Positions 1 through 64,000 of a stretch of DNA of 64,000 bases are shown one piece after another (within the stretch, counting starts at the first letter, position 1; the number at the start of each line of letters is the position of its first letter). The stretch is from Planctomycetota bacterium. Lineage in GTDB: Bacteria > Planctomycetota > Planctomycetia > Pirellulales > Pirellulaceae. Location: assembly GCA_026692865.1 (NCBI GenBank), contig JAPLNI010000057.1, forward strand, positions 186,001 to 250,000, given 5' to 3'. The notes under the pieces were generated by a model. The model was not told the DNA's origin and searched no databases. It was given only the letters and a program-made list of their open reading frames with translations. A program made the position numbers and the translations under genes.

Positions 1-2643
1 CTTGAGTCGTTCGCCCGTCATGCGATGCGCGGCGTCATGGGGGCAGGCGTAAACACATCGTGGGTCGCCGTCCAGACTCTTACATTGGTCACAGGTGGTC
101 GCTTTTTGGCGAATGATTGGCAATTGCCCTTTCTTGGTATCTGTTACGGAATCCATCTCACCGTACATGGTTATATTCCCATAAGGGCAGTTGTTCGAGC
201 AAAGCCCACAACCGATGCAGTGGTCTTCAATTCGGATTTCTTTGGAACCTTCACGGAAGATTGCGTTGACCGGGCAACCGACCAGGCAATACGGGTCGGT
301 GCAAGATCGGCAACTTGTCGCCACTAAAAAATTGCCAAAACGAAGTCCTTCCCGAACTAATCGCGACTTGCCATCGTGTGCATCCGCACATGCTCGCGTG
401 CATTCGTCACATCGAGTACACGACTCCAGATCTAAAACCAACAAACTCTGAGCGTTATAGAGACCTTGTTCGACAAAGTTCGACTTGCCGGTATGGAGTT
501 CTGTGTCGCGCAGCGCGTCTTTCTCGAGAAGTGTCTTGGCTCTTTTTAGTAGTTGTTCCTTAAAGAGTGGACTTCTATCGACAATTAGCTTCAATTGCGA
601 GCCCTTGATCCGAACTAGTTCAACGTGATCTAAGGCCGTACAGGAAGTCGATCGGATACCAGGTAAGTATTTCAATCGATTGAGTTCATCGCTCAATTCG
701 CCCTCATAAAGTTTCGAAAGGGCAGCGATTTCGCCGAAGGAGCTTTTCGGACCAATGTAATTGATGATTTGTTCACGTGACCCGTTTTGACGACTTACTT
801 TAACGTAGCCCAGGCGGACAAGATAAAAATCACTCCCTTCTTCTCCTTGGCGGAAGATCGGTTGGCCTGGTTCAACGCTCATCAATTCCACATCATTAGC
901 CAGAATCTTAGCCAAGGCAGGTCGTTCTTCGGCTGCTACCGATTCAAAGACTGGTAACTTCTCGAGTTGCGAATTCATGGCATAGCGACGATAGGCGTCA
1001 TTCAGGAGCTTACGACTGGCCGCATTGCGCTGGAGCATGTAAAGAACGTTGCTCCCGATTTCGATTACTTCCGAATCTTCAGCGGCCTTGATTGTTGCGC
1101 CTCGAGGATAGCGATTCAGGCACGCTTGCTCGCCAAGGATGACGTCCTGAGGAGTTCGGTACAGGGGCTCGGTTTTCAGTGCATCGATTTGTTTTGATGT
1201 TTGTAAACTAGGCGTATCGGTTCCTGTCGCTAAGCCAACAGGGGCGATTGTCGGTTCTAGATTCTTTGGTCTTCCGAGCAAGCTCCAGATATTCGCGAGG
1301 ATTCCACCAGTCGATTTCGAGCCAGACAAAAGGGTGGTAAAAGAAGGCTTCTCGAAGATAATCTCAAACTTCCCCTTTTTGATCAAGAATGCCGTCGCTC
1401 CATATTCACCTTGACGGCAGAGAACGGCCCCAGCTTTCAATTTCTTGCGAATAACAGCACCACCATTAAACTCCAAGTATTTGCGAGGGATACCGCCAAA
1501 TAGAGGGTCTTCCAGTAGTTCAGCAATGGATACGTTTTCGATGACAATATTTTCTTTCTGCTCAAGACGGTCGGAAGCGATTTGATTCTCAAGCTTTTGA
1601 ACTTGCTTCTTGATAATTTCTGGTCGAAAAGTAAGGGCATCGGTTGGACAAGAAATCACGCATTCGCCGCAAGAGACACAAGAGCTCTCCAGCATGGGAA
1701 GGTCCAGGTCAAAGCTAATTTGTGTTGCATAACCTTTCCCGGTACGAGAAATTACATCGTTGTTTTTGATATCGACGCAGGCCCGCGTGCAACGTTGACA
1801 GAGCACACACGCATCATGATTGACCGCGATCATTTCCGACGAGAGATCGAAACCTCGTTTTCCATGTTTTTCGCTTGGTAAAAACTTCGTTGTGTTCGTT
1901 TGCGGTTGAACAAAGCGAGCTACTAGTTTTTTTAATTCATTAGGCTCATGAGGACTTAGCCCCATGCGAACATCGTTCAAGTCAGAAGAAGTCAGGTTTT
2001 CGGTAGCAAGTAATTCAACCACCAGCCCCACGGATTTTTTCATCGTGTCAACCGCCCGCGGGATCGCACGAACTTCGTCAGCTATTTTCTTGATTTGCTT
2101 ATCGCGCTCCACCGATTCTGAAGTTGCCTCTAAAGTTTGCTTTAAAGCAATCAACTGAGGTAACTTTTCTTCACTCTTAAGCGTACGGATAACCATTTGG
2201 TCTTTCACGTGATACGTGCAAGAGGACACAAGGGCAGAACGCGATCTCCCACTTGCTCGAACTTCTTCGATTTGCACCAGACATACTCGACAAACCCCTA
2301 CTGGATTCAAATGCTCACGATGACAGAGAACAGGAATCGGATTCTCGTCTTCGAGTGTTTTGACGTAGTGTCCAGATACCGCGTCATAGATAGTTGTCGG
2401 GCGCGGAATGACTTCCCCCATGTCATTTCGGAGAATCGTTCCCTGCGAGTTACGCTGCGGAACAGCCTTCTTTACAACGACCCGGTCGCCATCGATTAAC
2501 AACGTAACATCAGTATCCAAATCCTTAGCAGTAGCTTGAACAACACGTACGAGTTGGCCATCGACGCCACGAGCGAAAAGCGACTCTTCGTTCGATCCGG
2601 CGAAATCGTTGGGAGCCGAGTTCTCTTTTTCTTCAATAGCCAT
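1..2643 (-). CDS. Fused NuoG-like / cyclic-nucleotide-binding / polyferredoxin redox protein (partial, C-terminus off window)
   Basis: Open from the ATG at 2643 to the left edge (881 codons, no stop seen), so the C-terminus is missing. Domain order: a NuoG/HydA-type [2Fe-2S] domain near residue 107 (C-x10-CRVC then C); two [4Fe-4S] motifs at about 278-330 (CVLCQRCTRAC and CVSCGECVISC); a cyclic-nucleotide-binding domain at about 365-540 with a full phosphate cassette (GEQACLNRYPRGAT); a second such domain at about 570-690 (FGE present, PR-A-T part degenerate); then a DmsB/NrfC-like region with four further cysteine clusters (CTRCDECTRAC, CRSCTDPYCLVGC, CIGCGLCSNNC, CDQC...CVYAC). Such proteins pass electrons from a flavin subunit through Fe-S centres; the nucleotide domains suggest gating by cAMP or cGMP, which is inference. 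It begins 9 bp after the NuoEF-like gene and is the last visible gene of the run. Domain calls are secure; the electron partner is not. Confidence 0.88.
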   Translation of the reverse strand, partial: MAIEEKENSAPNDFAGSNEESLFARGVDGQLVRVVQATAKDLDTDVTLLIDGDRVVVKKAVPQRNSQGTILRNDMGEVIPRPTTIYDAVSGHYVKTLEDENPIPVLCHREHLNPVGVCRVCLVQIEEVRASGRSRSALVSSCTYHVKDQMVIRTLKSEEKLPQLIALKQTLEATSESVERDKQIKKIADEVRAIPRAVDTMKKSVGLVVELLATENLTSSDLNDVRMGLSPHEPNELKKLVARFVQPQTNTTKFLPSEKHGKRGFDLSSEMIAVNHDACVLCQRCTRACVDIKNNDVISRTGKGYATQISFDLDLPMLESSCVSCGECVISCPTDALTFRPEIIKKQVQKLENQIASDRLEQKENIVIENVSIAELLEDPLFGGIPRKYLEFNGGAVIRKKLKAGAVLCRQGEYGATAFLIKKGKFEIIFEKPSFTTLLSGSKSTGGILANIWSLLGRPKNLEPTIAPVGLATGTDTPSLQTSKQIDALKTEPLYRTPQDVILGEQACLNRYPRGATIKAAEDSEVIEIGSNVLYMLQRNAASRKLLNDAYRRYAMNSQLEKLPVFESVAAEERPALAKILANDVELMSVEPGQPIFRQGEEGSDFYLVRLGYVKVSRQNGSREQIINYIGPKSSFGEIAALSKLYEGELSDELNRLKYLPGIRSTSCTALDHVELVRIKGSQLKLIVDRSPLFKEQLLKRAKTLLEKDALRDTELHTGKSNFVEQGLYNAQSLLVLDLESCTRCDECTRACADAHDGKSRLVREGLRFGNFLVATSCRSCTDPYCLVGCPVNAIFREGSKEIRIEDHCIGCGLCSNNCPYGNITMYGEMDSVTDTKKGQLPIIRQKATTCDQCKSLDGDPRCVYACPHDAAHRMTGERLK

Positions 2644-2652
2644 CAGGATTCC

Positions 2653-4575
2653 TTAGGCCTTTCCTGCGGAATTCGCTGGACGGAAGTATTTTATGTAGGA
2701 TGCTAAAGGTGCGCTAGCTGACGCACCCAGGGCACAAATACACACACCGGGTTCTCGCATCACGGTATCCAACATCGAGATGCTCCCGAGAATCTCTTGG
2801 GCTACTTCAACGACGGGAGTTAGTTGATACAGTTCCGCGAGATCGGCGATTTTACGCGAACCCAGTCGACAAGGCACGCACTTCCCGCACGACTCACGTT
2901 GGAAGAAACGACTACAAGCAACTGCTTGCTCCAGCATATCTGCATTTGCGCCGTAGACAACAATACCAGCACCAACGGGATAGCCAAGCTCGCGCGAAAT
3001 TCCGATATCCAAAGGGAGTCGCTTGATATCGATTAGGTCGCCCGCGAGTTCGGGATACTTGAAATCACTTGTCGGTTGTTTATCGGTCCCTATTTTCTTT
3101 GGCTCTCGTAGCGTTCCTTTCGGGAGTTTACCTGGAAGAAATCCTCCGGAAGGACCACTCATCGCGACGGCTTGCAATTCCACTCCGTCCTTCATTCCGC
3201 CCGCGAAGTTGTCGATTAACTCGCCGAGCGTAATTCCGCAAGGAACTTCGTAAGCACCCGGTCTCTCCAAATCACCGCTGATCGAAAAGAATCTCTTCCC
3301 GCGAATACGGTCTCTTCCTGCGTTTTTAAACCAGATACCTTGATGATTTTCGAGTTCGAGTGGCTTGGTGGGTTCTATGCGTGCCGATAGCACGTTTGGC
3401 GCTGCAATTTCCTTGTCTGCCATATCTTGGCTTGGGGGTTTCAACAAAATCGCTGGTACCCAGGCGAATGTTTCTGCATTGTTGAGTACGGTTGGTTGGT
3501 CATACAAGCCGTTGGTCTCAAGTTCGGGCGGTCGATTTCTTGGCTCGGAACGTTTGCCTTCGATAGCTTCGATAAGAGCCGTTTGTTCACCGCATACATA
3601 TCCGCCAGGGCTTACGAAGACCTCTAAGCTAAATGATCTTCCGCCACCAAAAATATTCTTTCCACAAGCTCCCTCTTTCTCAGCAGCAACAATCTCCGAC
3701 TTCAGTGCAGCGATTTGTTCGACGTATTCATGGCGAACGTAAATGAAACCTTGTTGGGCTTCAATGACTAGTCCAGCCATGATCATTCCTTCGATTATTA
3801 AGTGTGGTGCCGCAAGGAGAAGTTCTCGGTCTTTGAAAGTTCCTGGTTCGCTCTCGTCGGCATTGCAAACAACATACTTCGTTACTCCAATTGCCTTTTT
3901 AGCATCTTCCCACTTTCTCGAAGTCGGCGCGCCCGCTCCTCCCATACCGACGAGCCCTGCCGTTTCCAATCCTCGGATAACGCCGTCCGCATCAGGTTCT
4001 CTTATATAGTTTCTTACGGCTGAATAGCGTTGTAGTGGAGGAGATGCAGATCGATAGTAGTCGATCTCACTTCGCTGAAGAGTCAAACGAGCGGTTTGCA
4101 AATCTGAGTCTGGCGTGATCGAAACACCATCGAGCGCCTTGGATGCGATCTCGACGAGTTCGTCTGGGGTTCGCTGAACATAAAGCTCGTCATTGATAAT
4201 TGTCGCAAAAGCGCGATCACACCTGCCAAGACAAGATGCTTCCTGGATCTCGACCTGAAGCTCTTTTCCCGGACTCTGGGCTTCAAGTTGGTTTATCCAT
4301 TCCTTTAGCTTCGCCGTCGCCGTTGCCGACCCACGTAGTTTGCAAGTCATATCGCGGCAAACCTGGATACTGCATTTGGGTGGCGGGGTTCGTCGATAAT
4401 GCGGAAAAAACCCCACCACATTCTGAATGACATTCAATGGTTCACCAACGTGATCAGCGATTCTTTCGATTTCGCCTGTCTGCAGATATCCGTGCTTATG
4501 TTGGGATTCATAAAGCATTTTTGCTATACGAGTCCCTACTTTACGATCGACCAACGATTTTAGATCCAAGTTCAT
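2653..4575 (-). CDS. NuoE-NuoF fusion, NADH-dependent FMN/Fe-S subunit (HoxF/diaphorase-like)
   Basis: 640 aa. Residues about 1-160 are a NuoE-type thioredoxin-like [2Fe-2S] domain (VCRDMTC, then SCLGRC). Residues about 190-640 are NuoF: the flavin/NADH region GLVGMGGAGAPTSRKW, CNADESEPGTFKDRELL, the GGYVCGEQTALIEAIEGKR block, and the [4Fe-4S] motif SCGKCVPCRLGSRK with the late CICALG cysteine. The known family reaction is hydride transfer from NADH to FMN, then to Fe-S centres (or the reverse). The ATG overlaps the stop of the upstream cytochrome gene (ATGA), and the fused Fe-S/nucleotide-binding partner starts 9 bp downstream, so the two are surely co-translated. No NuoA-N membrane subunits or hydrogenase large subunit are visible nearby, so this is not complex I itself. 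A NADP rather than NAD preference cannot be judged. Confidence 0.9.
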   Translation of the reverse strand: MNLDLKSLVDRKVGTRIAKMLYESQHKHGYLQTGEIERIADHVGEPLNVIQNVVGFFPHYRRTPPPKCSIQVCRDMTCKLRGSATATAKLKEWINQLEAQSPGKELQVEIQEASCLGRCDRAFATIINDELYVQRTPDELVEIASKALDGVSITPDSDLQTARLTLQRSEIDYYRSASPPLQRYSAVRNYIREPDADGVIRGLETAGLVGMGGAGAPTSRKWEDAKKAIGVTKYVVCNADESEPGTFKDRELLLAAPHLIIEGMIMAGLVIEAQQGFIYVRHEYVEQIAALKSEIVAAEKEGACGKNIFGGGRSFSLEVFVSPGGYVCGEQTALIEAIEGKRSEPRNRPPELETNGLYDQPTVLNNAETFAWVPAILLKPPSQDMADKEIAAPNVLSARIEPTKPLELENHQGIWFKNAGRDRIRGKRFFSISGDLERPGAYEVPCGITLGELIDNFAGGMKDGVELQAVAMSGPSGGFLPGKLPKGTLREPKKIGTDKQPTSDFKYPELAGDLIDIKRLPLDIGISRELGYPVGAGIVVYGANADMLEQAVACSRFFQRESCGKCVPCRLGSRKIADLAELYQLTPVVEVAQEILGSISMLDTVMREPGVCICALGASASAPLASYIKYFRPANSAGKA

Positions 4576-6077
4576 TTTTGCCTGCTATTCATAAGTTCGA
4601 GGACAGTTGATCGATACTCCTCAAAAATCCATGGGTCAAAATCCTTCGGGCCGTCGACACGTATTTCTGTTCCTACGTAAGACTGATAGCCGATTTGCTT
4701 TTCAATATTGGCGATAAGCTTCTTGTCGACCGGAAGCTTCAAATCCGAAACGAGTGCCCGCGTAACAATAAACCAAGGCACAACGGCTTCCCATGTTGGC
4801 TGTTTAGGGAATCGGTCCAAGAGACCCAGTAGCGCCTGCCGCATTGAGGCTGGATCTTCCATCGGAGCATTGATTGCCACTGCCAGCTCACGCTCTAAAA
4901 GTACATGAAAATCTACCGCCGCATTGATCACGGTTTTTGGTTGCGGTAGCGGAGATTCCAATTCGTTCTGTAGCGTTTGTAGGCAAGCCCTAAACTCAAC
5001 TTGCTTCTCCCTTGGAAAAGCGAGTTCCAATTCTGCCGTGGTCCAAGCATCCCATTCGTATTGCCCTTTGTTACCTACTGACCGTCGCCATTTCGCATCC
5101 TGTAATGAATGATGACAGGAATAACAGCTGTACTCTGTAAGCTCAGGCCACGGTCTGTTGTCACCGTCAGAGTTTAAACTATCCCGTTGCCTGGTAAGCG
5201 ATTGCTCAACATCTGTAGCGCGATCGGATAGCAGTTTGACACGTTCCGCCGTTAGAGCCAGCTTGCCTAGTTTCCAGGTGCGAAACTCTTGGGGAACGCT
5301 GTTGTCAGTTGAGCCATCCGGTTCATCCCAGTGTCGCGGATAGCGATTCATGAATGTCGAAAAATCAAAATGCATCGGCGGATGACCGGCCGCCATCAGC
5401 TCATGGTTAACTTCTCGAACTCCATGCTCAGAATTCAACTCCCCAATGTGACATGAAGCACAGATAGCTGCTCTGCTTGCAATCGATTCGGTATTGAGCA
5501 TCTCGGAGTTATCAAAGCGACGCGACCCTTGCGATTTCCATGTGCTGGAATAGTGCTGATCTTTCCAAGCCGACGCTGGCCCATGACAAACTTGGCAATC
5601 GGCTCCTAGGATACGATTGCTCGTCGATGAAAGCGAATTAGCGTGGCAGCTTACGCACTTTTGTTCCAGGGCGTAGAGAAAACCTGATGAATCGGTGGAA
5701 CTCCAACTTGCGTTGGTTAATCGATTCACGATGGCCAAGGATTCCTCGGTCAGTAGCCGAATATAAGCGGTCGCATGAGGATCCTTTTGTAGCCAGATTG
5801 TTCCTGCACGTTGCCAAGTTAACGCTTGAGGATTATTCGATCCATGACACGATGTCGCCATGCAACCAACTATAGATAGCTTCGCTGAAGAATTAGCTTC
5901 CGTTAAATCGGTTTGTTGCACCGGTTGGTCAAGATCTACTCGTTTAGTTACGTAGATTTCTGAGTTGCTGCTGGAATAAACACCCTTCAGTGCAAGCCAA
6001 TCGAAGGAGCATGCAAACATCGCAATCAACATGCATAGAAATACCGCAAATGAGCGAAATTTGTATCTGAGGATCAC
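4572..6077 (-). CDS. Pentaheme cytochrome c, cytochrome c554-like
   Basis: 501 aa with an N-terminal hydrophobic segment (about residues 8-27), giving export and perhaps membrane anchoring. Five heme-binding motifs: an unusual CMATSCH (C-x4-CH) followed by CVSCH, CQVCH, CASCH and CYSCH. The spacing and the blocks CQVCHGPASAW and ICASCHIGE resemble the cytochrome c554 / multiheme NapC-HAO related group. The order and the leading C-x4-CH motif match the protein encoded at 10856-12340, so the two are paralogues. It overlaps the decaheme gene upstream and the NuoEF-like gene downstream by ATGA junctions. Expected in the periplasm, passing electrons to or from the membrane; substrate unknown. Confidence 0.87.
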   Translation of the reverse strand: MILRYKFRSFAVFLCMLIAMFACSFDWLALKGVYSSSNSEIYVTKRVDLDQPVQQTDLTEANSSAKLSIVGCMATSCHGSNNPQALTWQRAGTIWLQKDPHATAYIRLLTEESLAIVNRLTNASWSSTDSSGFLYALEQKCVSCHANSLSSTSNRILGADCQVCHGPASAWKDQHYSSTWKSQGSRRFDNSEMLNTESIASRAAICASCHIGELNSEHGVREVNHELMAAGHPPMHFDFSTFMNRYPRHWDEPDGSTDNSVPQEFRTWKLGKLALTAERVKLLSDRATDVEQSLTRQRDSLNSDGDNRPWPELTEYSCYSCHHSLQDAKWRRSVGNKGQYEWDAWTTAELELAFPREKQVEFRACLQTLQNELESPLPQPKTVINAAVDFHVLLERELAVAINAPMEDPASMRQALLGLLDRFPKQPTWEAVVPWFIVTRALVSDLKLPVDKKLIANIEKQIGYQSYVGTEIRVDGPKDFDPWIFEEYRSTVLELMNSRQK

Positions 6078-7603
6078 TGAGCTGCCCCTCGCATCACGTA
6101 TTGGCGTACCAGTTCCAAGTTTTCGGATGAAAACACATGCGACGCTTGGTTCTTATTGATGATGTTTGGAGAAGGATCAACGTGATATCGATGGCAGTCA
6201 ACGCAGTTTGCCTGCGCAACGGAAGGCTGGCTGTTTGCAAAGACTTTGGCTCGATCCAATGGTTTGCTAATGTGACACTCGCGGCAGTTTTCGATACCAG
6301 CGATCATGACTATCGATGCTTCTTCTTGAGAATCGACTCCCTGATCGCTTTGTACAAACGCTTGTTGGTGGCATGCTTTACAATCCACCATCATGTGTTC
6401 TCCATGAGGGAAGACGGCTCCTTGAAACCATCGCTTGGGTAGGTTGCTCTCTAGTACTATTTCCTTGGAACCCTTCGGTGCTAACTGATGACATTTAATG
6501 CACCAACCGTTATCACTCAGCAGTGCTTCTAAACGTGGCTGGAATTCATCCAGAGATCGCATAATCGATTCCTTCGTTTTCGAAACCGGTTCGACTAAAT
6601 TATCGGAAGCATCTTGACCCGGGGAAGCTCGAAGCGCTTCCTTAGTAACTTCCAGTTGCGTCTTGGCAAGGGTCGACTGCAATGCTTCTTTCGAGAGAGC
6701 TCGATTGAGCCCATGTGGCATGCCGCCTAGATCGTGGCATGCGATGCAATGCGTGTCAAAATCAATCGGGCGGTAGAGGTAGTGCTCGTTAGACGGCGTC
6801 GACTGGCGAGGTTCGTTACTCGATGATCCCGAATATTCATACCCGTTAACTGGGCTGTCCTGAGCATGGCAATCAGCGCAAGTAAGCTGAATCAATCCAT
6901 CAGCGTCCACGCGATTCGCGTACTGCGATCGATATTGGGGTGGAATGTCGTTCAGCCTCTTAATAGTGAGATCTCCCGGTTTTCCAGGCTGGCCGGGCCT
7001 CATGTGCTGGACGTGACTGAATTTGATGGTGCCTGGATCTTTTGAAAGACTACGAAAATCTGGGTGACCACCCGCAGCAGAAAAATCAAATGCATTGCCA
7101 ACCGATTTGTCGATGTTTACCAATAGCGAACTCGAGATTTGTCGGTGACAACGAACACAGTTTTTGTCGGAGAGCTCCACGAGGCTAAAATCTTTACCGA
7201 GATGCTCACGATGACATTCGGAGCAGCTTTCGTGTTGTAGAACCACAGACAAGGTTCTGGCATCAAAATGTCCAGTCACGCTGTGACACTTTGAATTGCA
7301 CTTATCGTTGTTCAATTTTACATTTTCAACTGAACTACCAAAGAGAGCGTCTGGGCGAATCGGTACGTTGGGTAGGTGACATTGTTCACATCCCGTTTCG
7401 TTCCACGCGGAATGAGCGTGAGAGAGATCCCCTGAGCTCATCTGGACTGCGTTCGAAGTGGAGAAACTCCATGCCGCGTAAACCAATCCGAGAATCAAAC
7501 CGCATAGCCCAGCGAAACGCTTGAAACGGACGAAGGGATCCAACGCTTCGTAGTAGAAACGATCTATTCTTCTTGAGCGTTCTTTTCCTGTCGTCTTCGT
7601 CAT
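6074..7603 (-). CDS. Membrane-anchored decaheme cytochrome c
   Basis: 509 aa with one N-terminal membrane segment (GLCGLILGLVYAAWSF, about residues 33-49) and a periplasmic remainder. Nine CXXCH motifs are seen (CEQCH, CSECH, CVRCH, CADCH, CIACH, CIKCH, CKACH, CRECH, CVDCH) plus CNSKCH, a C-x3-CH motif that would be a tenth, non-canonical site. Paired motifs and histidine-rich stretches (FPHGEH, KFSHVQH) resemble cytochrome c3/c7-type wires and offer axial ligands. It lies 36 bp after the b-type cytochrome gene and overlaps the next pentaheme gene, which fits a wire between membrane cytochrome b and soluble cytochromes. The function is inferred from context only. Confidence 0.87.
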   Translation of the reverse strand: MTKTTGKERSRRIDRFYYEALDPFVRFKRFAGLCGLILGLVYAAWSFSTSNAVQMSSGDLSHAHSAWNETGCEQCHLPNVPIRPDALFGSSVENVKLNNDKCNSKCHSVTGHFDARTLSVVLQHESCSECHREHLGKDFSLVELSDKNCVRCHRQISSSLLVNIDKSVGNAFDFSAAGGHPDFRSLSKDPGTIKFSHVQHMRPGQPGKPGDLTIKRLNDIPPQYRSQYANRVDADGLIQLTCADCHAQDSPVNGYEYSGSSSNEPRQSTPSNEHYLYRPIDFDTHCIACHDLGGMPHGLNRALSKEALQSTLAKTQLEVTKEALRASPGQDASDNLVEPVSKTKESIMRSLDEFQPRLEALLSDNGWCIKCHQLAPKGSKEIVLESNLPKRWFQGAVFPHGEHMMVDCKACHQQAFVQSDQGVDSQEEASIVMIAGIENCRECHISKPLDRAKVFANSQPSVAQANCVDCHRYHVDPSPNIINKNQASHVFSSENLELVRQYVMRGAAQ

Positions 7604-7639
7604 CAGTTGAATGGTATGAGTCGTTGTTGGGTTGCTTGA

Positions 7640-8740
7640 TCACATGTATCGAATTGCCAAGATAACATGGGCTACTAATAGTACACCCAACAAAACTGAA
7701 ATGGATGCGTGGACTGCGATCCAAGAATGAAGCCACGATTGTGTGCGGCGTTGGATATCGAACTGTCTTTTCTGATCACAAAAGTCTTCCAGTCGATCCA
7801 AAATCACAGAACTACTTGGCGAGCAACCCCCACGAAGCAGCGAAAACCAGTTCTTTGCCTTCTGGTAACTTTGTAGCTGTGAAACCCCATCACGGCTTGG
7901 ATGAACTACTTTAGTGTGATGCCCAATTCTTTGTTGTTGCGCGGTCGCGACTCTTGCGACGCGAGTCCGAATCCCTTGAATACCATTTAGTAGGTAGACA
8001 TCAATGACAGCCGCGTATTCCTTCCAAACAATACTTGAGTCGGATGGATCCACGTCGAAATCACTCTGTAGATTACTCCGACCTCGGGACGGACCCCGGC
8101 GTTGAACTGCGCCAACCACGACTTGCTTCTGCGCGGTGTCTTTGCTGAAGGACTGACCAGCGACACGTACTAGATTTAGCGAAGCAGACGCGTCGTCTAG
8201 ATTGGCAAGCTTTGTAAGGCCGTCGGGTTTAGGTCCATACGCTACAGTTAACATTCTCCGAGCATCCAAAGCGTTCTGAACTGCGACATCATCTATTTGC
8301 CCACTGATCGTTTCCGAAGGTAGGTTAGAGAGCATCCATCGAGGAATGACGAGTTGCATGATCCATCCGTAGATTCCGCTCGCGAGTACAAAAATCAGCA
8401 AGTACATCAGTAATGATGAAAACGTTCCACCGAAACGATAACCAGCATGAATGAAGGCAAGCGGGCCGGATGCAAGTCCAAGCCAAATGTGTCCAGCCAT
8501 CCAGTATCGTGTTGGCCCCAACTTGTACTTTCGAAACTTTTTTCTCGGCCAAAGAAGGAGCTCGAAAAGAATTATCATCGCAGCAATAGAGCCTAGCACT
8601 ATTCCAACCAAAGAGCTGCCACCAACCGAACGGCCCGCGTTTTGAGATGCAACTGCCTGCCAAGATGCACCTCCGACAATCAAGGTGATCACAACCAGGA
8701 TCCATCCCGCGTGAAGTTTGAAATTTCGAGCAAGTAGCAC
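7640..8740 (-). CDS. Membrane b-type cytochrome-like protein
   Basis: 366 aa, GTG start at 8740. Four hydrophobic helices: about 12-32, 43-62, a pair at about 78-130 and one at the C-terminus. Histidines sit within or at the ends of helices (HAGW in helix 1, GHIWLG and IHAGYRFGG in the middle, LHSWIAVH and AHVIL at the end), the pattern of a diheme cytochrome b or ferric-reductase-like protein. The 190-residue middle part (about 140-330) is soluble, without a recognised motif. Its place between pentaheme and decaheme cytochrome genes and the NADH module makes it the likely membrane bridge. Heme b binding is inference from histidine placement. Confidence 0.7.
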   Translation of the reverse strand: MLLARNFKLHAGWILVVITLIVGGASWQAVASQNAGRSVGGSSLVGIVLGSIAAMIILFELLLWPRKKFRKYKLGPTRYWMAGHIWLGLASGPLAFIHAGYRFGGTFSSLLMYLLIFVLASGIYGWIMQLVIPRWMLSNLPSETISGQIDDVAVQNALDARRMLTVAYGPKPDGLTKLANLDDASASLNLVRVAGQSFSKDTAQKQVVVGAVQRRGPSRGRSNLQSDFDVDPSDSSIVWKEYAAVIDVYLLNGIQGIRTRVARVATAQQQRIGHHTKVVHPSRDGVSQLQSYQKAKNWFSLLRGGCSPSSSVILDRLEDFCDQKRQFDIQRRTQSWLHSWIAVHASISVLLGVLLVAHVILAIRYM

Positions 8741-9005
8741 AACGCCCCCTTGAAATACCGGTCGGAAAGCCCGTATTTCATGACCAAACGTGAAAAAAGC
8801 CGTCCATGTTTCTTGTAATCAGACGTAGCTCCGGCGTCAATCTTCTCCCAATCTAGAAATGATCGATCATGTAATTGTAAACATTTTTGCGGATCAGAAT
8901 GATCTCAAATTTGACAGTCAAAAAAGGGGTGTTTAACAACAAAATTCGTCTAGAGCGGATCGGTCAACAGTCAGAGCTGGTTATTTATTTAAATTGCTCA
9001 AAAGA

Positions 9006-9064
9006 GCCGAAACGCGTCAGCGTCCGGTTCAGAGGAAACCGTGGGCTAACGCCCAACGTCTCAC
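9006..9064. repeat. REP-like imperfect palindrome in a 440-bp gap
   Basis: The 8741-9179 gap interrupts the cytochrome run. It holds an imperfect palindrome made of GCGTCAGCGTCCGGTT and the self-complementary block CCGTGGGCTAACGCCCAACG, which looks like an interspersed planctomycete repeat. No coding signal is convincing here: a 93-codon frame at 8887-9168 on the plus strand has no recognisable content. The gap may also hold a promoter for the five genes downstream; no clear boxes were seen. Confidence 0.45.
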
Positions 9065-9179
9065 TTACCTCACTCATAATACTGGCTTGCCCTGTGATTA
9101 CATTGAAGCAAGGGATTGTGAGATTAATCTGGTACTGTTCCGAATCACACGACATTGACATTCTTTAGTCAAAAGCTCA

Positions 9180-10859
9180 CTACTCTGCTGGGCCGTGCGG
9201 TTCAAGGACTAATAGAATCCTTTGGAAAATTGCGTCACATTCATCTCGGCGGTAGTTGCTCGCAATGCTCAACGTCGATTGAAGGCCAGTTAAGACACTG
9301 GTCTGAGGAGCATCTTTCGTGAATTGCAAGTTAAGAATTTTGGTTAGCGAGTCAAGATCGGCGCGGACTTCTGATCTACGCAAAACGTTGTGGCTGACAA
9401 GTTCTTCAATCACTACTTTTACCATCCATCCAGTTTGCTTGGCGGTCCAATAATCGTAGAGCATTGGTTGTCGGTCTCGAATCAATCGAGCTAACCAGCT
9501 TTTCACCGCTTTTTCGTTTGTCGTGGTGTTATCGAATGCTTTCAAGTCGATGAAACGTTGATTCAATTGGTGTAGATGATTCTTACTCATCGTCGCAATT
9601 TGTTTGCGATCACCAAATGGGATTTTATCAAAAGCGACTAGGATTGTCTGATTTAGCGAATCAAAAGATTTGAGATTGATTGGTACGTCCAGTAATGATG
9701 TCAGAGGTGTTTCGGCTATCCACCATCGTGGTGGATAGGGCCGTCCCGGAACACGCCCAAGCGACACGATGCGCGGCGTTGGTTTCCGCAACTCCTGATG
9801 GCAACCCATGCAGTCGTACACGGCGTAGTCTCCCCATTGTTGGGAGTCATTGGCAAGCTTGTGGATCGTCTCCAGTCCAATACTATTGGCGACGAATCCT
9901 CCGACCATAACACGGCGAGAACGCGGGAAGTCTTCTCGAATTCGCTTCTTTAATGATTCATAGTCCAAATCGGATTTGGTGGGGCCGAAGTTGGCTTGAA
10001 GATATTCTCTTTGAAGCTCGAACTCATCGTTAGCCTTCGGTTTCAGAGGAAGATCCCTTGCGACGTTTGTTTCGTTTAATAAAGCGGGATAGGGTTTCTC
10101 TTGAAGTGTTCGCCAATGAGGAGGCATGGCGTCTAGGAACGTTTGTAGTTCAACCGGTGGAAGAGGTGGGTGACCGGCAGCATAAAACTGGTGAGTCACA
10201 AATCGATTTTGCGATAGGTCTCCCATGTGGCAGCTATAACAAATCTTTGCCGCTATGGAGGGCGAACGAATGTCCCACATGCCAAGATGAGCTTTCTGAT
10301 CGGGGGTCTTCGCTCGCCAAGAAGTTTGCTGATGGTTTTGTGTTTGAATATATTCGCTGCCCGGCCCATGGCAGGATTCGCATTGCACACCAAACTGAAG
10401 AACACTTTGATCCGGTAGTGGCCTGCTGTGATCGGCTCCGACATGGCAAGTCAAGCATTGCTGCGCGAATCGATCATCCCTCACGATCCATTCATTCGAC
10501 TGAGCATCATGAGTAACGTTCCATTGGAGATTTTGGAGTATCGTGAGGGAGCGTTGGTTAGACAGGCGATTCGGTAGCTCCATCTCCTCGGGACTCAAGC
10601 CATCGATCTTGATGAGCTCGTAGGCATAGGCATGTTTATCGCGTTGCATCCATTCACTAGACTCGACTAATCGCACAAACTGCGTGACATCTAGTCGCTG
10701 ATAGACGGGACTTGGATTGCTATGACAAGCGGCGCATTCCTTCACCCCGACGTTTGTTGCCGTAACCGAAGTCGGTTGATCTGCGTGCGACTTAGTAGAA
10801 GCCAAGGCAATCAAACCAACTACTACAATCCTCACTAAAACACCCCTGAGTGGAATCAT
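9180..10859 (-). CDS. Pentaheme cytochrome c, cytochrome c554-like
   Basis: 559 aa when started at the ATG at 10859, which overlaps the stop of the upstream gene as ATGA and puts a clean signal peptide (LVRIVVVGLIALASTKSHA) at the N-terminus; the longer frame to 10916 would run 60 bp into the neighbour. Five CXXCH motifs: CAACH, CLTCH, CESCH, CYSCH, CMGCH. The block CESCHGPGSEYI and the SCHMGD block align by eye with those in the two other pentaheme proteins here, so it is a third, more distant paralogue with a normal first heme motif. Periplasmic; redox partner inferred to be the membrane and decaheme cytochromes of the same run. Confidence 0.87.
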   Translation of the reverse strand: MIPLRGVLVRIVVVGLIALASTKSHADQPTSVTATNVGVKECAACHSNPSPVYQRLDVTQFVRLVESSEWMQRDKHAYAYELIKIDGLSPEEMELPNRLSNQRSLTILQNLQWNVTHDAQSNEWIVRDDRFAQQCLTCHVGADHSRPLPDQSVLQFGVQCESCHGPGSEYIQTQNHQQTSWRAKTPDQKAHLGMWDIRSPSIAAKICYSCHMGDLSQNRFVTHQFYAAGHPPLPPVELQTFLDAMPPHWRTLQEKPYPALLNETNVARDLPLKPKANDEFELQREYLQANFGPTKSDLDYESLKKRIREDFPRSRRVMVGGFVANSIGLETIHKLANDSQQWGDYAVYDCMGCHQELRKPTPRIVSLGRVPGRPYPPRWWIAETPLTSLLDVPINLKSFDSLNQTILVAFDKIPFGDRKQIATMSKNHLHQLNQRFIDLKAFDNTTTNEKAVKSWLARLIRDRQPMLYDYWTAKQTGWMVKVVIEELVSHNVLRRSEVRADLDSLTKILNLQFTKDAPQTSVLTGLQSTLSIASNYRRDECDAIFQRILLVLEPHGPAE

Positions 10860-12340
10860 CGTAGTGGCTCTTCTTTCATCAGTAGGTTGGCCGCTTGGTT
10901 TAAAGCACTGCTCCACTGCTCAAAGTTGGGTGGAGTCGTTGAGCTAGCAGTACGTGGAAACTGAGGAGACTGGGTCGAGGGTGGGAATAAAACAGCTCGT
11001 CTCATCGTATGCAGCGAAGTCATTAGTTCTTTCGCTCCGTCTCGTGGACTCGACGCCCATGCCGCAAGATAGAATCGCGACGCACTTTCCCATTGTCGAC
11101 TTACATCAACTCCATTTCCGAGTTCATTCGCGATCTGTCGTTGCTTCCTTTGATTCCAATCGCCAAGTGAAAGATCGTTACACTGAAGTATTTCTTCGTT
11201 GATCAACGATCTGAGCTGGCTAGTCGTATTGATGATATCACCTACATCGTCTGATCGATCTTGAAGGATATCTTTGAGCAGTAAAAGCTTCTGGACGAGA
11301 TCGTCGTTCTCAGAATTACTTTTAGATCGCTGCCACGATTCTATTCCATCCAGATTCCAACCTCGGACCGATGCAGTTCCCGAAATAAGTCGTTGGCGAT
11401 CTGAGGATGTCGGGGCGCGGGGTAAACCATTGAGTGAGACATGGCAATCCGTGCATTGATACAGAGCAAGCTCCGGCCACGTTGAGACCGAGTGTGATTG
11501 CGTTGCACGGGCTTCAGCCAACTCTAATTCCGAGTCTGCCATCGCGATCTGGCCGGCAAGCCAAAGACGTGCTCGCATGTCTGGTGAGGCTTCATCCTTT
11601 TCACGCCAGTGTTTCGGATAGCGTTCGTGGTAGACAGCCATATCAAAATACAAAGCCGGGTGACCTGCGGCAACGATTTCATGATTCATGTCGCGATCCG
11701 TCGAACCGACATGACACACCGTACACATTTTTGCACGTGTGATCAGCGGTTGGATATTTGTCATTCCAGGCAATACGAATTTAGCGCCGCTGTAGTGCCG
11801 ATCATACCAAGGCTCGGAGGGTCCATGACACATTTCGCATCCAACACCTTCCGCGATACTCGGGGTCAACAAGTCATCGGTCATCTCTTGATTTGTGTTG
11901 TGGCAAGCGAGGCAGTTTTTGTAGGCAGCCGCATTCTTAATTTGTCCATCACTAAGAATCTTCAGCTTCGTGAGGATTGCTTCTGATTCTTTAGAGGCGA
12001 GAGTTCGCCACGATCGGGCATGTGGATCAATCTCTTTCCAGAGTGCGTACTCCGAGCCACGGAGGGCTGTCTGCGTTGAGCTTCCTGGACGCGGCCCACC
12101 GTGACAGCTTGAGCCTGCGCAGCTCGCTGCACCGCGTAGACCTAGCTCTGGGTGATGTAGCGAATCGATTGAGACATCAAGAATTCTTTTCGTGTGACCA
12201 ATTCCGTTAAGGTCCCTTGCGATTGGATCTTGTTGACCCATTGCATTGGACATCATTAAAGTCATGCCAGCAATTAGTGCCCCGAACTTCACGAATGCAA
12301 AACCTTCCTTTACCAGAAAACTAAGTTGTTGCTTGCCCAT
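10856..12340 (-). CDS. Pentaheme cytochrome c with C-x4-CH first heme site
   Basis: 494 aa with an N-terminal hydrophobic segment (FVKFGALIAGMTLMMSNAMG). Heme motifs are CAGSSCH (C-x4-CH), CLACH, CEMCH, CTVCH and CTDCH. The layout copies that of the 501-aa cytochrome at 4572-6077, including the GCEMCHGPSEPWYDRHYSG block that parallels QVCHGPASAWKDQHYSS, so the pair arose by duplication. It is the first gene of the minus-strand redox run and starts 148 bp from the divergent adenylate cyclase gene. Role: periplasmic electron carrier or catalytic multiheme protein; substrate unknown. Confidence 0.87.
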   Translation of the reverse strand: MGKQQLSFLVKEGFAFVKFGALIAGMTLMMSNAMGQQDPIARDLNGIGHTKRILDVSIDSLHHPELGLRGAASCAGSSCHGGPRPGSSTQTALRGSEYALWKEIDPHARSWRTLASKESEAILTKLKILSDGQIKNAAAYKNCLACHNTNQEMTDDLLTPSIAEGVGCEMCHGPSEPWYDRHYSGAKFVLPGMTNIQPLITRAKMCTVCHVGSTDRDMNHEIVAAGHPALYFDMAVYHERYPKHWREKDEASPDMRARLWLAGQIAMADSELELAEARATQSHSVSTWPELALYQCTDCHVSLNGLPRAPTSSDRQRLISGTASVRGWNLDGIESWQRSKSNSENDDLVQKLLLLKDILQDRSDDVGDIINTTSQLRSLINEEILQCNDLSLGDWNQRKQRQIANELGNGVDVSRQWESASRFYLAAWASSPRDGAKELMTSLHTMRRAVLFPPSTQSPQFPRTASSTTPPNFEQWSSALNQAANLLMKEEPLR

Positions 12341-12488
12341 ACTGATATTAAAGATGTTATTCTTAGAAGATGGGTTTGTGAGGAGTTCTCGGCTCCGCGT
12401 CGCAAAAAACTAAGCGATAATCTGCCTGTGAGTTTAGTGTACGAATTTTGAGTCCGGCGGAATTTCTTTTGAAAAAATTAGCGAACCA
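12341..12488. promoter_or_regulatory. Divergent intergenic region between redox operon and adenylate cyclase
   Basis: 148 bp separate the starts of two divergent genes, so promoters for both must lie here or overlap the coding ends. Two TGTGAG half-sites (12377-12382 and 12427-12432) are present, but neither has a partner half-site at the CRP spacing. No convincing -35/-10 pair was found by eye. Confidence 0.35.
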
Positions 12489-14330
12489 GTGAAGCTGACA
12501 GTCAGACTATTAAATCATGGTGAAACGCTTTTCGAAGGTGCTTTCGATGAAGCCATTGAGTTTGGGCGACAGAAGCAATCCGAGTTGTACGAGCCAAGAA
12601 TTCAGCGATCTCCCGAGGGAAACCTTAGGTTTTTAGTTGCTCCGCTAAACAATACAGCGTTTCCCCGACAACTGCTCAGCGTTACACCTCAAGAAAGTCC
12701 GATACCGGCAATTGTTGTAATCAATATGCGCTCTGATCGCCGTTTCATGATCGACGGCATCGGCCCATTAGCGCCGCTGGCGACTCAAACGGTCCCTTTA
12801 CCAACAGGCCTGAGTCTACCTGACGGCTATCGATTGGAATTCAAAGTCCAGGCAACATTCACTTCTAAATCTTATCTGAGCTCTGCTCACCGAATGGCCG
12901 AACCGTTCCTCCGAAACCAAACGATCACTCAATTACCATCATTGTTGGCGAAGCAAGAAGGTTTAAACCCTTCGATCATTTTGGGTTGGTTGAACGAAGT
13001 CATTAAGGCGATGCAACGCCCGGCTTCGGATATGAACTACTTTAAAGGATTTGCTCAGGCTGTTACCCAAATCGCAGACTTCGATCGTGCTGAGGTTGTG
13101 TTGTGGAAGGACGGCAGTTGGGAACACGACGAGTCTCGTTTATTCATTCGAGAGGAATTGCAAAACTCGACAACATTCAACCCGCCTTCGCGGTCGATAC
13201 TCGAAAAGGCACGGATTGACCAGCTTATTGTCATTCACCCCGACGTTAATCATGCCGATTCGGGTTGGGCGTTAAATAGTATACAACTCTTAAACGCAGC
13301 GATCGCTTGCCCACTACTCGATGAAAAGAAGGAAGTGCTAGGGGTGCTGTATGCTGACCGCGGATCTCGCCCTGGCTTCAGTGCGACAGAGATTTCGGAT
13401 GCAGAACAGAGATTGATCGAGATTCTTGTCGCAGGAATCACGTCAGGGGTTCTCAAATCGAAACAGGAACAGTTGGTTACCAAGTATCAACAGTTCTTCT
13501 CGCCGAAGATCACGGAGGCTATTCGACAGAAACCATCACTGCTGGCTGGTGAGGAGACGAACGTCACCGTCTTGTTTTGTGATATTCGCGGCTTCAGCCG
13601 AATAGCCGATAAGATCGGTTCAGCCAGGGCAATGGAGTGGGTAAGCGATACCCTGAGCGACTTATCCGAGATCGTTCTCGAATCAGATGGAGTGCTCGTA
13701 GACTATGTTGGCGATGAACTGTTTGCGATGTGGGGTGCTCCAGAAAATTCTGAAATACATGCGTTCCAAGCTGCGATTGCCGCTGGAATGATGATGAATC
13801 GAAGATCTGTACTGTCAGAACGTTGGAAAGAAGTTATTCCGGAGGGTGTTGATTTTGGGATTGGGCTTTGTACGGGCCCGGCTCGTGTTGGGAATACTGG
13901 TTCAAAACAGAAATTTAAATACGGGCCAATGGGTACAACCGTGAACCTTGGAAGTCGTATTCAAGGACTCACGAAACAATGGAAAGTCGGCACATTGCTG
14001 GATGAAGCGACGCACGGAAATCTTCCCAGCGATATGCTTCGAAGACGACTCTTTACGGCAAACGTTGTTGGACTAGACGGGGCAATCGACCTTTATGAAC
14101 TGATGCCCGATGATAACCAAGCGTCAAAGGATTTGGTGGCGAGTTATGAGGCGGCCTACTCCATATTCGAAATGGGAAACCAACCGAGGGAAGCTGCGCA
14201 TGCCTTTGGTGAACTGGCACGACGTTTTCCGGAAGATGGACCATCGCTGATGATGCTGGTTAGATCCGTAAACCAGCTAGTTGAACCTGCCTGCCCGTTC
14301 TCACCTGTTTGGTCCGCAAAGATAAAATAA
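12489..14330 (+). CDS. Class III adenylate cyclase with FHA-like and GAF sensor domains
   Basis: 613 aa, GTG start at 12489. Residues about 1-120 look FHA-like (FGRQKQ, FPRQLLSV); about 170-325 are GAF-like (AVTQIADFDRAEVVLW, LNAAIACPLLDEKKEVLGVLYADR); about 355-550 are the class III cyclase catalytic domain. Metal-binding aspartates appear in LFCDIRGFS (about residue 366) and DYVGDELFAMWG (about 408), and the substrate segment is YGPMGTTVNLGSRIQG. The known reaction is ATP to cAMP; a cGMP activity cannot be excluded. A short tail (about 555-600) may be helical. The divergent neighbour operon ends in a protein with two cyclic-nucleotide-binding domains, which gives a direct candidate receptor. 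Cytoplasmic; no membrane segment seen. Confidence 0.9.
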   Translation: MKLTVRLLNHGETLFEGAFDEAIEFGRQKQSELYEPRIQRSPEGNLRFLVAPLNNTAFPRQLLSVTPQESPIPAIVVINMRSDRRFMIDGIGPLAPLATQTVPLPTGLSLPDGYRLEFKVQATFTSKSYLSSAHRMAEPFLRNQTITQLPSLLAKQEGLNPSIILGWLNEVIKAMQRPASDMNYFKGFAQAVTQIADFDRAEVVLWKDGSWEHDESRLFIREELQNSTTFNPPSRSILEKARIDQLIVIHPDVNHADSGWALNSIQLLNAAIACPLLDEKKEVLGVLYADRGSRPGFSATEISDAEQRLIEILVAGITSGVLKSKQEQLVTKYQQFFSPKITEAIRQKPSLLAGEETNVTVLFCDIRGFSRIADKIGSARAMEWVSDTLSDLSEIVLESDGVLVDYVGDELFAMWGAPENSEIHAFQAAIAAGMMMNRRSVLSERWKEVIPEGVDFGIGLCTGPARVGNTGSKQKFKYGPMGTTVNLGSRIQGLTKQWKVGTLLDEATHGNLPSDMLRRRLFTANVVGLDGAIDLYELMPDDNQASKDLVASYEAAYSIFEMGNQPREAAHAFGELARRFPEDGPSLMMLVRSVNQLVEPACPFSPVWSAKIK

Positions 14331-14382
14331 GGAGACTTTTTCATACAGACGCTCCACGCGATTCTTCTGTTTGACGAGCCTT

Positions 14383-14955
14383 CTATTCGTGAAGTTTAGG
14401 ACCTTCTGTAGCATAAGCACCGGCACCACCTTGATAACGACGGCCATGAGACCAATGAAGCCAGGTTTTTCGTGAGAACCAGTGGCCAGCATAATCGAGT
14501 CCGAAAGTTCCCTCGCTTGGAAATCGTTGGAAGCCAGAAAACAGGGAACCTCCGCCAACGTAACCAACTGAATAGTCACTGCTGATTGAGGGTTTCGCAA
14601 AGTTCCCGACACATAGGGGGTAACCGGCGCGTTCATGGCCGTTCATGCAGTACCTTCCAGACTTATGTGCTTTTGGCGACTCTTGGCCACGCGGACGGTC
14701 TAAAGGAAAGATGTCTCTCGACTGCACTTCGTCCGGCTCGCGAAACATACCATCTGGATGACCCACCGAATCAACTGGTGCATTTGAGTAATTCGAAAGT
14801 CGCTCGAGCTCGTTATCGCTTAATGATCGCAGAACCGAGTCACCTAAGTGCTGTGTAACAGGGCCGGATTCAGCTAATGCCCATTGCGGATTGTGAGCAA
14901 CGAAAGCAACGAGCCAGCCGAATAAACAACAGACAAAACAAATTCGCGGCAGCAT
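14383..14955 (-). CDS. Secreted protein of unknown function
   Basis: 190 aa with a signal peptide (CFVCCLFGWLVAFVAHNPQWALA). The mature part is Gly/Ser/Tyr rich toward the C-terminus (YVGGGSLFSGFQRF, WSHGRRYQGGAGAY), with a CMNGHERAGYPLC stretch that could bind a metal or form a disulfide. I do not recognise the family. Convergent with the cyclase gene; 53 bp separate the stops and no clear terminator hairpin was seen. Confidence 0.65.
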   Translation of the reverse strand: MLPRICFVCCLFGWLVAFVAHNPQWALAESGPVTQHLGDSVLRSLSDNELERLSNYSNAPVDSVGHPDGMFREPDEVQSRDIFPLDRPRGQESPKAHKSGRYCMNGHERAGYPLCVGNFAKPSISSDYSVGYVGGGSLFSGFQRFPSEGTFGLDYAGHWFSRKTWLHWSHGRRYQGGAGAYATEGPKLHE

Positions 14956-15003
14956 AGAACTGTCCTCGGTAAATATTTATGAGCGTCTTTTTTTAGGCAA
15001 TCC

Positions 15004-15062
15004 GTGGCACAGGCTTCCAGCCGGTGAAAGAGCACCAACCACAGGCTGGAAGCCTATGCCAC
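15004..15062. repeat. Long hairpin repeat, 23-nt arms
   Basis: Arms 15004-15026 and 15040-15062 are complementary at 21 of 23 positions around a 13-nt loop; the core is GTGGCACAGGCTTCCAGCC. It looks like an interspersed palindromic repeat rather than a terminator because no T-run follows on either strand. The rest of the 14956-15310 gap holds no gene that I can support. Confidence 0.7.
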
Positions 15063-15310
15063 GCTGGCAGATTTCAGCCTGCCGCTCGCCTTAGCAACGC
15101 GCACTTTTCCAAACGCATTGAAAATTACATCGACCTTGTTCGAGTGATAAATTCCGTACCACCCCAACGCTCTTTGAATCGACCCTGTCGCTTATGACTT
15201 ATGATGGGGTTTTAGCGAAAAACCGCTCAGGGAAATCGCTAGCAATGGATTCCGCCTGCACTCTAGGCATAATCGGCAAGGTCTCAACCACATACTATTC
15301 GCTTGGGTTG

Positions 15311-17746
15311 CTATCCACTTGGGTTGCGGTTGAATTTCTGGTATGGCAATCGGACGCCACCTGCGAAATATTGATCTGCTCGGATCGCTGTTGGTGCTTC
15401 GAATCCGACTTGACCCGCCGAGGTAACCACGTCGTCTTGATCGACTCCGTCCCCGCTAACGCCAAAACCGCCGACCAGCTTCTTTGTTCCATTACTATTA
15501 ACGTAGAGGGGGGTACTGCCGGGAAAAAAGACGATTCCATTCTGTCGTTTAAGACTCTTCTGTAGGGCCGCACCCGTCAATTGCTGCCCATCTCGGAAAT
15601 TTCTCGATGCATTGAAGGAGTCAAAGGCAAGGACAGTTGCCGTCGATGGAGACGCATAAACAGAAGCGGCGAGCGGCGCTGTATTTACTGTATTTTCGCC
15701 AGTTGCAGGATTTATGCCCGGCATGTTCAACATACTGAAGTCCCCGGGGGCTGCACCAGTAACACCCGTCGGATAACGCGGGCCAGCGACGAACCTGAAT
15801 GTTCGATTCGTAAAGGCCACATTCTTGGGTACATCTTTCACACCATCGTTGTTTTGATCAATCATATCCTGTGGCAGTAGACGATCACTCGCGTAGTAAG
15901 CCGTATTTCTTGCTTTTGCAACTGCCACATCGATTGAGAAAATGGTAGCGTCGGTCATTCGATATAGACCAAGGACTTCTCCGGAAGAGTCCGCTACGGC
16001 AAGGACCATTTTCGTACGAGCGCCTGGTAAGAAACTGCTCGTAAGTCGAATAGCCGCTCGAGTCTTATTGGCTTCGGCAATCCCCTGACTGACGATTCGT
16101 TGAACATCATCCCCTGTGATGGGGTCGACTGATGAACTATGGGGTAGGACAAGCCAGCCTTCAGGAACGCTGCGGCCGCGGAGACTATTAGCATTCGGAT
16201 CTAGGGCTGATAAATCCTTGTTCACGATTTGATCACCACCATTGTTCCTAAGACCTTTACCGCCACCGTTTGCAAGGCCGATTTGAAGCAATCTCTGTTG
16301 CCCTGTGACGGGATTTTGTCGAGTCGGATTTGGGCCGTAGATCTCAAGTGTGATTCCAACCAAGTCAATGCGACCGCTGACTCCACCGAACGGACCACGA
16401 GGAGGTGCCAGTCCTTCAAAGCGATCGACTGAGGTAGCCCCAGGACCGACGACTGTACCGCCAGCAGCGAAGAACGCGATAAACTCGGACTCAAGTACTT
16501 TCGGAGCGTTCACGCGTTCACTCTCAAGTTGTGTCGAACCTCTCACGGAAGTGTGCACGAAACCTTGTTCAAAGGTTGCGTATCCATTGGGACCTGGAAA
16601 GAAAACGCCGATTCCACCGACTAGACGACCGTTCTTGTAGAGTGGAACCCCGCCAGGAAGAGTTGCTATGCCGCGACTTTGCGCCATTGGTAGAAGCCCT
16701 GACTGCGCTCCATAGGACTCTGGAAACGTTTCCATAAAGACCTGCGCAGCATCAGGAACGAAGCTGGAATTAACGTCAAATCTTTGCGTTAATGTCAGAT
16801 CATCTGTTCCTCCAATCGTCCCATCGGGTCCAAGATCATCGACGGTTCCCTTGATACCATCTAAACCTGGGAGGCGTGAACTGTCGCGACTCTGATGCTC
16901 AATCGCAAACAAATCAACTAGTGGAGTATTCGCTACCTGTGGAGGAAAGTTACCGCCAAGCCCGATTGGCGCAACAAACCCTGGGCCCCTCGACGTTGAA
17001 TTCGCATCTGGAATGTTTGGATTCGATTCGACTTCGCGTTGTGTTATTGTTGATTGACTAATGAACCGAATCGTTCGCGATGTCAACGGTGCTTCGCTAT
17101 TGGAGAAGAAGGCTGCAGTGCGCGCTTTCGCAACCGCGCCGTCGATTGCAAATACACGGTCTACTAAACGGTTCTGGTAGGATGCCAACACATCTTGCTC
17201 AAGTCGCACACCGAGAATTCGTCCAGATCGATCTACAATCGCAATTATGGCATCGTTGCTACTGGTCGCCATTGCCGCCCGATCGAGCAATCGCGTTACA
17301 TCACTTGTTGTGATGACATCCTTATCGAGCTCTGCAGCCGGTATCAATGAGAACTTTGCTACAGCGATACTCGAAGTAGAAGTAGCTGCCGTAGCTACTG
17401 ACGTCGAAATAACTGACGATGATGTTGCAACTGTCGAAGACTGGACCGGTCGATTGTTGAGCGTATTAATGATCTGGAGAACGTCGCTCGGAGTCACCGC
17501 ACCATCGTCATTGACATCCGTGAAATAGGTCGAGTCGGTCGTGTTTGCGGAAGACTCGCTGGATCGTCGGTTTAACTGGTTAATGACGATCAAGGCATCC
17601 AAAACAGAGACGGCCGAGTCCCCGTTCACATCTTCGGGAAGACTTGCGTTATGAAAAACTAGTATCGAGTCCGCCGCCATGCAGTATCGACTATCAAGTT
17701 GCTCGATTCGCAGCATTCTTCGAGTTGTTCTAGACCGATTTTCCAT
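15311..17746 (-). CDS. Secreted dockerin protein with two GlcG/HbpS-type domains
   Basis: 811 aa. The N-terminus (MLRIEQLDSRYCMAAD) matches the planctomycete LEPR-xLL-like secretion-associated leader. It is followed by two dockerin-type EF-hand repeats (DVNGDSAVSVLDALIVINQL and DVNDDGAVTPSDVLQIINTL, about residues 37-93), which bind calcium in known families. Two DUF336/GlcG-HbpS-like domains follow (about 135-260 and 545-690): each has a helix, an AIVDRSGRILG or AVADSSGEVLGLYR strand pair, and an AVAKAR-TA helix. HbpS-type domains are known to bind heme in some bacteria. The gene is divergent from the outer-membrane barrel and multiheme genes, so handling of heme or redox ligands at the surface is plausible but unproven. 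Confidence 0.82.
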   Translation of the reverse strand: MENRSRTTRRMLRIEQLDSRYCMAADSILVFHNASLPEDVNGDSAVSVLDALIVINQLNRRSSESSANTTDSTYFTDVNDDGAVTPSDVLQIINTLNNRPVQSSTVATSSSVISTSVATAATSTSSIAVAKFSLIPAAELDKDVITTSDVTRLLDRAAMATSSNDAIIAIVDRSGRILGVRLEQDVLASYQNRLVDRVFAIDGAVAKARTAAFFSNSEAPLTSRTIRFISQSTITQREVESNPNIPDANSTSRGPGFVAPIGLGGNFPPQVANTPLVDLFAIEHQSRDSSRLPGLDGIKGTVDDLGPDGTIGGTDDLTLTQRFDVNSSFVPDAAQVFMETFPESYGAQSGLLPMAQSRGIATLPGGVPLYKNGRLVGGIGVFFPGPNGYATFEQGFVHTSVRGSTQLESERVNAPKVLESEFIAFFAAGGTVVGPGATSVDRFEGLAPPRGPFGGVSGRIDLVGITLEIYGPNPTRQNPVTGQQRLLQIGLANGGGKGLRNNGGDQIVNKDLSALDPNANSLRGRSVPEGWLVLPHSSSVDPITGDDVQRIVSQGIAEANKTRAAIRLTSSFLPGARTKMVLAVADSSGEVLGLYRMTDATIFSIDVAVAKARNTAYYASDRLLPQDMIDQNNDGVKDVPKNVAFTNRTFRFVAGPRYPTGVTGAAPGDFSMLNMPGINPATGENTVNTAPLAASVYASPSTATVLAFDSFNASRNFRDGQQLTGAALQKSLKRQNGIVFFPGSTPLYVNSNGTKKLVGGFGVSGDGVDQDDVVTSAGQVGFEAPTAIRADQYFAGGVRLPYQKFNRNPSG

Positions 17747-18018
17747 TGAAGCGTGTACCTACAAGGATCTAAGCCAGCTTCGAAAACCAGCTTTAGGCAG
17801 GTTACAAACCAACCCCAAAACGGGCTTGTCATGCTTTGTGGCTACTGCCATGAATAACACAATCATAATCGATACGATCACTATAATCCGGAGAATCTGT
17901 GGTTTCTCGTTAACTTGTGTTACCGGATTAACCGATACATCTCGTTGAGTGCTGTTGAAGTACACGGTATCCGATACGAATCGCGAATTTCTGAGGCATA
18001 GTAACCAGCGATCGTTCT

Positions 18019-20028
18019 ATGTTGTCAGCCCTTTCAAAACACATATCAGGGATTTCCTTCGTTTTCGCCTCGATGCTGCTCAATCCAAGTTCGGTCGAGG
18101 CTTGGGAGTCTTACGCTTCTGCCAACGGCGGATCTGAAATTGTGCGAGAGCTAATTGGTAGCGATCCCAGTTTATCCACTAGGCTACGTCTCCCTGATGA
18201 TCCCGCCGAATCAATGGGATTAGTCAGTTATTCAGACGACCCCGTCGAACCAACTGAATTCGATTCTCCCTTTTCGATCGCTTCGCCGGAAATCACCTCG
18301 GACCTATTGCCCAGTGCTGATATCCACCCTCCAGAAATGCCCCCTTTCTTCCGTACGCGTCGCGATCCGCCGCTTGGATTCTCAGGTCCCTCCTCGGTCC
18401 TTCCGTCCGAAAACCAAAACACGAGTCACTTTGTACCCATTGAAGATCGCTGGCGAATAGGTTTCCCCTCATGGGATCGATACGCCAAAGGACATCCGCC
18501 AGGCGATGATTATCCAGGCGTGCAAGGAACGTTTTATGATCCTTACAACCAGAACGTACTCAAGGGGGACTACCCTCTGATTGGCCAAAACACGTTCTTG
18601 AAGATTTCGCTGAAGCAAACCAATATCATGGAACTCCGCCAGGTTCCTACACCGACCACCCCTTTCGAGGCCACCCAGAATCCAGGACAGAATGAATTCT
18701 TTGGTGATCCCAATCAATTCTTTTTTACACAGTACAACTCCGGGGCTATCGATCTGTTTCATGGCGATGCTTCTTTCAAACCGGTCGATTGGCGGGTTCG
18801 AATCAATTCCATCTACAACGTTAACTTTCTGCGAGCCAACGAACTTGCGGTAGTCACGCCTGACGTTCGGGACGGTTTGAGTCGTCTTCGTCAGGACTTT
18901 GCGCTCGAGGAATGGTTCTACGAAACCAAGCTTGCTGATCTAAGTCCAAATTATGATTTTCTCTCCATCCGAGCGGGTTCGCAACCCTTTACGAGTGACT
19001 TCCGCGGATTCATCTTTTCAGATATCAATCGCGGTGTGCGGCTCTTTGGCAATCGATTAAATAACCAAGACCAGTACAACGTGGTGTGGTTTGATCAGAC
19101 CGAAAAAGAAACCAATAGCCTTCTAAACACGTTTGACGATCGCCATCAAAATACGCTGATCGCAAACTATTATCGTCAAGACCTGTTCTTTCCAGGATAC
19201 AACTCAGAGGTAAGTTTTCACTACAACAATGATCAAGCAAGTACTCAGTTTGATACGAATGGATTTCTCGTTCGACCGGATCCTGTGGGCGTTTATGCGG
19301 AACATGCAGTCAAATCTTACTATCTTGGTGTCGCTGGCAATGGTCACATCAACCGCTTCAATATTAGCCACGCTGCGTACTACGTCTTCGGGGACGACGA
19401 ATTGAACCCGTTGGCTGGTCAATCTCAACGAATCGATGCCTACATGGGAGCACTAGAAATTTCCTATGATCGCGACTGGGCTCGTTTCCGAGTTTCGTAT
19501 TTCTTTTCATCCGGTGACTCCAATCCCAATGACGGACGTGCGACTGGCTTTGACACAATCTTAGATAACCCCAACTTTGCGGGCGGGGAGTTCAGCTATT
19601 GGAATCGGCAGCAGATTCGTCTTTTTGGTGTCAATCTTGTCAATCGATTAAGTCTGGTCCCCAATCTACGAAGCAGTAAATTTCAAGGGCAGACAAACTT
19701 CGTAAATCCAGGACTGCAACTAGTTAACTTTGGCTTCGATAGCGACCTGACACCCAAGACGAAGCTGATCACAAACGCAAACTATCTTTGGTTCAATCAA
19801 ACGGAAGTACTTGAGACCTATGTCTTTCAAGACAACATCAACAATGAGATCGGTCTTGACCTGAGCGGCGGATTCGAATACCGTCCATTTTTAAATAATA
19901 ATGTTATGCTAACCGCTGGAGTTTCTGGACTGATCGTAGGTCAAGGATTTAAAGATCTTTATCAGCCTTTCAACGGCAGCGTTAGCAACCTAGCTGCGGG
20001 GTTTGCAGAGGCATCCTTCGAGTACTAA
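18019..20028 (+). CDS. Outer-membrane beta-barrel protein (porin-like)
   Basis: 669 aa with an N-terminal signal segment (about residues 1-28). From about residue 180 to the end the sequence alternates polar and aromatic residues in repeating strands (WRVRINSIYNVNF, NTLIANYYRQDLFF, ARFRVSYFFSSGDS, KLITNANYLWF), and it ends in FAEASFEY, the terminal aromatic expected for BAM-inserted barrels. The N-terminal 150 residues are proline rich and may be a periplasmic plug or linker. The decaheme-propeller gene begins 23 bp downstream on the same strand. This porin-plus-multiheme order recalls porin-cytochrome conduits, though sequence similarity to known conduit porins could not be tested. Confidence 0.78.
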   Translation: MLSALSKHISGISFVFASMLLNPSSVEAWESYASANGGSEIVRELIGSDPSLSTRLRLPDDPAESMGLVSYSDDPVEPTEFDSPFSIASPEITSDLLPSADIHPPEMPPFFRTRRDPPLGFSGPSSVLPSENQNTSHFVPIEDRWRIGFPSWDRYAKGHPPGDDYPGVQGTFYDPYNQNVLKGDYPLIGQNTFLKISLKQTNIMELRQVPTPTTPFEATQNPGQNEFFGDPNQFFFTQYNSGAIDLFHGDASFKPVDWRVRINSIYNVNFLRANELAVVTPDVRDGLSRLRQDFALEEWFYETKLADLSPNYDFLSIRAGSQPFTSDFRGFIFSDINRGVRLFGNRLNNQDQYNVVWFDQTEKETNSLLNTFDDRHQNTLIANYYRQDLFFPGYNSEVSFHYNNDQASTQFDTNGFLVRPDPVGVYAEHAVKSYYLGVAGNGHINRFNISHAAYYVFGDDELNPLAGQSQRIDAYMGALEISYDRDWARFRVSYFFSSGDSNPNDGRATGFDTILDNPNFAGGEFSYWNRQQIRLFGVNLVNRLSLVPNLRSSKFQGQTNFVNPGLQLVNFGFDSDLTPKTKLITNANYLWFNQTEVLETYVFQDNINNEIGLDLSGGFEYRPFLNNNVMLTAGVSGLIVGQGFKDLYQPFNGSVSNLAAGFAEASFEY

Positions 20029-20051
20029 GAAACGTCAACAAGCGGTCACGG

Positions 20052-23000
20052 ATGAAGCGAACCACGATATCTTCTTGGGCCATCGCTATATCGCTTTTTT
20101 TTCTTGCGAACATACTTCACGCGCAGTCTCTCGATACTATCCAAGGGCCCCCTCCTTCAGCAAAAGTTGGGCCGTTGCCATCTGGCGTCGCAGGAAAGTA
20201 CCACACGCCAAGCCGTCCTGTTCGTGACGGCGAAGATCCATGGGGACCAGCTAGGCATCTAGGAATTGCTGGAAATGCTTCGTATCCCATTCCACCAGAT
20301 CTTGAAGGCGTCGATCTGTTCCTCCAGTCCAAAGATCAAGCCGCAGGCAAAAGTTCCTCCTGTATCTCTTGCCACTCCGACGTCGGAACAATGCACCCAC
20401 CCAACACAGTGGTCCTCGGTTGCGTCGATTGCCACGGCGGAGATGCGAACTGTTACACGAAAGCGGACTCCCATGTTCGGCCGCAATTTCCAGCGATGTG
20501 GTCGACTTCGGCAAACCCCGTCCGTAGCTATGCGCTTTTGAATCATGAAAGCCCCGAGTTCATTCGATTCGTAAACCCAGGAGATTTACGCGTTGCTCAC
20601 ATCGCCTGCGGTCAGTGTCACGCTAACGAAGTGTTGCAGTTACGCAAAAGCATGATGACACACGGATGTATGCTGTGGGGTGCTGCGTTATATAACAATG
20701 GAGCTACTCCTGAGAAGAACGCCAGATATGGTGAGAGCTACTCGATGGATGGTAATCCTCAACGTATGCAGACAGTTCCACCACCGACTCCCGAAGAAAT
20801 GGTTCGCAAAGGCGTTCTTCCATTCTTGGATCCGCTCCCGCAATTTGAAATGACACAGCCAGCGAACATTCTCCGAGTCTTCGAACGCGGCGGTCGCTTT
20901 CGTCCTGAGATCGGCATTCCCGAACGACTTGAAGAACCTGGTCGCCCTCGAGAACGTTTAAGCCTACGCGGTCTCGGAACAGAAAATCGAACGGACCCAG
21001 TTTTTATCGGTCTTCAGAAAACTCGACTCCTTGATCCGACTTTAAATTTTCTTGGAACCAATGATCATCCAGGCGACTATCGCAGCAGTGGTTGCTCGGC
21101 TTGTCACGTCGTCTACGCCAATGATCGCTCGCCAGTATCTTCAGGGCCTTATGCTAAATACGGCAACATGGGACGAGCCGCATCGGAGCCAGACGACTGG
21201 GTCAAGGTCGTCGATCCAACGATCCCCAAAAATGAATCAGGCCATCCGATTCAGCACGTCTTCACCAACAGCATGCCAACCAGCCAGTGCATGGTTTGCC
21301 ACATGCATCCAGGTACCAACGTCTTGAATTCTTATCTTGGATTTATGTGGTGGGACAATGAAACCGATGGCCAATGCATGTATCCAAAAGAACAAAAAGA
21401 TCCAACCGCAGAAGAGCTAGAGCAATCGGCTCAGTCCAATCCGGAAGAAGCAGCAGCCCGAGGTCTATGGGGTAATGCCAACTTCCTCAACAACGTGACC
21501 GATCTCAATCCGTTTCTGAAGCATACCCAGTTCGCAGACTTCCACGGCCACGGTTGGGTCTTTCGAGCAGTCTTCAAAAAAGATCGACAAGGCCAACTGC
21601 TCGATCACAAAGGAACTACGCTTCCGCCTCCATCGACCGCCGATTTAATGGCTTCGGTCGCACCACCGGATCGAAACGAACAAAAGTGCGGTAAAGAGCG
21701 TGACGGTGTACCAGTCCACCTGATGGACATCCACATGGAAAAAGGAATGCATTGCGTCGATTGCCACTTTTACCAAGATGGACACGGCGATACCAAGCTC
21801 TACGGAGAAGTCCGCGCTGCAATTGAAATTCAATGTATCGATTGCCACGGCGACGCAAGCGAATCGTTGGTCAAGCAGATTGATCGTCAGTTGGACGCAG
21901 GACTAGTTGCCAAACTTCCGACAAGCGGCCCCGCTTCAGCCACCGAACCAACGAACCTTCTTGCTCTGCGAACCGCTTTTGGTGAACCAAGGTTCGAAGT
22001 GAAACGAGCTCCCGGAAAAGAGCCGAAACTCATCCAGCGAAGTAACGTCGAAAAAGACCTTTACTGGGAAGTGACTCAAACAGCCGATACGATCAACCCC
22101 GACAGTGACGAGTACAACGCCAAAAGTCACATCGCTAAAACACTTCGACTCGATCCAGACGGCGTCATGCGTTGGGGCGACGAACAGCCGAGTGTCAAAT
22201 GCGCTCATCAAAGCAAAAATATGAACTGCATATCGTGCCACAGCTCTTGGAACCCAAGCTGCTTCGGTTGCCATCTTCCACAAAAAGCCAACGTGAAAGC
22301 TCCCAATCTCCACAACCAAGGCGAAGTGTCCCGCAACCGTGTAGCCTATAACTTCCAAACACTTCGAGATGACGTGTTCATGCTTGCTCGTGATGGAAAC
22401 GTCACAGGAAATCGTGTCGGACCAGCCAGAAGTTCCTGCGCGATTCACGTGGGCAGCTATAACGGCAACCGTGAATCGATCTATGTTCAACAGCAGACTA
22501 TAAGCGGCGAAGGCTTAAGTGGAATTGCCTTCAGCACCAATGTGCCACATACCGTTCGCGGTGGGCCAGGCTGGCAACCCTCCGTGGCGGGAGTTACCAC
22601 CGGTGGCAACGAAACGAAATCCTGCACCGATTGTCACGTATCACTCAATGACGACAACAACGCCATCATGTCGCAACTCCTCATGCAAGGAACAGGCTAT
22701 ACGAATTTTATTGGCCGTTACTGTTGGGTTGGTGCAGGCGAACATGGAATGGAAGCCGTAGTTGTTACTGAACAATCAGAACCGCAAGCTGTCATCGGTA
22801 GCTCGCTCCATTCAATGGCCTACCCTGAGAATTTCAAAGAACATGTCCACGAAGAGCGTGAACTGAAACACGCACATGAACATCCAGGTCGAGACATTCT
22901 CGAAGCGCTTAGCCCACGCTATCGCAAACCCGAGATTCTTTCGCTTCAGCACCGAGGTGAATTCCTTTACGCAGCCTGCGGTGAAGGAGGTCTCAGAATC

Positions 23001-24137
23001 TTTGACATTGCTTTTATCGATCACAAAGGCTTCTCCGAACGCATTGTCACTGCTCCTGTTTCTCCGCTAGGACAGCGGCTGTACGTCCGAACGAAGTTTG
23101 CGACTTCGGTCGTCGCACCGACGACAATCGCTCCCGATCCGACTCGTACCCATCGACCCGAGAATTTCGAATCATCGATTCATCCGCTCTACGCTTACAT
23201 CTATGTTACGGATAAGTACGAAGGACTCGTCATGGTGAATGTGGCTACGCTCCTTGATGGAAATCCAACGAATAATTTTCTTGAGAAAGACATTGTCTTT
23301 AATCCCGATGGAATCTTATGTGGTGCAAAATCCGTTGCGATTGCTGGTACTTACGCTTACGTTTGCTGTGACGCAGGGCTGGTGGTGGTCGATATCAATG
23401 AACCGAAGCTTCCTAGAATTACCTCCATCATTGGACATGAAACTCTCCATGGAGCCAAAAGCGTAGCGATCCAATTCCGATATGCATTCGTATGCGACGA
23501 AGAGGGTGTAAAAGTCCTTGATACAAGCAACCTTTCGGTTCCAGTGCATGTTCATACCGTTCCACTCCATGAAGCAAATAGCATCTACTTGGCTCGAACC
23601 TACGCGTATGTTGCCGGAGGCCATGAAGGGCTAGTTATCTTGAACATCACCAAACCGGCAGAATCGTTCGTTGACCAAGTTTATAACGCTGGTGGAAAGA
23701 TTAACGAAGCTCATGATGTGAAACTAGGGATCACCAATGTCAGTCAGTTCGCCTATCTTGCTGACGGAAAAAATGGTTTGCGAGTCATCCAACTAACAAG
23801 CCCCGAAACTGAAGGGAACGATGGGTTTTCGCCTCGTCCAACCCCCTGCTTGATCGCAACGCGCAAGCTACCCAAAGACGGCCATGCAATTTGTATTTCG
23901 AGAGGCGTTGATCGCGATCGAGCGGTCGATGAATCCGGAAACCAAATCGCTGTCTTTGGCCGCGTTGGCGCAAGACCGCTCAACCAAGATGAAGTGCAAA
24001 AAATGTATCGTCGCCTCGACGGCTCCGTCTATGGTGTGAGCGACAATCCCTTCGACACCAACGCCTACCAATACCCGGTAGAACTCTACCGCCGAGCCAT
24101 GCAACAAAGCAACCATCCACCAGCCAAATGGCCGTAG
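20052..24137 (+). CDS. Decaheme cytochrome c fused to LVIVD beta-propeller
   Basis: 1361 aa with a signal peptide (AIAISLFFLANILHAQS). Ten CXXCH motifs are visible: CISCH, CVDCH, CGQCH, CSACH, CMVCH, CVDCH, CIDCH, CISCH, CFGCH, CTDCH, all before about residue 870. The C-terminal third has about six LVIVD-type repeats (GEFLYAACGEGGLRIFDI, TYAYVCCDAGLVVVDI, RYAFVCDEEGVKVLDT, TYAYVAGGHEGLVILNI, AYLADGKNGLRVIQL), which in known proteins fold as a beta-propeller at the cell surface. About 400 residues between hemes 3 and 6 could house a catalytic or ligand-binding fold. It follows the barrel gene by 23 bp. A role in electron transfer across or outside the outer membrane is inference. Confidence 0.88.
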   Translation: MKRTTISSWAIAISLFFLANILHAQSLDTIQGPPPSAKVGPLPSGVAGKYHTPSRPVRDGEDPWGPARHLGIAGNASYPIPPDLEGVDLFLQSKDQAAGKSSSCISCHSDVGTMHPPNTVVLGCVDCHGGDANCYTKADSHVRPQFPAMWSTSANPVRSYALLNHESPEFIRFVNPGDLRVAHIACGQCHANEVLQLRKSMMTHGCMLWGAALYNNGATPEKNARYGESYSMDGNPQRMQTVPPPTPEEMVRKGVLPFLDPLPQFEMTQPANILRVFERGGRFRPEIGIPERLEEPGRPRERLSLRGLGTENRTDPVFIGLQKTRLLDPTLNFLGTNDHPGDYRSSGCSACHVVYANDRSPVSSGPYAKYGNMGRAASEPDDWVKVVDPTIPKNESGHPIQHVFTNSMPTSQCMVCHMHPGTNVLNSYLGFMWWDNETDGQCMYPKEQKDPTAEELEQSAQSNPEEAAARGLWGNANFLNNVTDLNPFLKHTQFADFHGHGWVFRAVFKKDRQGQLLDHKGTTLPPPSTADLMASVAPPDRNEQKCGKERDGVPVHLMDIHMEKGMHCVDCHFYQDGHGDTKLYGEVRAAIEIQCIDCHGDASESLVKQIDRQLDAGLVAKLPTSGPASATEPTNLLALRTAFGEPRFEVKRAPGKEPKLIQRSNVEKDLYWEVTQTADTINPDSDEYNAKSHIAKTLRLDPDGVMRWGDEQPSVKCAHQSKNMNCISCHSSWNPSCFGCHLPQKANVKAPNLHNQGEVSRNRVAYNFQTLRDDVFMLARDGNVTGNRVGPARSSCAIHVGSYNGNRESIYVQQQTISGEGLSGIAFSTNVPHTVRGGPGWQPSVAGVTTGGNETKSCTDCHVSLNDDNNAIMSQLLMQGTGYTNFIGRYCWVGAGEHGMEAVVVTEQSEPQAVIGSSLHSMAYPENFKEHVHEERELKHAHEHPGRDILEALSPRYRKPEILSLQHRGEFLYAACGEGGLRIFDIAFIDHKGFSERIVTAPVSPLGQRLYVRTKFATSVVAPTTIAPDPTRTHRPENFESSIHPLYAYIYVTDKYEGLVMVNVATLLDGNPTNNFLEKDIVFNPDGILCGAKSVAIAGTYAYVCCDAGLVVVDINEPKLPRITSIIGHETLHGAKSVAIQFRYAFVCDEEGVKVLDTSNLSVPVHVHTVPLHEANSIYLARTYAYVAGGHEGLVILNITKPAESFVDQVYNAGGKINEAHDVKLGITNVSQFAYLADGKNGLRVIQLTSPETEGNDGFSPRPTPCLIATRKLPKDGHAICISRGVDRDRAVDESGNQIAVFGRVGARPLNQDEVQKMYRRLDGSVYGVSDNPFDTNAYQYPVELYRRAMQQSNHPPAKWP

Positions 24138-24345
24138 ATATAAGCCAGGGCATCCAAAAAAGGTTGCAGGAAGGTTGGTTCCCTGGGAAGCCGCCTTACG
24201 TATATGAAAACGTTCGTATAGATGAAAGAGGCATAGCTCGGACAGCGAATACCGGGCTGAAAAAGTTCGCCGAGTCTTCAAAATGTATGCCTATGGGAGC
24301 AATACACTTGAGTCGATTAATCGGATTGAACTGGGAGCTAAATGA
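24128..24345 (+). pseudogene. Serine site-specific recombinase fragment, frameshifted
   Basis: Two reading frames together resemble the central part of a large serine recombinase: GIQKRLQEGWFPGKPPYVYENVRI in the frame from 24128, then after a shift near 24245 RAEKVRRVFKMYAYGSNTLESI, ending at a TGA near 24345. Neither the N-terminal catalytic serine domain nor the C-terminal zinc and coiled-coil part is present. It overlaps the last codons of the decaheme gene, so it is a scar of an older element inserted at this point. Confidence 0.65.
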
Positions 24346-24370
24346 CGTAAGTCTATGCGCCACAATGAGA

Positions 24371-24400
24371 AAGCCCCTTGACCAACTGGCCAAAGGGCTT
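24371..24400 (-). terminator. Hairpin next to the displaced tmRNA end
   Basis: Arms 24371-24383 and 24388-24400 pair with two G-U type mismatches (AAGCCCTTTGGCC against GGTCAAGGGGCTT). On the minus strand it lies just downstream of the 24415-24438 copy of the tmRNA 3' end, where the original tmRNA terminator would have been before the element inserted. A T-rich stretch follows on the plus strand, so it could also end plus-strand transcripts from the decaheme gene. Confidence 0.5.
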
Positions 24401-24414
24401 GTTTTGCAAAAAAG

Positions 24415-24438
24415 TGGAGCCGGGGGGAATTGAACCCC
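24415..24438. repeat. Left attachment site (tmRNA 3'-end duplicate)
   Basis: These 24 bp are identical to 29329-29352, the acceptor-stem and T-arm end of the intact tmRNA. The copy has no tmRNA body attached and is best read as the original chromosomal 3' end displaced when an element integrated. Confidence 0.85.
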
Positions 24439-24469
24439 TTCAAAATCCCAGGGAAAACGAGGCTTCTTT

Positions 24470-24512
24470 AAAAAAGCGCACTCTGGCGCGAACTGTTGCA
24501 GCAAGCAATGTA
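24470..24512 (+). pseudogene. Integrase C-terminal fragment beside the left attachment site
   Basis: 29 bp at 24470-24498 are identical to 29140-29168 inside the integrase gene, with a few more matching bases after two mismatches. Translated in the integrase frame both copies give KSALWRELL. This is the tail of a second, lost integrase copy. The ORF of 156 codons that spans this place (24378-24848) starts in the attachment repeat and is probably a chance frame, although its last 110 codons cannot be dismissed. Confidence 0.55.
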
Positions 24513-24861
24513 GACCAATGGCTTGAAGAGTCTCTCCAGAGTTGCCCTGCGGACACCGACACCCAAGAGCGAATCCGTCAAGCGGTTCTTTCGGTAATCG
24601 AGCCGACGCCAATAGAGTCGACAGCTACACGACCAGAACGCACAAGCACGCCGCAAATGCGTTCCGAGTACTTAGATTGGCGAATCAGTCACTTAGATCA
24701 AGTAGAAATTCAAATTTGGTTGATCCCATCCGAACAAAAGCGTTCCACGTTGACTACATTCGAAGCTCGATCAGACCACTTCGGCAAATTGCTCTCCCAC
24801 TTACGTAGGTCGAGCAGAGGGGTCAGCCAAATAAAAGCAAAACGGTAGCAAGTATAAAAAC

Positions 24862-26577
24862 CTAAGGAGAGGAAAAAATGGAACCTATTTCTTGCTCTGG
24901 TTCCAAAGTGGTGTCCGAAGGTTTCGTCGGTGGGTCTGAAAATAAATCGATCTCGGTTGCATCTTTATTTAAACCAACATAGGCTATTCCGCTTCGTAGG
25001 AGCTTACGCTTCGTTTTGCCGGATCCATCATCAAACTGAACCTCGATTCGACTCTCACTAGAGTGGGAAGCTTTGCCGCCAGCAGGTACTGATTCAGGAC
25101 GATTATTCAAAAGGTAATTGAAGCTGACTGTGTTGGCTGTGTTATCAATCTGAATCGATGCTTGAACCTTGTTCAGTTTCCAAAAACCGTCGACCGCTGA
25201 TGCTTCGTAGATCCCTCCTTGAACTGTTTCAACCTTGGTTCCCTTATTGCCGCCCTGATCAAAACTTATAGTCCAACTTCGACTAGAATCAAGCGTCTGT
25301 TCATAGGTTGGCTCCATCGTGTAAGCGTTCTTGTCGATTAAGTATTTGAAAGCTGCTTGCGAGACGTTCGTCAAAAAAGTCTCTTTAGAATCGAACTTCT
25401 TAGAAGCCGAAGAAATAGGGCCAGAGGAATATGACGCCACTCCCAAACATGACCAAATTGATCCTTGCGTTATCAAGAGTTCGCCTCTGCCAATCGCTGG
25501 TACGAGAAAGGCTCCGTTGCCTAAGTCCACCAAACTTCCAGCTGGCATTCCGGGGACATGAATAATGGAATAGCTTCCTCGGCCAGGTAATACGGAGGGC
25601 CCAGTGCGTGGGTCTGCGTCATTGATGACATCGTAAATCTCGTTGCGAATTCTGAGAGAATCAAGATATGCTGTTATCTTCTTCGAGCTTCCCCCAGTCA
25701 CCTTTCGCAGCGCCGCTTCCGCTTCCGCGAAATCCTCGCTGCCGGCTTTCCCTTTGGAAACCTTGTCACTTAAGTCCTCGATCAACGATCTTGCTTCAGC
25801 TTCGTCCTGAAGTTTTTGAAATTCTTCTGGCAGTTTGGGAAGATCTGACATCGCAATTAGATCTCCGTCTTCGATTGCACTAATCAGTTTTGACTTTTCC
25901 TCACTTCCAAAAGGTGGAGAGGGAAGCTTCATTACCTCTTTTTCTAACTCTCGCCTTGACCTCAGCTCGGCCTTTAAACCGTCGATATCCTTATCAACTT
26001 TCCGCTTCAGCGACTCTAAAATCTTTGTTTGCTGAGACTCGGTAATGTACATTGGCTTCGGAAGGAACGAACCATTGGTCTTGGATACAATAGCCGGCAA
26101 ATCAGAACTCATGGGTACTGGATTCACAGGCGTCTTCACTGATGGGGTCGAAGGGGTAAGGCTCAATATCTCATTCTTCGGGACCGCTGTGCTGGGATAC
26201 ACGATGGTTTGTGGCTGCGACTGCGGAACGTATATAACTTGTGGCGGCGCAGCGGGTGGATAGTATGGTTGAGGAACTGTTCTGGGGGGAGGATAGTAAG
26301 GTTGTGGATTGGGGGTAGCGGGAGGCTGAACTCGATTTCCAGGTCGTTGTTGCTGCTGCTGGCGGTCGAGTCCCATCAAGGTTCCGATAGCATCTAGCTC
26401 GCGAACTGCTTGTGGGTTAGTCCTTTGAAGCTCATTACGAATCTCTCTTCCGAGGGCTGCCCCCATTCGATCAAAATCTGATTGCCCATTCGCTTTCTCG
26501 ATCAAATGCTCGCTGCCCCCAAGGGCTAGAAGCATAAGTACCGAACAAAATCTACCAATGCCACATCTTGTTTTCAT
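24862..26577 (-). CDS. Secreted protein of unknown function, element cargo
   Basis: 571 aa with a signal peptide (FCSVLMLLALGGSEHLIEKANG). Residues about 75-130 are rich in Gln, Pro and Tyr (QQQQQRP, PQPYYPPP repeats), a flexible linker. About 180-300 is charged and helical (KRKVDKDIDGLKAELRSRREL), followed by a beta-rich C-terminal part (GQGSYSIIH-like, TYEQTLDSSRSWTISF). No catalytic motif recognised. It is the only intact-looking gene between the two attachment repeats, so it is carried cargo or host DNA captured by rearrangement. Function unknown. Confidence 0.68.
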   Translation of the reverse strand: MKTRCGIGRFCSVLMLLALGGSEHLIEKANGQSDFDRMGAALGREIRNELQRTNPQAVRELDAIGTLMGLDRQQQQQRPGNRVQPPATPNPQPYYPPPRTVPQPYYPPAAPPQVIYVPQSQPQTIVYPSTAVPKNEILSLTPSTPSVKTPVNPVPMSSDLPAIVSKTNGSFLPKPMYITESQQTKILESLKRKVDKDIDGLKAELRSRRELEKEVMKLPSPPFGSEEKSKLISAIEDGDLIAMSDLPKLPEEFQKLQDEAEARSLIEDLSDKVSKGKAGSEDFAEAEAALRKVTGGSSKKITAYLDSLRIRNEIYDVINDADPRTGPSVLPGRGSYSIIHVPGMPAGSLVDLGNGAFLVPAIGRGELLITQGSIWSCLGVASYSSGPISSASKKFDSKETFLTNVSQAAFKYLIDKNAYTMEPTYEQTLDSSRSWTISFDQGGNKGTKVETVQGGIYEASAVDGFWKLNKVQASIQIDNTANTVSFNYLLNNRPESVPAGGKASHSSESRIEVQFDDGSGKTKRKLLRSGIAYVGLNKDATEIDLFSDPPTKPSDTTLEPEQEIGSIFSSP

Positions 26578-26865
26578 GACTCTAATTCCAGTTAATGCAA
26601 GCTTGAAACTCGTACAACCAACTCGCTAAAAGTTTCGCATTTACGTGAGACGTTGTCAATCTTTAGGTTTCGGACACCAGCCAGGCGGTCTGCTGCCACA
26701 TAGCGACCAAAAAGATGGATTCTCGCGACCAGGGGCATGGTCTGCTTTCGGCCAGTCTGGCAACGACAAAGAGTAAATGACGCTTGAAAATTATGGTTTG
26801 GTTGCGTTGCATGGCCTAATCTAGCGGGGCGTCCCTAAAACCGGTTAATGGTTTTTGGTGGTAAC

Positions 26866-27720
26866 TCAGAGGGCCTTCGTTCCGAACAGAATAGAGCAAG
26901 CTCTTGTGGAGAGGTACTGCCAAGTGTTCTCAAATGCGAAACAGGGAGATTTTCGCTGTCCAAACATCATGGAGAGCCAAAATATAAGCCAGTTTTTCAG
27001 CGCATACGCGAGGGCCCTTTGTAACTTTCTCAAGTTACATCCGGCCGCTGCGAGAATCACGTTGAGCTGATCAACCTTCAATCCTCGAAGGTAGTATCGA
27101 CCAAGGCGATTCTCACTTTTGAGGTATCCAATCTTGGGCTCGATGGCACTGCGTCGTCTGCGTCTCCGCTTCATTGGGTTGCTTACGCCGCGGTTGCTGC
27201 TGCCAGCGATACGAACAGTTGCTACGCCCTTGTAGTTGTGTCATCGATAGCCCTTGTCAACGTAGATTTGATTCACACTGACGCCGGTCGTCTTCTCAAC
27301 GCTTGCAACAGATTCGGCCAAGGTATGACCATCGAATGGATTACCGGGACAAAGCATTGCACCTAAGATCCAGTTACCACGAATGCTTGTTACAATCATC
27401 ACCTTCTGTCCAAACTCGTATCGTTGCCGAGCTTTCCCTTTGCTGATGCACTGAACATCTTTCTCATGAAGAGAGTAAAGCTTCTTGCTATCGGTAGGTT
27501 GTTGTTTGTGGAGACGCTCGCACAAAGCAAGGAATTCTGCGAGTATCAAGTCTGGTGATGGGACTTCCCTTCGGAGATCTCGAATAATTCGTCCAAGCCA
27601 TGTTCGTAGCTTTCGCAGCGATGATCGCATTCGTTTGTACTGCTTGGCGTGTGCATATCGACCTACCATGATCGATGTTGTCTTGGCAAGCGGAACACGA
27701 CACCACGACGCAAGAAAACG
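26866..27720 (-). pseudogene. IS5-like transposase with internal stop
   Basis: One minus-strand frame carries, in order, VGRYAHAKQYKRMRSSLRKL, KLYSLHEKDVQCISKGKARQ, GAMLCPGNPFDGHTL and VNQIYVDKGYR, the DDE-transposase blocks of the IS5 family, then after a TGA at 27241-27243 continues in the same frame with PKIGYLKSENRLGRYYLRG and LNVILAAAGCNLRKL, the expected C-terminus. A single nonsense change thus splits the gene. The N-terminal third upstream of about 27720 is not recognisable and no terminal inverted repeats were identified. Confidence 0.8.
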
Positions 27721-29284
27721 AAACCACGAAAGCCAGCTTCGCGCGATCGATAAGCCGACGCCGAAAAGCTTTTTGAAGTTATTCGACTGCCTACAAATCA
27801 GGCTTGCATTGATTTTTGGCAGAACCGAGACCGTCGCGATCGCTCAATGTTGCTTGACGACCGGACGATCACACCCTTACATTCAAACACTCACGGATAG
27901 GCCGGCCAGCCGACAAGATTGCTTCCATCGCTATCTTCCGTGGTTTTAATTCGATGGTTCAACAGGATGGATTCTAAACGATGGCGACCATTGCCCACGA
28001 TCCGGACGGACGAAAACGCATACTTTTCTACAATGAGAAGAAAGAGCGAAAGGCAGTCAATCTAGGCCCATGCAGTACTCGAAACGCAGAGAGCGTTAAG
28101 AGGCGTGTCGAGTCTCTCGTCTCTAACCGCCGACTAGGCTTGAAACCTGAAGGCGAATTGCTCACATGGATCGTTGAAGAAGGCAACGTACTAAGGGAGC
28201 AACTCGAGAAACACGGTTTAGTTGAGAAGTCAAAATCTAATTCCAAGCAAAAAGGAATCACGCTATCTGCGTTCCTAGATGACTTCGTTAAACGCCATGG
28301 AAAAGATAAGAAACCCGCGACGCTGATCGTTTGGGGCTAAGTTGTTCAAGACCTTAAGCGCAACATGCAAGGGGGAATCGCACTTCGAGACGTTACCGCA
28401 GGGCACGCGATTCAGTTTGTTGAGAGCATCAAGCAAAGAGGCCTAGCGCATTCGACCGTTCACAAGCGAGTGAAGTTTTCCCGGCAATTTTTTCAAGATG
28501 CGATCGACTGGAAGCTGATTACAGAGAACCCGTTTGGTCGAGTCAAAACGAGGGACACCTCGAAAATGAGTAACGTAGAAGTTACGCAGGAATCGATTGC
28601 CCAGCTTCTAAAAGTATGCGACCCAGTTTGGCAGGGAATCATCGGGCTTAGTCGTTTTGGTGGCTTGCGGTGCCCCTCCGAGGTGCTTTCCCTCAAATGG
28701 GAGGATATCAACTGGGCACATGATCGGATCAGCGTTCCCGAGCCCAAGGTAGAACACCACGAAGGCCGGGGAGTTAGGACCGTTCCATTATTCCCTGAAT
28801 TGAAAGCCATTCTTGAAGACCTTCGAGAGATCACACCTCAAGACGCCGAGTATGTCATCGACAAACCCGAATACCGAGCCGCCGCAATGCGACCGGGAGG
28901 ATGGGCCAACGCGAACCTGAGAACCCAGCTATTGAAGAAACTCAAGAAGGCTGGTTTGAAACCGTGGGCTAGGTTGTTCCATTCGATGCGAGCAAGCCGA
29001 CAAACCGAGCTTGAAGCGATCTTCCCAACGCACGTAGTTTGTGCCTGGATGGGTAACAACGAATCGACCGCCAAGCGGAACTATCTGATGGTCACCGAGA
29101 AGGATTTCAGCGCCGCCGTAAGTGGCAAAAATGCGTCCGAAAAAAGCGCACTCTGGCGCGAACTGTTGATGCAAGCTGTTGACCCCCAACCTATCACAAT
29201 TGCAGGAAATTGCGGTACATTTTCCGAACCGCATGAGCCGTGCAAAATCGAGCAAAACGGGGCTAGTTCGGGAGTCGAAAAACC

Positions 29285-29322
29285 AACAAAAAACCTCGTT
29301 TTCCCAAAGAAAAACGAGGTTT
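29285..29322 (-). terminator. Rho-independent terminator of tmRNA
   Basis: Perfect 12-bp arms 29291-29302 and 29311-29322 (AAACCTCGTTTT) with an 8-nt loop, followed on the minus strand by TTTTTTG. It lies 7 bp past the tmRNA 3' end and is supplied by the integrated element. Confidence 0.82.
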
Positions 29323-29328
29323 ATTTGA

Positions 29329-29352
29329 TGGAGCCGGGGGGAATTGAACCCC
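29329..29352. repeat. Right attachment site within tmRNA 3' end
   Basis: 24 bp identical to 24415-24438; forms the acceptor stem and T-arm of the functional tmRNA. Confidence 0.85.
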
Positions 29353-29683
29353 CGTCCCGAGATACTTCCAACCCGGCATCTACGTGTGTAGCCATCTGTT
29401 GTTGTCTCGCCCACTGCGTTCGTTGATGACATCGGTGCAGCGCGCCAGCCTGGAGCTTTATTTAGCTGATGATGTGCCAGGCGCGACCATCAACGATTCG
29501 AAATTGCGACGGATAGTATGGCGTCTTCGACGAACCCCAAGTACCCGAGCAGCCTAATTAGGCCGCTAGTGCGAAGTTACCTTCAGCAGTTACTTTTTTG
29601 ATCGAGTTTTTACGTGTCCACCCGACCAACCACGACACGCCACCAAAGCCTTCAAATTATCCGGTCGAATCCAGATCGGCCCC
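29329..29683 (-). ncRNA. ssrA: Transfer-messenger RNA (tmRNA)
   Basis: On the minus strand the gene opens with GGGGCCGATCTGGATTCGAC and closes with GGGTTCAATTCCCCCCGGCTCCA; GGGGCCG pairs with CGGCTCC to make the acceptor stem (one G-U). CCA is not fully encoded. The tag frame reads GCT GAA GGT AAC TTC GCA CTA GCG GCC TAA, giving AEGNFALAA, in the form used by planctomycetes. About 355 nt, normal for a one-piece tmRNA. It rescues stalled ribosomes and marks the product for proteolysis. The 3' end is shared with the element's attachment site. Confidence 0.95.
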
Positions 29684-30407
29684 AGTGTCCCTGTTCGCTT
29701 AGCGTTGCCATTGCTGGCCACAAAAAACAAACAGCACCTTTTAAGTATCTACACGCAATAGCGTTTCGGCAAGGGTAACTTCCCAAGAAGCCGGATTTTT
29801 CAATCGTGTTTCTCAGTCATGCTTCCACTTCAAGTAGCCTATTACGCTCGAGCATTATGAGGAGAAATTTCTAGTTCGATAAGATGATTCAGGCGTGAAT
29901 CTCTCTCGCTTTTTGCGTTCGCAATCAACGTTCTTATCTATAGCGGGGTAGCGTGAAAATTCAAAATGGCCTGAAAACGGTTAGGACAATTAGAAATTCT
30001 TAAGTTGGTTCCGCACGCAATGCGAGAAGATCAGCTCGCGCCTCGGTCTCAATAAACTAAACAATTATGTGGCAAATGTCGCAATCCGGACTTGCTCAAA
30101 TAAGTGATCGGCGGGATGTGGCTATTTCAATTAAAACATTTCAACACTATCACTTGAAAGAGCTCTTTCCGTCCACCACTTTACCGGCCCAAAGAGATTC
30201 GACGCGTCACTATTGGTTGCTCAATGGAGGTGAAGGCCGCGGTAGAAAAGTTCTGGCGTTCGGCTATGATATTTTGAATGGATTTTGGTATCTGTGAGTT
30301 TCATGTGCCGTCGGTCTGCAAACCATCAACAATGGCTTTTGCGCAATCGAAAGCAGAAGCTTATTCTCCAAACGACTTTTTGTTTCAATTCTGATTAAGG
30401 ATTTTTA
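29684..30407. other. Intergenic stretch, no gene supported
   Basis: 724 bp between tmRNA and the Gfo/Idh gene. It must hold the tmRNA promoter on the minus strand. A 76-codon plus frame at 30067-30297 has no recognisable features. Nothing else was seen. Confidence 0.5.
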
Positions 30408-31784
30408 ATGATGTCTGTATTCCGACCAACCTCTCGACGTGGTTTTCTAAAGGGTGTCGCCGCAACTGGGACTGCAGTTACTTTGAGCTCTTCGGTGAAT
30501 CGAGCTCTTGGTTTCCAATCCCCCAATGATCGGCCTGTCTTTGCCACAATTGGAATGCGGAACCAAGGTTGGACGATTACCAGTAAGTCCTTTCAGTTCG
30601 CTGACTTTGCTGCCCTCGCGGATGTCGACTCCAAAGTGCTTGGCGTGAACATCGAGAAGACCGAGAAGGCTCAAAAGAAACGGCCCGATGCGTACAAAGA
30701 TTACCGGAGCATCTTAGATCGCAAAGATATTGATGCAGTGATGATTGCGACGCCCGACCATTGGCATACTAAGATCGCTGTTGAAGCGATGTACGCCGGG
30801 AAGGATGTCTATTGCGAGAAGCCGCTCACATTAACTATCGCCGAAGGGAAGCTGATCGAAAAAGTCGTAAAAGAAACTGGCCGCGTCTTTCAAGTTGGTA
30901 CGATGCAACGTACCGAGTGTGATCAACGCTTCCTTCAAGCTGTTGCGTTAGTTAAAAGCGGACGACTTGGAACTATTCAAAAAGTCACTTGCGGAATTGA
31001 TGGTATGGAAGCATCGCCAATTATTCCTGTATCTTCCATTCCTGAAGAACTTGATTGGGATCTTTGGCTTGGACCAGCACCGAAGGTGGACTACCGCGCC
31101 ATCCCTGAGAAGTTGCGTGAGGGCTACGGCGGTGGAGTACCACTGTTTAGCAATTGCCATTACTCGTTCCGAAATTGGCATGAGTATTCCGGTGGCAAGT
31201 TGACCGATTGGGGCGCTCATCACGTCGATATTGCTTGCTGGGCTTTGGGTGCATCTGATACCGGCCCAAGCAAGATTACCCCTGTCGAATTCAAGTTGCC
31301 AGTTGAATACAAAGACGGAAATCCAGTAGTTCAGGATCAATACAATGCTGCGACAAACTTCCGAATCAAAGTCGACATGCCTAACAGCGTCGAGATGATC
31401 ATCACCAGCGAAGGCGACAATGGCATCCTCTTTGAAGGGACCGAAGGAAGGTTCTTCGTGAATCGAGGCAAGATTACTGGCAAGCCAGTTGAAGACCTTA
31501 AGGAGAACCCACTACCCGAAGGAGCAATCGAAGTAGTTTACGGTGGAAAGGTAAGCGAGAACCACACCGCCAACTTTATCGAAGCGATGAAGTCTCGTAA
31601 GCAGCCGATCTCAGACGTGTGGTCTCACAATCGAATGCTAGAAATTTGCCACCTATCGAACATCGCAATGCGTCTCAATCGAGAACTCAAGTGGGATCCC
31701 GTCAAGCGAGAGATCATTGGCGATTCGCAAGCCAATTCGTTCATTGCAAGAGAGAACCGCAAGGGCTTCGAAATCAACATGTAG
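30408..31784 (+). CDS. Tat-exported Gfo/Idh/MocA family oxidoreductase
   Basis: 458 aa. The N-terminus SRRGFLKGVAATGTAVTLSS is a twin-arginine signal, so the protein folds with its cofactor in the cytoplasm before export. The Rossmann part runs to about residue 165 with the family's EKP motif (YCEKPLT). The C-terminal part carries the usual beta-sheet region with GGKLTDWGAHHVDIACW, whose histidines sit near the active site in the family. Known members oxidise or reduce sugars and inositols with NAD(P); many planctomycete paralogues are Tat-exported with unknown substrates. Monocistronic, with a hairpin downstream at 31870. Confidence 0.9.
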   Translation: MMSVFRPTSRRGFLKGVAATGTAVTLSSSVNRALGFQSPNDRPVFATIGMRNQGWTITSKSFQFADFAALADVDSKVLGVNIEKTEKAQKKRPDAYKDYRSILDRKDIDAVMIATPDHWHTKIAVEAMYAGKDVYCEKPLTLTIAEGKLIEKVVKETGRVFQVGTMQRTECDQRFLQAVALVKSGRLGTIQKVTCGIDGMEASPIIPVSSIPEELDWDLWLGPAPKVDYRAIPEKLREGYGGGVPLFSNCHYSFRNWHEYSGGKLTDWGAHHVDIACWALGASDTGPSKITPVEFKLPVEYKDGNPVVQDQYNAATNFRIKVDMPNSVEMIITSEGDNGILFEGTEGRFFVNRGKITGKPVEDLKENPLPEGAIEVVYGGKVSENHTANFIEAMKSRKQPISDVWSHNRMLEICHLSNIAMRLNRELKWDPVKREIIGDSQANSFIARENRKGFEINM

Positions 31785-31869
31785 CTCGGAGGGTTGAATC
31801 GACTTTGGTCAAACTGGCTGCTGCAGGTTTGACTTTGCTGGTGCGATCCAACGCTCTATCGTTTTCAAT

Positions 31870-31903
31870 GGAGGCGGTTCCTTGTCCCGCAAGAGCCGCC
31901 TCC
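31870..31903. terminator. Hairpin between convergent genes
   Basis: Arms 31870-31884 and 31890-31903 (GGAGGCGGTTCCTTG with CAAGAGCCGCCTCC) form a strong GC stem between the Gfo/Idh gene and the DUF4332 gene. Only weak T-runs follow on either side, so it is probably a bidirectional terminator of modest strength. Confidence 0.5.
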
Positions 31904-31905
31904 CT

Positions 31906-32304
31906 TCAGTTGTTTGTGCAATGATAGTAATGCTGGTAAAGTTCTTCGGGACGCTGTTTTGCAAGTTCCTCTGCGGAACATATTCCCACATTGACCAACA
32001 GCCCTTCACCGGCAACTGTTAAGCGATCAACTTGAATTGAAAGCATCGCCCGGTCCTGCCATTGTCGGACAAGAGGGACATTGATCCACTTAACCTTAAG
32101 CTCATCGACAAGCTCATCGACAAGCTCATCGACAAGCTCATCGACAAGCTCATCGACAAGCTCATCGACAATTTCGTTCGCGTTTCTATCTAAGAACTGT
32201 CCAACCCTGTGGCAGCCAATCGCATCGAACCTGGCTGCCGTCTTCGGCCCAATCGCATGGTCGTCGACAATGGGGCTTTCAACAGTTAGACGACTTGATA
32301 GCAA
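31906..32304 (-). CDS. DUF4332-like helix-hairpin-helix protein with VDEL repeats
   Basis: 132 aa from a TTG start at 32304; a TGA lies two codons upstream, so the frame cannot extend. IGPKTAARFDAIGCHRVGQFL and the C-terminal LLVNVGICSAEELAKQRPEELY match the helix-hairpin-helix pattern of DUF4332, a family often found with DNA-processing proteins. A run of six VDEL units sits between the two halves. The family is commonly longer, so this may be a truncated or cut-down copy. Function unknown. Confidence 0.6.
   Translation of the reverse strand: MLSSRLTVESPIVDDHAIGPKTAARFDAIGCHRVGQFLDRNANEIVDELVDELVDELVDELVDELVDELKVKWINVPLVRQWQDRAMLSIQVDRLTVAGEGLLVNVGICSAEELAKQRPEELYQHYYHCTNN
32101..32172. repeat. 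12-bp tandem repeat, six copies
   Basis: CTCATCGACAAG repeated five times exactly from 32101 to 32160 and a sixth time with one change (32161-32172). In frame with the DUF4332-like gene it encodes the peptide unit VDEL on the minus strand, so copy-number change would keep the frame. Confidence 0.95.
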
Positions 32305-32377
32305 AAATCACTAGGAGAAAAGATGGGCGATTCACACAAAGCCCGTAATTAGACGAATGGGCTACTGGGCAATTGAG

Positions 32378-33001
32378 CTAAGCACGCTTTCGTCGCAGCC
32401 GCAGAGACTCCAATCCGTTGTAAGTCAGAAGCAAAGCATCACTCGATGCGAACTTGTCAAATAACGCACTCGTTAGCTTGGCATCCTTGGGCCATGGATA
32501 AGCAAAAATAAGATCAAAATCACGGACCTCCATGCCGATCTCTTCGTAACTCTGATCGGTGTGCGGCACGATCATCATGTCGCCCTGACAGTTTGCATAA
32601 GCTCGATCAATCAAACGATCCGAGCCCTTAGGAATAAAGCTGCCGGTCGTAAAGTTCACAGAGAGATTGAATTGCGAAGCTAATTCTCGTGAGACCTCAC
32701 ACAACTCGGGATCGATTTCAATTCCATAAGAATCAAATCCGAGCATGGAGGCCATCGATGCAGTCACTCCAAAACCACTACCCCATTCGCAGAATGAATC
32801 ACCAGCGTTTAGCCGTCTGCTCGAGATTTCTCGCAGTGCGCGATAAACGGTCTCGAAACAACTTGGAAAGAATCCGACGAGCGGTTTTGGCCGAGTCTCC
32901 ATAAACGAAGCAACGCGTGTATTCGCCTCGTTTATGAAATCACTCACTCTGGCAGGAATCTCATGATCGCCCAAAGTTAGTTCAATATTGTCTAAGGTCA
33001 T
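32378..33001 (-). CDS. Class I SAM-dependent methyltransferase-like protein
   Basis: 207 aa from the ATG at 33001; the longer frame to 33070 would overlap the upstream gene. The SAM-binding region reads FCEWGSGFGVTASMASMLG then YGIEIDPELCEVSREL, the motif I and II pattern of class I methyltransferases. A later DLIFAYPWP resembles the motif IV D/N-PP-Y/W region. Substrate unknown. It follows the anti-sigma gene by 35 bp and may be the third gene of the sigma operon. Confidence 0.68.
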   Translation of the reverse strand: MTLDNIELTLGDHEIPARVSDFINEANTRVASFMETRPKPLVGFFPSCFETVYRALREISSRRLNAGDSFCEWGSGFGVTASMASMLGFDSYGIEIDPELCEVSRELASQFNLSVNFTTGSFIPKGSDRLIDRAYANCQGDMMIVPHTDQSYEEIGMEVRDFDLIFAYPWPKDAKLTSALFDKFASSDALLLTYNGLESLRLRRKRA

Positions 33002-33036
33002 CTGTAGGTTGCTATTTCGTCGAATGTCGACAAGTA

Positions 33037-34584
33037 TTAGGGAACAACTTCGATGACAACATGCACCCAATCATCGTTTTCGCCAATTTCCATCGGCTTA
33101 AGAGCTTCCATTGACTCCTGAACTTTCGATTGAGCGTTCGATAAGGAACCGGCTGTTCCATCCGCCATTTTTGCAGAAGACGTGCTCTCGCGCCGAGCAT
33201 CGTAAAATGAAGATCGATCATCGCGAGATTCCTTTTGGGAACTCTGCGTCTCCTGACTTTTATGAAGCTGGATATTGTCGATCTTCCGAGACAATTCTGC
33301 GGGTGCGATCTGTTGGGTGCTATTGCCAAGGTATTGCTGTACGCTTCGACCACTTCGTTGACGAGTTAGCCGGTCCTGAAGATAAGCGTTTCTCTCGGGC
33401 TTTGCTGGCGATATCTCATCTTCGATTAGTTTGTCCAGTTGATTTTCGTTTAAAAAGACGGCAATTTGCGAGCGAGGCATCACCGCTTCGATAAAATCTT
33501 GATCAGAAGATTCTCGGTCGGGCGACGAAAGTTGTATCGCTCCGATTGCAGACGATGGCGCGTTCAAATTGGCCGTCGATTCACTCTGCGTTGCTGTTGT
33601 CGTCTTATCCTTTGCATTCGCGTCGAGTTTACTTTCGGTAACTGCTTTTGCATCGCTTTTCGCCATCGTCGGTGAAGCGAATTTACTTTCTGATCTTGAA
33701 GTCTCACCGGCGTTTTGTTTTATTGCTGAGGAATTTGTGGACGCTGGCGGCAGCGGTGATGAAGCGTTCGCTTGTACGCGAACGTTATCTGATACAGCAA
33801 GATTCTGTTGGTACTGTATGTTGAGCTGCGCCTGCCCGCTACGTCTCGCTTGAATGAAGACCGTTGTCTTCGGAAGCTCGGCAATCTTGACTGCGTCTAT
33901 ACCTTGAAGCGAGTAGAAGTTTGTTACTGCTTCCATGGCTTGCCCCTTTCCCGGTGCGAGTTGTTTTGGAATTGGAGCGACGATTTGCGGAGCTTGCGGG
34001 CTGAGGTTCTGGCGTGGATCTTGGCTTGCGATTGAACTTACGCTTGGTGTCAGACTGGGGCTTTGCGGTGGTTGGAGATTTTCCGCAACGGCTGGGGAAA
34101 CTTTTGTGGGTACTGCTTTTGCGAACTCGCTTGATTGAGACCGGAAGACCGATGGTAGTAGATAAATTCCAGACACCAGTGCAAGAAGACTCGCCGCCAA
34201 CGAACCAAGGCTCCACCAAGATCTGCGAGAAAGACTTGTTTTGTTGATGCTGCTGTGATGCGTTTCAGAATTTGCTTTTGAATGAGTCTGTTCGTTACTG
34301 GTTGTGGCAGTAGCTATCAAAGCGGTAACGACCGGAGTTCCAGGCAGATTGTCCCACTCGCCTCGAATGGGTTTCGAGATTGCTGTTTCCGTTGGGTTGG
34401 ACTGGATCCATTGACGAACTTTTTGGAGGTCTTCGAACAACCTTCGCTGCTCTGCATCTTCACTTAACCGTGACTCGACGAAAGAACGTTCGTCGGCGGT
34501 CAGTTCTTGGTCCAAATAAGCAGACAGTAAGGACTCATCAAAGACTTCATTCGGCGGGTTCTGATTGGTAGGTTGATCGGTCAT
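33037..34584 (-). CDS. Anti-sigma factor, membrane-anchored
   Basis: 515 aa from the ATG at 34584, chosen because it overlaps the sigma gene stop as ATGA; an upstream ATG at 34599 is possible. The N-terminus (LLSAYLDQELTADERSFVESRL) has the usual anti-sigma start but lacks a clear HxxxCxxC zinc motif. One membrane segment (LGSLAASLLALVSGIYLLPSVF, about residues 129-150) separates a cytoplasmic sigma-binding part from a long Ser/Ala/Gln-rich periplasmic domain that ends in DDWVHVVIEVVP. In the family, it holds the cognate ECF sigma at the membrane until an envelope signal frees it. Confidence 0.82.
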   Translation of the reverse strand: MTDQPTNQNPPNEVFDESLLSAYLDQELTADERSFVESRLSEDAEQRRLFEDLQKVRQWIQSNPTETAISKPIRGEWDNLPGTPVVTALIATATTSNEQTHSKANSETHHSSINKTSLSRRSWWSLGSLAASLLALVSGIYLLPSVFRSQSSEFAKAVPTKVSPAVAENLQPPQSPSLTPSVSSIASQDPRQNLSPQAPQIVAPIPKQLAPGKGQAMEAVTNFYSLQGIDAVKIAELPKTTVFIQARRSGQAQLNIQYQQNLAVSDNVRVQANASSPLPPASTNSSAIKQNAGETSRSESKFASPTMAKSDAKAVTESKLDANAKDKTTTATQSESTANLNAPSSAIGAIQLSSPDRESSDQDFIEAVMPRSQIAVFLNENQLDKLIEDEISPAKPERNAYLQDRLTRQRSGRSVQQYLGNSTQQIAPAELSRKIDNIQLHKSQETQSSQKESRDDRSSFYDARRESTSSAKMADGTAGSLSNAQSKVQESMEALKPMEIGENDDWVHVVIEVVP

Positions 34585-35186
34585 TGACTTTCGCTCCATT
34601 GTCCCTGCGAGAGAAGGACTTCTTTCAATTCGAGTCTCGCGCGGTGAAGCCTACTTCGAACGGTCCCTGCTGGTATTCCCAAGCAAAGAGAGATTTCATC
34701 GTAGTTGAGCCCCTGCAAATCGCGAAGCGTGAGAACCGCACGACGCTCGGGATCAATCTGAGCAAGAGCTGCGTAAAGCCGCGTACAGGACTCTTCACGT
34801 TCTAATTGGTCAATCGGGGTTTCGACAGGACGATTATCAATTAGGTCCATACTAACTCCCGAATCGCCATCGGAGCGTTCTTGAGGATGTTTATGGCGTT
34901 TCTCACGTCGTTTGTGATCGATTGCAAGATTAAAGGCGATCCGATGTAACCAAGTAAAAAACGAGCTTTTTGATTCGTAGCTAGCCAGTTTTCGATACGC
35001 CATCGCGAAAGCTTCTTGAGCTACGTCTTCGGCATCATGACGATTGCCTAGCATCGCATACAAGCCATTGAACAGCCGATCCTGGTACCGATCAATAAAT
35101 TCATTGAATCGATACGACTGCCCTGCAAGGATCGCCTGAACGACCGCCTTTTCGTCGAATAAAATGTTTGCTTCCACAAGCAGCAT
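34581..35186 (-). CDS. ECF-type RNA polymerase sigma factor
   Basis: 201 aa. Sigma region 2 is clear (DAEDVAQEAFAMAYRKL, SSFFTWLHRIAFNLAIDHKR), then a variable linker rich in charged residues, then region 4 with its helix-turn-helix (LTLRDLQGLNYDEISLCLGI, TVRSRLHRARLELKEVL). It directs RNA polymerase to a regulon not visible here. Coupled by ATGA overlap to the anti-sigma gene, the standard pairing. Confidence 0.92.
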   Translation of the reverse strand: MLLVEANILFDEKAVVQAILAGQSYRFNEFIDRYQDRLFNGLYAMLGNRHDAEDVAQEAFAMAYRKLASYESKSSFFTWLHRIAFNLAIDHKRREKRHKHPQERSDGDSGVSMDLIDNRPVETPIDQLEREESCTRLYAALAQIDPERRAVLTLRDLQGLNYDEISLCLGIPAGTVRSRLHRARLELKEVLLSQGQWSESQ

Positions 35187-35237
35187 TGACTCAATAGACG
35201 AAGCAGTTTGAAACCAGTTCCCGATTCCGAAGGAGAC

Positions 35238-36092
35238 TCAACCCATTCGTGACTTTAATTGATCCCACGACGCTTTCAAAGAATCCAACAGTCGCCCGAC
35301 ATGCCCAGCAGCCATAAACACGCGACAACTAACGGCAGACTGAGGATAAAAATTCGTAATAAAATCGAAGCTAAACTCATGGGGGCCGTGTCCGATCATT
35401 ACTGCGTTGGAGTAGGAACCGCTTAGCAATTCATCTTTCAGCTTCAGCTCATCGTAAACTTCTTGCGGTGAAGGATGGCGAGTAATCGAGGGTTTCGGAG
35501 GAGGCGGCAAAGACTCTGAATCAGCGGGCCTTTCTGCACTGGAACCGGATTCACCTTTGTTAACCCCCGATTCCTTGGGAATACTTGTTCCCGCATGAAT
35601 ATCGATTGGATCTCCAAACAGCGAAGAGGTCGGAGTATCACTGGGACGCGGCTTCGTCGAATCAACGCTTGCTCCCATTGCTGATGTCGTTCCTGGGCCT
35701 GACGGCTTGTCGGAACCTGTTTCTGAAGGAGACCCCAGTGAAGATCCTGACGGAAAAGGGACGGGATTCGCCTCGGAAAAACTCTGAATCGCCGTCGAAC
35801 CGCTTGGGGATGCATTTAAATCATGGAACCGTTGGCGATAGAGACCGATGTTCGTTGAAAGCGCTTCGATAAACTGAGGCATCACTTGGTGCGGCAGCAC
35901 AACACGCGCGACAATGATGTTTGGCCTTGGAAGATTTCTCACAAAATCCAGGATAAACTCGGTCGCCCCAGTGACGACGATGACACCAGTGCTGATCTGT
36001 CCTGCCGCCACGTGCTCGGGTACTCGGGCACGCATTGGAGGTGCATTTTCCATAGGGTCAGGTCTATCTGCTGGATTCGAAGGATATGACAT
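35238..36092 (-). CDS. Protein with two DUF3467-like domains
   Basis: 284 aa. Residues about 28-105 (GVIVVTGATEFILDFV, IVARVVLPHQVMPQFIEAL) and about 215-284 (AVMIGHGPHEFSFDFITNF, SCRVFMAAGHVGRLLDSL) each follow the DUF3467 pattern of a beta-hairpin with F-x-x-DF and a later P/A-H-x-x-x-L helix. A Pro/Ser/Gly-rich linker joins them. The family has no known function. Located 51 bp upstream of the sigma gene start on the same strand, so may share its transcript. Confidence 0.65.
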   Translation of the reverse strand: MSYPSNPADRPDPMENAPPMRARVPEHVAAGQISTGVIVVTGATEFILDFVRNLPRPNIIVARVVLPHQVMPQFIEALSTNIGLYRQRFHDLNASPSGSTAIQSFSEANPVPFPSGSSLGSPSETGSDKPSGPGTTSAMGASVDSTKPRPSDTPTSSLFGDPIDIHAGTSIPKESGVNKGESGSSAERPADSESLPPPPKPSITRHPSPQEVYDELKLKDELLSGSYSNAVMIGHGPHEFSFDFITNFYPQSAVSCRVFMAAGHVGRLLDSLKASWDQLKSRMG

Positions 36093-36308
36093 CGAGTTTG
36101 CGTTCTATTACCTAAAAAAGTCTTTGCATCAAAACTGTATCGAGAACTCCATCCCCAACCAAACAGGCGTGATGCTGTGAATCATTGTAAAGCCCCGTAA
36201 CCGATTCATGCTAGACGGGCCCGGGAAATTGAAGCAGTAAGTTTGAAGTTGAATGCATGATTCCGGAGCGTGACTTTGAAAGCAAGCCGTCGGCTGAATA
36301 CGTGTCTT

Positions 36309-38012
36309 TCAATCTGCGTCATCTTCGAGAATCGCTTTACTTTCGGTTCGAGCCTCTTTCACTCGTGGTGGAACGGCGAGTTTCACAACCGTTAAATCTC
36401 TAGAAAGAGTTAGCCAATTCAACGCGATGACCATACTAGAGAAGAGAAGTAGTGCTTCTAAAGCGCCTGAAGGAAGCTTATGACTGTCGACGATCGACCA
36501 AGGTATGTTCGCGATTGAATACCATTCGAAGGTAGGTGTATTCGTGTTCGATTCCAACGTCGACAAGTACAAGGTGCCTGCAATCCCAATAAACTGAAAA
36601 AGCAACAGCAGAACAATCCCAAGCACAAATCGGTTTGCACGATTCTTCGCGAAGCAGACCATGAATAAACGGACAAGCCCCAAATAAAACGCCAGCCAAC
36701 ACCAAACCATTGTTCCAATGGTAATGCAATTGAGCTCGCCGTAGCCGCTTTGATAAGTCGCAATACCGCGTGTAGCTCCTCCTTGGTTCATGATAAGCCA
36801 CACCCAGAAGATCATTGACGACAAGATAACTCCGGCAAGGCACAAAAGAATAAACACGTATCCTGTTCCAGAACCAGGGTTTCCCCACGAAAGAAAAACC
36901 CGCTGTATCAACGTTGCCGGTAGCCGACGTCTTGATCGCGGCGTCAATACTCCTCGCTCGGAGACAAAGAAGACCCCCAAAACAGTCCAGTGCAAAGCTT
37001 GGGTGATGAAAAAGAAGCTCAGCATTTGTTCTGCCTCGCGAAAAACGCTCGCAGATCCTCGCCCAGTCGTCATCGAAATCATCATTCCAAATCCAGCGCC
37101 ACAAAGTCCAACCATGAAGAGACTTTGAAAAAATCCCCACCATCGGATAGTTGTCGAGTAATTTTCGCTCGCCATGCCGATAGCCGCCGATGCCGCCAAG
37201 ATGACAAGCACTACATAAGTCATGAGAAAGAGAAAGAACAAAAACATGGACGCAAACGCAATCTGCATATCAGGATCGCCACTCGTGTTCGCCATATCAA
37301 AAACGAACCCAGTCAGCATACCATACAACGTAAAAGCACCTGCGATGGTCAGTAGGATCATTGCAATCGAGATCAACGTTGAGTACCGACGTGCTCGATC
37401 TAAGGAACCCAGAAGTAGCCCTACAGCGATCAAAATCAAAGATCCGATAGCGATCGTGGCCAAAGGTAAAAAGATCGACATCCATGTCACGCCTCGCAGC
37501 AAATAAGTCAGTGCAAAACAAGGAGTAAGCGAGGCAAAGTAGAAGCCGCTTTGAACGCTCGCGACAGCTAGCTTCCCTAACACAATCTGAAATGAAGAAA
37601 GAGGCGAAAGCGTTAGAACGTCAAATGTCCCTTGCTCCAGTTCATTGGCCATCGACCGATACGCAGCATTCGGTACGACCACACAAGCTGGAATGACTAG
37701 GATAAAAATATATCCCGCAAGCAGATACCGGCCCGCCGGTTGAAAATAGATTGCAGGAACCGATGTCAGCACTGCAAAGAGCGTCCAACCTGCGATTGCG
37801 ACCATCAATAGTATAAACGTCCACTGGAACTGCCGACTCTTCAGCGATTGCCGCGTTTCTTTCACAAGAATGGGACTGCACCAATCACCTGCTCGAACAA
37901 GCCAACGATCGATAGACGACTCGCCATCGAGAAGCCTTCGAATTGTGGACGAATGTGTGATAGCGATCGGATCTGAGTCTGGAGTGCTCAGGCCTTCCGA
38001 AATCGTGCTCAT
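36309..38012 (-). CDS. ABC-2 type transporter permease
   Basis: 567 aa with about twelve hydrophobic segments. The N-terminal pattern PILVKETRQSLKSRQF followed by a first helix, then YRSMANELEQGTFDVLTLSPLSSFQIVLGK, is typical of ABC-2/NatB-type exporter permeases. It overlaps the ATPase gene by ATGA (38009-38012). Substrate unknown; related systems export peptides, polysaccharides or act in gliding-type complexes. Confidence 0.87.
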   Translation of the reverse strand: MSTISEGLSTPDSDPIAITHSSTIRRLLDGESSIDRWLVRAGDWCSPILVKETRQSLKSRQFQWTFILLMVAIAGWTLFAVLTSVPAIYFQPAGRYLLAGYIFILVIPACVVVPNAAYRSMANELEQGTFDVLTLSPLSSFQIVLGKLAVASVQSGFYFASLTPCFALTYLLRGVTWMSIFLPLATIAIGSLILIAVGLLLGSLDRARRYSTLISIAMILLTIAGAFTLYGMLTGFVFDMANTSGDPDMQIAFASMFLFFLFLMTYVVLVILAASAAIGMASENYSTTIRWWGFFQSLFMVGLCGAGFGMMISMTTGRGSASVFREAEQMLSFFFITQALHWTVLGVFFVSERGVLTPRSRRRLPATLIQRVFLSWGNPGSGTGYVFILLCLAGVILSSMIFWVWLIMNQGGATRGIATYQSGYGELNCITIGTMVWCWLAFYLGLVRLFMVCFAKNRANRFVLGIVLLLLFQFIGIAGTLYLSTLESNTNTPTFEWYSIANIPWSIVDSHKLPSGALEALLLFSSMVIALNWLTLSRDLTVVKLAVPPRVKEARTESKAILEDDAD

Positions 38013-39067
38013 TGGACGGCTCCTGTTGTGATCTGCATGAAGACATCTTCAAGTGAGCGTTCTTTTGACGCAAATTCAATTACATCGAAATCTTGTTGAA
38101 TAAGTCCACGTAGGAGTCGCGATTGGTCCGCGACATCGCCTGCGAGTTGAAGAGAGATGGAATCGCCTTCGACTGTAACCAGCGACACGTGACTTTGACT
38201 GGAGAGCCACTGCGAAGCCTCTTCCATGCGCGAAACCAATCGCACGTGGACTTCACGACCGCTTGAAGAAGCTGCCTGAATATCGGCAACACTACCTACC
38301 GCTAACAATTTGCCTCGTTCAATGATTCCAACTTGATCGCACATCTCGGCAAGCTCGGTCAGAATGTGTGACGACACAAGGACCGCGACTCCTTCCTGTG
38401 CAAGCTGGTTAATCAATTGCCTCAATTCAATTCGCGCCCGCGGATCAAGTCCGTTGGCGGGTTCATCCAATATGAGGACCTTCGGTTGATGTACGATCGC
38501 GCGGCCTAGACACAAACGTTGCCGCATCCCCTTGGAGAGACCGCGAATACTCTTCGAAGCGATCTTATCAAGGCCTGTAAATGCGAGAGTCCGTTTGACT
38601 GCGTTGATCCGATCCTTACCTACAAGACCATAAGCACGAGCAAAAAAATCGAGATACTCGACGCAATCCATATTCGGATAAGTACCAAACCCATCGGGCA
38701 TGAAACCCATTCGTTTGCGAACGAGATCCGGATCATTGATGCTCGACAAACCATCGATCATGGCGTCCCCGTAGGTCGGCAGTTCCAGCGTCGCAAGAAT
38801 TCGCATCGATGTGGTTTTGCCAGCACCGTTGGGTCCGATAAATCCAAAGACCTGTCCCGCCATGACTTCAAAAGAAAGATCGCTTACCGCTTCGGTCTTT
38901 CCAAAGGTTCTATAAAGCCGGCGAACTTCAATCATGGGTGTCGATGCTTGATGAAATCCCTTTGCAAAAGTTGGTGTGTAGGCGATTGCATCGACCGCCG
39001 AAGAAACACTTCCCGATGGTAAGAAAGCACGGCTTGCTGACTCGCTTATATTGCTTTTGATTTGCAT
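38009..39067 (-). CDS. ABC transporter ATP-binding protein
   Basis: 352 aa from the ATG at 39067, 9 bp after the upstream stop; the frame is open to 39289 but that would overlap the neighbour by 214 bp. Walker A GPNGAGKTTS, signature LSKGMRQRL, Walker B VLILDEPANGLD and the switch His in SSHILTEL are all intact. The C-terminal 90 residues are the accessory domain of the CcmA/NatA-type ATPases. An N-terminal leader of about 45 residues before MIEVRRLYR is not conserved in the family, so the true start could be near 38935. Confidence 0.9.
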   Translation of the reverse strand: MQIKSNISESASRAFLPSGSVSSAVDAIAYTPTFAKGFHQASTPMIEVRRLYRTFGKTEAVSDLSFEVMAGQVFGFIGPNGAGKTTSMRILATLELPTYGDAMIDGLSSINDPDLVRKRMGFMPDGFGTYPNMDCVEYLDFFARAYGLVGKDRINAVKRTLAFTGLDKIASKSIRGLSKGMRQRLCLGRAIVHQPKVLILDEPANGLDPRARIELRQLINQLAQEGVAVLVSSHILTELAEMCDQVGIIERGKLLAVGSVADIQAASSSGREVHVRLVSRMEEASQWLSSQSHVSLVTVEGDSISLQLAGDVADQSRLLRGLIQQDFDVIEFASKERSLEDVFMQITTGAVQ

Positions 39068-39075
39068 CTTATCAA

Positions 39076-41241
39076 TCACCAACTTCCTGTCAGAACATGA
39101 AACGAATCTGACTCGCGGACCGTTTCGCGAAGTGGCTGATCGAGATAGGACGCACTGCGAAGAAGCAAAATAAATCCACCTGGATCCAGAAATTCGCCAC
39201 CATTCAACCACATCTCGAGTTTTCGCTCCATTTCGTTTCGAGTTACCTCCGACGAATTGTATTCGTTGCCGTATGAACTCACGATCCAAGCACCAATCGA
39301 GGGAGATCCGGTCGTTGGATAGCCGGGGGGAAACGCGAGTCGTTGCGAAAGCTTTCTGATATCAGTCAACGCCTTCGCCTTGACAACATCTGATAGAACT
39401 CCTCGTTCTCCCGCAGCGGTAGGGCCGACACTGCTGAGTTTAGAATTCTTGTCACAGAAGAACCCGAGAATCCAATCGTCTTTCATTACGTTTTGAATCT
39501 TCGTGAGCTTCCCGGTATCGGGTGTTATCACATAGTCAAAAGTGGGAAGCGAGTCCAAAGGCGTAGTCACCGTCCATTGGCATTGTGTTCGCGGTGTAAG
39601 AAATCCCGAGTAGGACTGGCTATTTGAACTCCAGTTCAAGCCGATGTTCAAAGGAGTTACAGATCTCCCGCGTCTCGTAAGAGTGTCGGGTGTTGGCCAC
39701 ACTTCGCTTCGTGAAGAGAAACTAATTTGGCGAGGAGGAAGCCCACTAAAGTAAGTCTGCCTGGAATGGCTTACGCCGCGCGATGTTGCTTGATTGACCC
39801 ACGTTGCCGATCGAACTCGAGCGTGAGTTTCAAATCCATCCTTCACCACCGAATACAGCAGGATTGCACCTGCAATTGTTATTGCAAGGGGCGGTAACAC
39901 TAAGAGCAACAATATGGGCCTTTGCAATCGGTGATGCGCAAACCATAGCAAAAGCGGACCAGCTAAGAACGCAAACGCGCATATGAAGATACTGAATCCA
40001 ATTACGGGCGGTTGCCCTACATGCGGAATGTACCAATCCATCACATGGCTCGCGCTTCGGGCGCTGAAGCCCGATCTGCTGAGACCGTTGAAAATGTTTT
40101 GCTGAAAAAAAGATAAGTCATTCTTCGAAAGCGCAATGCTTCCGAAACCGACTTCTATTGTTCTAAATCGCATTGCGTTTTCCGAATCTTGATTTTGATT
40201 CAACATAGGCTGCGGATGGTTTGGCGCGATCTGTTCAATCCAATCTTGCAACTTCGAATCAAGGCCCGATTCGTATTCGCAGTTGCTCACAACGAAAGTT
40301 CCACCAGCAAGTACATAATCATGAATCGCCGCTAGTCGCGCCAGATCAAGTTTTGCAAAATCTTGCGTGGAAACAATCAGTTCTGACCGAGAGGAGTACT
40401 CAAGCCAATTCGTGGGCAAGCGATCCACAACGGCAAGTCCAAAATTAGGGTGTACCCACTGGTTGCTCGCTATTAGCTCTCCCCAGTCATTCTTAAAGAG
40501 TTGCTCGGCATCGACAACGTTCCTCGCATTCGCTGTACCGACTACAGGTGCACTTTTTTGCCAGTCTACCACTAGCCGCGTTTGCACCGTCGCGTCACTC
40601 AGCAAGATCAAACCCGGAACCGGAACCTGATTTGGATTTACGTTTGTTCTCAACGTGATCGACTGGTGATTCTTAAGCTCCGAGAACAATCCAGGCAGCG
40701 ACCTACCATCTTGCGAAATTCGGACACGATAGTTGACCAAGATCCATCTTCCATCCTGCAAAGATAAATCTCCAAAAGGGACTAAAAATGGTGTGCGAGA
40801 TTCCGATAATCCAGAACTCAAAACAACGGGTACTGCCACTGAATAGCTTACCGACCCTGTAGTGTTGATATTAAGATCGAGCTGCAGTGACAAGTCAGCA
40901 GTAAATGGTGAACCATCCGCGTTTTGGAGAACGAGTTCCCAACCGTTGTAGCCTTCGGTTTCACTTCCAATGCCGTGCAAATAGCCAGATAGACCTAAGG
41001 TCTCTCCTAAAGACGGATCGCCGATGATCAGCGTGACTCGCTCGGATCGGTTGTTGATTTGTTTGTTGATTTGTTTGTTGATGGCAGCGTTCTGTTGCCC
41101 GTAAGCGTTCGGTTCCTTCAAGCCGATGAGGCAACAACTCAGAAACCAAACAAGCAATTTGCAACTATGCATCAGGTACTTAGATCTATGCCACCGTAAC
41201 TTTACAGCATTCTGCCGCGTCTCCTGCCCGTCAAAGCTCAT
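39076..41241 (-). CDS. Large membrane protein, partner of ABC-2 exporter
   Basis: 721 aa. A membrane segment near residue 30-45 (LLVWFLSCCLIGL), a periplasmic part with a Rossmann-like region (VLAGGTFVVSNCEYESGL) similar to the DUF4350/GldG class, two to three helices at about 385-450 (GFSIFICAFAFLAGPLLLWF, LLLLVLPPLAITIAGAILLY), and a C-terminal beta-rich domain. A small INKQINKQINN repeat from a 12-bp tandem (41045-41085) lies after the leader. The ATGA overlap with the upstream small gene and 9-bp gap to the ATPase gene show one operon. Function unknown; likely assembles with the exporter. Confidence 0.72.
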   Translation of the reverse strand: MSFDGQETRQNAVKLRWHRSKYLMHSCKLLVWFLSCCLIGLKEPNAYGQQNAAINKQINKQINNRSERVTLIIGDPSLGETLGLSGYLHGIGSETEGYNGWELVLQNADGSPFTADLSLQLDLNINTTGSVSYSVAVPVVLSSGLSESRTPFLVPFGDLSLQDGRWILVNYRVRISQDGRSLPGLFSELKNHQSITLRTNVNPNQVPVPGLILLSDATVQTRLVVDWQKSAPVVGTANARNVVDAEQLFKNDWGELIASNQWVHPNFGLAVVDRLPTNWLEYSSRSELIVSTQDFAKLDLARLAAIHDYVLAGGTFVVSNCEYESGLDSKLQDWIEQIAPNHPQPMLNQNQDSENAMRFRTIEVGFGSIALSKNDLSFFQQNIFNGLSRSGFSARSASHVMDWYIPHVGQPPVIGFSIFICAFAFLAGPLLLWFAHHRLQRPILLLLVLPPLAITIAGAILLYSVVKDGFETHARVRSATWVNQATSRGVSHSRQTYFSGLPPRQISFSSRSEVWPTPDTLTRRGRSVTPLNIGLNWSSNSQSYSGFLTPRTQCQWTVTTPLDSLPTFDYVITPDTGKLTKIQNVMKDDWILGFFCDKNSKLSSVGPTAAGERGVLSDVVKAKALTDIRKLSQRLAFPPGYPTTGSPSIGAWIVSSYGNEYNSSEVTRNEMERKLEMWLNGGEFLDPGGFILLLRSASYLDQPLRETVRESDSFHVLTGSW

Positions 41242-41528
41242 TCAGCACCTCGGTCGACAGGTGGAATGATTTGCGTTGGCAGACGGTCTTGAGCGAAAGG
41301 GCTGCTCCCGTCATCTGATTGATCATCTAGGTACTTGCCTAATTGTGCGAAGGGTAGCATGAGCACAAACGCAAAAGCAAAGAGAGTAAATGTGACTAAT
41401 AACATCGCCAGCATCGCCATCAAGGCAGAGACGATCACGCCGCGAGGTAGATTTTGAAAACATGCAATAACGACAGCAACAAGCGTCGTTATCACGAAAA
41501 TCATTCGGAGTGAGATTTGGTTGTGCAT
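41238..41528 (-). CDS. Small membrane protein, first gene of exporter operon
   Basis: 96 aa from the ATG at 41528, giving MHNQISLRMIFVITTLVAVV, the 'SLR' leader seen on many small planctomycete membrane proteins; the frame is open to 41627, but the extra 33 residues look non-coding. Two adjacent hydrophobic helices cover about residues 8-62 and a charged cytoplasmic tail ends in PPVDRGAE. Function unknown; translationally coupled to the large membrane protein downstream. Confidence 0.6.
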   Translation of the reverse strand: MHNQISLRMIFVITTLVAVVIACFQNLPRGVIVSALMAMLAMLLVTFTLFAFAFVLMLPFAQLGKYLDDQSDDGSSPFAQDRLPTQIIPPVDRGAE

Positions 41529-41631
41529 GATGGCGTGCATGTAATTGACAGTCGTCCAGGCCGCACCTATATGTATACCAAATAAATTACCGTTAATTTT
41601 ACAATTGCGATCCGATTCGGTTGTCAAATGA

Positions 41632-42675
41632 TTGGTCGAAGCACGGAAGCCTTACGAAAACATCATGGATTGTCTGCTATTGATGAAATTCACGAATTCT
41701 TTATTTGGGTTCCTCGGTAGTACTCCCCAAACCTACAAGCTTGATCGACTCCTTTTTCTACCTTGGATAATAGGCTTTGATATCGCGATTGTGTTTGTGT
41801 TAGCGAACTGCATTACTAGTCCCGTACAAGCTGATTTTCTTGTCGTACCGCCACCCAATGCGACGGTTCTTATGTCAGAGGAGGGGCCGCCGAATTCAAA
41901 TGTCGATCAAGTTGTGCTCCTTCAGAAGCCCAGTTTTTCTGGAAACTTCTACGGTCAATCTCGGACCTCCTTTTACGTCTCTGAGAATGGAAACATCAAT
42001 TTCGCCAACAATGATAGCTACTTTACTGATCGACTGGATTCTCCTGCTACTCAAAATCAATTCCCCGGTGGTTTAATCGCCCCTTTATGGGATGATGTAT
42101 TTCTCATAACAGGAACCAGAAATGCCGTGTTGGACCATTCAATTCCAGGAGATTTCTTGGCGGTTACTTGGAAAAACGTAAGTTTGTTTCTCGATACTCC
42201 GGGTGGTGCTTTCGCAGGAGAATCGCAACGAAGCATGCAAGTGGTTTGGTTCGAACGTAGCATGAATTATCGAGGCTTTAACTTCCTCAAGGACGACCTA
42301 GCTTTTAGCTACGTCCCTTATCAAGATACCGATCCAAAGTTTGGGGAGATCGCTGCAACGGTTGGTGTGGCTGACGGTGGCTCGCGTTATACGGCTTTAC
42401 CGCCAAGCGTGATCGGTGGTGATGGTACGGGAGGAGCTATAGACAATGCGGGCACGAATCGGCTTGCATTATCGGAGAACAGCTTCTTGTTGTTTCGTCC
42501 TCAGTACGATTCATTCACTAATAATGTTTCCGGCTATGTTTCGAGCTTGGAGTTCGTCACGGCGATACCAGAACCGAACACGAGTCTATTGTGTAGCTTT
42601 GCGATGATCACGGTGTTATCGGTAAAGGTCGTCAGTCGATTTGCTTACAAAAGACGAGTACGAACGCGGGCTTAA
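41632..42675 (+). CDS. Secreted PEP-CTERM protein with NIDO-like domain
   Basis: 347 aa; internal ATGs at 41665 and 41683 could also serve. A hydrophobic leader ends in FVLANCITSPVQA, then a beta-rich domain with YVSENGNINFANNDSYF and GGLIAPLWDDVFL resembles the nidogen-like (NIDO) fold. The C-terminus AIPEPNTSLLCSF, a hydrophobic stretch and KRRVRTR form a PEP-CTERM sorting signal, which in known systems is cleaved by an exosortase. No exosortase gene is in the window. Confidence 0.83.
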   Translation: MVEARKPYENIMDCLLLMKFTNSLFGFLGSTPQTYKLDRLLFLPWIIGFDIAIVFVLANCITSPVQADFLVVPPPNATVLMSEEGPPNSNVDQVVLLQKPSFSGNFYGQSRTSFYVSENGNINFANNDSYFTDRLDSPATQNQFPGGLIAPLWDDVFLITGTRNAVLDHSIPGDFLAVTWKNVSLFLDTPGGAFAGESQRSMQVVWFERSMNYRGFNFLKDDLAFSYVPYQDTDPKFGEIAATVGVADGGSRYTALPPSVIGGDGTGGAIDNAGTNRLALSENSFLLFRPQYDSFTNNVSGYVSSLEFVTAIPEPNTSLLCSFAMITVLSVKVVSRFAYKRRVRTRA

Positions 42676-42736
42676 GTATGTAGCCGGACTCTTAAGAATT
42701 CGTTCGTTAAGGAAAATACAAGTGAAGGATGAATTC

Positions 42737-42758
42737 GGCAGAAGTCTTACGACTTCTG
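42737..42758. repeat. Perfect 9-bp-arm hairpin between convergent genes
   Basis: GCAGAAGTC (42737-42745), loop TTAC, GACTTCTGC (42750-42758). It lies between the stops of the PEP-CTERM gene and the Ig-like gene. It may be a short REP-type element and may help to end transcription from both sides, though no T-run follows. Confidence 0.65.
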
Positions 42759-42791
42759 CTACGGTTGCTATTGGAAATCCAACTTGTTGGG

Positions 42792-44516
42792 CTAATTCTT
42801 GCTTGCGGAGTTTTCCAAATCGGTAACTGTGAAGACTTGTTTGGCGGTGATCGGTTTATCTTGGTTAAGGATTTCACAAGCGAGCTGATACTCGCCGGGT
42901 ATCATTGGTCCTTCCATTCGAAACTCAAGCTTTGAAGTCGATTTGGGCATGAGCCAGCGACCAAAGCCACTTGGGATCGCCATGCGACGACCGTTAGAAT
43001 CGACAATCGTTAAAAGAGCTTGCAGCGGAAGATGGGTATCTCCACCGTTTTTTAATGTCGTCACGAAGCCTGGATAAACGCCATCAACTACCCATTCCAG
43101 TGGCGTCATGGTGACGATTGGTGACTCGGGTTGTTTGAGCACGATAGCCAACGGAAGCTCTTTCGTTTCTTTGTAATCCCGACTGTCGCTTTTGGAACTG
43201 ACGACTAGCTTCCCGTATTGCACTGCATCACCACTGGCAGATTGACTTCGCAATGTGACGGACAGCTTGCGACTCCCGTTTGGTGGTAGCTGTATCTCGC
43301 TGGGTTGGATTAAGGCAGCTTCCATGGGCAGTTGGTTTGCCCCAAAGGCGGAGAGCGTAATTGATTTTGTGTCTTTACCCGAGTTCTTGAGCAGAATGGT
43401 CTGACGTCGACTGCCACCACGAGCTTGCGAAAGCTCGACCTGAGCGGGTGATACTTGCAAATCTTCTCCAACTTGCGCGATCAAGACCTCTTGAGCAGGA
43501 AAATCTTGTGCAACGACACTGATCGGCAAAGTCTTATTATCGACAACGCGATCTTCAAAGATCAATTCCAAGTCGACTTCATACTGACCACCTGCAATCG
43601 CTTCAGGAAGCAACTCCTCCATCCGAATACGACTCTTAGGAAGTATTCTTCCGAGGTAACGCGTATCATCTTGAATACTTGCTCGAACCGGTAATACCAA
43701 GCGAAGTGGCTTGAAAGATCGATCGCTTGGCGATGAACGAATCCTAGCTCGCAACTCGAACTCAAACGCAGTCCCTGTAGGATTGGAAACGACCGCTTGC
43801 AGTCTTGGGCGACCGTCAAGCGGCGTCATTCGAACTTCTTCGACTTGAATTTGATGACCTTGTTCGCCTCGAACACCTTCAACGACCATGTCTAACCTCA
43901 GTACGTACTGCGTCACGAATCGTATGCCAGCTTGTGTTTTTTGACTCCCGTCTGGATTGAACTGCGGAGTGATATCGTTGCCTCGACCAACATCGCGCAC
44001 CAAGATCCCGAACGAATGGTATTTGGATTCGCCTCGTGGCACTTGTACCAAGCCTTCAATGATGCTGGGCTTGTCCGCTTGCAAGGTCATCTTGTCCGGC
44101 GAAACAAGCCTAATGAGTTCAGTTATGTCGGCTTTTTCATCGTGAAAGATCTGTCCATTCATCTCTTGTCGAAGTCCAACGATCGAGACTTCGACTTGTG
44201 CATCGCGATTAGCAGATTCAATCTTGAATTGAAATGGAATAACCTCATTAGAGCGACCTTCAATTCGATGTGAAAGAGGTTCAATTGCAAAGGCTGGCTC
44301 GAAGCTTTGCGTTACTGAAATCTCACGTGGCGGGTCGCGTCGCGTTGTACTCGTTGGTCGTCCGACTTGCGCTTTTGTAGCCGGTTTCGGTTGTGCAATT
44401 ACGGGATCGACAAAGAGATGAAAAAGAAAAACTACGGCGGCCAGGTTTATTATGAACTTCACATGCAAGCGTGATAGTCCAATAGCTTCTGATTGTTTAA
44501 TCAATGCATGCGTCAT
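42792..44516 (-). CDS. Secreted Ig-like multidomain protein
   Basis: 574 aa with an N-terminal hydrophobic leader (IINLAAVVFLFHLFVDPVIAQ). The remainder is a chain of beta-sandwich domains: an N-terminal one (FAIEPLSHRIEGRSNEVIPF, VQVPRGESKYHSFGILVRD), a middle region (VVSNPTGTAFEFELRARI) and CARDB/COG1470-like domains (VELSQARGGSRRQTILLKNS, GFVTTLKNGGDTHLPLQALL). The first domain recalls DUF916-type proteins that act with secreted WxL proteins in other bacteria; that likeness is weak. It follows the secretin gene by 56 bp on the same strand, so it probably works with it at the envelope. Confidence 0.68.
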   Translation of the reverse strand: MTHALIKQSEAIGLSRLHVKFIINLAAVVFLFHLFVDPVIAQPKPATKAQVGRPTSTTRRDPPREISVTQSFEPAFAIEPLSHRIEGRSNEVIPFQFKIESANRDAQVEVSIVGLRQEMNGQIFHDEKADITELIRLVSPDKMTLQADKPSIIEGLVQVPRGESKYHSFGILVRDVGRGNDITPQFNPDGSQKTQAGIRFVTQYVLRLDMVVEGVRGEQGHQIQVEEVRMTPLDGRPRLQAVVSNPTGTAFEFELRARIRSSPSDRSFKPLRLVLPVRASIQDDTRYLGRILPKSRIRMEELLPEAIAGGQYEVDLELIFEDRVVDNKTLPISVVAQDFPAQEVLIAQVGEDLQVSPAQVELSQARGGSRRQTILLKNSGKDTKSITLSAFGANQLPMEAALIQPSEIQLPPNGSRKLSVTLRSQSASGDAVQYGKLVVSSKSDSRDYKETKELPLAIVLKQPESPIVTMTPLEWVVDGVYPGFVTTLKNGGDTHLPLQALLTIVDSNGRRMAIPSGFGRWLMPKSTSKLEFRMEGPMIPGEYQLACEILNQDKPITAKQVFTVTDLENSASKN

Positions 44517-44572
44517 GAAAATTTTACTCCATTCATATTTCTTTAATTCAATTTCCGTACTTGGCTATCGAT

Positions 44573-46183
44573 TTATTTCTCGTTCAATACACACGGTTGG
44601 TCGTTTACGATTCGAGGAGAGATGAAAATTGCCACCTCGGCATCTTGCTCTTGCTTTTCAATTGTCTGGAAAAGCTTTCCTGCAATCGGGATTCGGCTGA
44701 GCCCCGGGATGCGGTTGATTCGATCGACTGTCTGGCGTTGCACAAGCCCGCCGATGACAATCGTTTGTCCGTCGCGGACGTTGACGTCGGTCGACACGAC
44801 ACGACGATTGATAATCGGATAGGGATTCGCAGTCAACTCCGACCGCGAATCGCTTGTTCGAATGTCTTCACTAACTTCGGCTTTACTGATTTTCACTGAG
44901 ATCATGTCGCCGTGTACGCGCGGAATAATCTCCAGGCTTATGCCTGCTTCGACCTTTTGAATGTTCTGCTGAAACAGTAGGCTATTGTTATTAGGTTGAA
45001 GGCTGAAGAAGGTTTCGCGATTGATCGAGATGTTCGCTTTCTCACCATCTTTCGCAGTGACACGCGGTGCTGCTCGAATTGTAATATAGCCCTCGGATGC
45101 AAGTAAACGCACGAAGGCAGAAGTGACTGCGAAGTCCGAGAAGGCGTTGCTGACCCCTTGCTTGCTAGTGGCGCCTGAGAAAGTCAGCCCAGTCAAACCG
45201 GCTTTTAGAGAATCGACTCCTTCAACACCGACGACGTGCCCCCAATCAAGTCCGAATCGAAAGCCACTATCAGGGCTCACCACACAAACAATCGCTTCGA
45301 GTTCAATTTGTGGGACCGGAGCATCGAGTTCACGCAATCGCTCGATCAAATCGTCTCCGATGGCCTTCGGTGCATCGACCACGATTATATTGCGTTCGGT
45401 TGACGATTGAAGATAGGGCTTGAAGCGTGCGGGAAGGAGTGACGTGAGCTTGGCAACGTCGTGGAAGTTGGGTGAATATTGGTATCGCTGCGAGATTAGA
45501 TAGAAAAGAGGCGAATCGGGATCGGGGGGGGCGACCAGATATTTTTCGCCATGCTGTGCGTAAACCAGGCCAACCGGTAAAAGTATTTTTTCCAAGGCTT
45601 GCTCGAAGTACTCATCCTGTATCTGAGCACTAGTGACTCCCCCGACCGTCTCGTCGATGACGACTTCAATACCAGCCGCCGTCGCCAGAATTTGGATCGC
45701 TTCGCGGATGTCTGTTTGCTCAAAAACTTCGGAAACCCGAATAGACGATATAGCGGGTGACGCGATGATCTCCTCGGCAGTGGCTAAGACTACCTGGCCA
45801 GTATCTTGGCCTGAGAACTGGCTCGGTGACGGGCTGTTGTGTGATGGACCTATTGGCAAAGATTTCGGCCTTGGAGAGCCGTGGATGTTTGCCGCGCCAA
45901 GGTCCATGGAATCGCAATGTTCCGGCATCTTGGTTCGCTTGGCTCCGGCTTCACGCAACCGGGGCTGTTCCTCCTGAGAGCACGAACATGCGTTCAATTC
46001 CGAATGAAACGATAATGCCTGCTGAATTACCGGGGGCCTTGCAGCGGCTGCGCAGAGTGCCTCGCCGTATAAATCCTCAACTGTTTTGCGATGAATTTGT
46101 TCCTGCCCGTGACATCCGACGAGGCAACAAAGGAGCAATAGCACCAACTTGCATCTTCGTGTTTTGAAAAGATCACCTAACAA
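44573..46183 (-). CDS. Secretin-like lipoprotein (GspD/PilQ family)
   Basis: 536 aa. Lipobox LVGC near residue 23 predicts lipidation at the outer membrane. Residues about 155-230 form an N1/STN-like domain (IREAIQILATAAGIEVVIDE), about 240-295 an N-type ring domain (NIIVVDAPKAIGDDLIERL), and about 300-530 the secretin core (ASEGYITIRAAPRVTAKDG, VEAGISLEIIPRV, DGQTIVIGGLVQRQT, VAIFISPRIV). In known systems secretins form outer-membrane gates for type II secretion, pili or phage. No ATPase, pseudopilin or inner-membrane partner is next to it, so the gate's machinery must lie elsewhere or differ. Confidence 0.9.
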   Translation of the reverse strand: MLGDLFKTRRCKLVLLLLCCLVGCHGQEQIHRKTVEDLYGEALCAAAARPPVIQQALSFHSELNACSCSQEEQPRLREAGAKRTKMPEHCDSMDLGAANIHGSPRPKSLPIGPSHNSPSPSQFSGQDTGQVVLATAEEIIASPAISSIRVSEVFEQTDIREAIQILATAAGIEVVIDETVGGVTSAQIQDEYFEQALEKILLPVGLVYAQHGEKYLVAPPDPDSPLFYLISQRYQYSPNFHDVAKLTSLLPARFKPYLQSSTERNIIVVDAPKAIGDDLIERLRELDAPVPQIELEAIVCVVSPDSGFRFGLDWGHVVGVEGVDSLKAGLTGLTFSGATSKQGVSNAFSDFAVTSAFVRLLASEGYITIRAAPRVTAKDGEKANISINRETFFSLQPNNNSLLFQQNIQKVEAGISLEIIPRVHGDMISVKISKAEVSEDIRTSDSRSELTANPYPIINRRVVSTDVNVRDGQTIVIGGLVQRQTVDRINRIPGLSRIPIAGKLFQTIEKQEQDAEVAIFISPRIVNDQPCVLNEK

Positions 46184-46308
46184 CAGTTTTGCCCGAAAAA
46201 TTAAATATCATGCTGTCTCTTCATTTGTTACACCGGCTTTTACAAACATTCATAAGTTGCGGCAAGCCGAATGTTCGCTTAGCCGAAAACAGTGTTCCTA
46301 ATGAACGC

Positions 46309-46350
46309 AAAAAAGCCCCCGTAATTCGGCATTCACCGAACAGCGGGGGC
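46309..46350 (-). terminator. Rho-independent terminator after the secreted beta-protein gene
   Basis: GCCCCCG (46315-46321) pairs with CGGGGGC (46344-46350), with an inner TTCGG/CCGAA stem; TTTTTTG follows on the minus strand. It separates the 173-aa secreted protein from the secretin gene and may let the former be expressed much more. Confidence 0.85.
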
Positions 46351-46437
46351 ATTTGGAGGTTTTTGTTGACGAGCTCAGATATTGCCCGAATGTCGGTTTA
46401 GTTTTTATATTCGACGATCTTCAGCTTAAGCCGCATA

Positions 46438-46959
46438 CTACGGATTCGCGGCGACGGTTCCGACAACAGTTGCAAGGTAGCTGCCAGCAGCAAACGAACC
46501 GTATTCTTCCGTCAAAAAGCTGACGACAAGGTTCATGGTTGCTCTGCCAACACCGGTGCTGGTAGCGGTCACGGTTGCTGGGGTACTTGTCCCGTAGTTT
46601 GAGGACGACGTTGGAACGCCAACGGACCAATTCGCTGGGCCTTGAGTTGTACCAACAGTCAGGTCTAAACGGGAGTTTCGCTTGAACGTTGGGTCCGTTG
46701 TGTGGATAAATGAATCGCTTGTAAAAGAAACATTCATACCGTTTCTCGAGTTACCCCGCACGATCCATGTTTGTGCAGGGAAAGCTTGAGGATTGTCGGA
46801 TTGATCGTGAGTCAAGCTGGCAGCTGCCGGGGCAGTAATGCTAACGCTGGTTGGTACCACAACCGTGTAGGTTTGGGATGCTGTTGTTTGAGCATATACC
46901 GACGACGGAGCAAGGACAAAAACAGCGACAACGGCTAGTAAACGTAGGTAGGTTTTCAT
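46438..46959 (-). CDS. Secreted beta-rich protein, possible surface fibre subunit
   Basis: 173 aa from the ATG at 46959 (a TTG at 46980 is possible), with a signal peptide (LLAVVAVFVLAPSSVYAQ). The mature part is a small Ser/Thr-rich beta-sandwich (YTVVVPTSVSITAPAAAS, ATMNLVVSFLTEEYGSFAAG) ending in YLATVVGTVAANP, a strand-like C-terminus as in fimbrial or WxL-like subunits. No cysteine is present. It sits upstream of the secretin and Ig-like genes with a strong terminator between. Fibre or coat function is inference from size, fold and neighbours. Confidence 0.65.
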   Translation of the reverse strand: MKTYLRLLAVVAVFVLAPSSVYAQTTASQTYTVVVPTSVSITAPAAASLTHDQSDNPQAFPAQTWIVRGNSRNGMNVSFTSDSFIHTTDPTFKRNSRLDLTVGTTQGPANWSVGVPTSSSNYGTSTPATVTATSTGVGRATMNLVVSFLTEEYGSFAAGSYLATVVGTVAANP

Positions 46960-47527
46960 TCTAGGTAGATCAACTTTCAATTTAGAAACTGGATTGTTAC
47001 GTATAAATCGGGGCCATATAAATCAGCCGCGACAAACTGATCGGAAACCTCAGACGCCGGCTACCGAGAATCACCTCATCGGTCATGCGGACTTCAATTC
47101 CCGAATTCGACTCGCCGGTGATGGGAGCTGAACAAGGTAATTGTCTTCGATTTCCTCATAAATCCCTGCTCGAACTGTCTAAAGTTCGTTTCGAGATGCA
47201 GAACTATAGAACGTATTTTGTGTGCAATTTAAAATTTTCAAATATTTTTTTCCCTGGCTTTCGGCTATCCCGGGAACGGGCCACGTTTCGCTTTGGGCCA
47301 GGTTTCGTAGCCAGCACATGAAAAGGTCCGCCGTGAGAAAGGGAATCCTACGTTACCTGCACTTATGATTCGCTGGCAGAATCGCAAGATTCAACGCGAC
47401 CACGCAACGATTTCGATAGCGTTTTGCAATAAAGTCGCCGCGCTAGTTGTGCTGGTGCGGTTTCATGAATAAATTCGTGGTCTGGCAGTTTTAATCCCTT
47501 GCATTTAGGTAGCAGAATAACCCCAAT
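46960..47527. other. Intergenic stretch, no gene supported
   Basis: Divergent region between the secreted beta-protein gene and icd; promoters for both are expected here. No RNA gene, repeat or coding frame with recognisable content was found. Confidence 0.45.
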
Positions 47528-48982
47528 ATGGCATCTTCCACCCCAATTACAGTCGCCCACGGCGATGGCATCGGCCCCGAAATCATGGACGCTACCCTGA
47601 AAATTATTCAGGAATCTGGCGCGAAACTGGACATCGAGACAATTGAAATCGGGGAAAAGCAGTATCTCAAGGGAAATCTGGCTGGCATCGAACCCAGCGC
47701 TTTTGAAAGCCTTCGACGAACCAAAGTCTTCCTGAAAGCACCGATCACCACGCCTCAGGGGGGAGGTTTTAAATCGCTCAACGTGACAACTCGTAAAGCA
47801 TTCGGGCTTTATGCGAACATCCGTCCGTGCCTTAGCTACGACCCCTTTATTCGAACCAAGCATCCGAAAATGGATGTCGTAATCGTTCGCGAGAATGAAG
47901 AGGATCTTTATGGCGGAATTGAGCACCGACAAACCATCGACGTGATGCAGTGCTTGAAGCTCATCAGCCGACCCGGCACTGAGAAGATCTGCCGTTATGC
48001 GTTCGAATACGCTCGTGCCTACAACCGCAAGAAAGTTACCTGCTTTTCCAAAGACAATATCATGAAGCTAACCGACGGGTTGTTTCATAAGATCTTCGAT
48101 GAAATCGCAGCAGAATATCCGGAGATTGAGAATGAGCATTGGATCGTCGACATCGGTGCAGCCAAGCTAGCCGACACTCCAGAAGTCTTTGACGTCATCG
48201 TGATGCCCAATCTTTATGGCGATATTTTGTCTGACGTCGCAGCTCAAATTGCGGGCTCTGTCGGATTGGCTGGTAGTGCAAACATTGGTGATGCTTGTGC
48301 TATGTTCGAAGCGATCCACGGATCGGCTCCGAGACGAGCTGGTCAAAACCTCGCCAACCCATCCGGACTTTTCCTCGGAGCCGTTCAAATGCTAGTGCAT
48401 ATCGGCCAAGCGAGCGTCGCAGAACTCGCCCACAACGCGTGGCTCAAGACGATCGAAGATGGCGTTCACACCTACGATATTTTCAAAGAGGGAATCTCGA
48501 AGGAAAAAGTAGGGACGAAGGAGTTCGCGCAAGCAGTCCTAAGCCGAATCGGTCAGAAGCCGCAAATCCTTAAAGAAGTCGACTACTCCAAGGCTCCATC
48601 GCGACCATTGACGACACGTCCACCTTATGTTCGTTCCACGGAAGTACGAGAACGAGTCGGTGTGGATGTATTCGTTGCCTACACCAAGTCAGCAAACTCT
48701 TTAGCCGCAATCTTGGAACCGCTCGGTGGCGACGGCATGAAGCTGGAGATGCTTTCGAATCGTGGGATGAAAGTGTGGCCAGGTGGAATGGATGAGACTT
48801 TCACGGTCGATGTGACTAGATGCCGATTCAAGCTTCCTGACGAAGCGACCGGAGCTGTTTCAGCTAAAGCCATCACGGCCTTGATGGACAGAATCACCGA
48901 TGCTGGTGTTGAGTTCGTCAAGACAGAAGGACTCTACAACTTCGACGGCAAGCCAGGCTTTACCAAGAGCCAAGGTCAGTAA
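47528..48982 (+). CDS. icd: NADP-dependent isocitrate dehydrogenase, long type
   Basis: 484 aa. The N-terminal 335 residues are the isocitrate/isopropylmalate dehydrogenase fold: AHGDGIGPEIMDATL, the Arg-containing substrate region (NVTTRKAFGLYANIRP), ENEEDLYGGIEH, and the metal-binding Asp block MPNLYGDILSDVAAQIAG with the cofactor loop AIHGSAPRRAGQNLANP. About 140 extra residues follow (VFVAYTKSANSLAAILEPLG), as in the long Thermus/Rickettsia-type enzymes. It converts isocitrate to 2-oxoglutarate in the TCA cycle. NADP specificity is assumed from this subfamily. Single gene. Confidence 0.92.
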   Translation: MASSTPITVAHGDGIGPEIMDATLKIIQESGAKLDIETIEIGEKQYLKGNLAGIEPSAFESLRRTKVFLKAPITTPQGGGFKSLNVTTRKAFGLYANIRPCLSYDPFIRTKHPKMDVVIVRENEEDLYGGIEHRQTIDVMQCLKLISRPGTEKICRYAFEYARAYNRKKVTCFSKDNIMKLTDGLFHKIFDEIAAEYPEIENEHWIVDIGAAKLADTPEVFDVIVMPNLYGDILSDVAAQIAGSVGLAGSANIGDACAMFEAIHGSAPRRAGQNLANPSGLFLGAVQMLVHIGQASVAELAHNAWLKTIEDGVHTYDIFKEGISKEKVGTKEFAQAVLSRIGQKPQILKEVDYSKAPSRPLTTRPPYVRSTEVRERVGVDVFVAYTKSANSLAAILEPLGGDGMKLEMLSNRGMKVWPGGMDETFTVDVTRCRFKLPDEATGAVSAKAITALMDRITDAGVEFVKTEGLYNFDGKPGFTKSQGQ

Positions 48983-49130
48983 AAGCAGCCGAGTCACTTA
49001 GGCTATCCAAGTAGGCAAGGCTCTCCGAAGACTTGCAGAAATACGCTCGTGTATCCACTGAGATTGGAAAAACTTGATGAGAGTATACGATTTAGATAGT
49101 CCATCTCTCTGCTATTGACAAAGGATCAAA

Positions 49131-49590
49131 ATGAACACATTCGCTATCCTAGTCAGCGTTGTGCTGGCTGGCATCACGGTGCGGGCTGCAGGCTCGCCCT
49201 ACCATGCTGGTCGTTTTTCGAGCTATCGCGGTTCTGGTATCTCGCCTCGGCCTAGTGCTGCTGCTCCCGACGATGGGCTATCCACTTGCCTTGCTTCATG
49301 AAATTCAGAATCCAAACCCGCGAATTCATACGTTCAATTTTCCGCTAACGCTGGCATGGTGCCTTAGCCTGTATCTTGTCATCCGATTCGTGATGAGTAG
49401 ATCGAATAAGTCGGAGGGCGTGGATGCGGCAAGATTAACTGGATGCAGAATAGAGGAGACACTTCTACTTTCGCGTTTCTACGGGTGTCTTTCGTCTTGG
49501 ATAAAGCGCCTTGCAAATTGGACAAATGGTTCCGTCACATCCGCGAGCGGTACAATGTTCCCGGCCATAGTAAATGATTTGCAAATGTAG
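49131..49590 (+). other. Possible small membrane-protein gene or frameshifted remnant
   Basis: ATG 49131 has a good ribosome site (AAAGGA) and starts MNTFAILVSVVLAGITVRAAG, but the frame ends at 49301 after 56 codons. A second frame (from about 49159) continues with two hydrophobic stretches (LVVFRAIAVLVSRLGLVLLL, LTLAWCLSLYLVIRFVM) to 49590, overlapping the endonuclease III gene. The two halves could be one broken membrane-protein gene. The rest of 48983-49464 holds nothing clear. Confidence 0.3.
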
Positions 49591-50115
49591 CTTATTCCAG
49601 CTCTCTTCCGGAAACAGCTTTTTGAGATCTCGCTCTGTTTGTACAACACTCGCACCGCTCGTTAGCCCCCATCGCTGAGCCAATCGATGAATGTGGGTAT
49701 CTACGGGGAATGCATTTTGCCCGAAGGCTTGGCACATGACGACGCTAGCGGTCTTATGCCCCACCCCGGGCAGTTTTTCGAGCTCCTCCAAACTATCCGG
49801 TACCTTTCCGTCATACTCTTGCACTAAAATCTCAGAGAGCTTTTGAATCGCGATCGACTTTTGTGGACTGAGCCCGCAACGTTTGATAGCTTCACGAATC
49901 TCACTGGGCTTTCGCTTCGCCATTTCGGCAGGAGTTTTCCCAAGCTTCCATAAATCGGGAGTTACTTGGTTAACCATTTTGTCCGTAGTCTGCGCACTCA
50001 ATAGTACCGCAACCAAAAGTGAGTAGGTGTCAAAATGATCTAAGGGTACAGCCGGATCCGGGTATAGCCGTTTAAGCTCGCTCAAAATGTAATCCGCTCG
50101 TTCACCCTTTTTCAT
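49465..50115 (-). CDS. nth: Endonuclease III
   Basis: 216 aa from the ATG at 50115. The helix-hairpin-helix LEKLPGVGHKTASVVM carries the catalytic Lys, and FPVDTHIHRLAQR carries the catalytic Asp. It removes oxidised pyrimidines and cuts the AP site in base excision repair. The C-terminal cysteine cluster reads HCTARGCDGTICPICKALYP: four cysteines are present but spaced C-x4-C-x4-C-x2-C instead of the usual C-x6-C-x2-C-x5-C, so the [4Fe-4S] ligation is altered or lost. Otherwise a standard length. Confidence 0.92.
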   Translation of the reverse strand: MKKGERADYILSELKRLYPDPAVPLDHFDTYSLLVAVLLSAQTTDKMVNQVTPDLWKLGKTPAEMAKRKPSEIREAIKRCGLSPQKSIAIQKLSEILVQEYDGKVPDSLEELEKLPGVGHKTASVVMCQAFGQNAFPVDTHIHRLAQRWGLTSGASVVQTERDLKKLFPEESWNKLHLQIIYYGREHCTARGCDGTICPICKALYPRRKTPVETRK

Positions 50116-50192
50116 CTTCCAATCCAAATCTATAAGTGAGATAACACAATTACAATCTTTTCCGGAACGGTAATCCCAGAAAGGTGATTCCT

Positions 50193-51986
50193 GTGCAACA
50201 AGCTAGTAACGAAATCAAACTCGAACGTCTTAGTTACGTAGACCTGAATTCATCACAACCATTCAACCTTGCTGCCAAGTTTGGTTACTTTAGCCAAACA
50301 GCTAGCCCTGCGGTCGCCAGTTGCACGAAACTTTATCTTGCCGGCTTGATTTGTGTTTTACTGGCAGCCCCAATCGTTGCTGTCGAAGCGCTCAACAAAG
50401 AACGACCACTTCGAGATATCGTTGTGGTCGTTCCAGAAGCTTGGCAGCCGAGTCTATCAAAATGGGAAGATTTTCGAAGAGGCCAAGGCCATCGAATCCA
50501 CGTGGTATCGCCCGCAGCAACAGCAGAACTGACACGTGAGGCTATCAAGAATGTAGCCGAACAGTACGGCAGCCAAGTTGACGTAGTTGTCTTGGCCGCA
50601 GATGCTCCTGACTACCAACTGAACCAAACAGATCGAACGCAGCAAGATACTATTCCAACATTCTATATCGATTCGAAAGTCGTTGTTAATTTCGGATCGA
50701 CGCCTACCATTGCAACAGACCACCCGTATTCAGACTGGCGTCAAGATGGAAGTCACCGAACGATTGTTGGTCGAATCCCAGCAAAAAATGTTCAGGCATT
50801 GAAAGACTATTGCGATCGAGTCATTCAGTACGACACCGCGCACGATTTCAATGGTTCGCAGCGACAAATCGACATCGTCGCGGGAGTCGGTGGTTTCGGA
50901 GCCCTCACCGATACGGTCGTCGAAAGCGTAGCCAGACAGTTGCTTTCGGAGGATATCCCACTCGAGTACCAACTGAGCATGATGCAAGCCAGTCCGAGCA
51001 GTGTTTATTATCCCAATCCGCTTCTGTTTAGCAAAACCGCTGTGGAACGAATCAATCGCGGCAGCTTGCTATGGATTTACCTTGGGCATGGCTTCGTAAA
51101 CACACTAGACATGATTCCTCATGAAGGTCGAATGCTACCGATTTTGAATAACGATCAGCTCGGGCAAATCAACGTGAAGGGACTTCCGCCACTGGCTATC
51201 TTTTTGGCTTGTTACCTGGGGGCGTTTGATGCAAAAGATGGTTGTTTGGCAGAGAAGATGATTATGCAACCAGGTGGTCCAATCGCAGCAATCGCTGGCA
51301 GCCGAGTCACCATGCCATATGGTATGGGAATCTTGGGTGGCGGAATGCTCGAGGCTACTTTCCGCGATCAACGATCAACTATCGGCGAGATCCTCACTTG
51401 TGCAAAAGACAACTGTATCATGGAAATCGAATCGCCAGCAGATGAAAAACAAATCGCTGCACTGAAGCCAACAAGCAAGCCATCACGAAGAGAGTTCCTG
51501 GATACCTTGGCAACCACCCTCAGTCCTTCAGGACACGACATCGCGCTTGAACGCGAAGAACATTGCTACCTCTTTAATCTGCTCGGTGATCCTCTTTTGA
51601 AGATATCGCGTCCATCAGATATAAATGTCGACGCTCCAGAATCGATTCGTCAAGGCGAAGTGCTTCTCATTTCTGGAACGACCCAAACTGCAGGCCGTTG
51701 CGAGATTGAAATTGTCTATCCGAGAAAACGCATTCCAGATCCAGCAAAGAAACTTCGCACGGCCATCCAGAAAGCGACCTCCGATAAACTCGATCTGCAG
51801 CAACAGCTATTTGATGCCGCAAACACTTCGGTGATTACAAGAAAGCTCATTCCTTCAATTCAAGACAGCTTCGAAGCTAAGTTCGATACAAATAACATTC
51901 CGACTGGACAACTTGAAGTCCGTGTATCTGTTTACGGCGATCGCGGATGGGGAGTAAAAACGAAGCCGATTGAGATAAAGAAGTAA
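50193..51986 (+). CDS. C25-type (gingipain-like) cysteine peptidase
   Basis: 597 aa. GTG at 50193 is chosen because AGAAAGG lies 8 nt before it; a GTG at 50184 is in frame but too near. A membrane/signal segment lies at about residues 49-65 (LYLAGLICVLLAAPIVAV), unusually far from the start. The peptidase domain follows (DIVVVVPEAWQPSLSKWEDF to about residue 400) with the catalytic His in WIYLGHGF and Cys in IFLACYLGAFD, the C25 dyad. The C-terminal 150 residues have a beta-sandwich look (RQGEVLLISGTTQTAGRCEI). Expected to be exported; substrate unknown. Confidence 0.8.
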   Translation: MQQASNEIKLERLSYVDLNSSQPFNLAAKFGYFSQTASPAVASCTKLYLAGLICVLLAAPIVAVEALNKERPLRDIVVVVPEAWQPSLSKWEDFRRGQGHRIHVVSPAATAELTREAIKNVAEQYGSQVDVVVLAADAPDYQLNQTDRTQQDTIPTFYIDSKVVVNFGSTPTIATDHPYSDWRQDGSHRTIVGRIPAKNVQALKDYCDRVIQYDTAHDFNGSQRQIDIVAGVGGFGALTDTVVESVARQLLSEDIPLEYQLSMMQASPSSVYYPNPLLFSKTAVERINRGSLLWIYLGHGFVNTLDMIPHEGRMLPILNNDQLGQINVKGLPPLAIFLACYLGAFDAKDGCLAEKMIMQPGGPIAAIAGSRVTMPYGMGILGGGMLEATFRDQRSTIGEILTCAKDNCIMEIESPADEKQIAALKPTSKPSRREFLDTLATTLSPSGHDIALEREEHCYLFNLLGDPLLKISRPSDINVDAPESIRQGEVLLISGTTQTAGRCEIEIVYPRKRIPDPAKKLRTAIQKATSDKLDLQQQLFDAANTSVITRKLIPSIQDSFEAKFDTNNIPTGQLEVRVSVYGDRGWGVKTKPIEIKK

Positions 51987-52028
51987 TCAACCTTTCCTAC
52001 CTGGCCCACAACCTTCATTCACAGTCAA

Positions 52029-52598
52029 TTAAAACTTGCGTTCGAATATCTGCGATGCGATGAATGCAGTTCTTAACGTTTGCGGGTTCCTAAGTAGCTC
52101 AAGCATGGATTCAGGGTTGATCATCTTTGATGCAGATCGCTCAATTGTCATGTCGTTTCGCGATTCCTCGAAGCTCGAAATGGATACTTCCTGGGACGCT
52201 CCTAAGTCCCGATTGGACTGCTTAGCAGTTTTCTTTTTTCCGGGCTGATTGCTGGACTGCGAATCTTTCTTTTTGACTGTTGTTCCCTGATCGATAGTCG
52301 AAACGGAGTGGTCAAATTGAGAATGAATACGAGCCCGAACGCGATCATCGACTTGATCGATTTCTTTCGTGAGTAGACTACTGGGATGAATATTCGATTG
52401 GATTCGCGGTCCTAAAGTTTCGATAGGCACAGAGGCTTCTCGCGGCTTCTCTGCAACAACGACCACTTCAGCCTGAGCAATTGTCTGTGCGGTTGGTGCC
52501 GCTTGCGGAGTGGCAGGAGTAGGGTTTCCCCCACTCTGCTGACGATTTTTTCGTCGCTCGGCGGCTTTTTTTAGAAACTCGTCTAAGTCCTTGGACAT
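52029..52598 (-). CDS. Charged low-complexity protein, FloA neighbour
   Basis: 189 aa, no signal or membrane segment. N-terminal basic helix (DEFLKKAAERRKNRQQ), a Pro/Ala/Gln-rich middle, a charged region (KKKDSQSSNQPGKKKTAKQ), and a C-terminal helix ending in NPQTLRTAFIASQIFERKF. The last part looks conserved-type rather than random. It starts 24 bp after the FloA gene stop on the same strand, so it may bind or regulate the flotillin. Family not recognised. Confidence 0.68.
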   Translation of the reverse strand: MSKDLDEFLKKAAERRKNRQQSGGNPTPATPQAAPTAQTIAQAEVVVVAEKPREASVPIETLGPRIQSNIHPSSLLTKEIDQVDDRVRARIHSQFDHSVSTIDQGTTVKKKDSQSSNQPGKKKTAKQSNRDLGASQEVSISSFEESRNDMTIERSASKMINPESMLELLRNPQTLRTAFIASQIFERKF

Positions 52599-52622
52599 CG
52601 TCGTTCACTTTCGATTGAGACG

Positions 52623-53681
52623 TTAGCTTCCCGTTGTTCGGCCCGCAGTGTTCACTGCGTTGTTTCCAGTACCAGCGATAGCTTGCCGCATTTCAGTATC
52701 GGCTGAAACATTCTTAAGCTTGTAGTAATCGAGCACACCCAACTGGCCAGTCCGAAAGGCCTTCGCAATCGAACGCGGGATTTCCGCTTCGGCTTCTACA
52801 ACCGCTGCGCGACTTTCTTCAATCCGAGCGATCATTTCTTGTTCGGCGGCGACAGCTTGGGCGCGTCGACCTTCAGCGCGGGCTCGTGCAACGCGTGTGT
52901 CAGCTTCAGCCTTATCTGCTTGAAGCCTTGCTCCAATGTTATCGCCGACATCAATGTCAGCGATGTCGATAGAGACAATCTCGAAGGCGGTTTGGTCGTC
53001 TAATCTTCTTGCAAGAACGGCTTTTGAGATGAGGTCCGGATTCTCCAAAACTCTTTTGTGTGATTCGGCAGAACCGATGGCACTCACGATACCTTCACCT
53101 ACGCGCGCGATGATGGTCTCTTCAGTCGCTCCACCAATGAGACGCATCAGGTTTGCGCGAACTGTGACTCGTGCTTTCACCTTCAATTGAATACCGTCTT
53201 TTGCAACTGCATCCAGCGTTGGCCGCGCGTTGCCTCTCGGAGGACAGTCGATGACCTTGGGGTAAACGCTAGTTTGAACGGCTTCCAATACATCGCGTCC
53301 GGCGAGATCAATTGCAGCCGCTTGAACAAAGGTCAAATTAATCTGCTTAGACTTCCTGGCAGCAATCAAGGCTCGGATAACTTGAGGAACATTTCCTCGG
53401 GCCAGGAAGTGCGCTTCCAGAGCTTTACTTGTAAGCTCTGGATCATCGATACCTGCTTGTACGGCCATGATTTTGCTTTTGACAATCATGTTCGGATCGA
53501 CTCGGCGGAACCACATCCCAATCAAGTCCCAGATACCGACTTGAGCACCGGTTAAAACAGACTGAATCCAAAGCCAAAAGAATCGTGAAAGCACAGACAG
53601 AATCAGGAAGCAGGCGACGATAATGGCTATCGCACCGGCAAAAACTAGTTGAGAAGGAATCGCAGCAACGAGCACTGGCAT
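52623..53681 (-). CDS. floA: Flotillin-like protein FloA
   Basis: 352 aa. An N-terminal membrane hairpin ([33 protein letters not shown]) is followed by an SPFH/Band-7-like region ([57 protein letters not shown]) and an Ala/Glu/Arg-rich coiled coil ([20 protein letters not shown]). This matches FloA of Bacillus (YqfA type), which scaffolds functional membrane microdomains. Its length agrees with the family. Confidence 0.92.
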
Positions 53682-53845
53682 AATTTTTCCTGAAAAGTCG
53701 AGAGAACAATTACCAAATCAAGCAGGCAAAAGAATACCACAAAACTCACCTCGCGTGACAATCGACCGCTCGATCTCACGCTGGTGTCAGTGCCGCAGAG
53801 TTCTCAACAACTCTGCGGAAAATTGGCTCCGTACCGACCTTCGCG

Positions 53846-56038
53846 TTATCGAAGGAATGCTTCGTGGAGACCGCCATCGACGGTGATAACTTGTCCGGTT
53901 GTTTTGCTTAGGCGGCCAGTTACGAGCAGGAAGTAGGCCTCGGCTTGGTCGGCTGGTGTAATTGGAACCTTCGTCAAGGTACGATCTGCATAGAACTGAG
54001 CAAGCTTCATCACCAGCGAATCGGTTTCCTCGTCTTCGGTGAAGGCGATATTGTACTTCGCAAGTGATCCGATGACTCGATCTCGCGGGAACATAGCACT
54101 TCCTTGAACAACAGTCGCTGGAGCAACCCCGTTGACTCGCACAAGCGGCGACAATTCGATTGCCAACTCTCGGACCAAGTGATTGGCAGCGGCCTTGCTT
54201 GTATCATAAGCAAGGCTACCTTTCTTGGCGACGACGGCGTTTGCACTTGTGGTCAGGACAAGGTTTCCAGGAAGGCCTTGGAGCTTCCAAGTGACAGCCG
54301 CTTCGTCTGCTACGAGATAGCTACCGGTAACGTTAATCGCGAATGTGAGTTGCCATTTATCATCTGGAATATGCCCAGTGGTATCCGAAGCGACGAATAT
54401 CCCAGCCGTAACGCAGATCGAGTCAAACCCGCCGTATGCTAGAGCCACTTGATCGAGCATTTTTCGGATCGAGGATCGGTCCGTAATGTTTGCGGGTAAA
54501 CCGATCGCTGGTCCACAACCTGAGACGCCCGTTCCTGCGACTCCGATACCGATTCCATATTTGGCAGTAATCTCGTTTGCAGTCGCCTCGGCGGAAGCCA
54601 CATTCAAGTCAACGCAAACAATGTGTGCACCTTCGCGAACAAGCCGATGTGCTGTTTCTTTTCCAATTCCGGAACCAGCTCCGATAACCACGATAACTTG
54701 TCTTGCAAGTTCTTTTTCAGCCGGCATACGTTGAAGCTTTGCTTCTTCGAGCAACCAATACTCGATGTCGAATGCCTCTTGTTGAGGAAGAGCGATGTAC
54801 TGATCGATTGCTTCGGCACCTCGCATGACTTCGACCGCGCAGTTATAGAACTCTGCTGTGACGCGTGATTCTGATTTGTCTTTCCCCCAGGCGATCATGC
54901 CCAATCCGGGAATGAGAATTACAGTTGGGTTTGCATCGCGCATGGCTGGTGAGTTGGCGCGTTTGCAGGCTAGGTAATAAGCAGCGTAATCCTTGCGATA
55001 AGCAACCAAACCGTCGGCGAGCTTTTGCTTTAACGCGTCAATGGATTCGACTTGCGGATTCCAATCGACGTACATCGGCTTGATTTTCGTTCGCAAGAAG
55101 TGATCCGGGCAGCTTGTCCCTAGCTCAGCTAATCGGGGCGCGTCATTGGAGTTTACGAAACGCAAGATTGCATCGTCGTCTTGGATTGTGCCGATCAGTC
55201 GTTTAACTTTACTGACCTGTCCACGAAGCCATGGAAGAACGGCTGCGAAGGTTGCATGTCGCTGTTCGGTCGCGAGCGTTTGGTAGCGAGCTCCACCGAA
55301 CGCTTTGGCATCGCCGCCTTTTGCTTGATACTTCTCGTCAATAAATGTGGCTGCCTTTTCGATCATTGACAATGTCAACTCGTAACAGGCTCGTTCGTCA
55401 TCGTCCCAGGAAATGAATCCATGTTGCCCCATCATGATGGCTTTAAGGCTAGGGTTCGATTTGGCGATTTCCTGCATCGCTAGGCCAAGTTCGAAGCCGG
55501 GACGCATCCAGGGCACATAACCCATTTCGTTTCCAAAAATCTGCTTCGTCACGGACTCGCAATTCTTACAAGCAGCAACTGCAATGATTGCGTTGGGATG
55601 CATGTGGTCGACATGTTTTCCTGGAAGAAAACTGTGAAGTGGCGTATCGATCGACGATGCGCGCGGATTCAAGTTGAATGCCGTGTGCGAATACATCGCG
55701 ACCATGTCATCTTCGGCTTGACCTTTGTAGCCCTTGTCACTTCGATTAGCGTAGAGACTTTGCAGCCCAATCAATTTGTTTTGATAGAGCGATGCGAAGT
55801 TATCGCGTTTGCTGGTCCGAAGATCTCCCCCCGAACCCTTTACCCAAAGCACTTCTGTCTTTTCGCCCGTAAGCGGATCGACCGACATTAACTTGGCAGA
55901 AGTATTGCCTCCACCAGTGTTCGTTATCCGCTGATCTGAACCAAGCAAGTTGGACCGATAAACCAGTCTTTGCACATCATCAATTTTACTAGCAGCAGAG
56001 TCATCCCAAGCAAAGTTAACGTGTTTAAATGTCGGCAT
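53846..56038 (-). CDS. Bifunctional rhamnulose-1-phosphate aldolase / short-chain dehydrogenase
   Basis: 730 aa. Residues about 30-430 are a class II aldolase domain (GGNTSAK, a metal-binding His pair in HVDHMHPNAIIAVAA, GQHGFISWDDD). Residues about 445-730 are a short-chain dehydrogenase (VVIGAGSGIGKETAHRLV, and YDTSKAAANHLVREL with the catalytic Tyr and Lys). The known fused enzyme (RhaEW/YuxG type) splits L-rhamnulose 1-phosphate to DHAP and L-lactaldehyde and oxidises the lactaldehyde to lactate with NAD. Deoxysugar genes at 58.9-61.1 kb support such a role in fucose or rhamnose use. It ends 59 bp downstream of the decarboxylase gene's stop on the same strand. Confidence 0.9.
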   Translation of the reverse strand: MPTFKHVNFAWDDSAASKIDDVQRLVYRSNLLGSDQRITNTGGGNTSAKLMSVDPLTGEKTEVLWVKGSGGDLRTSKRDNFASLYQNKLIGLQSLYANRSDKGYKGQAEDDMVAMYSHTAFNLNPRASSIDTPLHSFLPGKHVDHMHPNAIIAVAACKNCESVTKQIFGNEMGYVPWMRPGFELGLAMQEIAKSNPSLKAIMMGQHGFISWDDDERACYELTLSMIEKAATFIDEKYQAKGGDAKAFGGARYQTLATEQRHATFAAVLPWLRGQVSKVKRLIGTIQDDDAILRFVNSNDAPRLAELGTSCPDHFLRTKIKPMYVDWNPQVESIDALKQKLADGLVAYRKDYAAYYLACKRANSPAMRDANPTVILIPGLGMIAWGKDKSESRVTAEFYNCAVEVMRGAEAIDQYIALPQQEAFDIEYWLLEEAKLQRMPAEKELARQVIVVIGAGSGIGKETAHRLVREGAHIVCVDLNVASAEATANEITAKYGIGIGVAGTGVSGCGPAIGLPANITDRSSIRKMLDQVALAYGGFDSICVTAGIFVASDTTGHIPDDKWQLTFAINVTGSYLVADEAAVTWKLQGLPGNLVLTTSANAVVAKKGSLAYDTSKAAANHLVRELAIELSPLVRVNGVAPATVVQGSAMFPRDRVIGSLAKYNIAFTEDEETDSLVMKLAQFYADRTLTKVPITPADQAEAYFLLVTGRLSKTTGQVITVDGGLHEAFLR

Positions 56039-56097
56039 TTTGTTTTTGAGGAAAGGAATTTCTAGGTTACAGAGAGTTTCAGTTTAATTCGATTTTT

Positions 56098-58356
56098 CTA
56101 CTGTCGAACACAATCGACATAATAATGCCGTTTTCCATCGACCACTTCTTCAACCAACCCGTGGATGTCCGTGTCGAATCCAGGGAATTTGCCATTGAAC
56201 ATCCTAGCGAAACGCAGGTACTCAATGATCGTCTTGTTAAATCGCTCGCCAGGAATCAGCAGTGGAATCCCAGGTGGATACGGGGTCAATAAAACAGCCG
56301 TAGCACGCGAATCCAATTCATCAATGCTGACTCGATCAATTTCATCGTGAGCCATCATTGCAAATGCATCGCATGGTTTCATCGCTGGCTGCATTGGCGA
56401 TAAGTACATCTCAGTTGTTACGCGAGCGACATCATGAGCTTTATAAGTATCGTGGATCTGTTGCGAAAGATCCCTCAGCCCGACAAATTCGTACATCGGG
56501 TAGGACTGGACAAACTCCGGCAGAATCTTCCACATCGGTTGGTTCTTATCGTAATCGTCCTTGAACTGCTGAAGAGAACTCAACAGAGTGTTCCATCGGC
56601 CTTTAGTGATACCGATCGTGAACATGATGAAGAACGAGTACAAGCCTGTCTTTTCGACAATAACGCCGTGCTCGACTAAATATCGAGTGACAATCGAAGC
56701 CGGGATTCCTGTTTCGGAGAACTTGCCAGCGACATTTAGACCTGGGGTGATCACTGTTGCTTTGATCGGGTCGAGCATGTTGAAGTTGGGGGCAAGTTTG
56801 CCGAAACCATGCCAGTTGTCATCGTCTCGCAAGATCCAATCGTCGCGGTCGCCAATTCCTTCGTCGACTAAGTGATCAGGTCCCCAAACTTTAAACCACC
56901 AGTCGGTGCCATACTCGTCATCAACCTTTCTCATGGCTCGTCGGAAATCGATGGCTTCCATAATCGATTCTTCGACCAGCGCAGTACCACCGGGCGGTTC
57001 CATCATTGCTGCAGCCACATCGCACGAAGCGATAATTGCATATTGAGGTGATGTCGAAACGTGCATTAGATAGGCTTCGTTAAAGGAATGCCGATCTAAT
57101 GGTTTTGCGGCTGGTTCTCGAACAAGAATCTGCGACGCTTGCGAAAGCCCCGCAAGCAACTTATGAGTCGAATGCGTCGCAAAGATCATCGATTCTTTCG
57201 GTGCTTTTCGGTCACGACCGATGGCGTGCATGTCTTTGTAAAAATGATGAAACTCAGCATGAGGCAACCAAGCTTCGTCAAAGTGGAGTGTTCCAATATG
57301 CCCATCAAGCATTTCAGCGAGCGATTCAACGTTGTAAACGATACCGTCGTAGGTGCTCTGAGTGATCGTCAGAATCCTAGGCTTTCGATCTGGATACTTT
57401 GCTTGGGCTTCCCGCGCGAACGGGTTTGCTTCAATTTTCTTTTGAATGTTCTCCATGCGAAACTCTTCCATCGGAATCGGTCCGATGATTCCAAGGTTAT
57501 TTCGCTTCGGTGTCAGAAACACCGGAACAGCACCCGTCATAATGATCGCATGCAAGATTGATTTGTGGCAGTTTCGATCAACAACGACGATATCGCCGCT
57601 TGCAACGGTCGAATGCCAGACAATTTTGTTTGACGTCGAGGTTCCGTTGGTCACGAAAAAACAATGATCTGCACCGAAGATCCGAGCAGCGTTTCGTTCG
57701 GATGCGGCCACAGGGCCAGTGTGATCTAGCAATTGGCCAAGCTCATCGACCGAGTTACAGACATCTGCACGAAGCATGTTCTCACCAAAAAATTGATGAA
57801 ACATTTGGCCGACGGGGCTCTTCAAAAAAGCAACCCCACCAGAATGCCCAGGACAATGCCACGAGTAGGAACCGTCCTGCGCATAATTGACCAAGGCTCG
57901 AAAGAACGGAGGTGCAAGCCCATCGGTGTAAGCCTTGGCTTCGCGAAGAATATGTCGAGCGACAAACTCGGGGGTATCTTCGAACATATGAATAAAGCCA
58001 TGTAGTTCGCGCAGGATATCGTTCGGAATGTGCCTTGCGGTTCTCGTCTCACCATAAAGGAAGATCGGGATGTCCGCATTCTTAAAGCGAATCTCGGTGA
58101 TAAACGCTCGCAGGTTCGTGAGGGCCGGGTTGTCCGCTAAATCTGATGCGAATTCGTCATCATCGATAGAGAGAATAAACGCTGACGCCCGGCTTTGCTG
58201 CTGGGCGAACTGCGACAAGTCGCCATAGTGTGTTACTCCAACAACTTCTATCCCCTCCCTTTCAATCGCTTCGGCTAAAGCACGAATGCCGAGCCCGGAG
58301 GCGTTACCGGAACGGAAATCTTCGTCGATGATAACGATTGGGAAATTAAACTTCAT
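56098..58356 (-). CDS. Orn/Lys/Arg-class PLP decarboxylase, probably arginine decarboxylase
   Basis: 752 aa. An N-terminal response-regulator-like wing (FPIVIIDEDFRSGNASGLGI to about residue 130), then the PLP fold with SWHCPGHSGGVAFLKSPVG, TNGTSTSNKIVWHS, HFDEAWLPHAEFH, and the cofactor Lys in THSTHKLLAGLSQAS. The C-terminal domain (LTPYPPGIPLLIPGERF) is the usual one. The family includes AdiA, LdcC and SpeF; the length and motif set best fit the arginine type, which makes agmatine and CO2, but the substrate cannot be decided by eye. Confidence 0.9.
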   Translation of the reverse strand: MKFNFPIVIIDEDFRSGNASGLGIRALAEAIEREGIEVVGVTHYGDLSQFAQQQSRASAFILSIDDDEFASDLADNPALTNLRAFITEIRFKNADIPIFLYGETRTARHIPNDILRELHGFIHMFEDTPEFVARHILREAKAYTDGLAPPFFRALVNYAQDGSYSWHCPGHSGGVAFLKSPVGQMFHQFFGENMLRADVCNSVDELGQLLDHTGPVAASERNAARIFGADHCFFVTNGTSTSNKIVWHSTVASGDIVVVDRNCHKSILHAIIMTGAVPVFLTPKRNNLGIIGPIPMEEFRMENIQKKIEANPFAREAQAKYPDRKPRILTITQSTYDGIVYNVESLAEMLDGHIGTLHFDEAWLPHAEFHHFYKDMHAIGRDRKAPKESMIFATHSTHKLLAGLSQASQILVREPAAKPLDRHSFNEAYLMHVSTSPQYAIIASCDVAAAMMEPPGGTALVEESIMEAIDFRRAMRKVDDEYGTDWWFKVWGPDHLVDEGIGDRDDWILRDDDNWHGFGKLAPNFNMLDPIKATVITPGLNVAGKFSETGIPASIVTRYLVEHGVIVEKTGLYSFFIMFTIGITKGRWNTLLSSLQQFKDDYDKNQPMWKILPEFVQSYPMYEFVGLRDLSQQIHDTYKAHDVARVTTEMYLSPMQPAMKPCDAFAMMAHDEIDRVSIDELDSRATAVLLTPYPPGIPLLIPGERFNKTIIEYLRFARMFNGKFPGFDTDIHGLVEEVVDGKRHYYVDCVRQ

Positions 58357-58911
58357 TTTTGGCTCGCAGAGTCAGGGGGAGATAACTCTTATAGTGACCG
58401 ATCCATAGGAAGTCGCAAAGGGGGCAAAATAGCGAAGCGCCAAGTTTCGATGCTAGAAAAAGCTAGCGGTAAAAATCACTTTTCGTTCATCGCCACCTAC
58501 CGCTCTGTGTCCTCCGTTTTGCGAACCAAGCTGACCTACGCCGGCACATACTGGGGATTGAAACACAGAGCCACAGAAGACACACCGAGAAATACGTCGA
58601 AAAATCTTCTGTTTTTAACGATGGGTCATCGCAATCGAAGCGAAGAGCCGTTTTACGACGATTCAATCAAATCGCTCTCGGACCAGGGTCGGCAAGATAA
58701 TCGGTGCAAATAGCCAAGAGAAATCGGAGCGATTATTTGAAGAACTTTTGACAGCAGTTTTCAAATCCCCCTATGCTCACACGAATGCTTATCGCCCGGC
58801 CTGCAAGGGATCGCTTGAAGCCGCGGCGGGTGATGTGCGCGACTGAACTTGGCGATATGCTATTTGACGAATAGGTAAGAAAGTAAAGCCGGAATTGAAT
58901 GCTTCGAAAGA
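58357..58911. repeat. Intergenic region with degenerate inverted repeat
   Basis: 58501-58517 (CGCTCTGTGTCCTCCGT) is partly complementary to 58574-58590, around a segment containing AACACAGAGCCACAGAAG, which resembles an interspersed bacterial repeat. An 87-codon frame at 58450-58713 crosses this repeat and looks spurious. Nothing else was seen; a promoter for each divergent flank is expected. Confidence 0.35.
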
Positions 58912-59769
58912 TTGGATACGTTTGTGAAACTGCGATCTGCGATTACCGTTTGTGCGGTCCCTCAGGCGAATGCCGGGCCGTTTGTTTTTCATGGCGCGTC
59001 ACCAGCCGAATTTTTCGCAAATCTTCATCTTGCAAACGAGATCGGCTTTGATGCGGTTGAATTGTTTCTACCAGATGTAAGGCAAATTTCGGCATCGGAA
59101 ACTCAAAAGCAGCTTGAGGATCTCTCCTTGGGCTTAGCGGCAGTCGGCTCGGGTGCGGGTTGGGTTGTTCATCAACTGTCGCTCACGGCAAAAGAAAACC
59201 AGGACCGCGTAAAGGCAATAGATTTCGTTAATAGCTTGATTGATTGGGCTGGTCCATGGTCAGCTCCGGTAATCATCGGGTCCATGCAAGGTCGTGTAGC
59301 AGCCGGTGAAGAACGAGTGGAGGCTCTCAAGCGTTTAGCAGATTCCTTGAGTCAGATAAACGAGTACGCAGCGACACGGTATCAGAGCAGCATATTTTAC
59401 GAACCGCTTAATCGATACGAAACGAACCTGTTCACGCAAATTGGTGATGCGGCGAAATGGCTCGAGACGCAAGCTCTCTCAAACGTGCTGATTCTCGCAG
59501 ACCTGTTCCACATGAACATTGAAGAGACTAACTTGGCAGCCGCAATCGAAGACTGCAAGTTCAATGGGAAGAATTGGATTGGGCATGTGCATTGGGCAGA
59601 CTCGAATCGAAGAGCGATGGGGCTAGGGCACACCGATGTTGCTTCTATCGCAACGGCTCTCAAGTCAATCGATTATCGGGGCTATCTGTCCGGAGAAGTT
59701 TTTCCCGCTCCTGATAGTATGACGGCCGCTCGTCAAACATTCGTGTCAATTCAAAATGCGTTCCAATGA
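58912..59769 (+). CDS. Sugar phosphate isomerase/epimerase-like TIM-barrel protein
   Basis: 285 aa from a TTG at 58912; a GTG at 58924 may be the true start. The xylose-isomerase-like barrel shows FDAVELFLPD, FYEPLNRYETNLFT (metal-binding Glu), ILADLFHMNIEETN (Asp and His) and GHVHWADSNRRAMGLGHTD (His), and SGEVFP (last Glu), the ligand set of ketose 3-epimerases and related isomerases. The substrate may be a ketose from a 6-deoxy sugar, inferred from neighbours. The mutarotase gene begins 55 bp downstream. Confidence 0.83.
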   Translation: MDTFVKLRSAITVCAVPQANAGPFVFHGASPAEFFANLHLANEIGFDAVELFLPDVRQISASETQKQLEDLSLGLAAVGSGAGWVVHQLSLTAKENQDRVKAIDFVNSLIDWAGPWSAPVIIGSMQGRVAAGEERVEALKRLADSLSQINEYAATRYQSSIFYEPLNRYETNLFTQIGDAAKWLETQALSNVLILADLFHMNIEETNLAAAIEDCKFNGKNWIGHVHWADSNRRAMGLGHTDVASIATALKSIDYRGYLSGEVFPAPDSMTAARQTFVSIQNAFQ

Positions 59770-59824
59770 CTCGCATGTGTTTTACTTTTACGATTCAAAA
59801 CCTTCTTACTCATTCCTTTTCATT

Positions 59825-60268
59825 ATGTTACGAACACCGCTTCTTCATCCTGATATTCTGCGATCTATCGCTCGTGCAGGACATCATTCCAAGATCCTGA
59901 TCGCCGATGGAAACTATCCCGCATCATCGAAACGCGGACCACTGAGCGAATTAGTTTGTCTACAATTATCACCAGGGATTCCAACCGTCGCCCAAGTTCT
60001 TAAGCCTCTGCTCGAAATCTTGCCGATCGACCATATCAACACGATGGGCATCGACCCGTCCGATGAATATGCACTGAAGGAAGATCCAGCCGTTTGGACT
60101 GATTATCGAACAATCATGAAGGAGATGAACTTCAAAGGCGAGCTGGAGCCGATTATCAAGTGGGACTTCTATCAAGCCGTTCAATCGGCCGATCACGTGC
60201 TTACCATTCAGACAGCCGATCAAGCGACCTGGGCTAATTTGCTGCTGAGTGTTGGAGTGAGAACCTAA
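59825..60268 (+). CDS. RbsD/FucU family mutarotase
   Basis: 147 aa from the ATG at 59825 (an upstream in-frame ATG at 59756 overlaps the previous gene and gives a poor leader). LLHPDILRSIARAGHHSKILIADGNYPA is the family's active-site block with the conserved His and Asp; TIQTADQATWANLLLSVGV ends the fold. Known FucU and RbsD proteins interconvert anomers of fucose or ribose. It shares its last base with the next gene's ATG (TAATG). Confidence 0.88.
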   Translation: MLRTPLLHPDILRSIARAGHHSKILIADGNYPASSKRGPLSELVCLQLSPGIPTVAQVLKPLLEILPIDHINTMGIDPSDEYALKEDPAVWTDYRTIMKEMNFKGELEPIIKWDFYQAVQSADHVLTIQTADQATWANLLLSVGVRT

Positions 60269-61098
60269 TGCGAATCGATTCACACCAGCACTTCTGGAAT
60301 TATGATCCTGCGCAGTACGGATGGATCCAGCCCGGGTCGGTCTTGCAAAGATCTTATTTGCCAAGTGACCTACTAATCGAACTGACTGCTTCTAAGATAG
60401 ATGGCTGCATCGCGGTTCAAGCTCGCCAGGATTTGGCTGAAAATGACTTCCTCCTTGGACTAGCTCACGAGAATTCTTTTATAAAAGGTGTTGTTGGATG
60501 GATCGATCTGCAATCGGGCTCAGTCGCCGAGCAGGCCAACAAGTTTGCGACTCAAGATAGAGCCATCGGAGTCAGGCATGTTGTTCAAGATGAACCCGAT
60601 CCTGACTTCATGAAGCGGGCCGCATTTCGTCGTGGAATCGCCACGCTCGAGCCTCTGGGGCTTGCTTACGATATTTTGATCTATTGGCATCAACTGGAGG
60701 ATGCGATCGACCTGGTGAAAAACTTTCCGAACCAAAACTTTGTGCTCGATCACATAGCCAAGCCGCCCATCGCAACTGGACAGATGCAACCGTGGGCAAA
60801 TCATATTCAAACGCTTGCCGGCTTTGCGAACTTGTCCTGCAAAGTATCCGGAATGGTCACTGAAGCGGACCACCAAAGCTGGGATTCAACTTTGCTAAGA
60901 CCCTACTTCGATACTGTCCTGGAAGCGTTCGGTCCCAACCGACTTCTTTTCGGATCTGATTGGCCTGTAATTCGACTCGCGGCCGAATACCGGGCGTTTT
61001 TGAAAGCGATTCAGGAGTTCATCTCTCCACTTAGCCAGTCCGAACAAGCCAGCATTATGGGACTCAATGCGGCTCGAATCTACCGCCTGGATCGGTGA
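60268..61098 (+). CDS. Amidohydrolase, L-fuconolactone/L-rhamnonolactone hydrolase-like
   Basis: 276 aa. RIDSHQHFWNYDPAQYGWI is the start of the amidohydrolase-2 group that contains L-fuconolactonase; VLDHIAKPPI carries a metal-region His, and LLFGSDWPVIRL the conserved Asp. Such enzymes open sugar lactones in non-phosphorylative fucose or rhamnose breakdown. The translational coupling to FucU supports that pathway. The exact sugar is not known. Confidence 0.87.
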   Translation: MRIDSHQHFWNYDPAQYGWIQPGSVLQRSYLPSDLLIELTASKIDGCIAVQARQDLAENDFLLGLAHENSFIKGVVGWIDLQSGSVAEQANKFATQDRAIGVRHVVQDEPDPDFMKRAAFRRGIATLEPLGLAYDILIYWHQLEDAIDLVKNFPNQNFVLDHIAKPPIATGQMQPWANHIQTLAGFANLSCKVSGMVTEADHQSWDSTLLRPYFDTVLEAFGPNRLLFGSDWPVIRLAAEYRAFLKAIQEFISPLSQSEQASIMGLNAARIYRLDR

Positions 61099-61487
61099 CA
61101 CTTTTCTCAGTCCTTCTATTTCCGAAGCAACTTCGCAGCTTTCCATACCGGATCATTCGGTAAAAACTTCCTGATTCGTTGAGAGATGTACACTGATTGG
61201 GTGTATTTGCGTAATAAAAGGCGTTACTTTACCCGGGGATTCGGGTTACAATAGGGTCGGTTGAGTTCGAGCTCGATCCCGCCAAGTCGCAATCGTTTCG
61301 ATGGAATGGAAACTCATCTGAGATATGGTCCGATTCCGCCAACTTTTGACAAACTTTTGCTCCCCCGATTCGTAGTAATGATGTCGGAAAACGCTTTCAG
61401 CCCTGCCTCCAATTGCCTAACTCCCGATTTTAGGTAGTCCAATAAGACTCCAAAATCAGTAGGCTAACCTTCCATAAAGCAATAGCT
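61099..61487 (+). promoter_or_regulatory. Intergenic region upstream of the exporter operon
   Basis: 389 bp without a gene. A possible promoter is TTACTT, 17 bp, TACAAT near 61223-61253; the -10 box is good, the -35 box poor. It would serve the membrane fusion protein gene at 61488. Nothing else was recognised. Confidence 0.25.
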
Positions 61488-63350
61488 ATGACATACACTC
61501 ATCCTCAACTCTCTTTGATGCGTTCACGAACGCGCAGAACATCTGCACACCAAAAGGGTCTAGCTCGCAGTGGTCAAATTTGGCCTTTCGTCTTGGTGAT
61601 GCTGCTCATTCCGATTATCGGCGGATACATTTGGTACCGGAACAAGGGTGCAGAGCTTTTCGGGAACGGCAATGATGAAACGCCAGTGACTCAGGAAGTC
61701 TTCGAAGGGGAGTTTGACCATATCGTTCTTGAGCAGGGCGATATCGAAAGTAGCAGCAACAACGAAGTCAAATGCCAAGTCAAAGGACGTGGCTCATCCG
61801 GAACACCAATCATTTCCGTTCTAGCCGAAGGGACAATGGTCAAAAAAGGGGACGTCATCTGCGTCTTAGATAGTTCCGCTCTTGAAGTAGATAACAAAAG
61901 TCAGCGAATTACGGTAAGCGTTGCCGAGTCCACCGTAATCAGTTCGAATGCCGCTGTTAAGCAAGCTGAAATTTCGCGTCAAGAATACCTTGAAGGAACC
62001 TACCTCACCGAACGCAAAGCGATTCTTAGCGAAGTAGCGGTAGCTCAGCAAGCGGTTAGAACGTCCGAACTTTCGCTTGCAAGTGCTGAACGACTGGCTG
62101 CAAAAGGGACGTTGAAATCGCTCCAAATTGAAGCTGAACAGTTTGCCGTTCAGAACGCAAGAAACACGTTGGATGCTGCTCAAGGAAGACTTCGTGTTCT
62201 CGATGAATTGACCAAGGCAAAAATGCTTGTTCAATTCGACAGCAACATTGAAACTGCGAATGCGAAACTTGCATCTGATCAAAGTACGCTGGACGAAGAA
62301 CGCGGCAAGCTTGCCGAAATTCAGGAACAGATCCAAGCCTGCACAATCACCGCTCCCGCAGATGGACAAGTCGTTCACTCCAACCGCTTCAGTAGCCGGG
62401 GCGGGAGCGCAGAATTTGTTGTCGAGCCAGGCGCGATGGTCCGTGAACAGCAAACGATCGTCCTGCTTCCCGATCCAACAAAAATGCAAGTTCGCGCGAA
62501 GGTTAATGAATCGCGTATAACTTTAATTCGTGAACAAATGCCCGTTCGAGTCAAGGTTGGAGCAGTGAGTGATGAACTAATGGGCACGGTTGTGAAGGTC
62601 AATAAATACGCCGAGCCCGGAAATTGGATGGGTAGCTCCGTCAAGGAGTATGCAGCCTTCATTCAGATCATCGATCCACCGCCTGTGATCCGAACAGGAA
62701 TGACCGCCGAGGTCAGGATTTTCGTCGAGCAGCTCCCGAAAGCCCTGCAAATTCCAGTTTTCGCTGTATATGAAACCGAAGGACATCACCTTGTGCTGAA
62801 GCAAGAAGGTCCGAATAAATGGAAAACAATCGAAGTGCAGATCGGAGCAACTAATGAGAAGTTTGTGACGATCAACGAAGGGCTCGCCAAAGGCGACGTA
62901 GTAGTGCTCAATCCTCGTTCTCACATGAAGAAAATGGTAATACCAGATTTTCCAGAGATCGAGAACCGCGAAGAACTAGCCAAAGTCGTTGCTGCGGCAA
63001 ATGCTACTCGCGCGAAAGAAGTTGAAGCACTTGGAATAACCAATCCGATCGCAGTGGATAAGAATCCCGCGACGGAAGCTCGTGGACCATCAACTGGCGA
63101 AGGGGCACCTTCTCCAGGAGCAATCGTCACGAGAATCTTTCAGCGACTTGATACCAATGCAGATGGTAAAATCAGTCTTGAGGAAGCCGCTTCAGACGAA
63201 CGAACGGCCAGTAGGTTTAGCGAAACAGATAAGAACGGAGATGGACTCTTGGACCGCGGCGAGATGACCTCAGGCATGGCTGCACGCATGAGTCGCGGTG
63301 CTGGAGCGGCAGGTGGGCCTGGAGGTTCCGGGGGTCCTCGAAGCGAATGA
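61488..63350 (+). CDS. MacA/HlyD-type membrane fusion protein with C-terminal EF-hands
   Basis: 620 aa. One N-terminal membrane segment (PFVLVMLLIPIIGGYIWY, about residues 33-50), a lipoyl half (GTPIISVLAEGTMVKKGDVI), a long alpha-hairpin (about 150-285), the second lipoyl half (ITAPADGQVVHSNRF), beta-barrel and proximal domains to about 490. The last 70 residues carry two EF-hand loops (DTNADGKISLEE and DKNGDGLLDRGE) and a Gly-rich tail, which is not standard for the family. It overlaps the ATPase gene by ATGA, so a MacAB-like exporter is likely. Confidence 0.88.
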   Translation: MTYTHPQLSLMRSRTRRTSAHQKGLARSGQIWPFVLVMLLIPIIGGYIWYRNKGAELFGNGNDETPVTQEVFEGEFDHIVLEQGDIESSSNNEVKCQVKGRGSSGTPIISVLAEGTMVKKGDVICVLDSSALEVDNKSQRITVSVAESTVISSNAAVKQAEISRQEYLEGTYLTERKAILSEVAVAQQAVRTSELSLASAERLAAKGTLKSLQIEAEQFAVQNARNTLDAAQGRLRVLDELTKAKMLVQFDSNIETANAKLASDQSTLDEERGKLAEIQEQIQACTITAPADGQVVHSNRFSSRGGSAEFVVEPGAMVREQQTIVLLPDPTKMQVRAKVNESRITLIREQMPVRVKVGAVSDELMGTVVKVNKYAEPGNWMGSSVKEYAAFIQIIDPPPVIRTGMTAEVRIFVEQLPKALQIPVFAVYETEGHHLVLKQEGPNKWKTIEVQIGATNEKFVTINEGLAKGDVVVLNPRSHMKKMVIPDFPEIENREELAKVVAAANATRAKEVEALGITNPIAVDKNPATEARGPSTGEGAPSPGAIVTRIFQRLDTNADGKISLEEAASDERTASRFSETDKNGDGLLDRGEMTSGMAARMSRGAGAAGGPGGSGGPRSE

Positions 63351-64000
63351 TCAAAGTCAATGCCTCAACTACACAACACGCCTGTCGAATACGTGATTTG
63401 AAGAAAGAGTATGTACTCAAAAGCGAGACCGTTCGTGCCTTGAGAGGTGTCACATTTGATGTTCCCGCTGGTGATTACGTTGCGATCATGGGCCCCTCGG
63501 GTTCTGGTAAAAGTACCCTACTTAATATGCTTGGCTGCTTAGATCAACCAAGCTCCGGAGAGCTCTTCTTGGGCGAAGATAACGTTGCTCAAATGACCGA
63601 TGACGAGCTTGCGGATGTTCGCTCGCGAAGAATTGGCTTCGTCTTTCAATCCTACAATTTGATTCAGCAATTGACAGTTGTGGAAAACATCCAGGTCCCA
63701 CTCTTCTATCAGGGTCGATTGGGCCCGAAGGAGCAAGCTCGATGCCTGGAACTTGCCCAAATGGTTGGGCTGAAGGACCGCCTTTCGCACCGACCTACCC
63801 AGCTAAGCGGTGGGCAACAGCAGCGAGTTGCAATTGCTAGGTCATTGGTCAATGATCCCTACTTTATTCTTGCTGACGAACCAACCGGAAACCTCGATTC
63901 GCGCACCACGGAAGAGATTCTTCAGCTGTTTCAGCGATTGAATGATGAAGGTCGGACCATCATCCTAGTCACCCACGAAGATGAAGTTTCGAAACGAGCA
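63347..64000 (+). CDS. ABC transporter ATP-binding protein, MacB/LolD-like (partial, cut by right edge)
   Basis: 218 codons seen. Walker A GPSGSGKST, signature LSGGQQQRV, Walker B FILADEPTGNLD and the switch His in LVTHEDEV are intact. The RRIGFVFQSYNLIQQLTVVENI block is typical of the MacB/LolD group. The ATG overlaps the stop of the fusion-protein gene. The reading frame is still open at 64000, so whether it is a separate ATPase or continues into a MacB permease cannot be seen. Confidence 0.92.
   Translation, partial: MIKVNASTTQHACRIRDLKKEYVLKSETVRALRGVTFDVPAGDYVAIMGPSGSGKSTLLNMLGCLDQPSSGELFLGEDNVAQMTDDELADVRSRRIGFVFQSYNLIQQLTVVENIQVPLFYQGRLGPKEQARCLELAQMVGLKDRLSHRPTQLSGGQQQRVAIARSLVNDPYFILADEPTGNLDSRTTEEILQLFQRLNDEGRTIILVTHEDEVSKRA

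Follow-up and report, generated by a model that had tools for sequence, protein, structure and literature searches.

A candidate NADH-fed, cyclic-nucleotide-regulated electron conduit across the planctomycete cell envelope

In this study we show that a Pirellulaceae genome carries a conserved set of genes that may together encode a conduit by which electrons from NADH cross the cell envelope under the control of a cyclic nucleotide, a reading to which we assign, on the basis of sequence, a probability of about 0.5. The window, that is, the whole stretch of DNA analysed here (64,000 nt; Planctomycetota, assembly GCA_026692865.1, contig JAPLNI010000057.1, positions 186,001 to 250,000, forward strand), holds a fused iron-sulfur protein (FUSED), a NuoE-NuoF fusion (NUOEF), a membrane protein (CYTB), four multiheme cytochromes (MHC1 to MHC4) and a class III cyclase (CYC). 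The original prediction had recognised one protein joining NuoG-like Fe-S motifs, two cyclic-nucleotide-binding (CNB) domains and a four-cluster polyferredoxin, beside a NuoEF-like protein and four multiheme cytochromes with 25 heme sites; all of these are present where it had placed them, and 22 of the 25 sites are canonical. The extent it had given, 1-14330, was too short: conserved partners of the module reach window position 24137, and the outer-membrane half, consisting of a barrel, an LVIVD cytochrome and an HbpS-like protein, had been overlooked. Chance co-location of unrelated genes was dropped as an explanation because the module is conserved among loci.

The NADH-to-multiheme module

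1..2643, minus strand: FUSED, 881 aa in the window, whose edge cuts off the last 10 aa and the stop
1624..2394, minus strand: NuoG/HydA-like part of FUSED (about residues 84-340), one [2Fe-2S] and two [4Fe-4S] clusters
994..1476, minus strand: CNB1 of FUSED (about residues 390-550), phosphate-binding cassette G504 E505 ... R514 x A516 T517
574..966, minus strand: CNB2 of FUSED (about residues 560-690), F636 G637 E638 ... R664
31..432, minus strand: C-terminal polyferredoxin of FUSED (about residues 738-871), 16 Cys for four [4Fe-4S] clusters
2653..4575, minus strand: NUOEF, NuoE-NuoF fusion with NADH/FMN domain and N3 [4Fe-4S] cluster as in NuoF/HydB, and a NuoE-type [2Fe-2S] cluster
4572..6077, minus strand: MHC1, four CxxCH and one C-x4-CH; hydrophobic N-terminus
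6074..7603, minus strand: MHC2, ten-heme, nine CxxCH and one C-x3-CH; hydrophobic stretch at residues 30-48
7640..8740, minus strand: CYTB, invariant H84/H98 and H344/H358, forming two H-x13-H pairs
9180..10916, minus strand: MHC3, five-heme, five sites; hydrophobic N-terminus
10856..12340, minus strand: MHC4, cytochrome c554-like, four CxxCH and one C-x4-CH
12489..14330, plus strand: CYC, class III nucleotide cyclase, divergent from MHC4; PF00211 at 48.1 bits (cut-off 21.9)

The complete FUSED protein has 891 aa (L003:13968-16643, genome contig). Its Pfam matches are Fer2_4 at residues 108-155, Fer4 pairs at 278-336 and 808-871, and cNMP_binding at 588-643, the last covering CNB2 alone; CNB1 is visible in its conserved cassette and in a match to PKA regulatory subunits of about 150 profile positions that extends into CNB2 (CNB region against PKA R, E 4e-22). 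Among solved structures the NuoG-like part matches tungsten formate dehydrogenase alpha and HydA (E 3e-32), and its predicted ligands are C107, C118, C121 and C142 for the [2Fe-2S] cluster and C279, C282, C285, C289 and C322, C325, C328, C332 for the two [4Fe-4S] clusters. In 88 loci the cluster cysteines of FUSED are invariant wherever letters exist, with Ser at C854 as the single exception. We dropped the idea of a complex I duplicate: FUSED scores 39 with the NuoG model against a cut-off of 470, the H-x3-C-x2-C motif of the N5 cluster is absent in 88/88 loci, and the molybdopterin-fold C-terminal domain of NuoG is not found in FUSED, where CNB domains and polyferredoxin follow the NuoG-like part instead; a second NuoF is encoded elsewhere in the genome. 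Between residues 142 and 279 the window protein has no Cys, and Cys at columns 220 and 235 occur in 22/88 loci. As for Rnf, the RnfC model reached 38.6 against a cut-off of 246, and no Rnf membrane subunit was found among the eight proteins scanned.

NUOEF lies above the cut-offs for PF01512, PF10589 and PF01257, its FMN/NADH, N3 and NuoE-type [2Fe-2S] motifs align, and its best match to HydB/NuoF of solved structure reaches E 1.6e-74; with the NCBIfam models it stays under the cut-offs (NuoF 324 of 559, NuoE 72 of 142). By these sequence features it qualifies as a NuoE/NuoF-type NADH diaphorase. In electron-bifurcating HydABC the NuoF-like subunit carries an extra C-terminal ferredoxin domain; this type was dropped, as NUOEF ends after the N3 region and has no Fer4 match.

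The membrane cytochrome b-like protein of the original prediction has no Pfam match, but its four His residues (H84, H98, H344 and H358) are kept in 45/45 CYTB sequences, the paralogue's included. Since both His-x13-His pairs are invariant and sit on predicted helices (77-98 and 308-364), CYTB is read as a predicted bis-heme cytochrome b. Resemblance to a solved cytochrome b had been expected and was dropped: the CYTB model gave no Foldseek match at E 0.001, and its best VIA match (McpS sensor domain, Z 8.8), like STEAP4 (Z 7.2 over 143 residues) and b561 (Z 6.2), lies within the noise for helical proteins. Of the three non-canonical heme sites, the C-x4-CH site is conserved in 31/31 MHC4 and 23/26 MHC1 relatives, and the C-x3-CH of MHC2 is probably a local variant of its tenth site, because 38/43 relatives have ten canonical ones. 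The stretch 30-48 of MHC2 is likely to be a membrane anchor; the MtrA/DmsE decaheme model TIGR03508 gave MHC2 37.7 bits, below its cut-off of 192. In the scan for hydrophobic N-termini neither MHC4 nor the barrel passed.

FUSED relatives occur in Planctomycetota, Verrucomicrobia and Acidobacteria, with single records in Riflebacteria and Rokubacteria, the phyla being those of database records, in which some labels of metagenome bins are doubtful (e.g. Kuenenia, Akkermansia). Among the carriers are Roseiconus nitratireducens JC645, Neorhodopirellula pilleata Pla100, Rhodopirellula sallentina SM41 and Tautonia sociabilis GM2012. NUOEF is the immediate upstream neighbour of FUSED, in the same orientation, in 60/65 loci with more than 2.5 kb upstream; where more than 7 kb is available, CYTB is found in 35/49 loci, and CYTB, NUOEF and an MHC together in 32/49. 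The predicted NADH-to-multiheme module is thus conserved across phyla.

Nucleotide pockets and linked cyclases

The Gly-Glu and the Arg of the phosphate-binding cassette are present in each CNB domain of FUSED. In 88 distinct loci (a set of 93 sequences minus five duplicate loci) the conserved residues of CNB1 are G504 (88/88), E505 (87/88), R514 (88/88) and A516 (87/88), and those of CNB2 are G637 (87/87), E638 (86/87) and R664 (86/87); T517 (76/88) and F636 (67/87) stay under 95%. When positions with fewer than 80 letters are excluded from the 93 sequences (five loci present twice), 22 of 272 well-filled CNB positions are at least 95% conserved, and they include all seven pocket residues (P 8e-9), which had been chosen after the first conservation alignment was seen; the genomes are related, so this P value and the one given below are too small. 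The nucleotide domains of the original prediction therefore hold up as far as their pockets look intact in both (Glu/Arg 99-100% conserved, 88 loci), which suggests that both are competent for the predicted cyclic nucleotide binding. The residue after the cassette Arg is mostly Ser/Thr among FUSED relatives, and a Ser/Thr at this place does not decide between cAMP and cGMP. In the genome from which the window comes, cNMP_binding exceeds the cut-off in four proteins only, two of which are CNB-ferredoxins, and HTH_Crp_2 has no match above cut-off.

The divergent gene had been called an adenylate cyclase. Its class stands: PF00211 is matched by 17/17 linked cyclases, in which the metal-binding D365 and D409 and also N486 are invariant and R490 nearly so. 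The residues do not support adenylate specificity: in alignment with CyaB the window cyclase has D/K where class III adenylate cyclases have K/D, positions that we take to be the adenine-recognising pair, so that with Lys/Asp swapped to Asp/Lys CYC lacks the adenylate-specific signature.

A cyclase lies within the FUSED locus in 14/52 genomes against 0.63 expected, a count that leans upward because the 52 comprise 39 loci picked out of 80, mostly ones with longer flanks, plus 13 first ones, and the picked loci include 12 of the 14 with a cyclase. Without picking, the counts are 14/80 and, among the first ones, 2/13 (the window and L049), with about one expected by scaling. The cyclase adjoins a system gene in 9/14 cyclase-bearing loci, its position in the cluster differing, and in at least 12/47 cases it lies no more than 15 kb from the barrel (0.94 expected); within the flanking DNA examined, 66/80 FUSED loci have none. 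The predicted conserved linkage of FUSED, NuoEF and cyclase thus holds for NUOEF in the 60/65 loci given above and for the cyclase as an association well above chance, but the cyclase is a minority trait (14/80). One orthologous cyclase partner was dropped as an explanation, since the linked cyclases group together in the cyclase tree no better than labels assigned by shuffling: its 35 rows, from which the background rows L155 and L156 were left out as duplicates of the linked rows L079 and L072, show 13 changes of linkage label, at least 4 of them forced by starred branches, against a shuffled mean of 12.0, and 421 of 500 shuffles are as low. When four near cyclases are counted as linked there are 11 changes, at least 4 forced, with 291/500 shuffles as low. 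These changes may be gains or losses.

It might be that the conduit is the same and that its CNB domains serve assembly, membrane localisation, stability or another ligand while the cyclase acts elsewhere. CNB-like folds that bind no cyclic nucleotide are common, FNR and CooA being examples. Short CNB-ferredoxin paralogues, 22/24 of which have Leu in place of the CNB2 Glu and 20/24 of which keep the CNB1 Arg, retain CYTB and the ten-heme partner in 7/7 loci examined, and the loci lacking a cyclase point the same way. Against this, conservation of both FUSED pockets across phyla matches that of the cluster ligands, and cyclase linkage is far above chance at varied cluster positions; we regard this explanation as doubtful. 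A bolder reading would be a new form of respiratory control, in which a soluble messenger acts directly on the electron wire: the tandem CNB domains, as a conformational relay between two Fe-S chains, would connect or interrupt the route by which NADH electrons reach the extracellular conduit, in several phyla and with a neighbouring cyclase whose lineage varies. We think this reading less likely than not.

The outer-membrane half

14383..14955, minus strand: small protein, 190 aa
15311..17746, minus strand: HbpS-like protein with dockerin (cluster c5), conserved partner
18019..20028, plus strand: outer-membrane beta-barrel (cluster c7), AlgE-like fold of about 18 strands in the model
20052..24137, plus strand: ten-heme cytochrome with C-terminal LVIVD repeats (cluster c4), conserved partner

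An MtrB-like barrel had been expected; instead the model is AlgE-like (AlgE/OprD, Z 27.6, rmsd 3.1, 365 aligned residues, from a weak model with pLDDT 57), and MtrB is not among the matches listed. The resemblance is not to a known porin-cytochrome barrel, and any heme protein housed in this one is conjectural. In the family sample the barrel is found in 13/13 FUSED genomes, and the 21/119 genomes with a barrel are the same 21 that have a CNB-ferredoxin of at least 800 aa, a length rule fixed after the first family search was seen. In the phylum sample a CNB-ferredoxin, defined as a match from query residue 605 or before to 820 or beyond with rows judged by hand (G371 in two pieces), occurs in 29/32 barrel-positive and 26/262 barrel-negative genomes (P 1e-21); the two lie on one contig no more than 17 kb apart in 16 of the 29 genomes with both. 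The barrel was absent in 5/52 FUSED genomes and in G201, and the CNB-ferredoxin in 3/32 barrel genomes; these absences are soft because few candidates were scored per genome (up to 7 in the family-sample searches, 3 or 4 in the phylum-sample ones). In a genus-mate (G059, 87% complete) neither FUSED nor barrel was found.

These data bear on another explanation, in which the MHCs act together as a reductase in the periplasm, with nitrogen oxides as one conceivable substrate, and the barrel and LVIVD cytochrome are a separate system merely nearby. The match of MHC3 and MHC4 to the Cytochrome_C554 profile would fit it, as would the genomes in which barrel and FUSED are on separate contigs (G013) or 2.9 Mb apart (G053). 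The shared occurrence in the same 21 family genomes and the close spacing in 16 phylum-sample genomes argue against it, and we consider it quite improbable.

Proposed electron path and known systems

We infer complex formation, electron order, outward direction and gating as follows. Electrons from NADH would enter the FMN of NUOEF, pass to its [4Fe-4S] cluster and on to the [2Fe-2S] and two [4Fe-4S] clusters at the NuoG-like end of FUSED, and from there to its four-cluster polyferredoxin and, across the inner membrane, the two b hemes of CYTB. CYTB would hand them to ten-heme MHC2 and the periplasmic MHC1, MHC3 and MHC4, from which barrel and ten-heme LVIVD cytochrome might carry them to a humic or metal-oxide acceptor outside the cell. 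Within FUSED the tandem CNB domains lie between the two Fe-S stretches, and a cyclic nucleotide supplied by the neighbouring cyclase, or by another of class III, could on binding alter the contact between those stretches. An ungated NADH leak would presumably be costly, since electrons that leave the negative interior for the positive exterior, with no proton pump on the way, would dissipate membrane potential.

The same chain might run inward: a donor outside the cell or in the periplasm, such as Fe(II), Mn(II) or reduced humics, would be oxidised, and NADH would be formed at a cost in membrane potential whenever the cyclic nucleotide permits. The solved structures most closely related to NUOEF and the NuoG-like part include NAD-linked hydrogenases and formate dehydrogenases, whose diaphorase modules can run both ways, but reduction of NAD+ by donors like Fe(II) is strongly endergonic, and we think this direction unlikely.

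In NUOEF and the NuoG-like part of FUSED the proposed outward conduit resembles the diaphorases of NAD-dependent formate dehydrogenase, hydrogenase and complex I, but it has no visible formate or hydrogen site. CYC shares PF00211 and the metal Asp with CyaB and CyaC and differs from them in the swapped adenine pair. Cyclic nucleotides are known to control respiratory electron flow through transcription, by way of CRP. The pocket Gly-Glu and Arg of PKA regulatory subunits and CRP recur in FUSED, whose CNB domains, however, lie inside an Fe-S electron carrier, without helix-turn-helix and without kinase partner. MtrCAB and Geobacter Pcc follow a common plan of inner-membrane cytochrome, periplasmic multiheme cytochromes and a barrel beside a ten-heme cytochrome. 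The same plan appears in a putative verrucomicrobial porin-multiheme cluster (PMC5615132); the present system differs in its AlgE-like barrel of about 18 strands, its LVIVD ten-heme partner, a direct NADH module and CNB domains. In Shewanella, as reported (PMC4417206, PMC12210985), cAMP-CRP controls respiration via transcription, alongside multiheme electron export, whereas in FUSED the messenger domain would sit inside the electron carrier itself. The literature searched, comprising titles and starts of abstracts, with subscription journals and preprints outside its scope, does not describe a CNB-ferredoxin with multiheme cytochromes.

If the proposal is true, cells could use a messenger pocket borne by the carrier to turn an NADH outlet on or off with no need to synthesise protein, and planctomycetes, acidobacteria and verrucomicrobia, which are common in lakes and soils, would gain a defined route for the reduction of humics or metal oxides. 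The small protein beyond the cyclase has homologues in four loci (L058, L063, L076 and L085), and its membership in the system is tentative.

Gene cluster and fused protein

The window corresponds to positions 186001-250000 of contig C57 in this genome. The seven-gene run and the cyclase gene are present within 1-14330, where the original prediction had placed the system; the outer half of the set, at 15311-24137, had been missed.

12340 to left window edge, minus strand: seven genes in the order MHC4, MHC3, CYTB, MHC2, MHC1, NUOEF, FUSED (four multiheme cytochromes MHC1-MHC4; CYTB, b-type membrane protein with two His pairs; NUOEF, NuoE-NuoF fusion; FUSED, NuoG-like Fe-S end, two cyclic-nucleotide-binding (CNB) domains and polyferredoxin)
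12489-14330, divergent from the seven-gene run: class III cyclase
15311-24137: HbpS-like protein, AlgE-like outer-membrane beta-barrel, ten-heme LVIVD cytochrome

Genes of the run overlap or are separated by short gaps, except for 439 bases from CYTB to MHC3. FUSED crosses the window edge and ends 33 bases beyond it (full length 891 aa); directly downstream lies a 186-aa ORF (L003:13358-13918, contig C57:185358-185918 of this genome, left of the window) that by eye resembles a piece of an IS630-type transposase. The predicted 25 heme sites are correct once three atypical sites are counted in: both C-x4-CH sites are kept in relatives, and MHC2, here with nine canonical sites and one C-x3-CH, has ten canonical sites in 38 of 43 relatives. 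A sequence scan found hydrophobic N-termini in MHC1, MHC2, MHC3 and the LVIVD cytochrome, and none above threshold in MHC4 and the barrel.

In FUSED, one stretch resembles NuoG-like regions found in tungsten formate dehydrogenase and in HydA (E 3e-32), the middle PKA regulatory subunits (E 4e-22) and the end a HycB3-type polyferredoxin (E 2e-16); the CNB pair sits between both Fe-S stretches. The protein carries the ligands of one [2Fe-2S] and six [4Fe-4S] clusters, and wherever aligned letters exist (84 to 87 of 88 distinct loci) the cluster cysteines do not vary, except for one Ser at C854. NuoG has a molybdopterin-type domain, whereas FUSED does not; the N5 motif of NuoG, H-x3-C-x2-C, was not found in the 88 FUSED loci checked. 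In 22 of these, Cys stands at columns 220 and 235 of the alignment, within the linker that houses N5 in NuoG, with the full motif missing.

CYTB has no Pfam family match. Its four histidines form two H-x13-H pairs, invariant in 45/45 sequences including the paralogue, and a structure model places them on two long helices (pLDDT 87, pTM 0.80). Compared with solved structures the model gave no confident match; the weak ones include STEAP4 and cytochrome b561.

Distribution and the outer-membrane half

A scan of named genomes returned at least 312 FUSED relatives among at least 589 candidate stretches. The best 80 of these relatives, with phyla assigned from record titles, fall in Planctomycetota (including Rhodopirellula, Roseiconus, Neorhodopirellula, Tautonia, Gemmataceae and Isosphaeraceae), Verrucomicrobia, Acidobacteria, one Riflebacteria, one Rokubacteria and one record labelled Actinobacteria. 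The predicted linkage to a NuoEF-like gene holds in other genomes: where the sequence extends far enough, NUOEF is the next upstream gene (60 of 65 loci), and 32 of the 49 loci with more than 7 kb upstream combine CYTB and NUOEF with a multiheme cytochrome.

The three outer genes were found again beside FUSED in other phyla. Among the best 80 loci, the HbpS-like protein occurs in 13, the barrel in 11 and the LVIVD cytochrome in 13, with partial copies in 3 more. The barrel model (pLDDT 57) resembles AlgE with Z 27.6. In the family sample, 59 of 119 genomes have a match and 13 the full fused form. The barrel is present in 21 of the 119, and these coincide exactly with the 13 that encode FUSED plus the 8 that encode a different CNB-ferredoxin of 800 aa or longer; in one locus (L058) such a different protein adjoins both the HbpS-like gene and the barrel. 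The barrel is also present in 47 of 52 FUSED genomes. In the phylum sample, 29/32 barrel-positive genomes have a CNB-ferredoxin, as against 26/262 barrel-negative ones, and in 16 of the 29 with both the two lie at most 17 kb apart on one contig. It is therefore usually a CNB-ferredoxin that accompanies the outer-membrane set, and the NADH end is an addition in part of that family.

The same genome encodes a second, shorter CNB-ferredoxin (L004:6749-11501, contig C31) with its own CYTB, in which the four His recur, together with a ten-heme cytochrome; no NADH module or barrel adjoins it, and its CNB2 pocket is altered. A third type (L057:6869-9796, 975 aa; L058:7017-10340, 1107 aa) has pockets that look intact and an insert ahead of the last cluster. 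The window also encodes a 190-aa protein (14383-14955) whose homologues adjoin the HbpS-like gene in L058 and occur in L063, L076 and L085.

Nucleotide pockets and cyclase linkage

Since CNB folds often lose nucleotide binding, we inspected the pocket residues that contact the phosphate and ribose in CRP and PKA. Counted over 88 distinct loci (an earlier alignment held 93 sequences including duplicates), CNB1 keeps Glu in 87/88 and Arg in 88/88, CNB2 each in 86/87. Just 22 of 272 well-filled CNB1 and CNB2 positions reach 95% conservation, and all seven named pocket positions are included (P 8e-9, with positions named after viewing the 93-sequence alignment and related sequences treated as independent); T517 and F636 fall below. 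Shorter paralogues, which have no NADH end, mostly keep CNB1 (Glu 24/24, Arg 20/24), and Leu replaces the CNB2 Glu in 22/24. Judged from these residues, the FUSED domains quite probably bind a cyclic nucleotide, making them a candidate built-in receptor. Cyclic nucleotide signalling in this genome may have few targets, because cNMP_binding exceeds the cut-off in only four proteins and HTH_Crp_2 in none.

Class III cyclases are few (203 matches across the 52 FUSED genomes). The expected cyclase linkage was found in 14 of these genomes, against 0.63 expected, but 66 of the best 80 loci show no cyclase. Among the 14 of those 80 that do, it adjoins a system gene in 9, and positions vary: next to FUSED, NUOEF or MHC2, or between MHC4 and CYTB. 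Beyond the examined loci, one genome (G120) has a cyclase upstream of CYTB, at a distance of 5 to 6 kb, and another (G154) has one 0.9 kb from the barrel. Because linked cyclases are dispersed across the cyclase tree, locus and cyclase are not one inherited gene pair; the linkage may have several origins, or a single origin with frequent loss. The window enzyme, predicted to be an adenylate cyclase, is a class III cyclase in which Asp and Lys occupy the positions of the CyaB Lys and Asp, so that its product may be cAMP or cGMP.

Proposed electron route

The electron-transfer system is real and widely conserved, and we put the probability that its parts make up one system at about 0.85. From the known chemistry of each domain's established family, electrons would pass from NADH to FMN, through both Fe-S stretches to b hemes and then c hemes; physical contact between the pieces we infer. 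An extracellular end is rather likely, and we lean as far towards outward flow, since that direction is downhill and the barrel and a second ten-heme cytochrome stand at the far end. Direct control of electron flow by a cyclic nucleotide, suggested by the position of the CNB pair and its conserved pockets, is a tentative proposal at slightly short of even odds; we set our odds because of the pockets and the enrichment. Such a gate, if shown, would add a new mode of control over respiration.

Among the papers listed in literature searches, none was recognisable as describing this NADH/CNB-ferredoxin/multiheme system. A putative porin-multiheme cluster is reported in Verrucomicrobia (PMC5615132), with the words NADH and cyclic nucleotide absent from the main text; porin-cytochrome complexes are mentioned for Planctomycetota and KSB1 genomes (PMC10732223), 'cyclic nucleotide' being absent there; and a table counts two CbcL/MtoC/MtrH homologues and zero ImcH for Planctomycetes (PMC6295460). 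The system is apparently undescribed so far, and apparently a new form of trans-envelope electron conduit.

Elsewhere in the window, an ORF at 28365-29426 that has no Pfam match at 1e-6 looks by eye like a tyrosine recombinase, and at 53846-58356 an Aldolase_II/short-chain dehydrogenase fusion adjoins an Orn/Lys/Arg decarboxylase.
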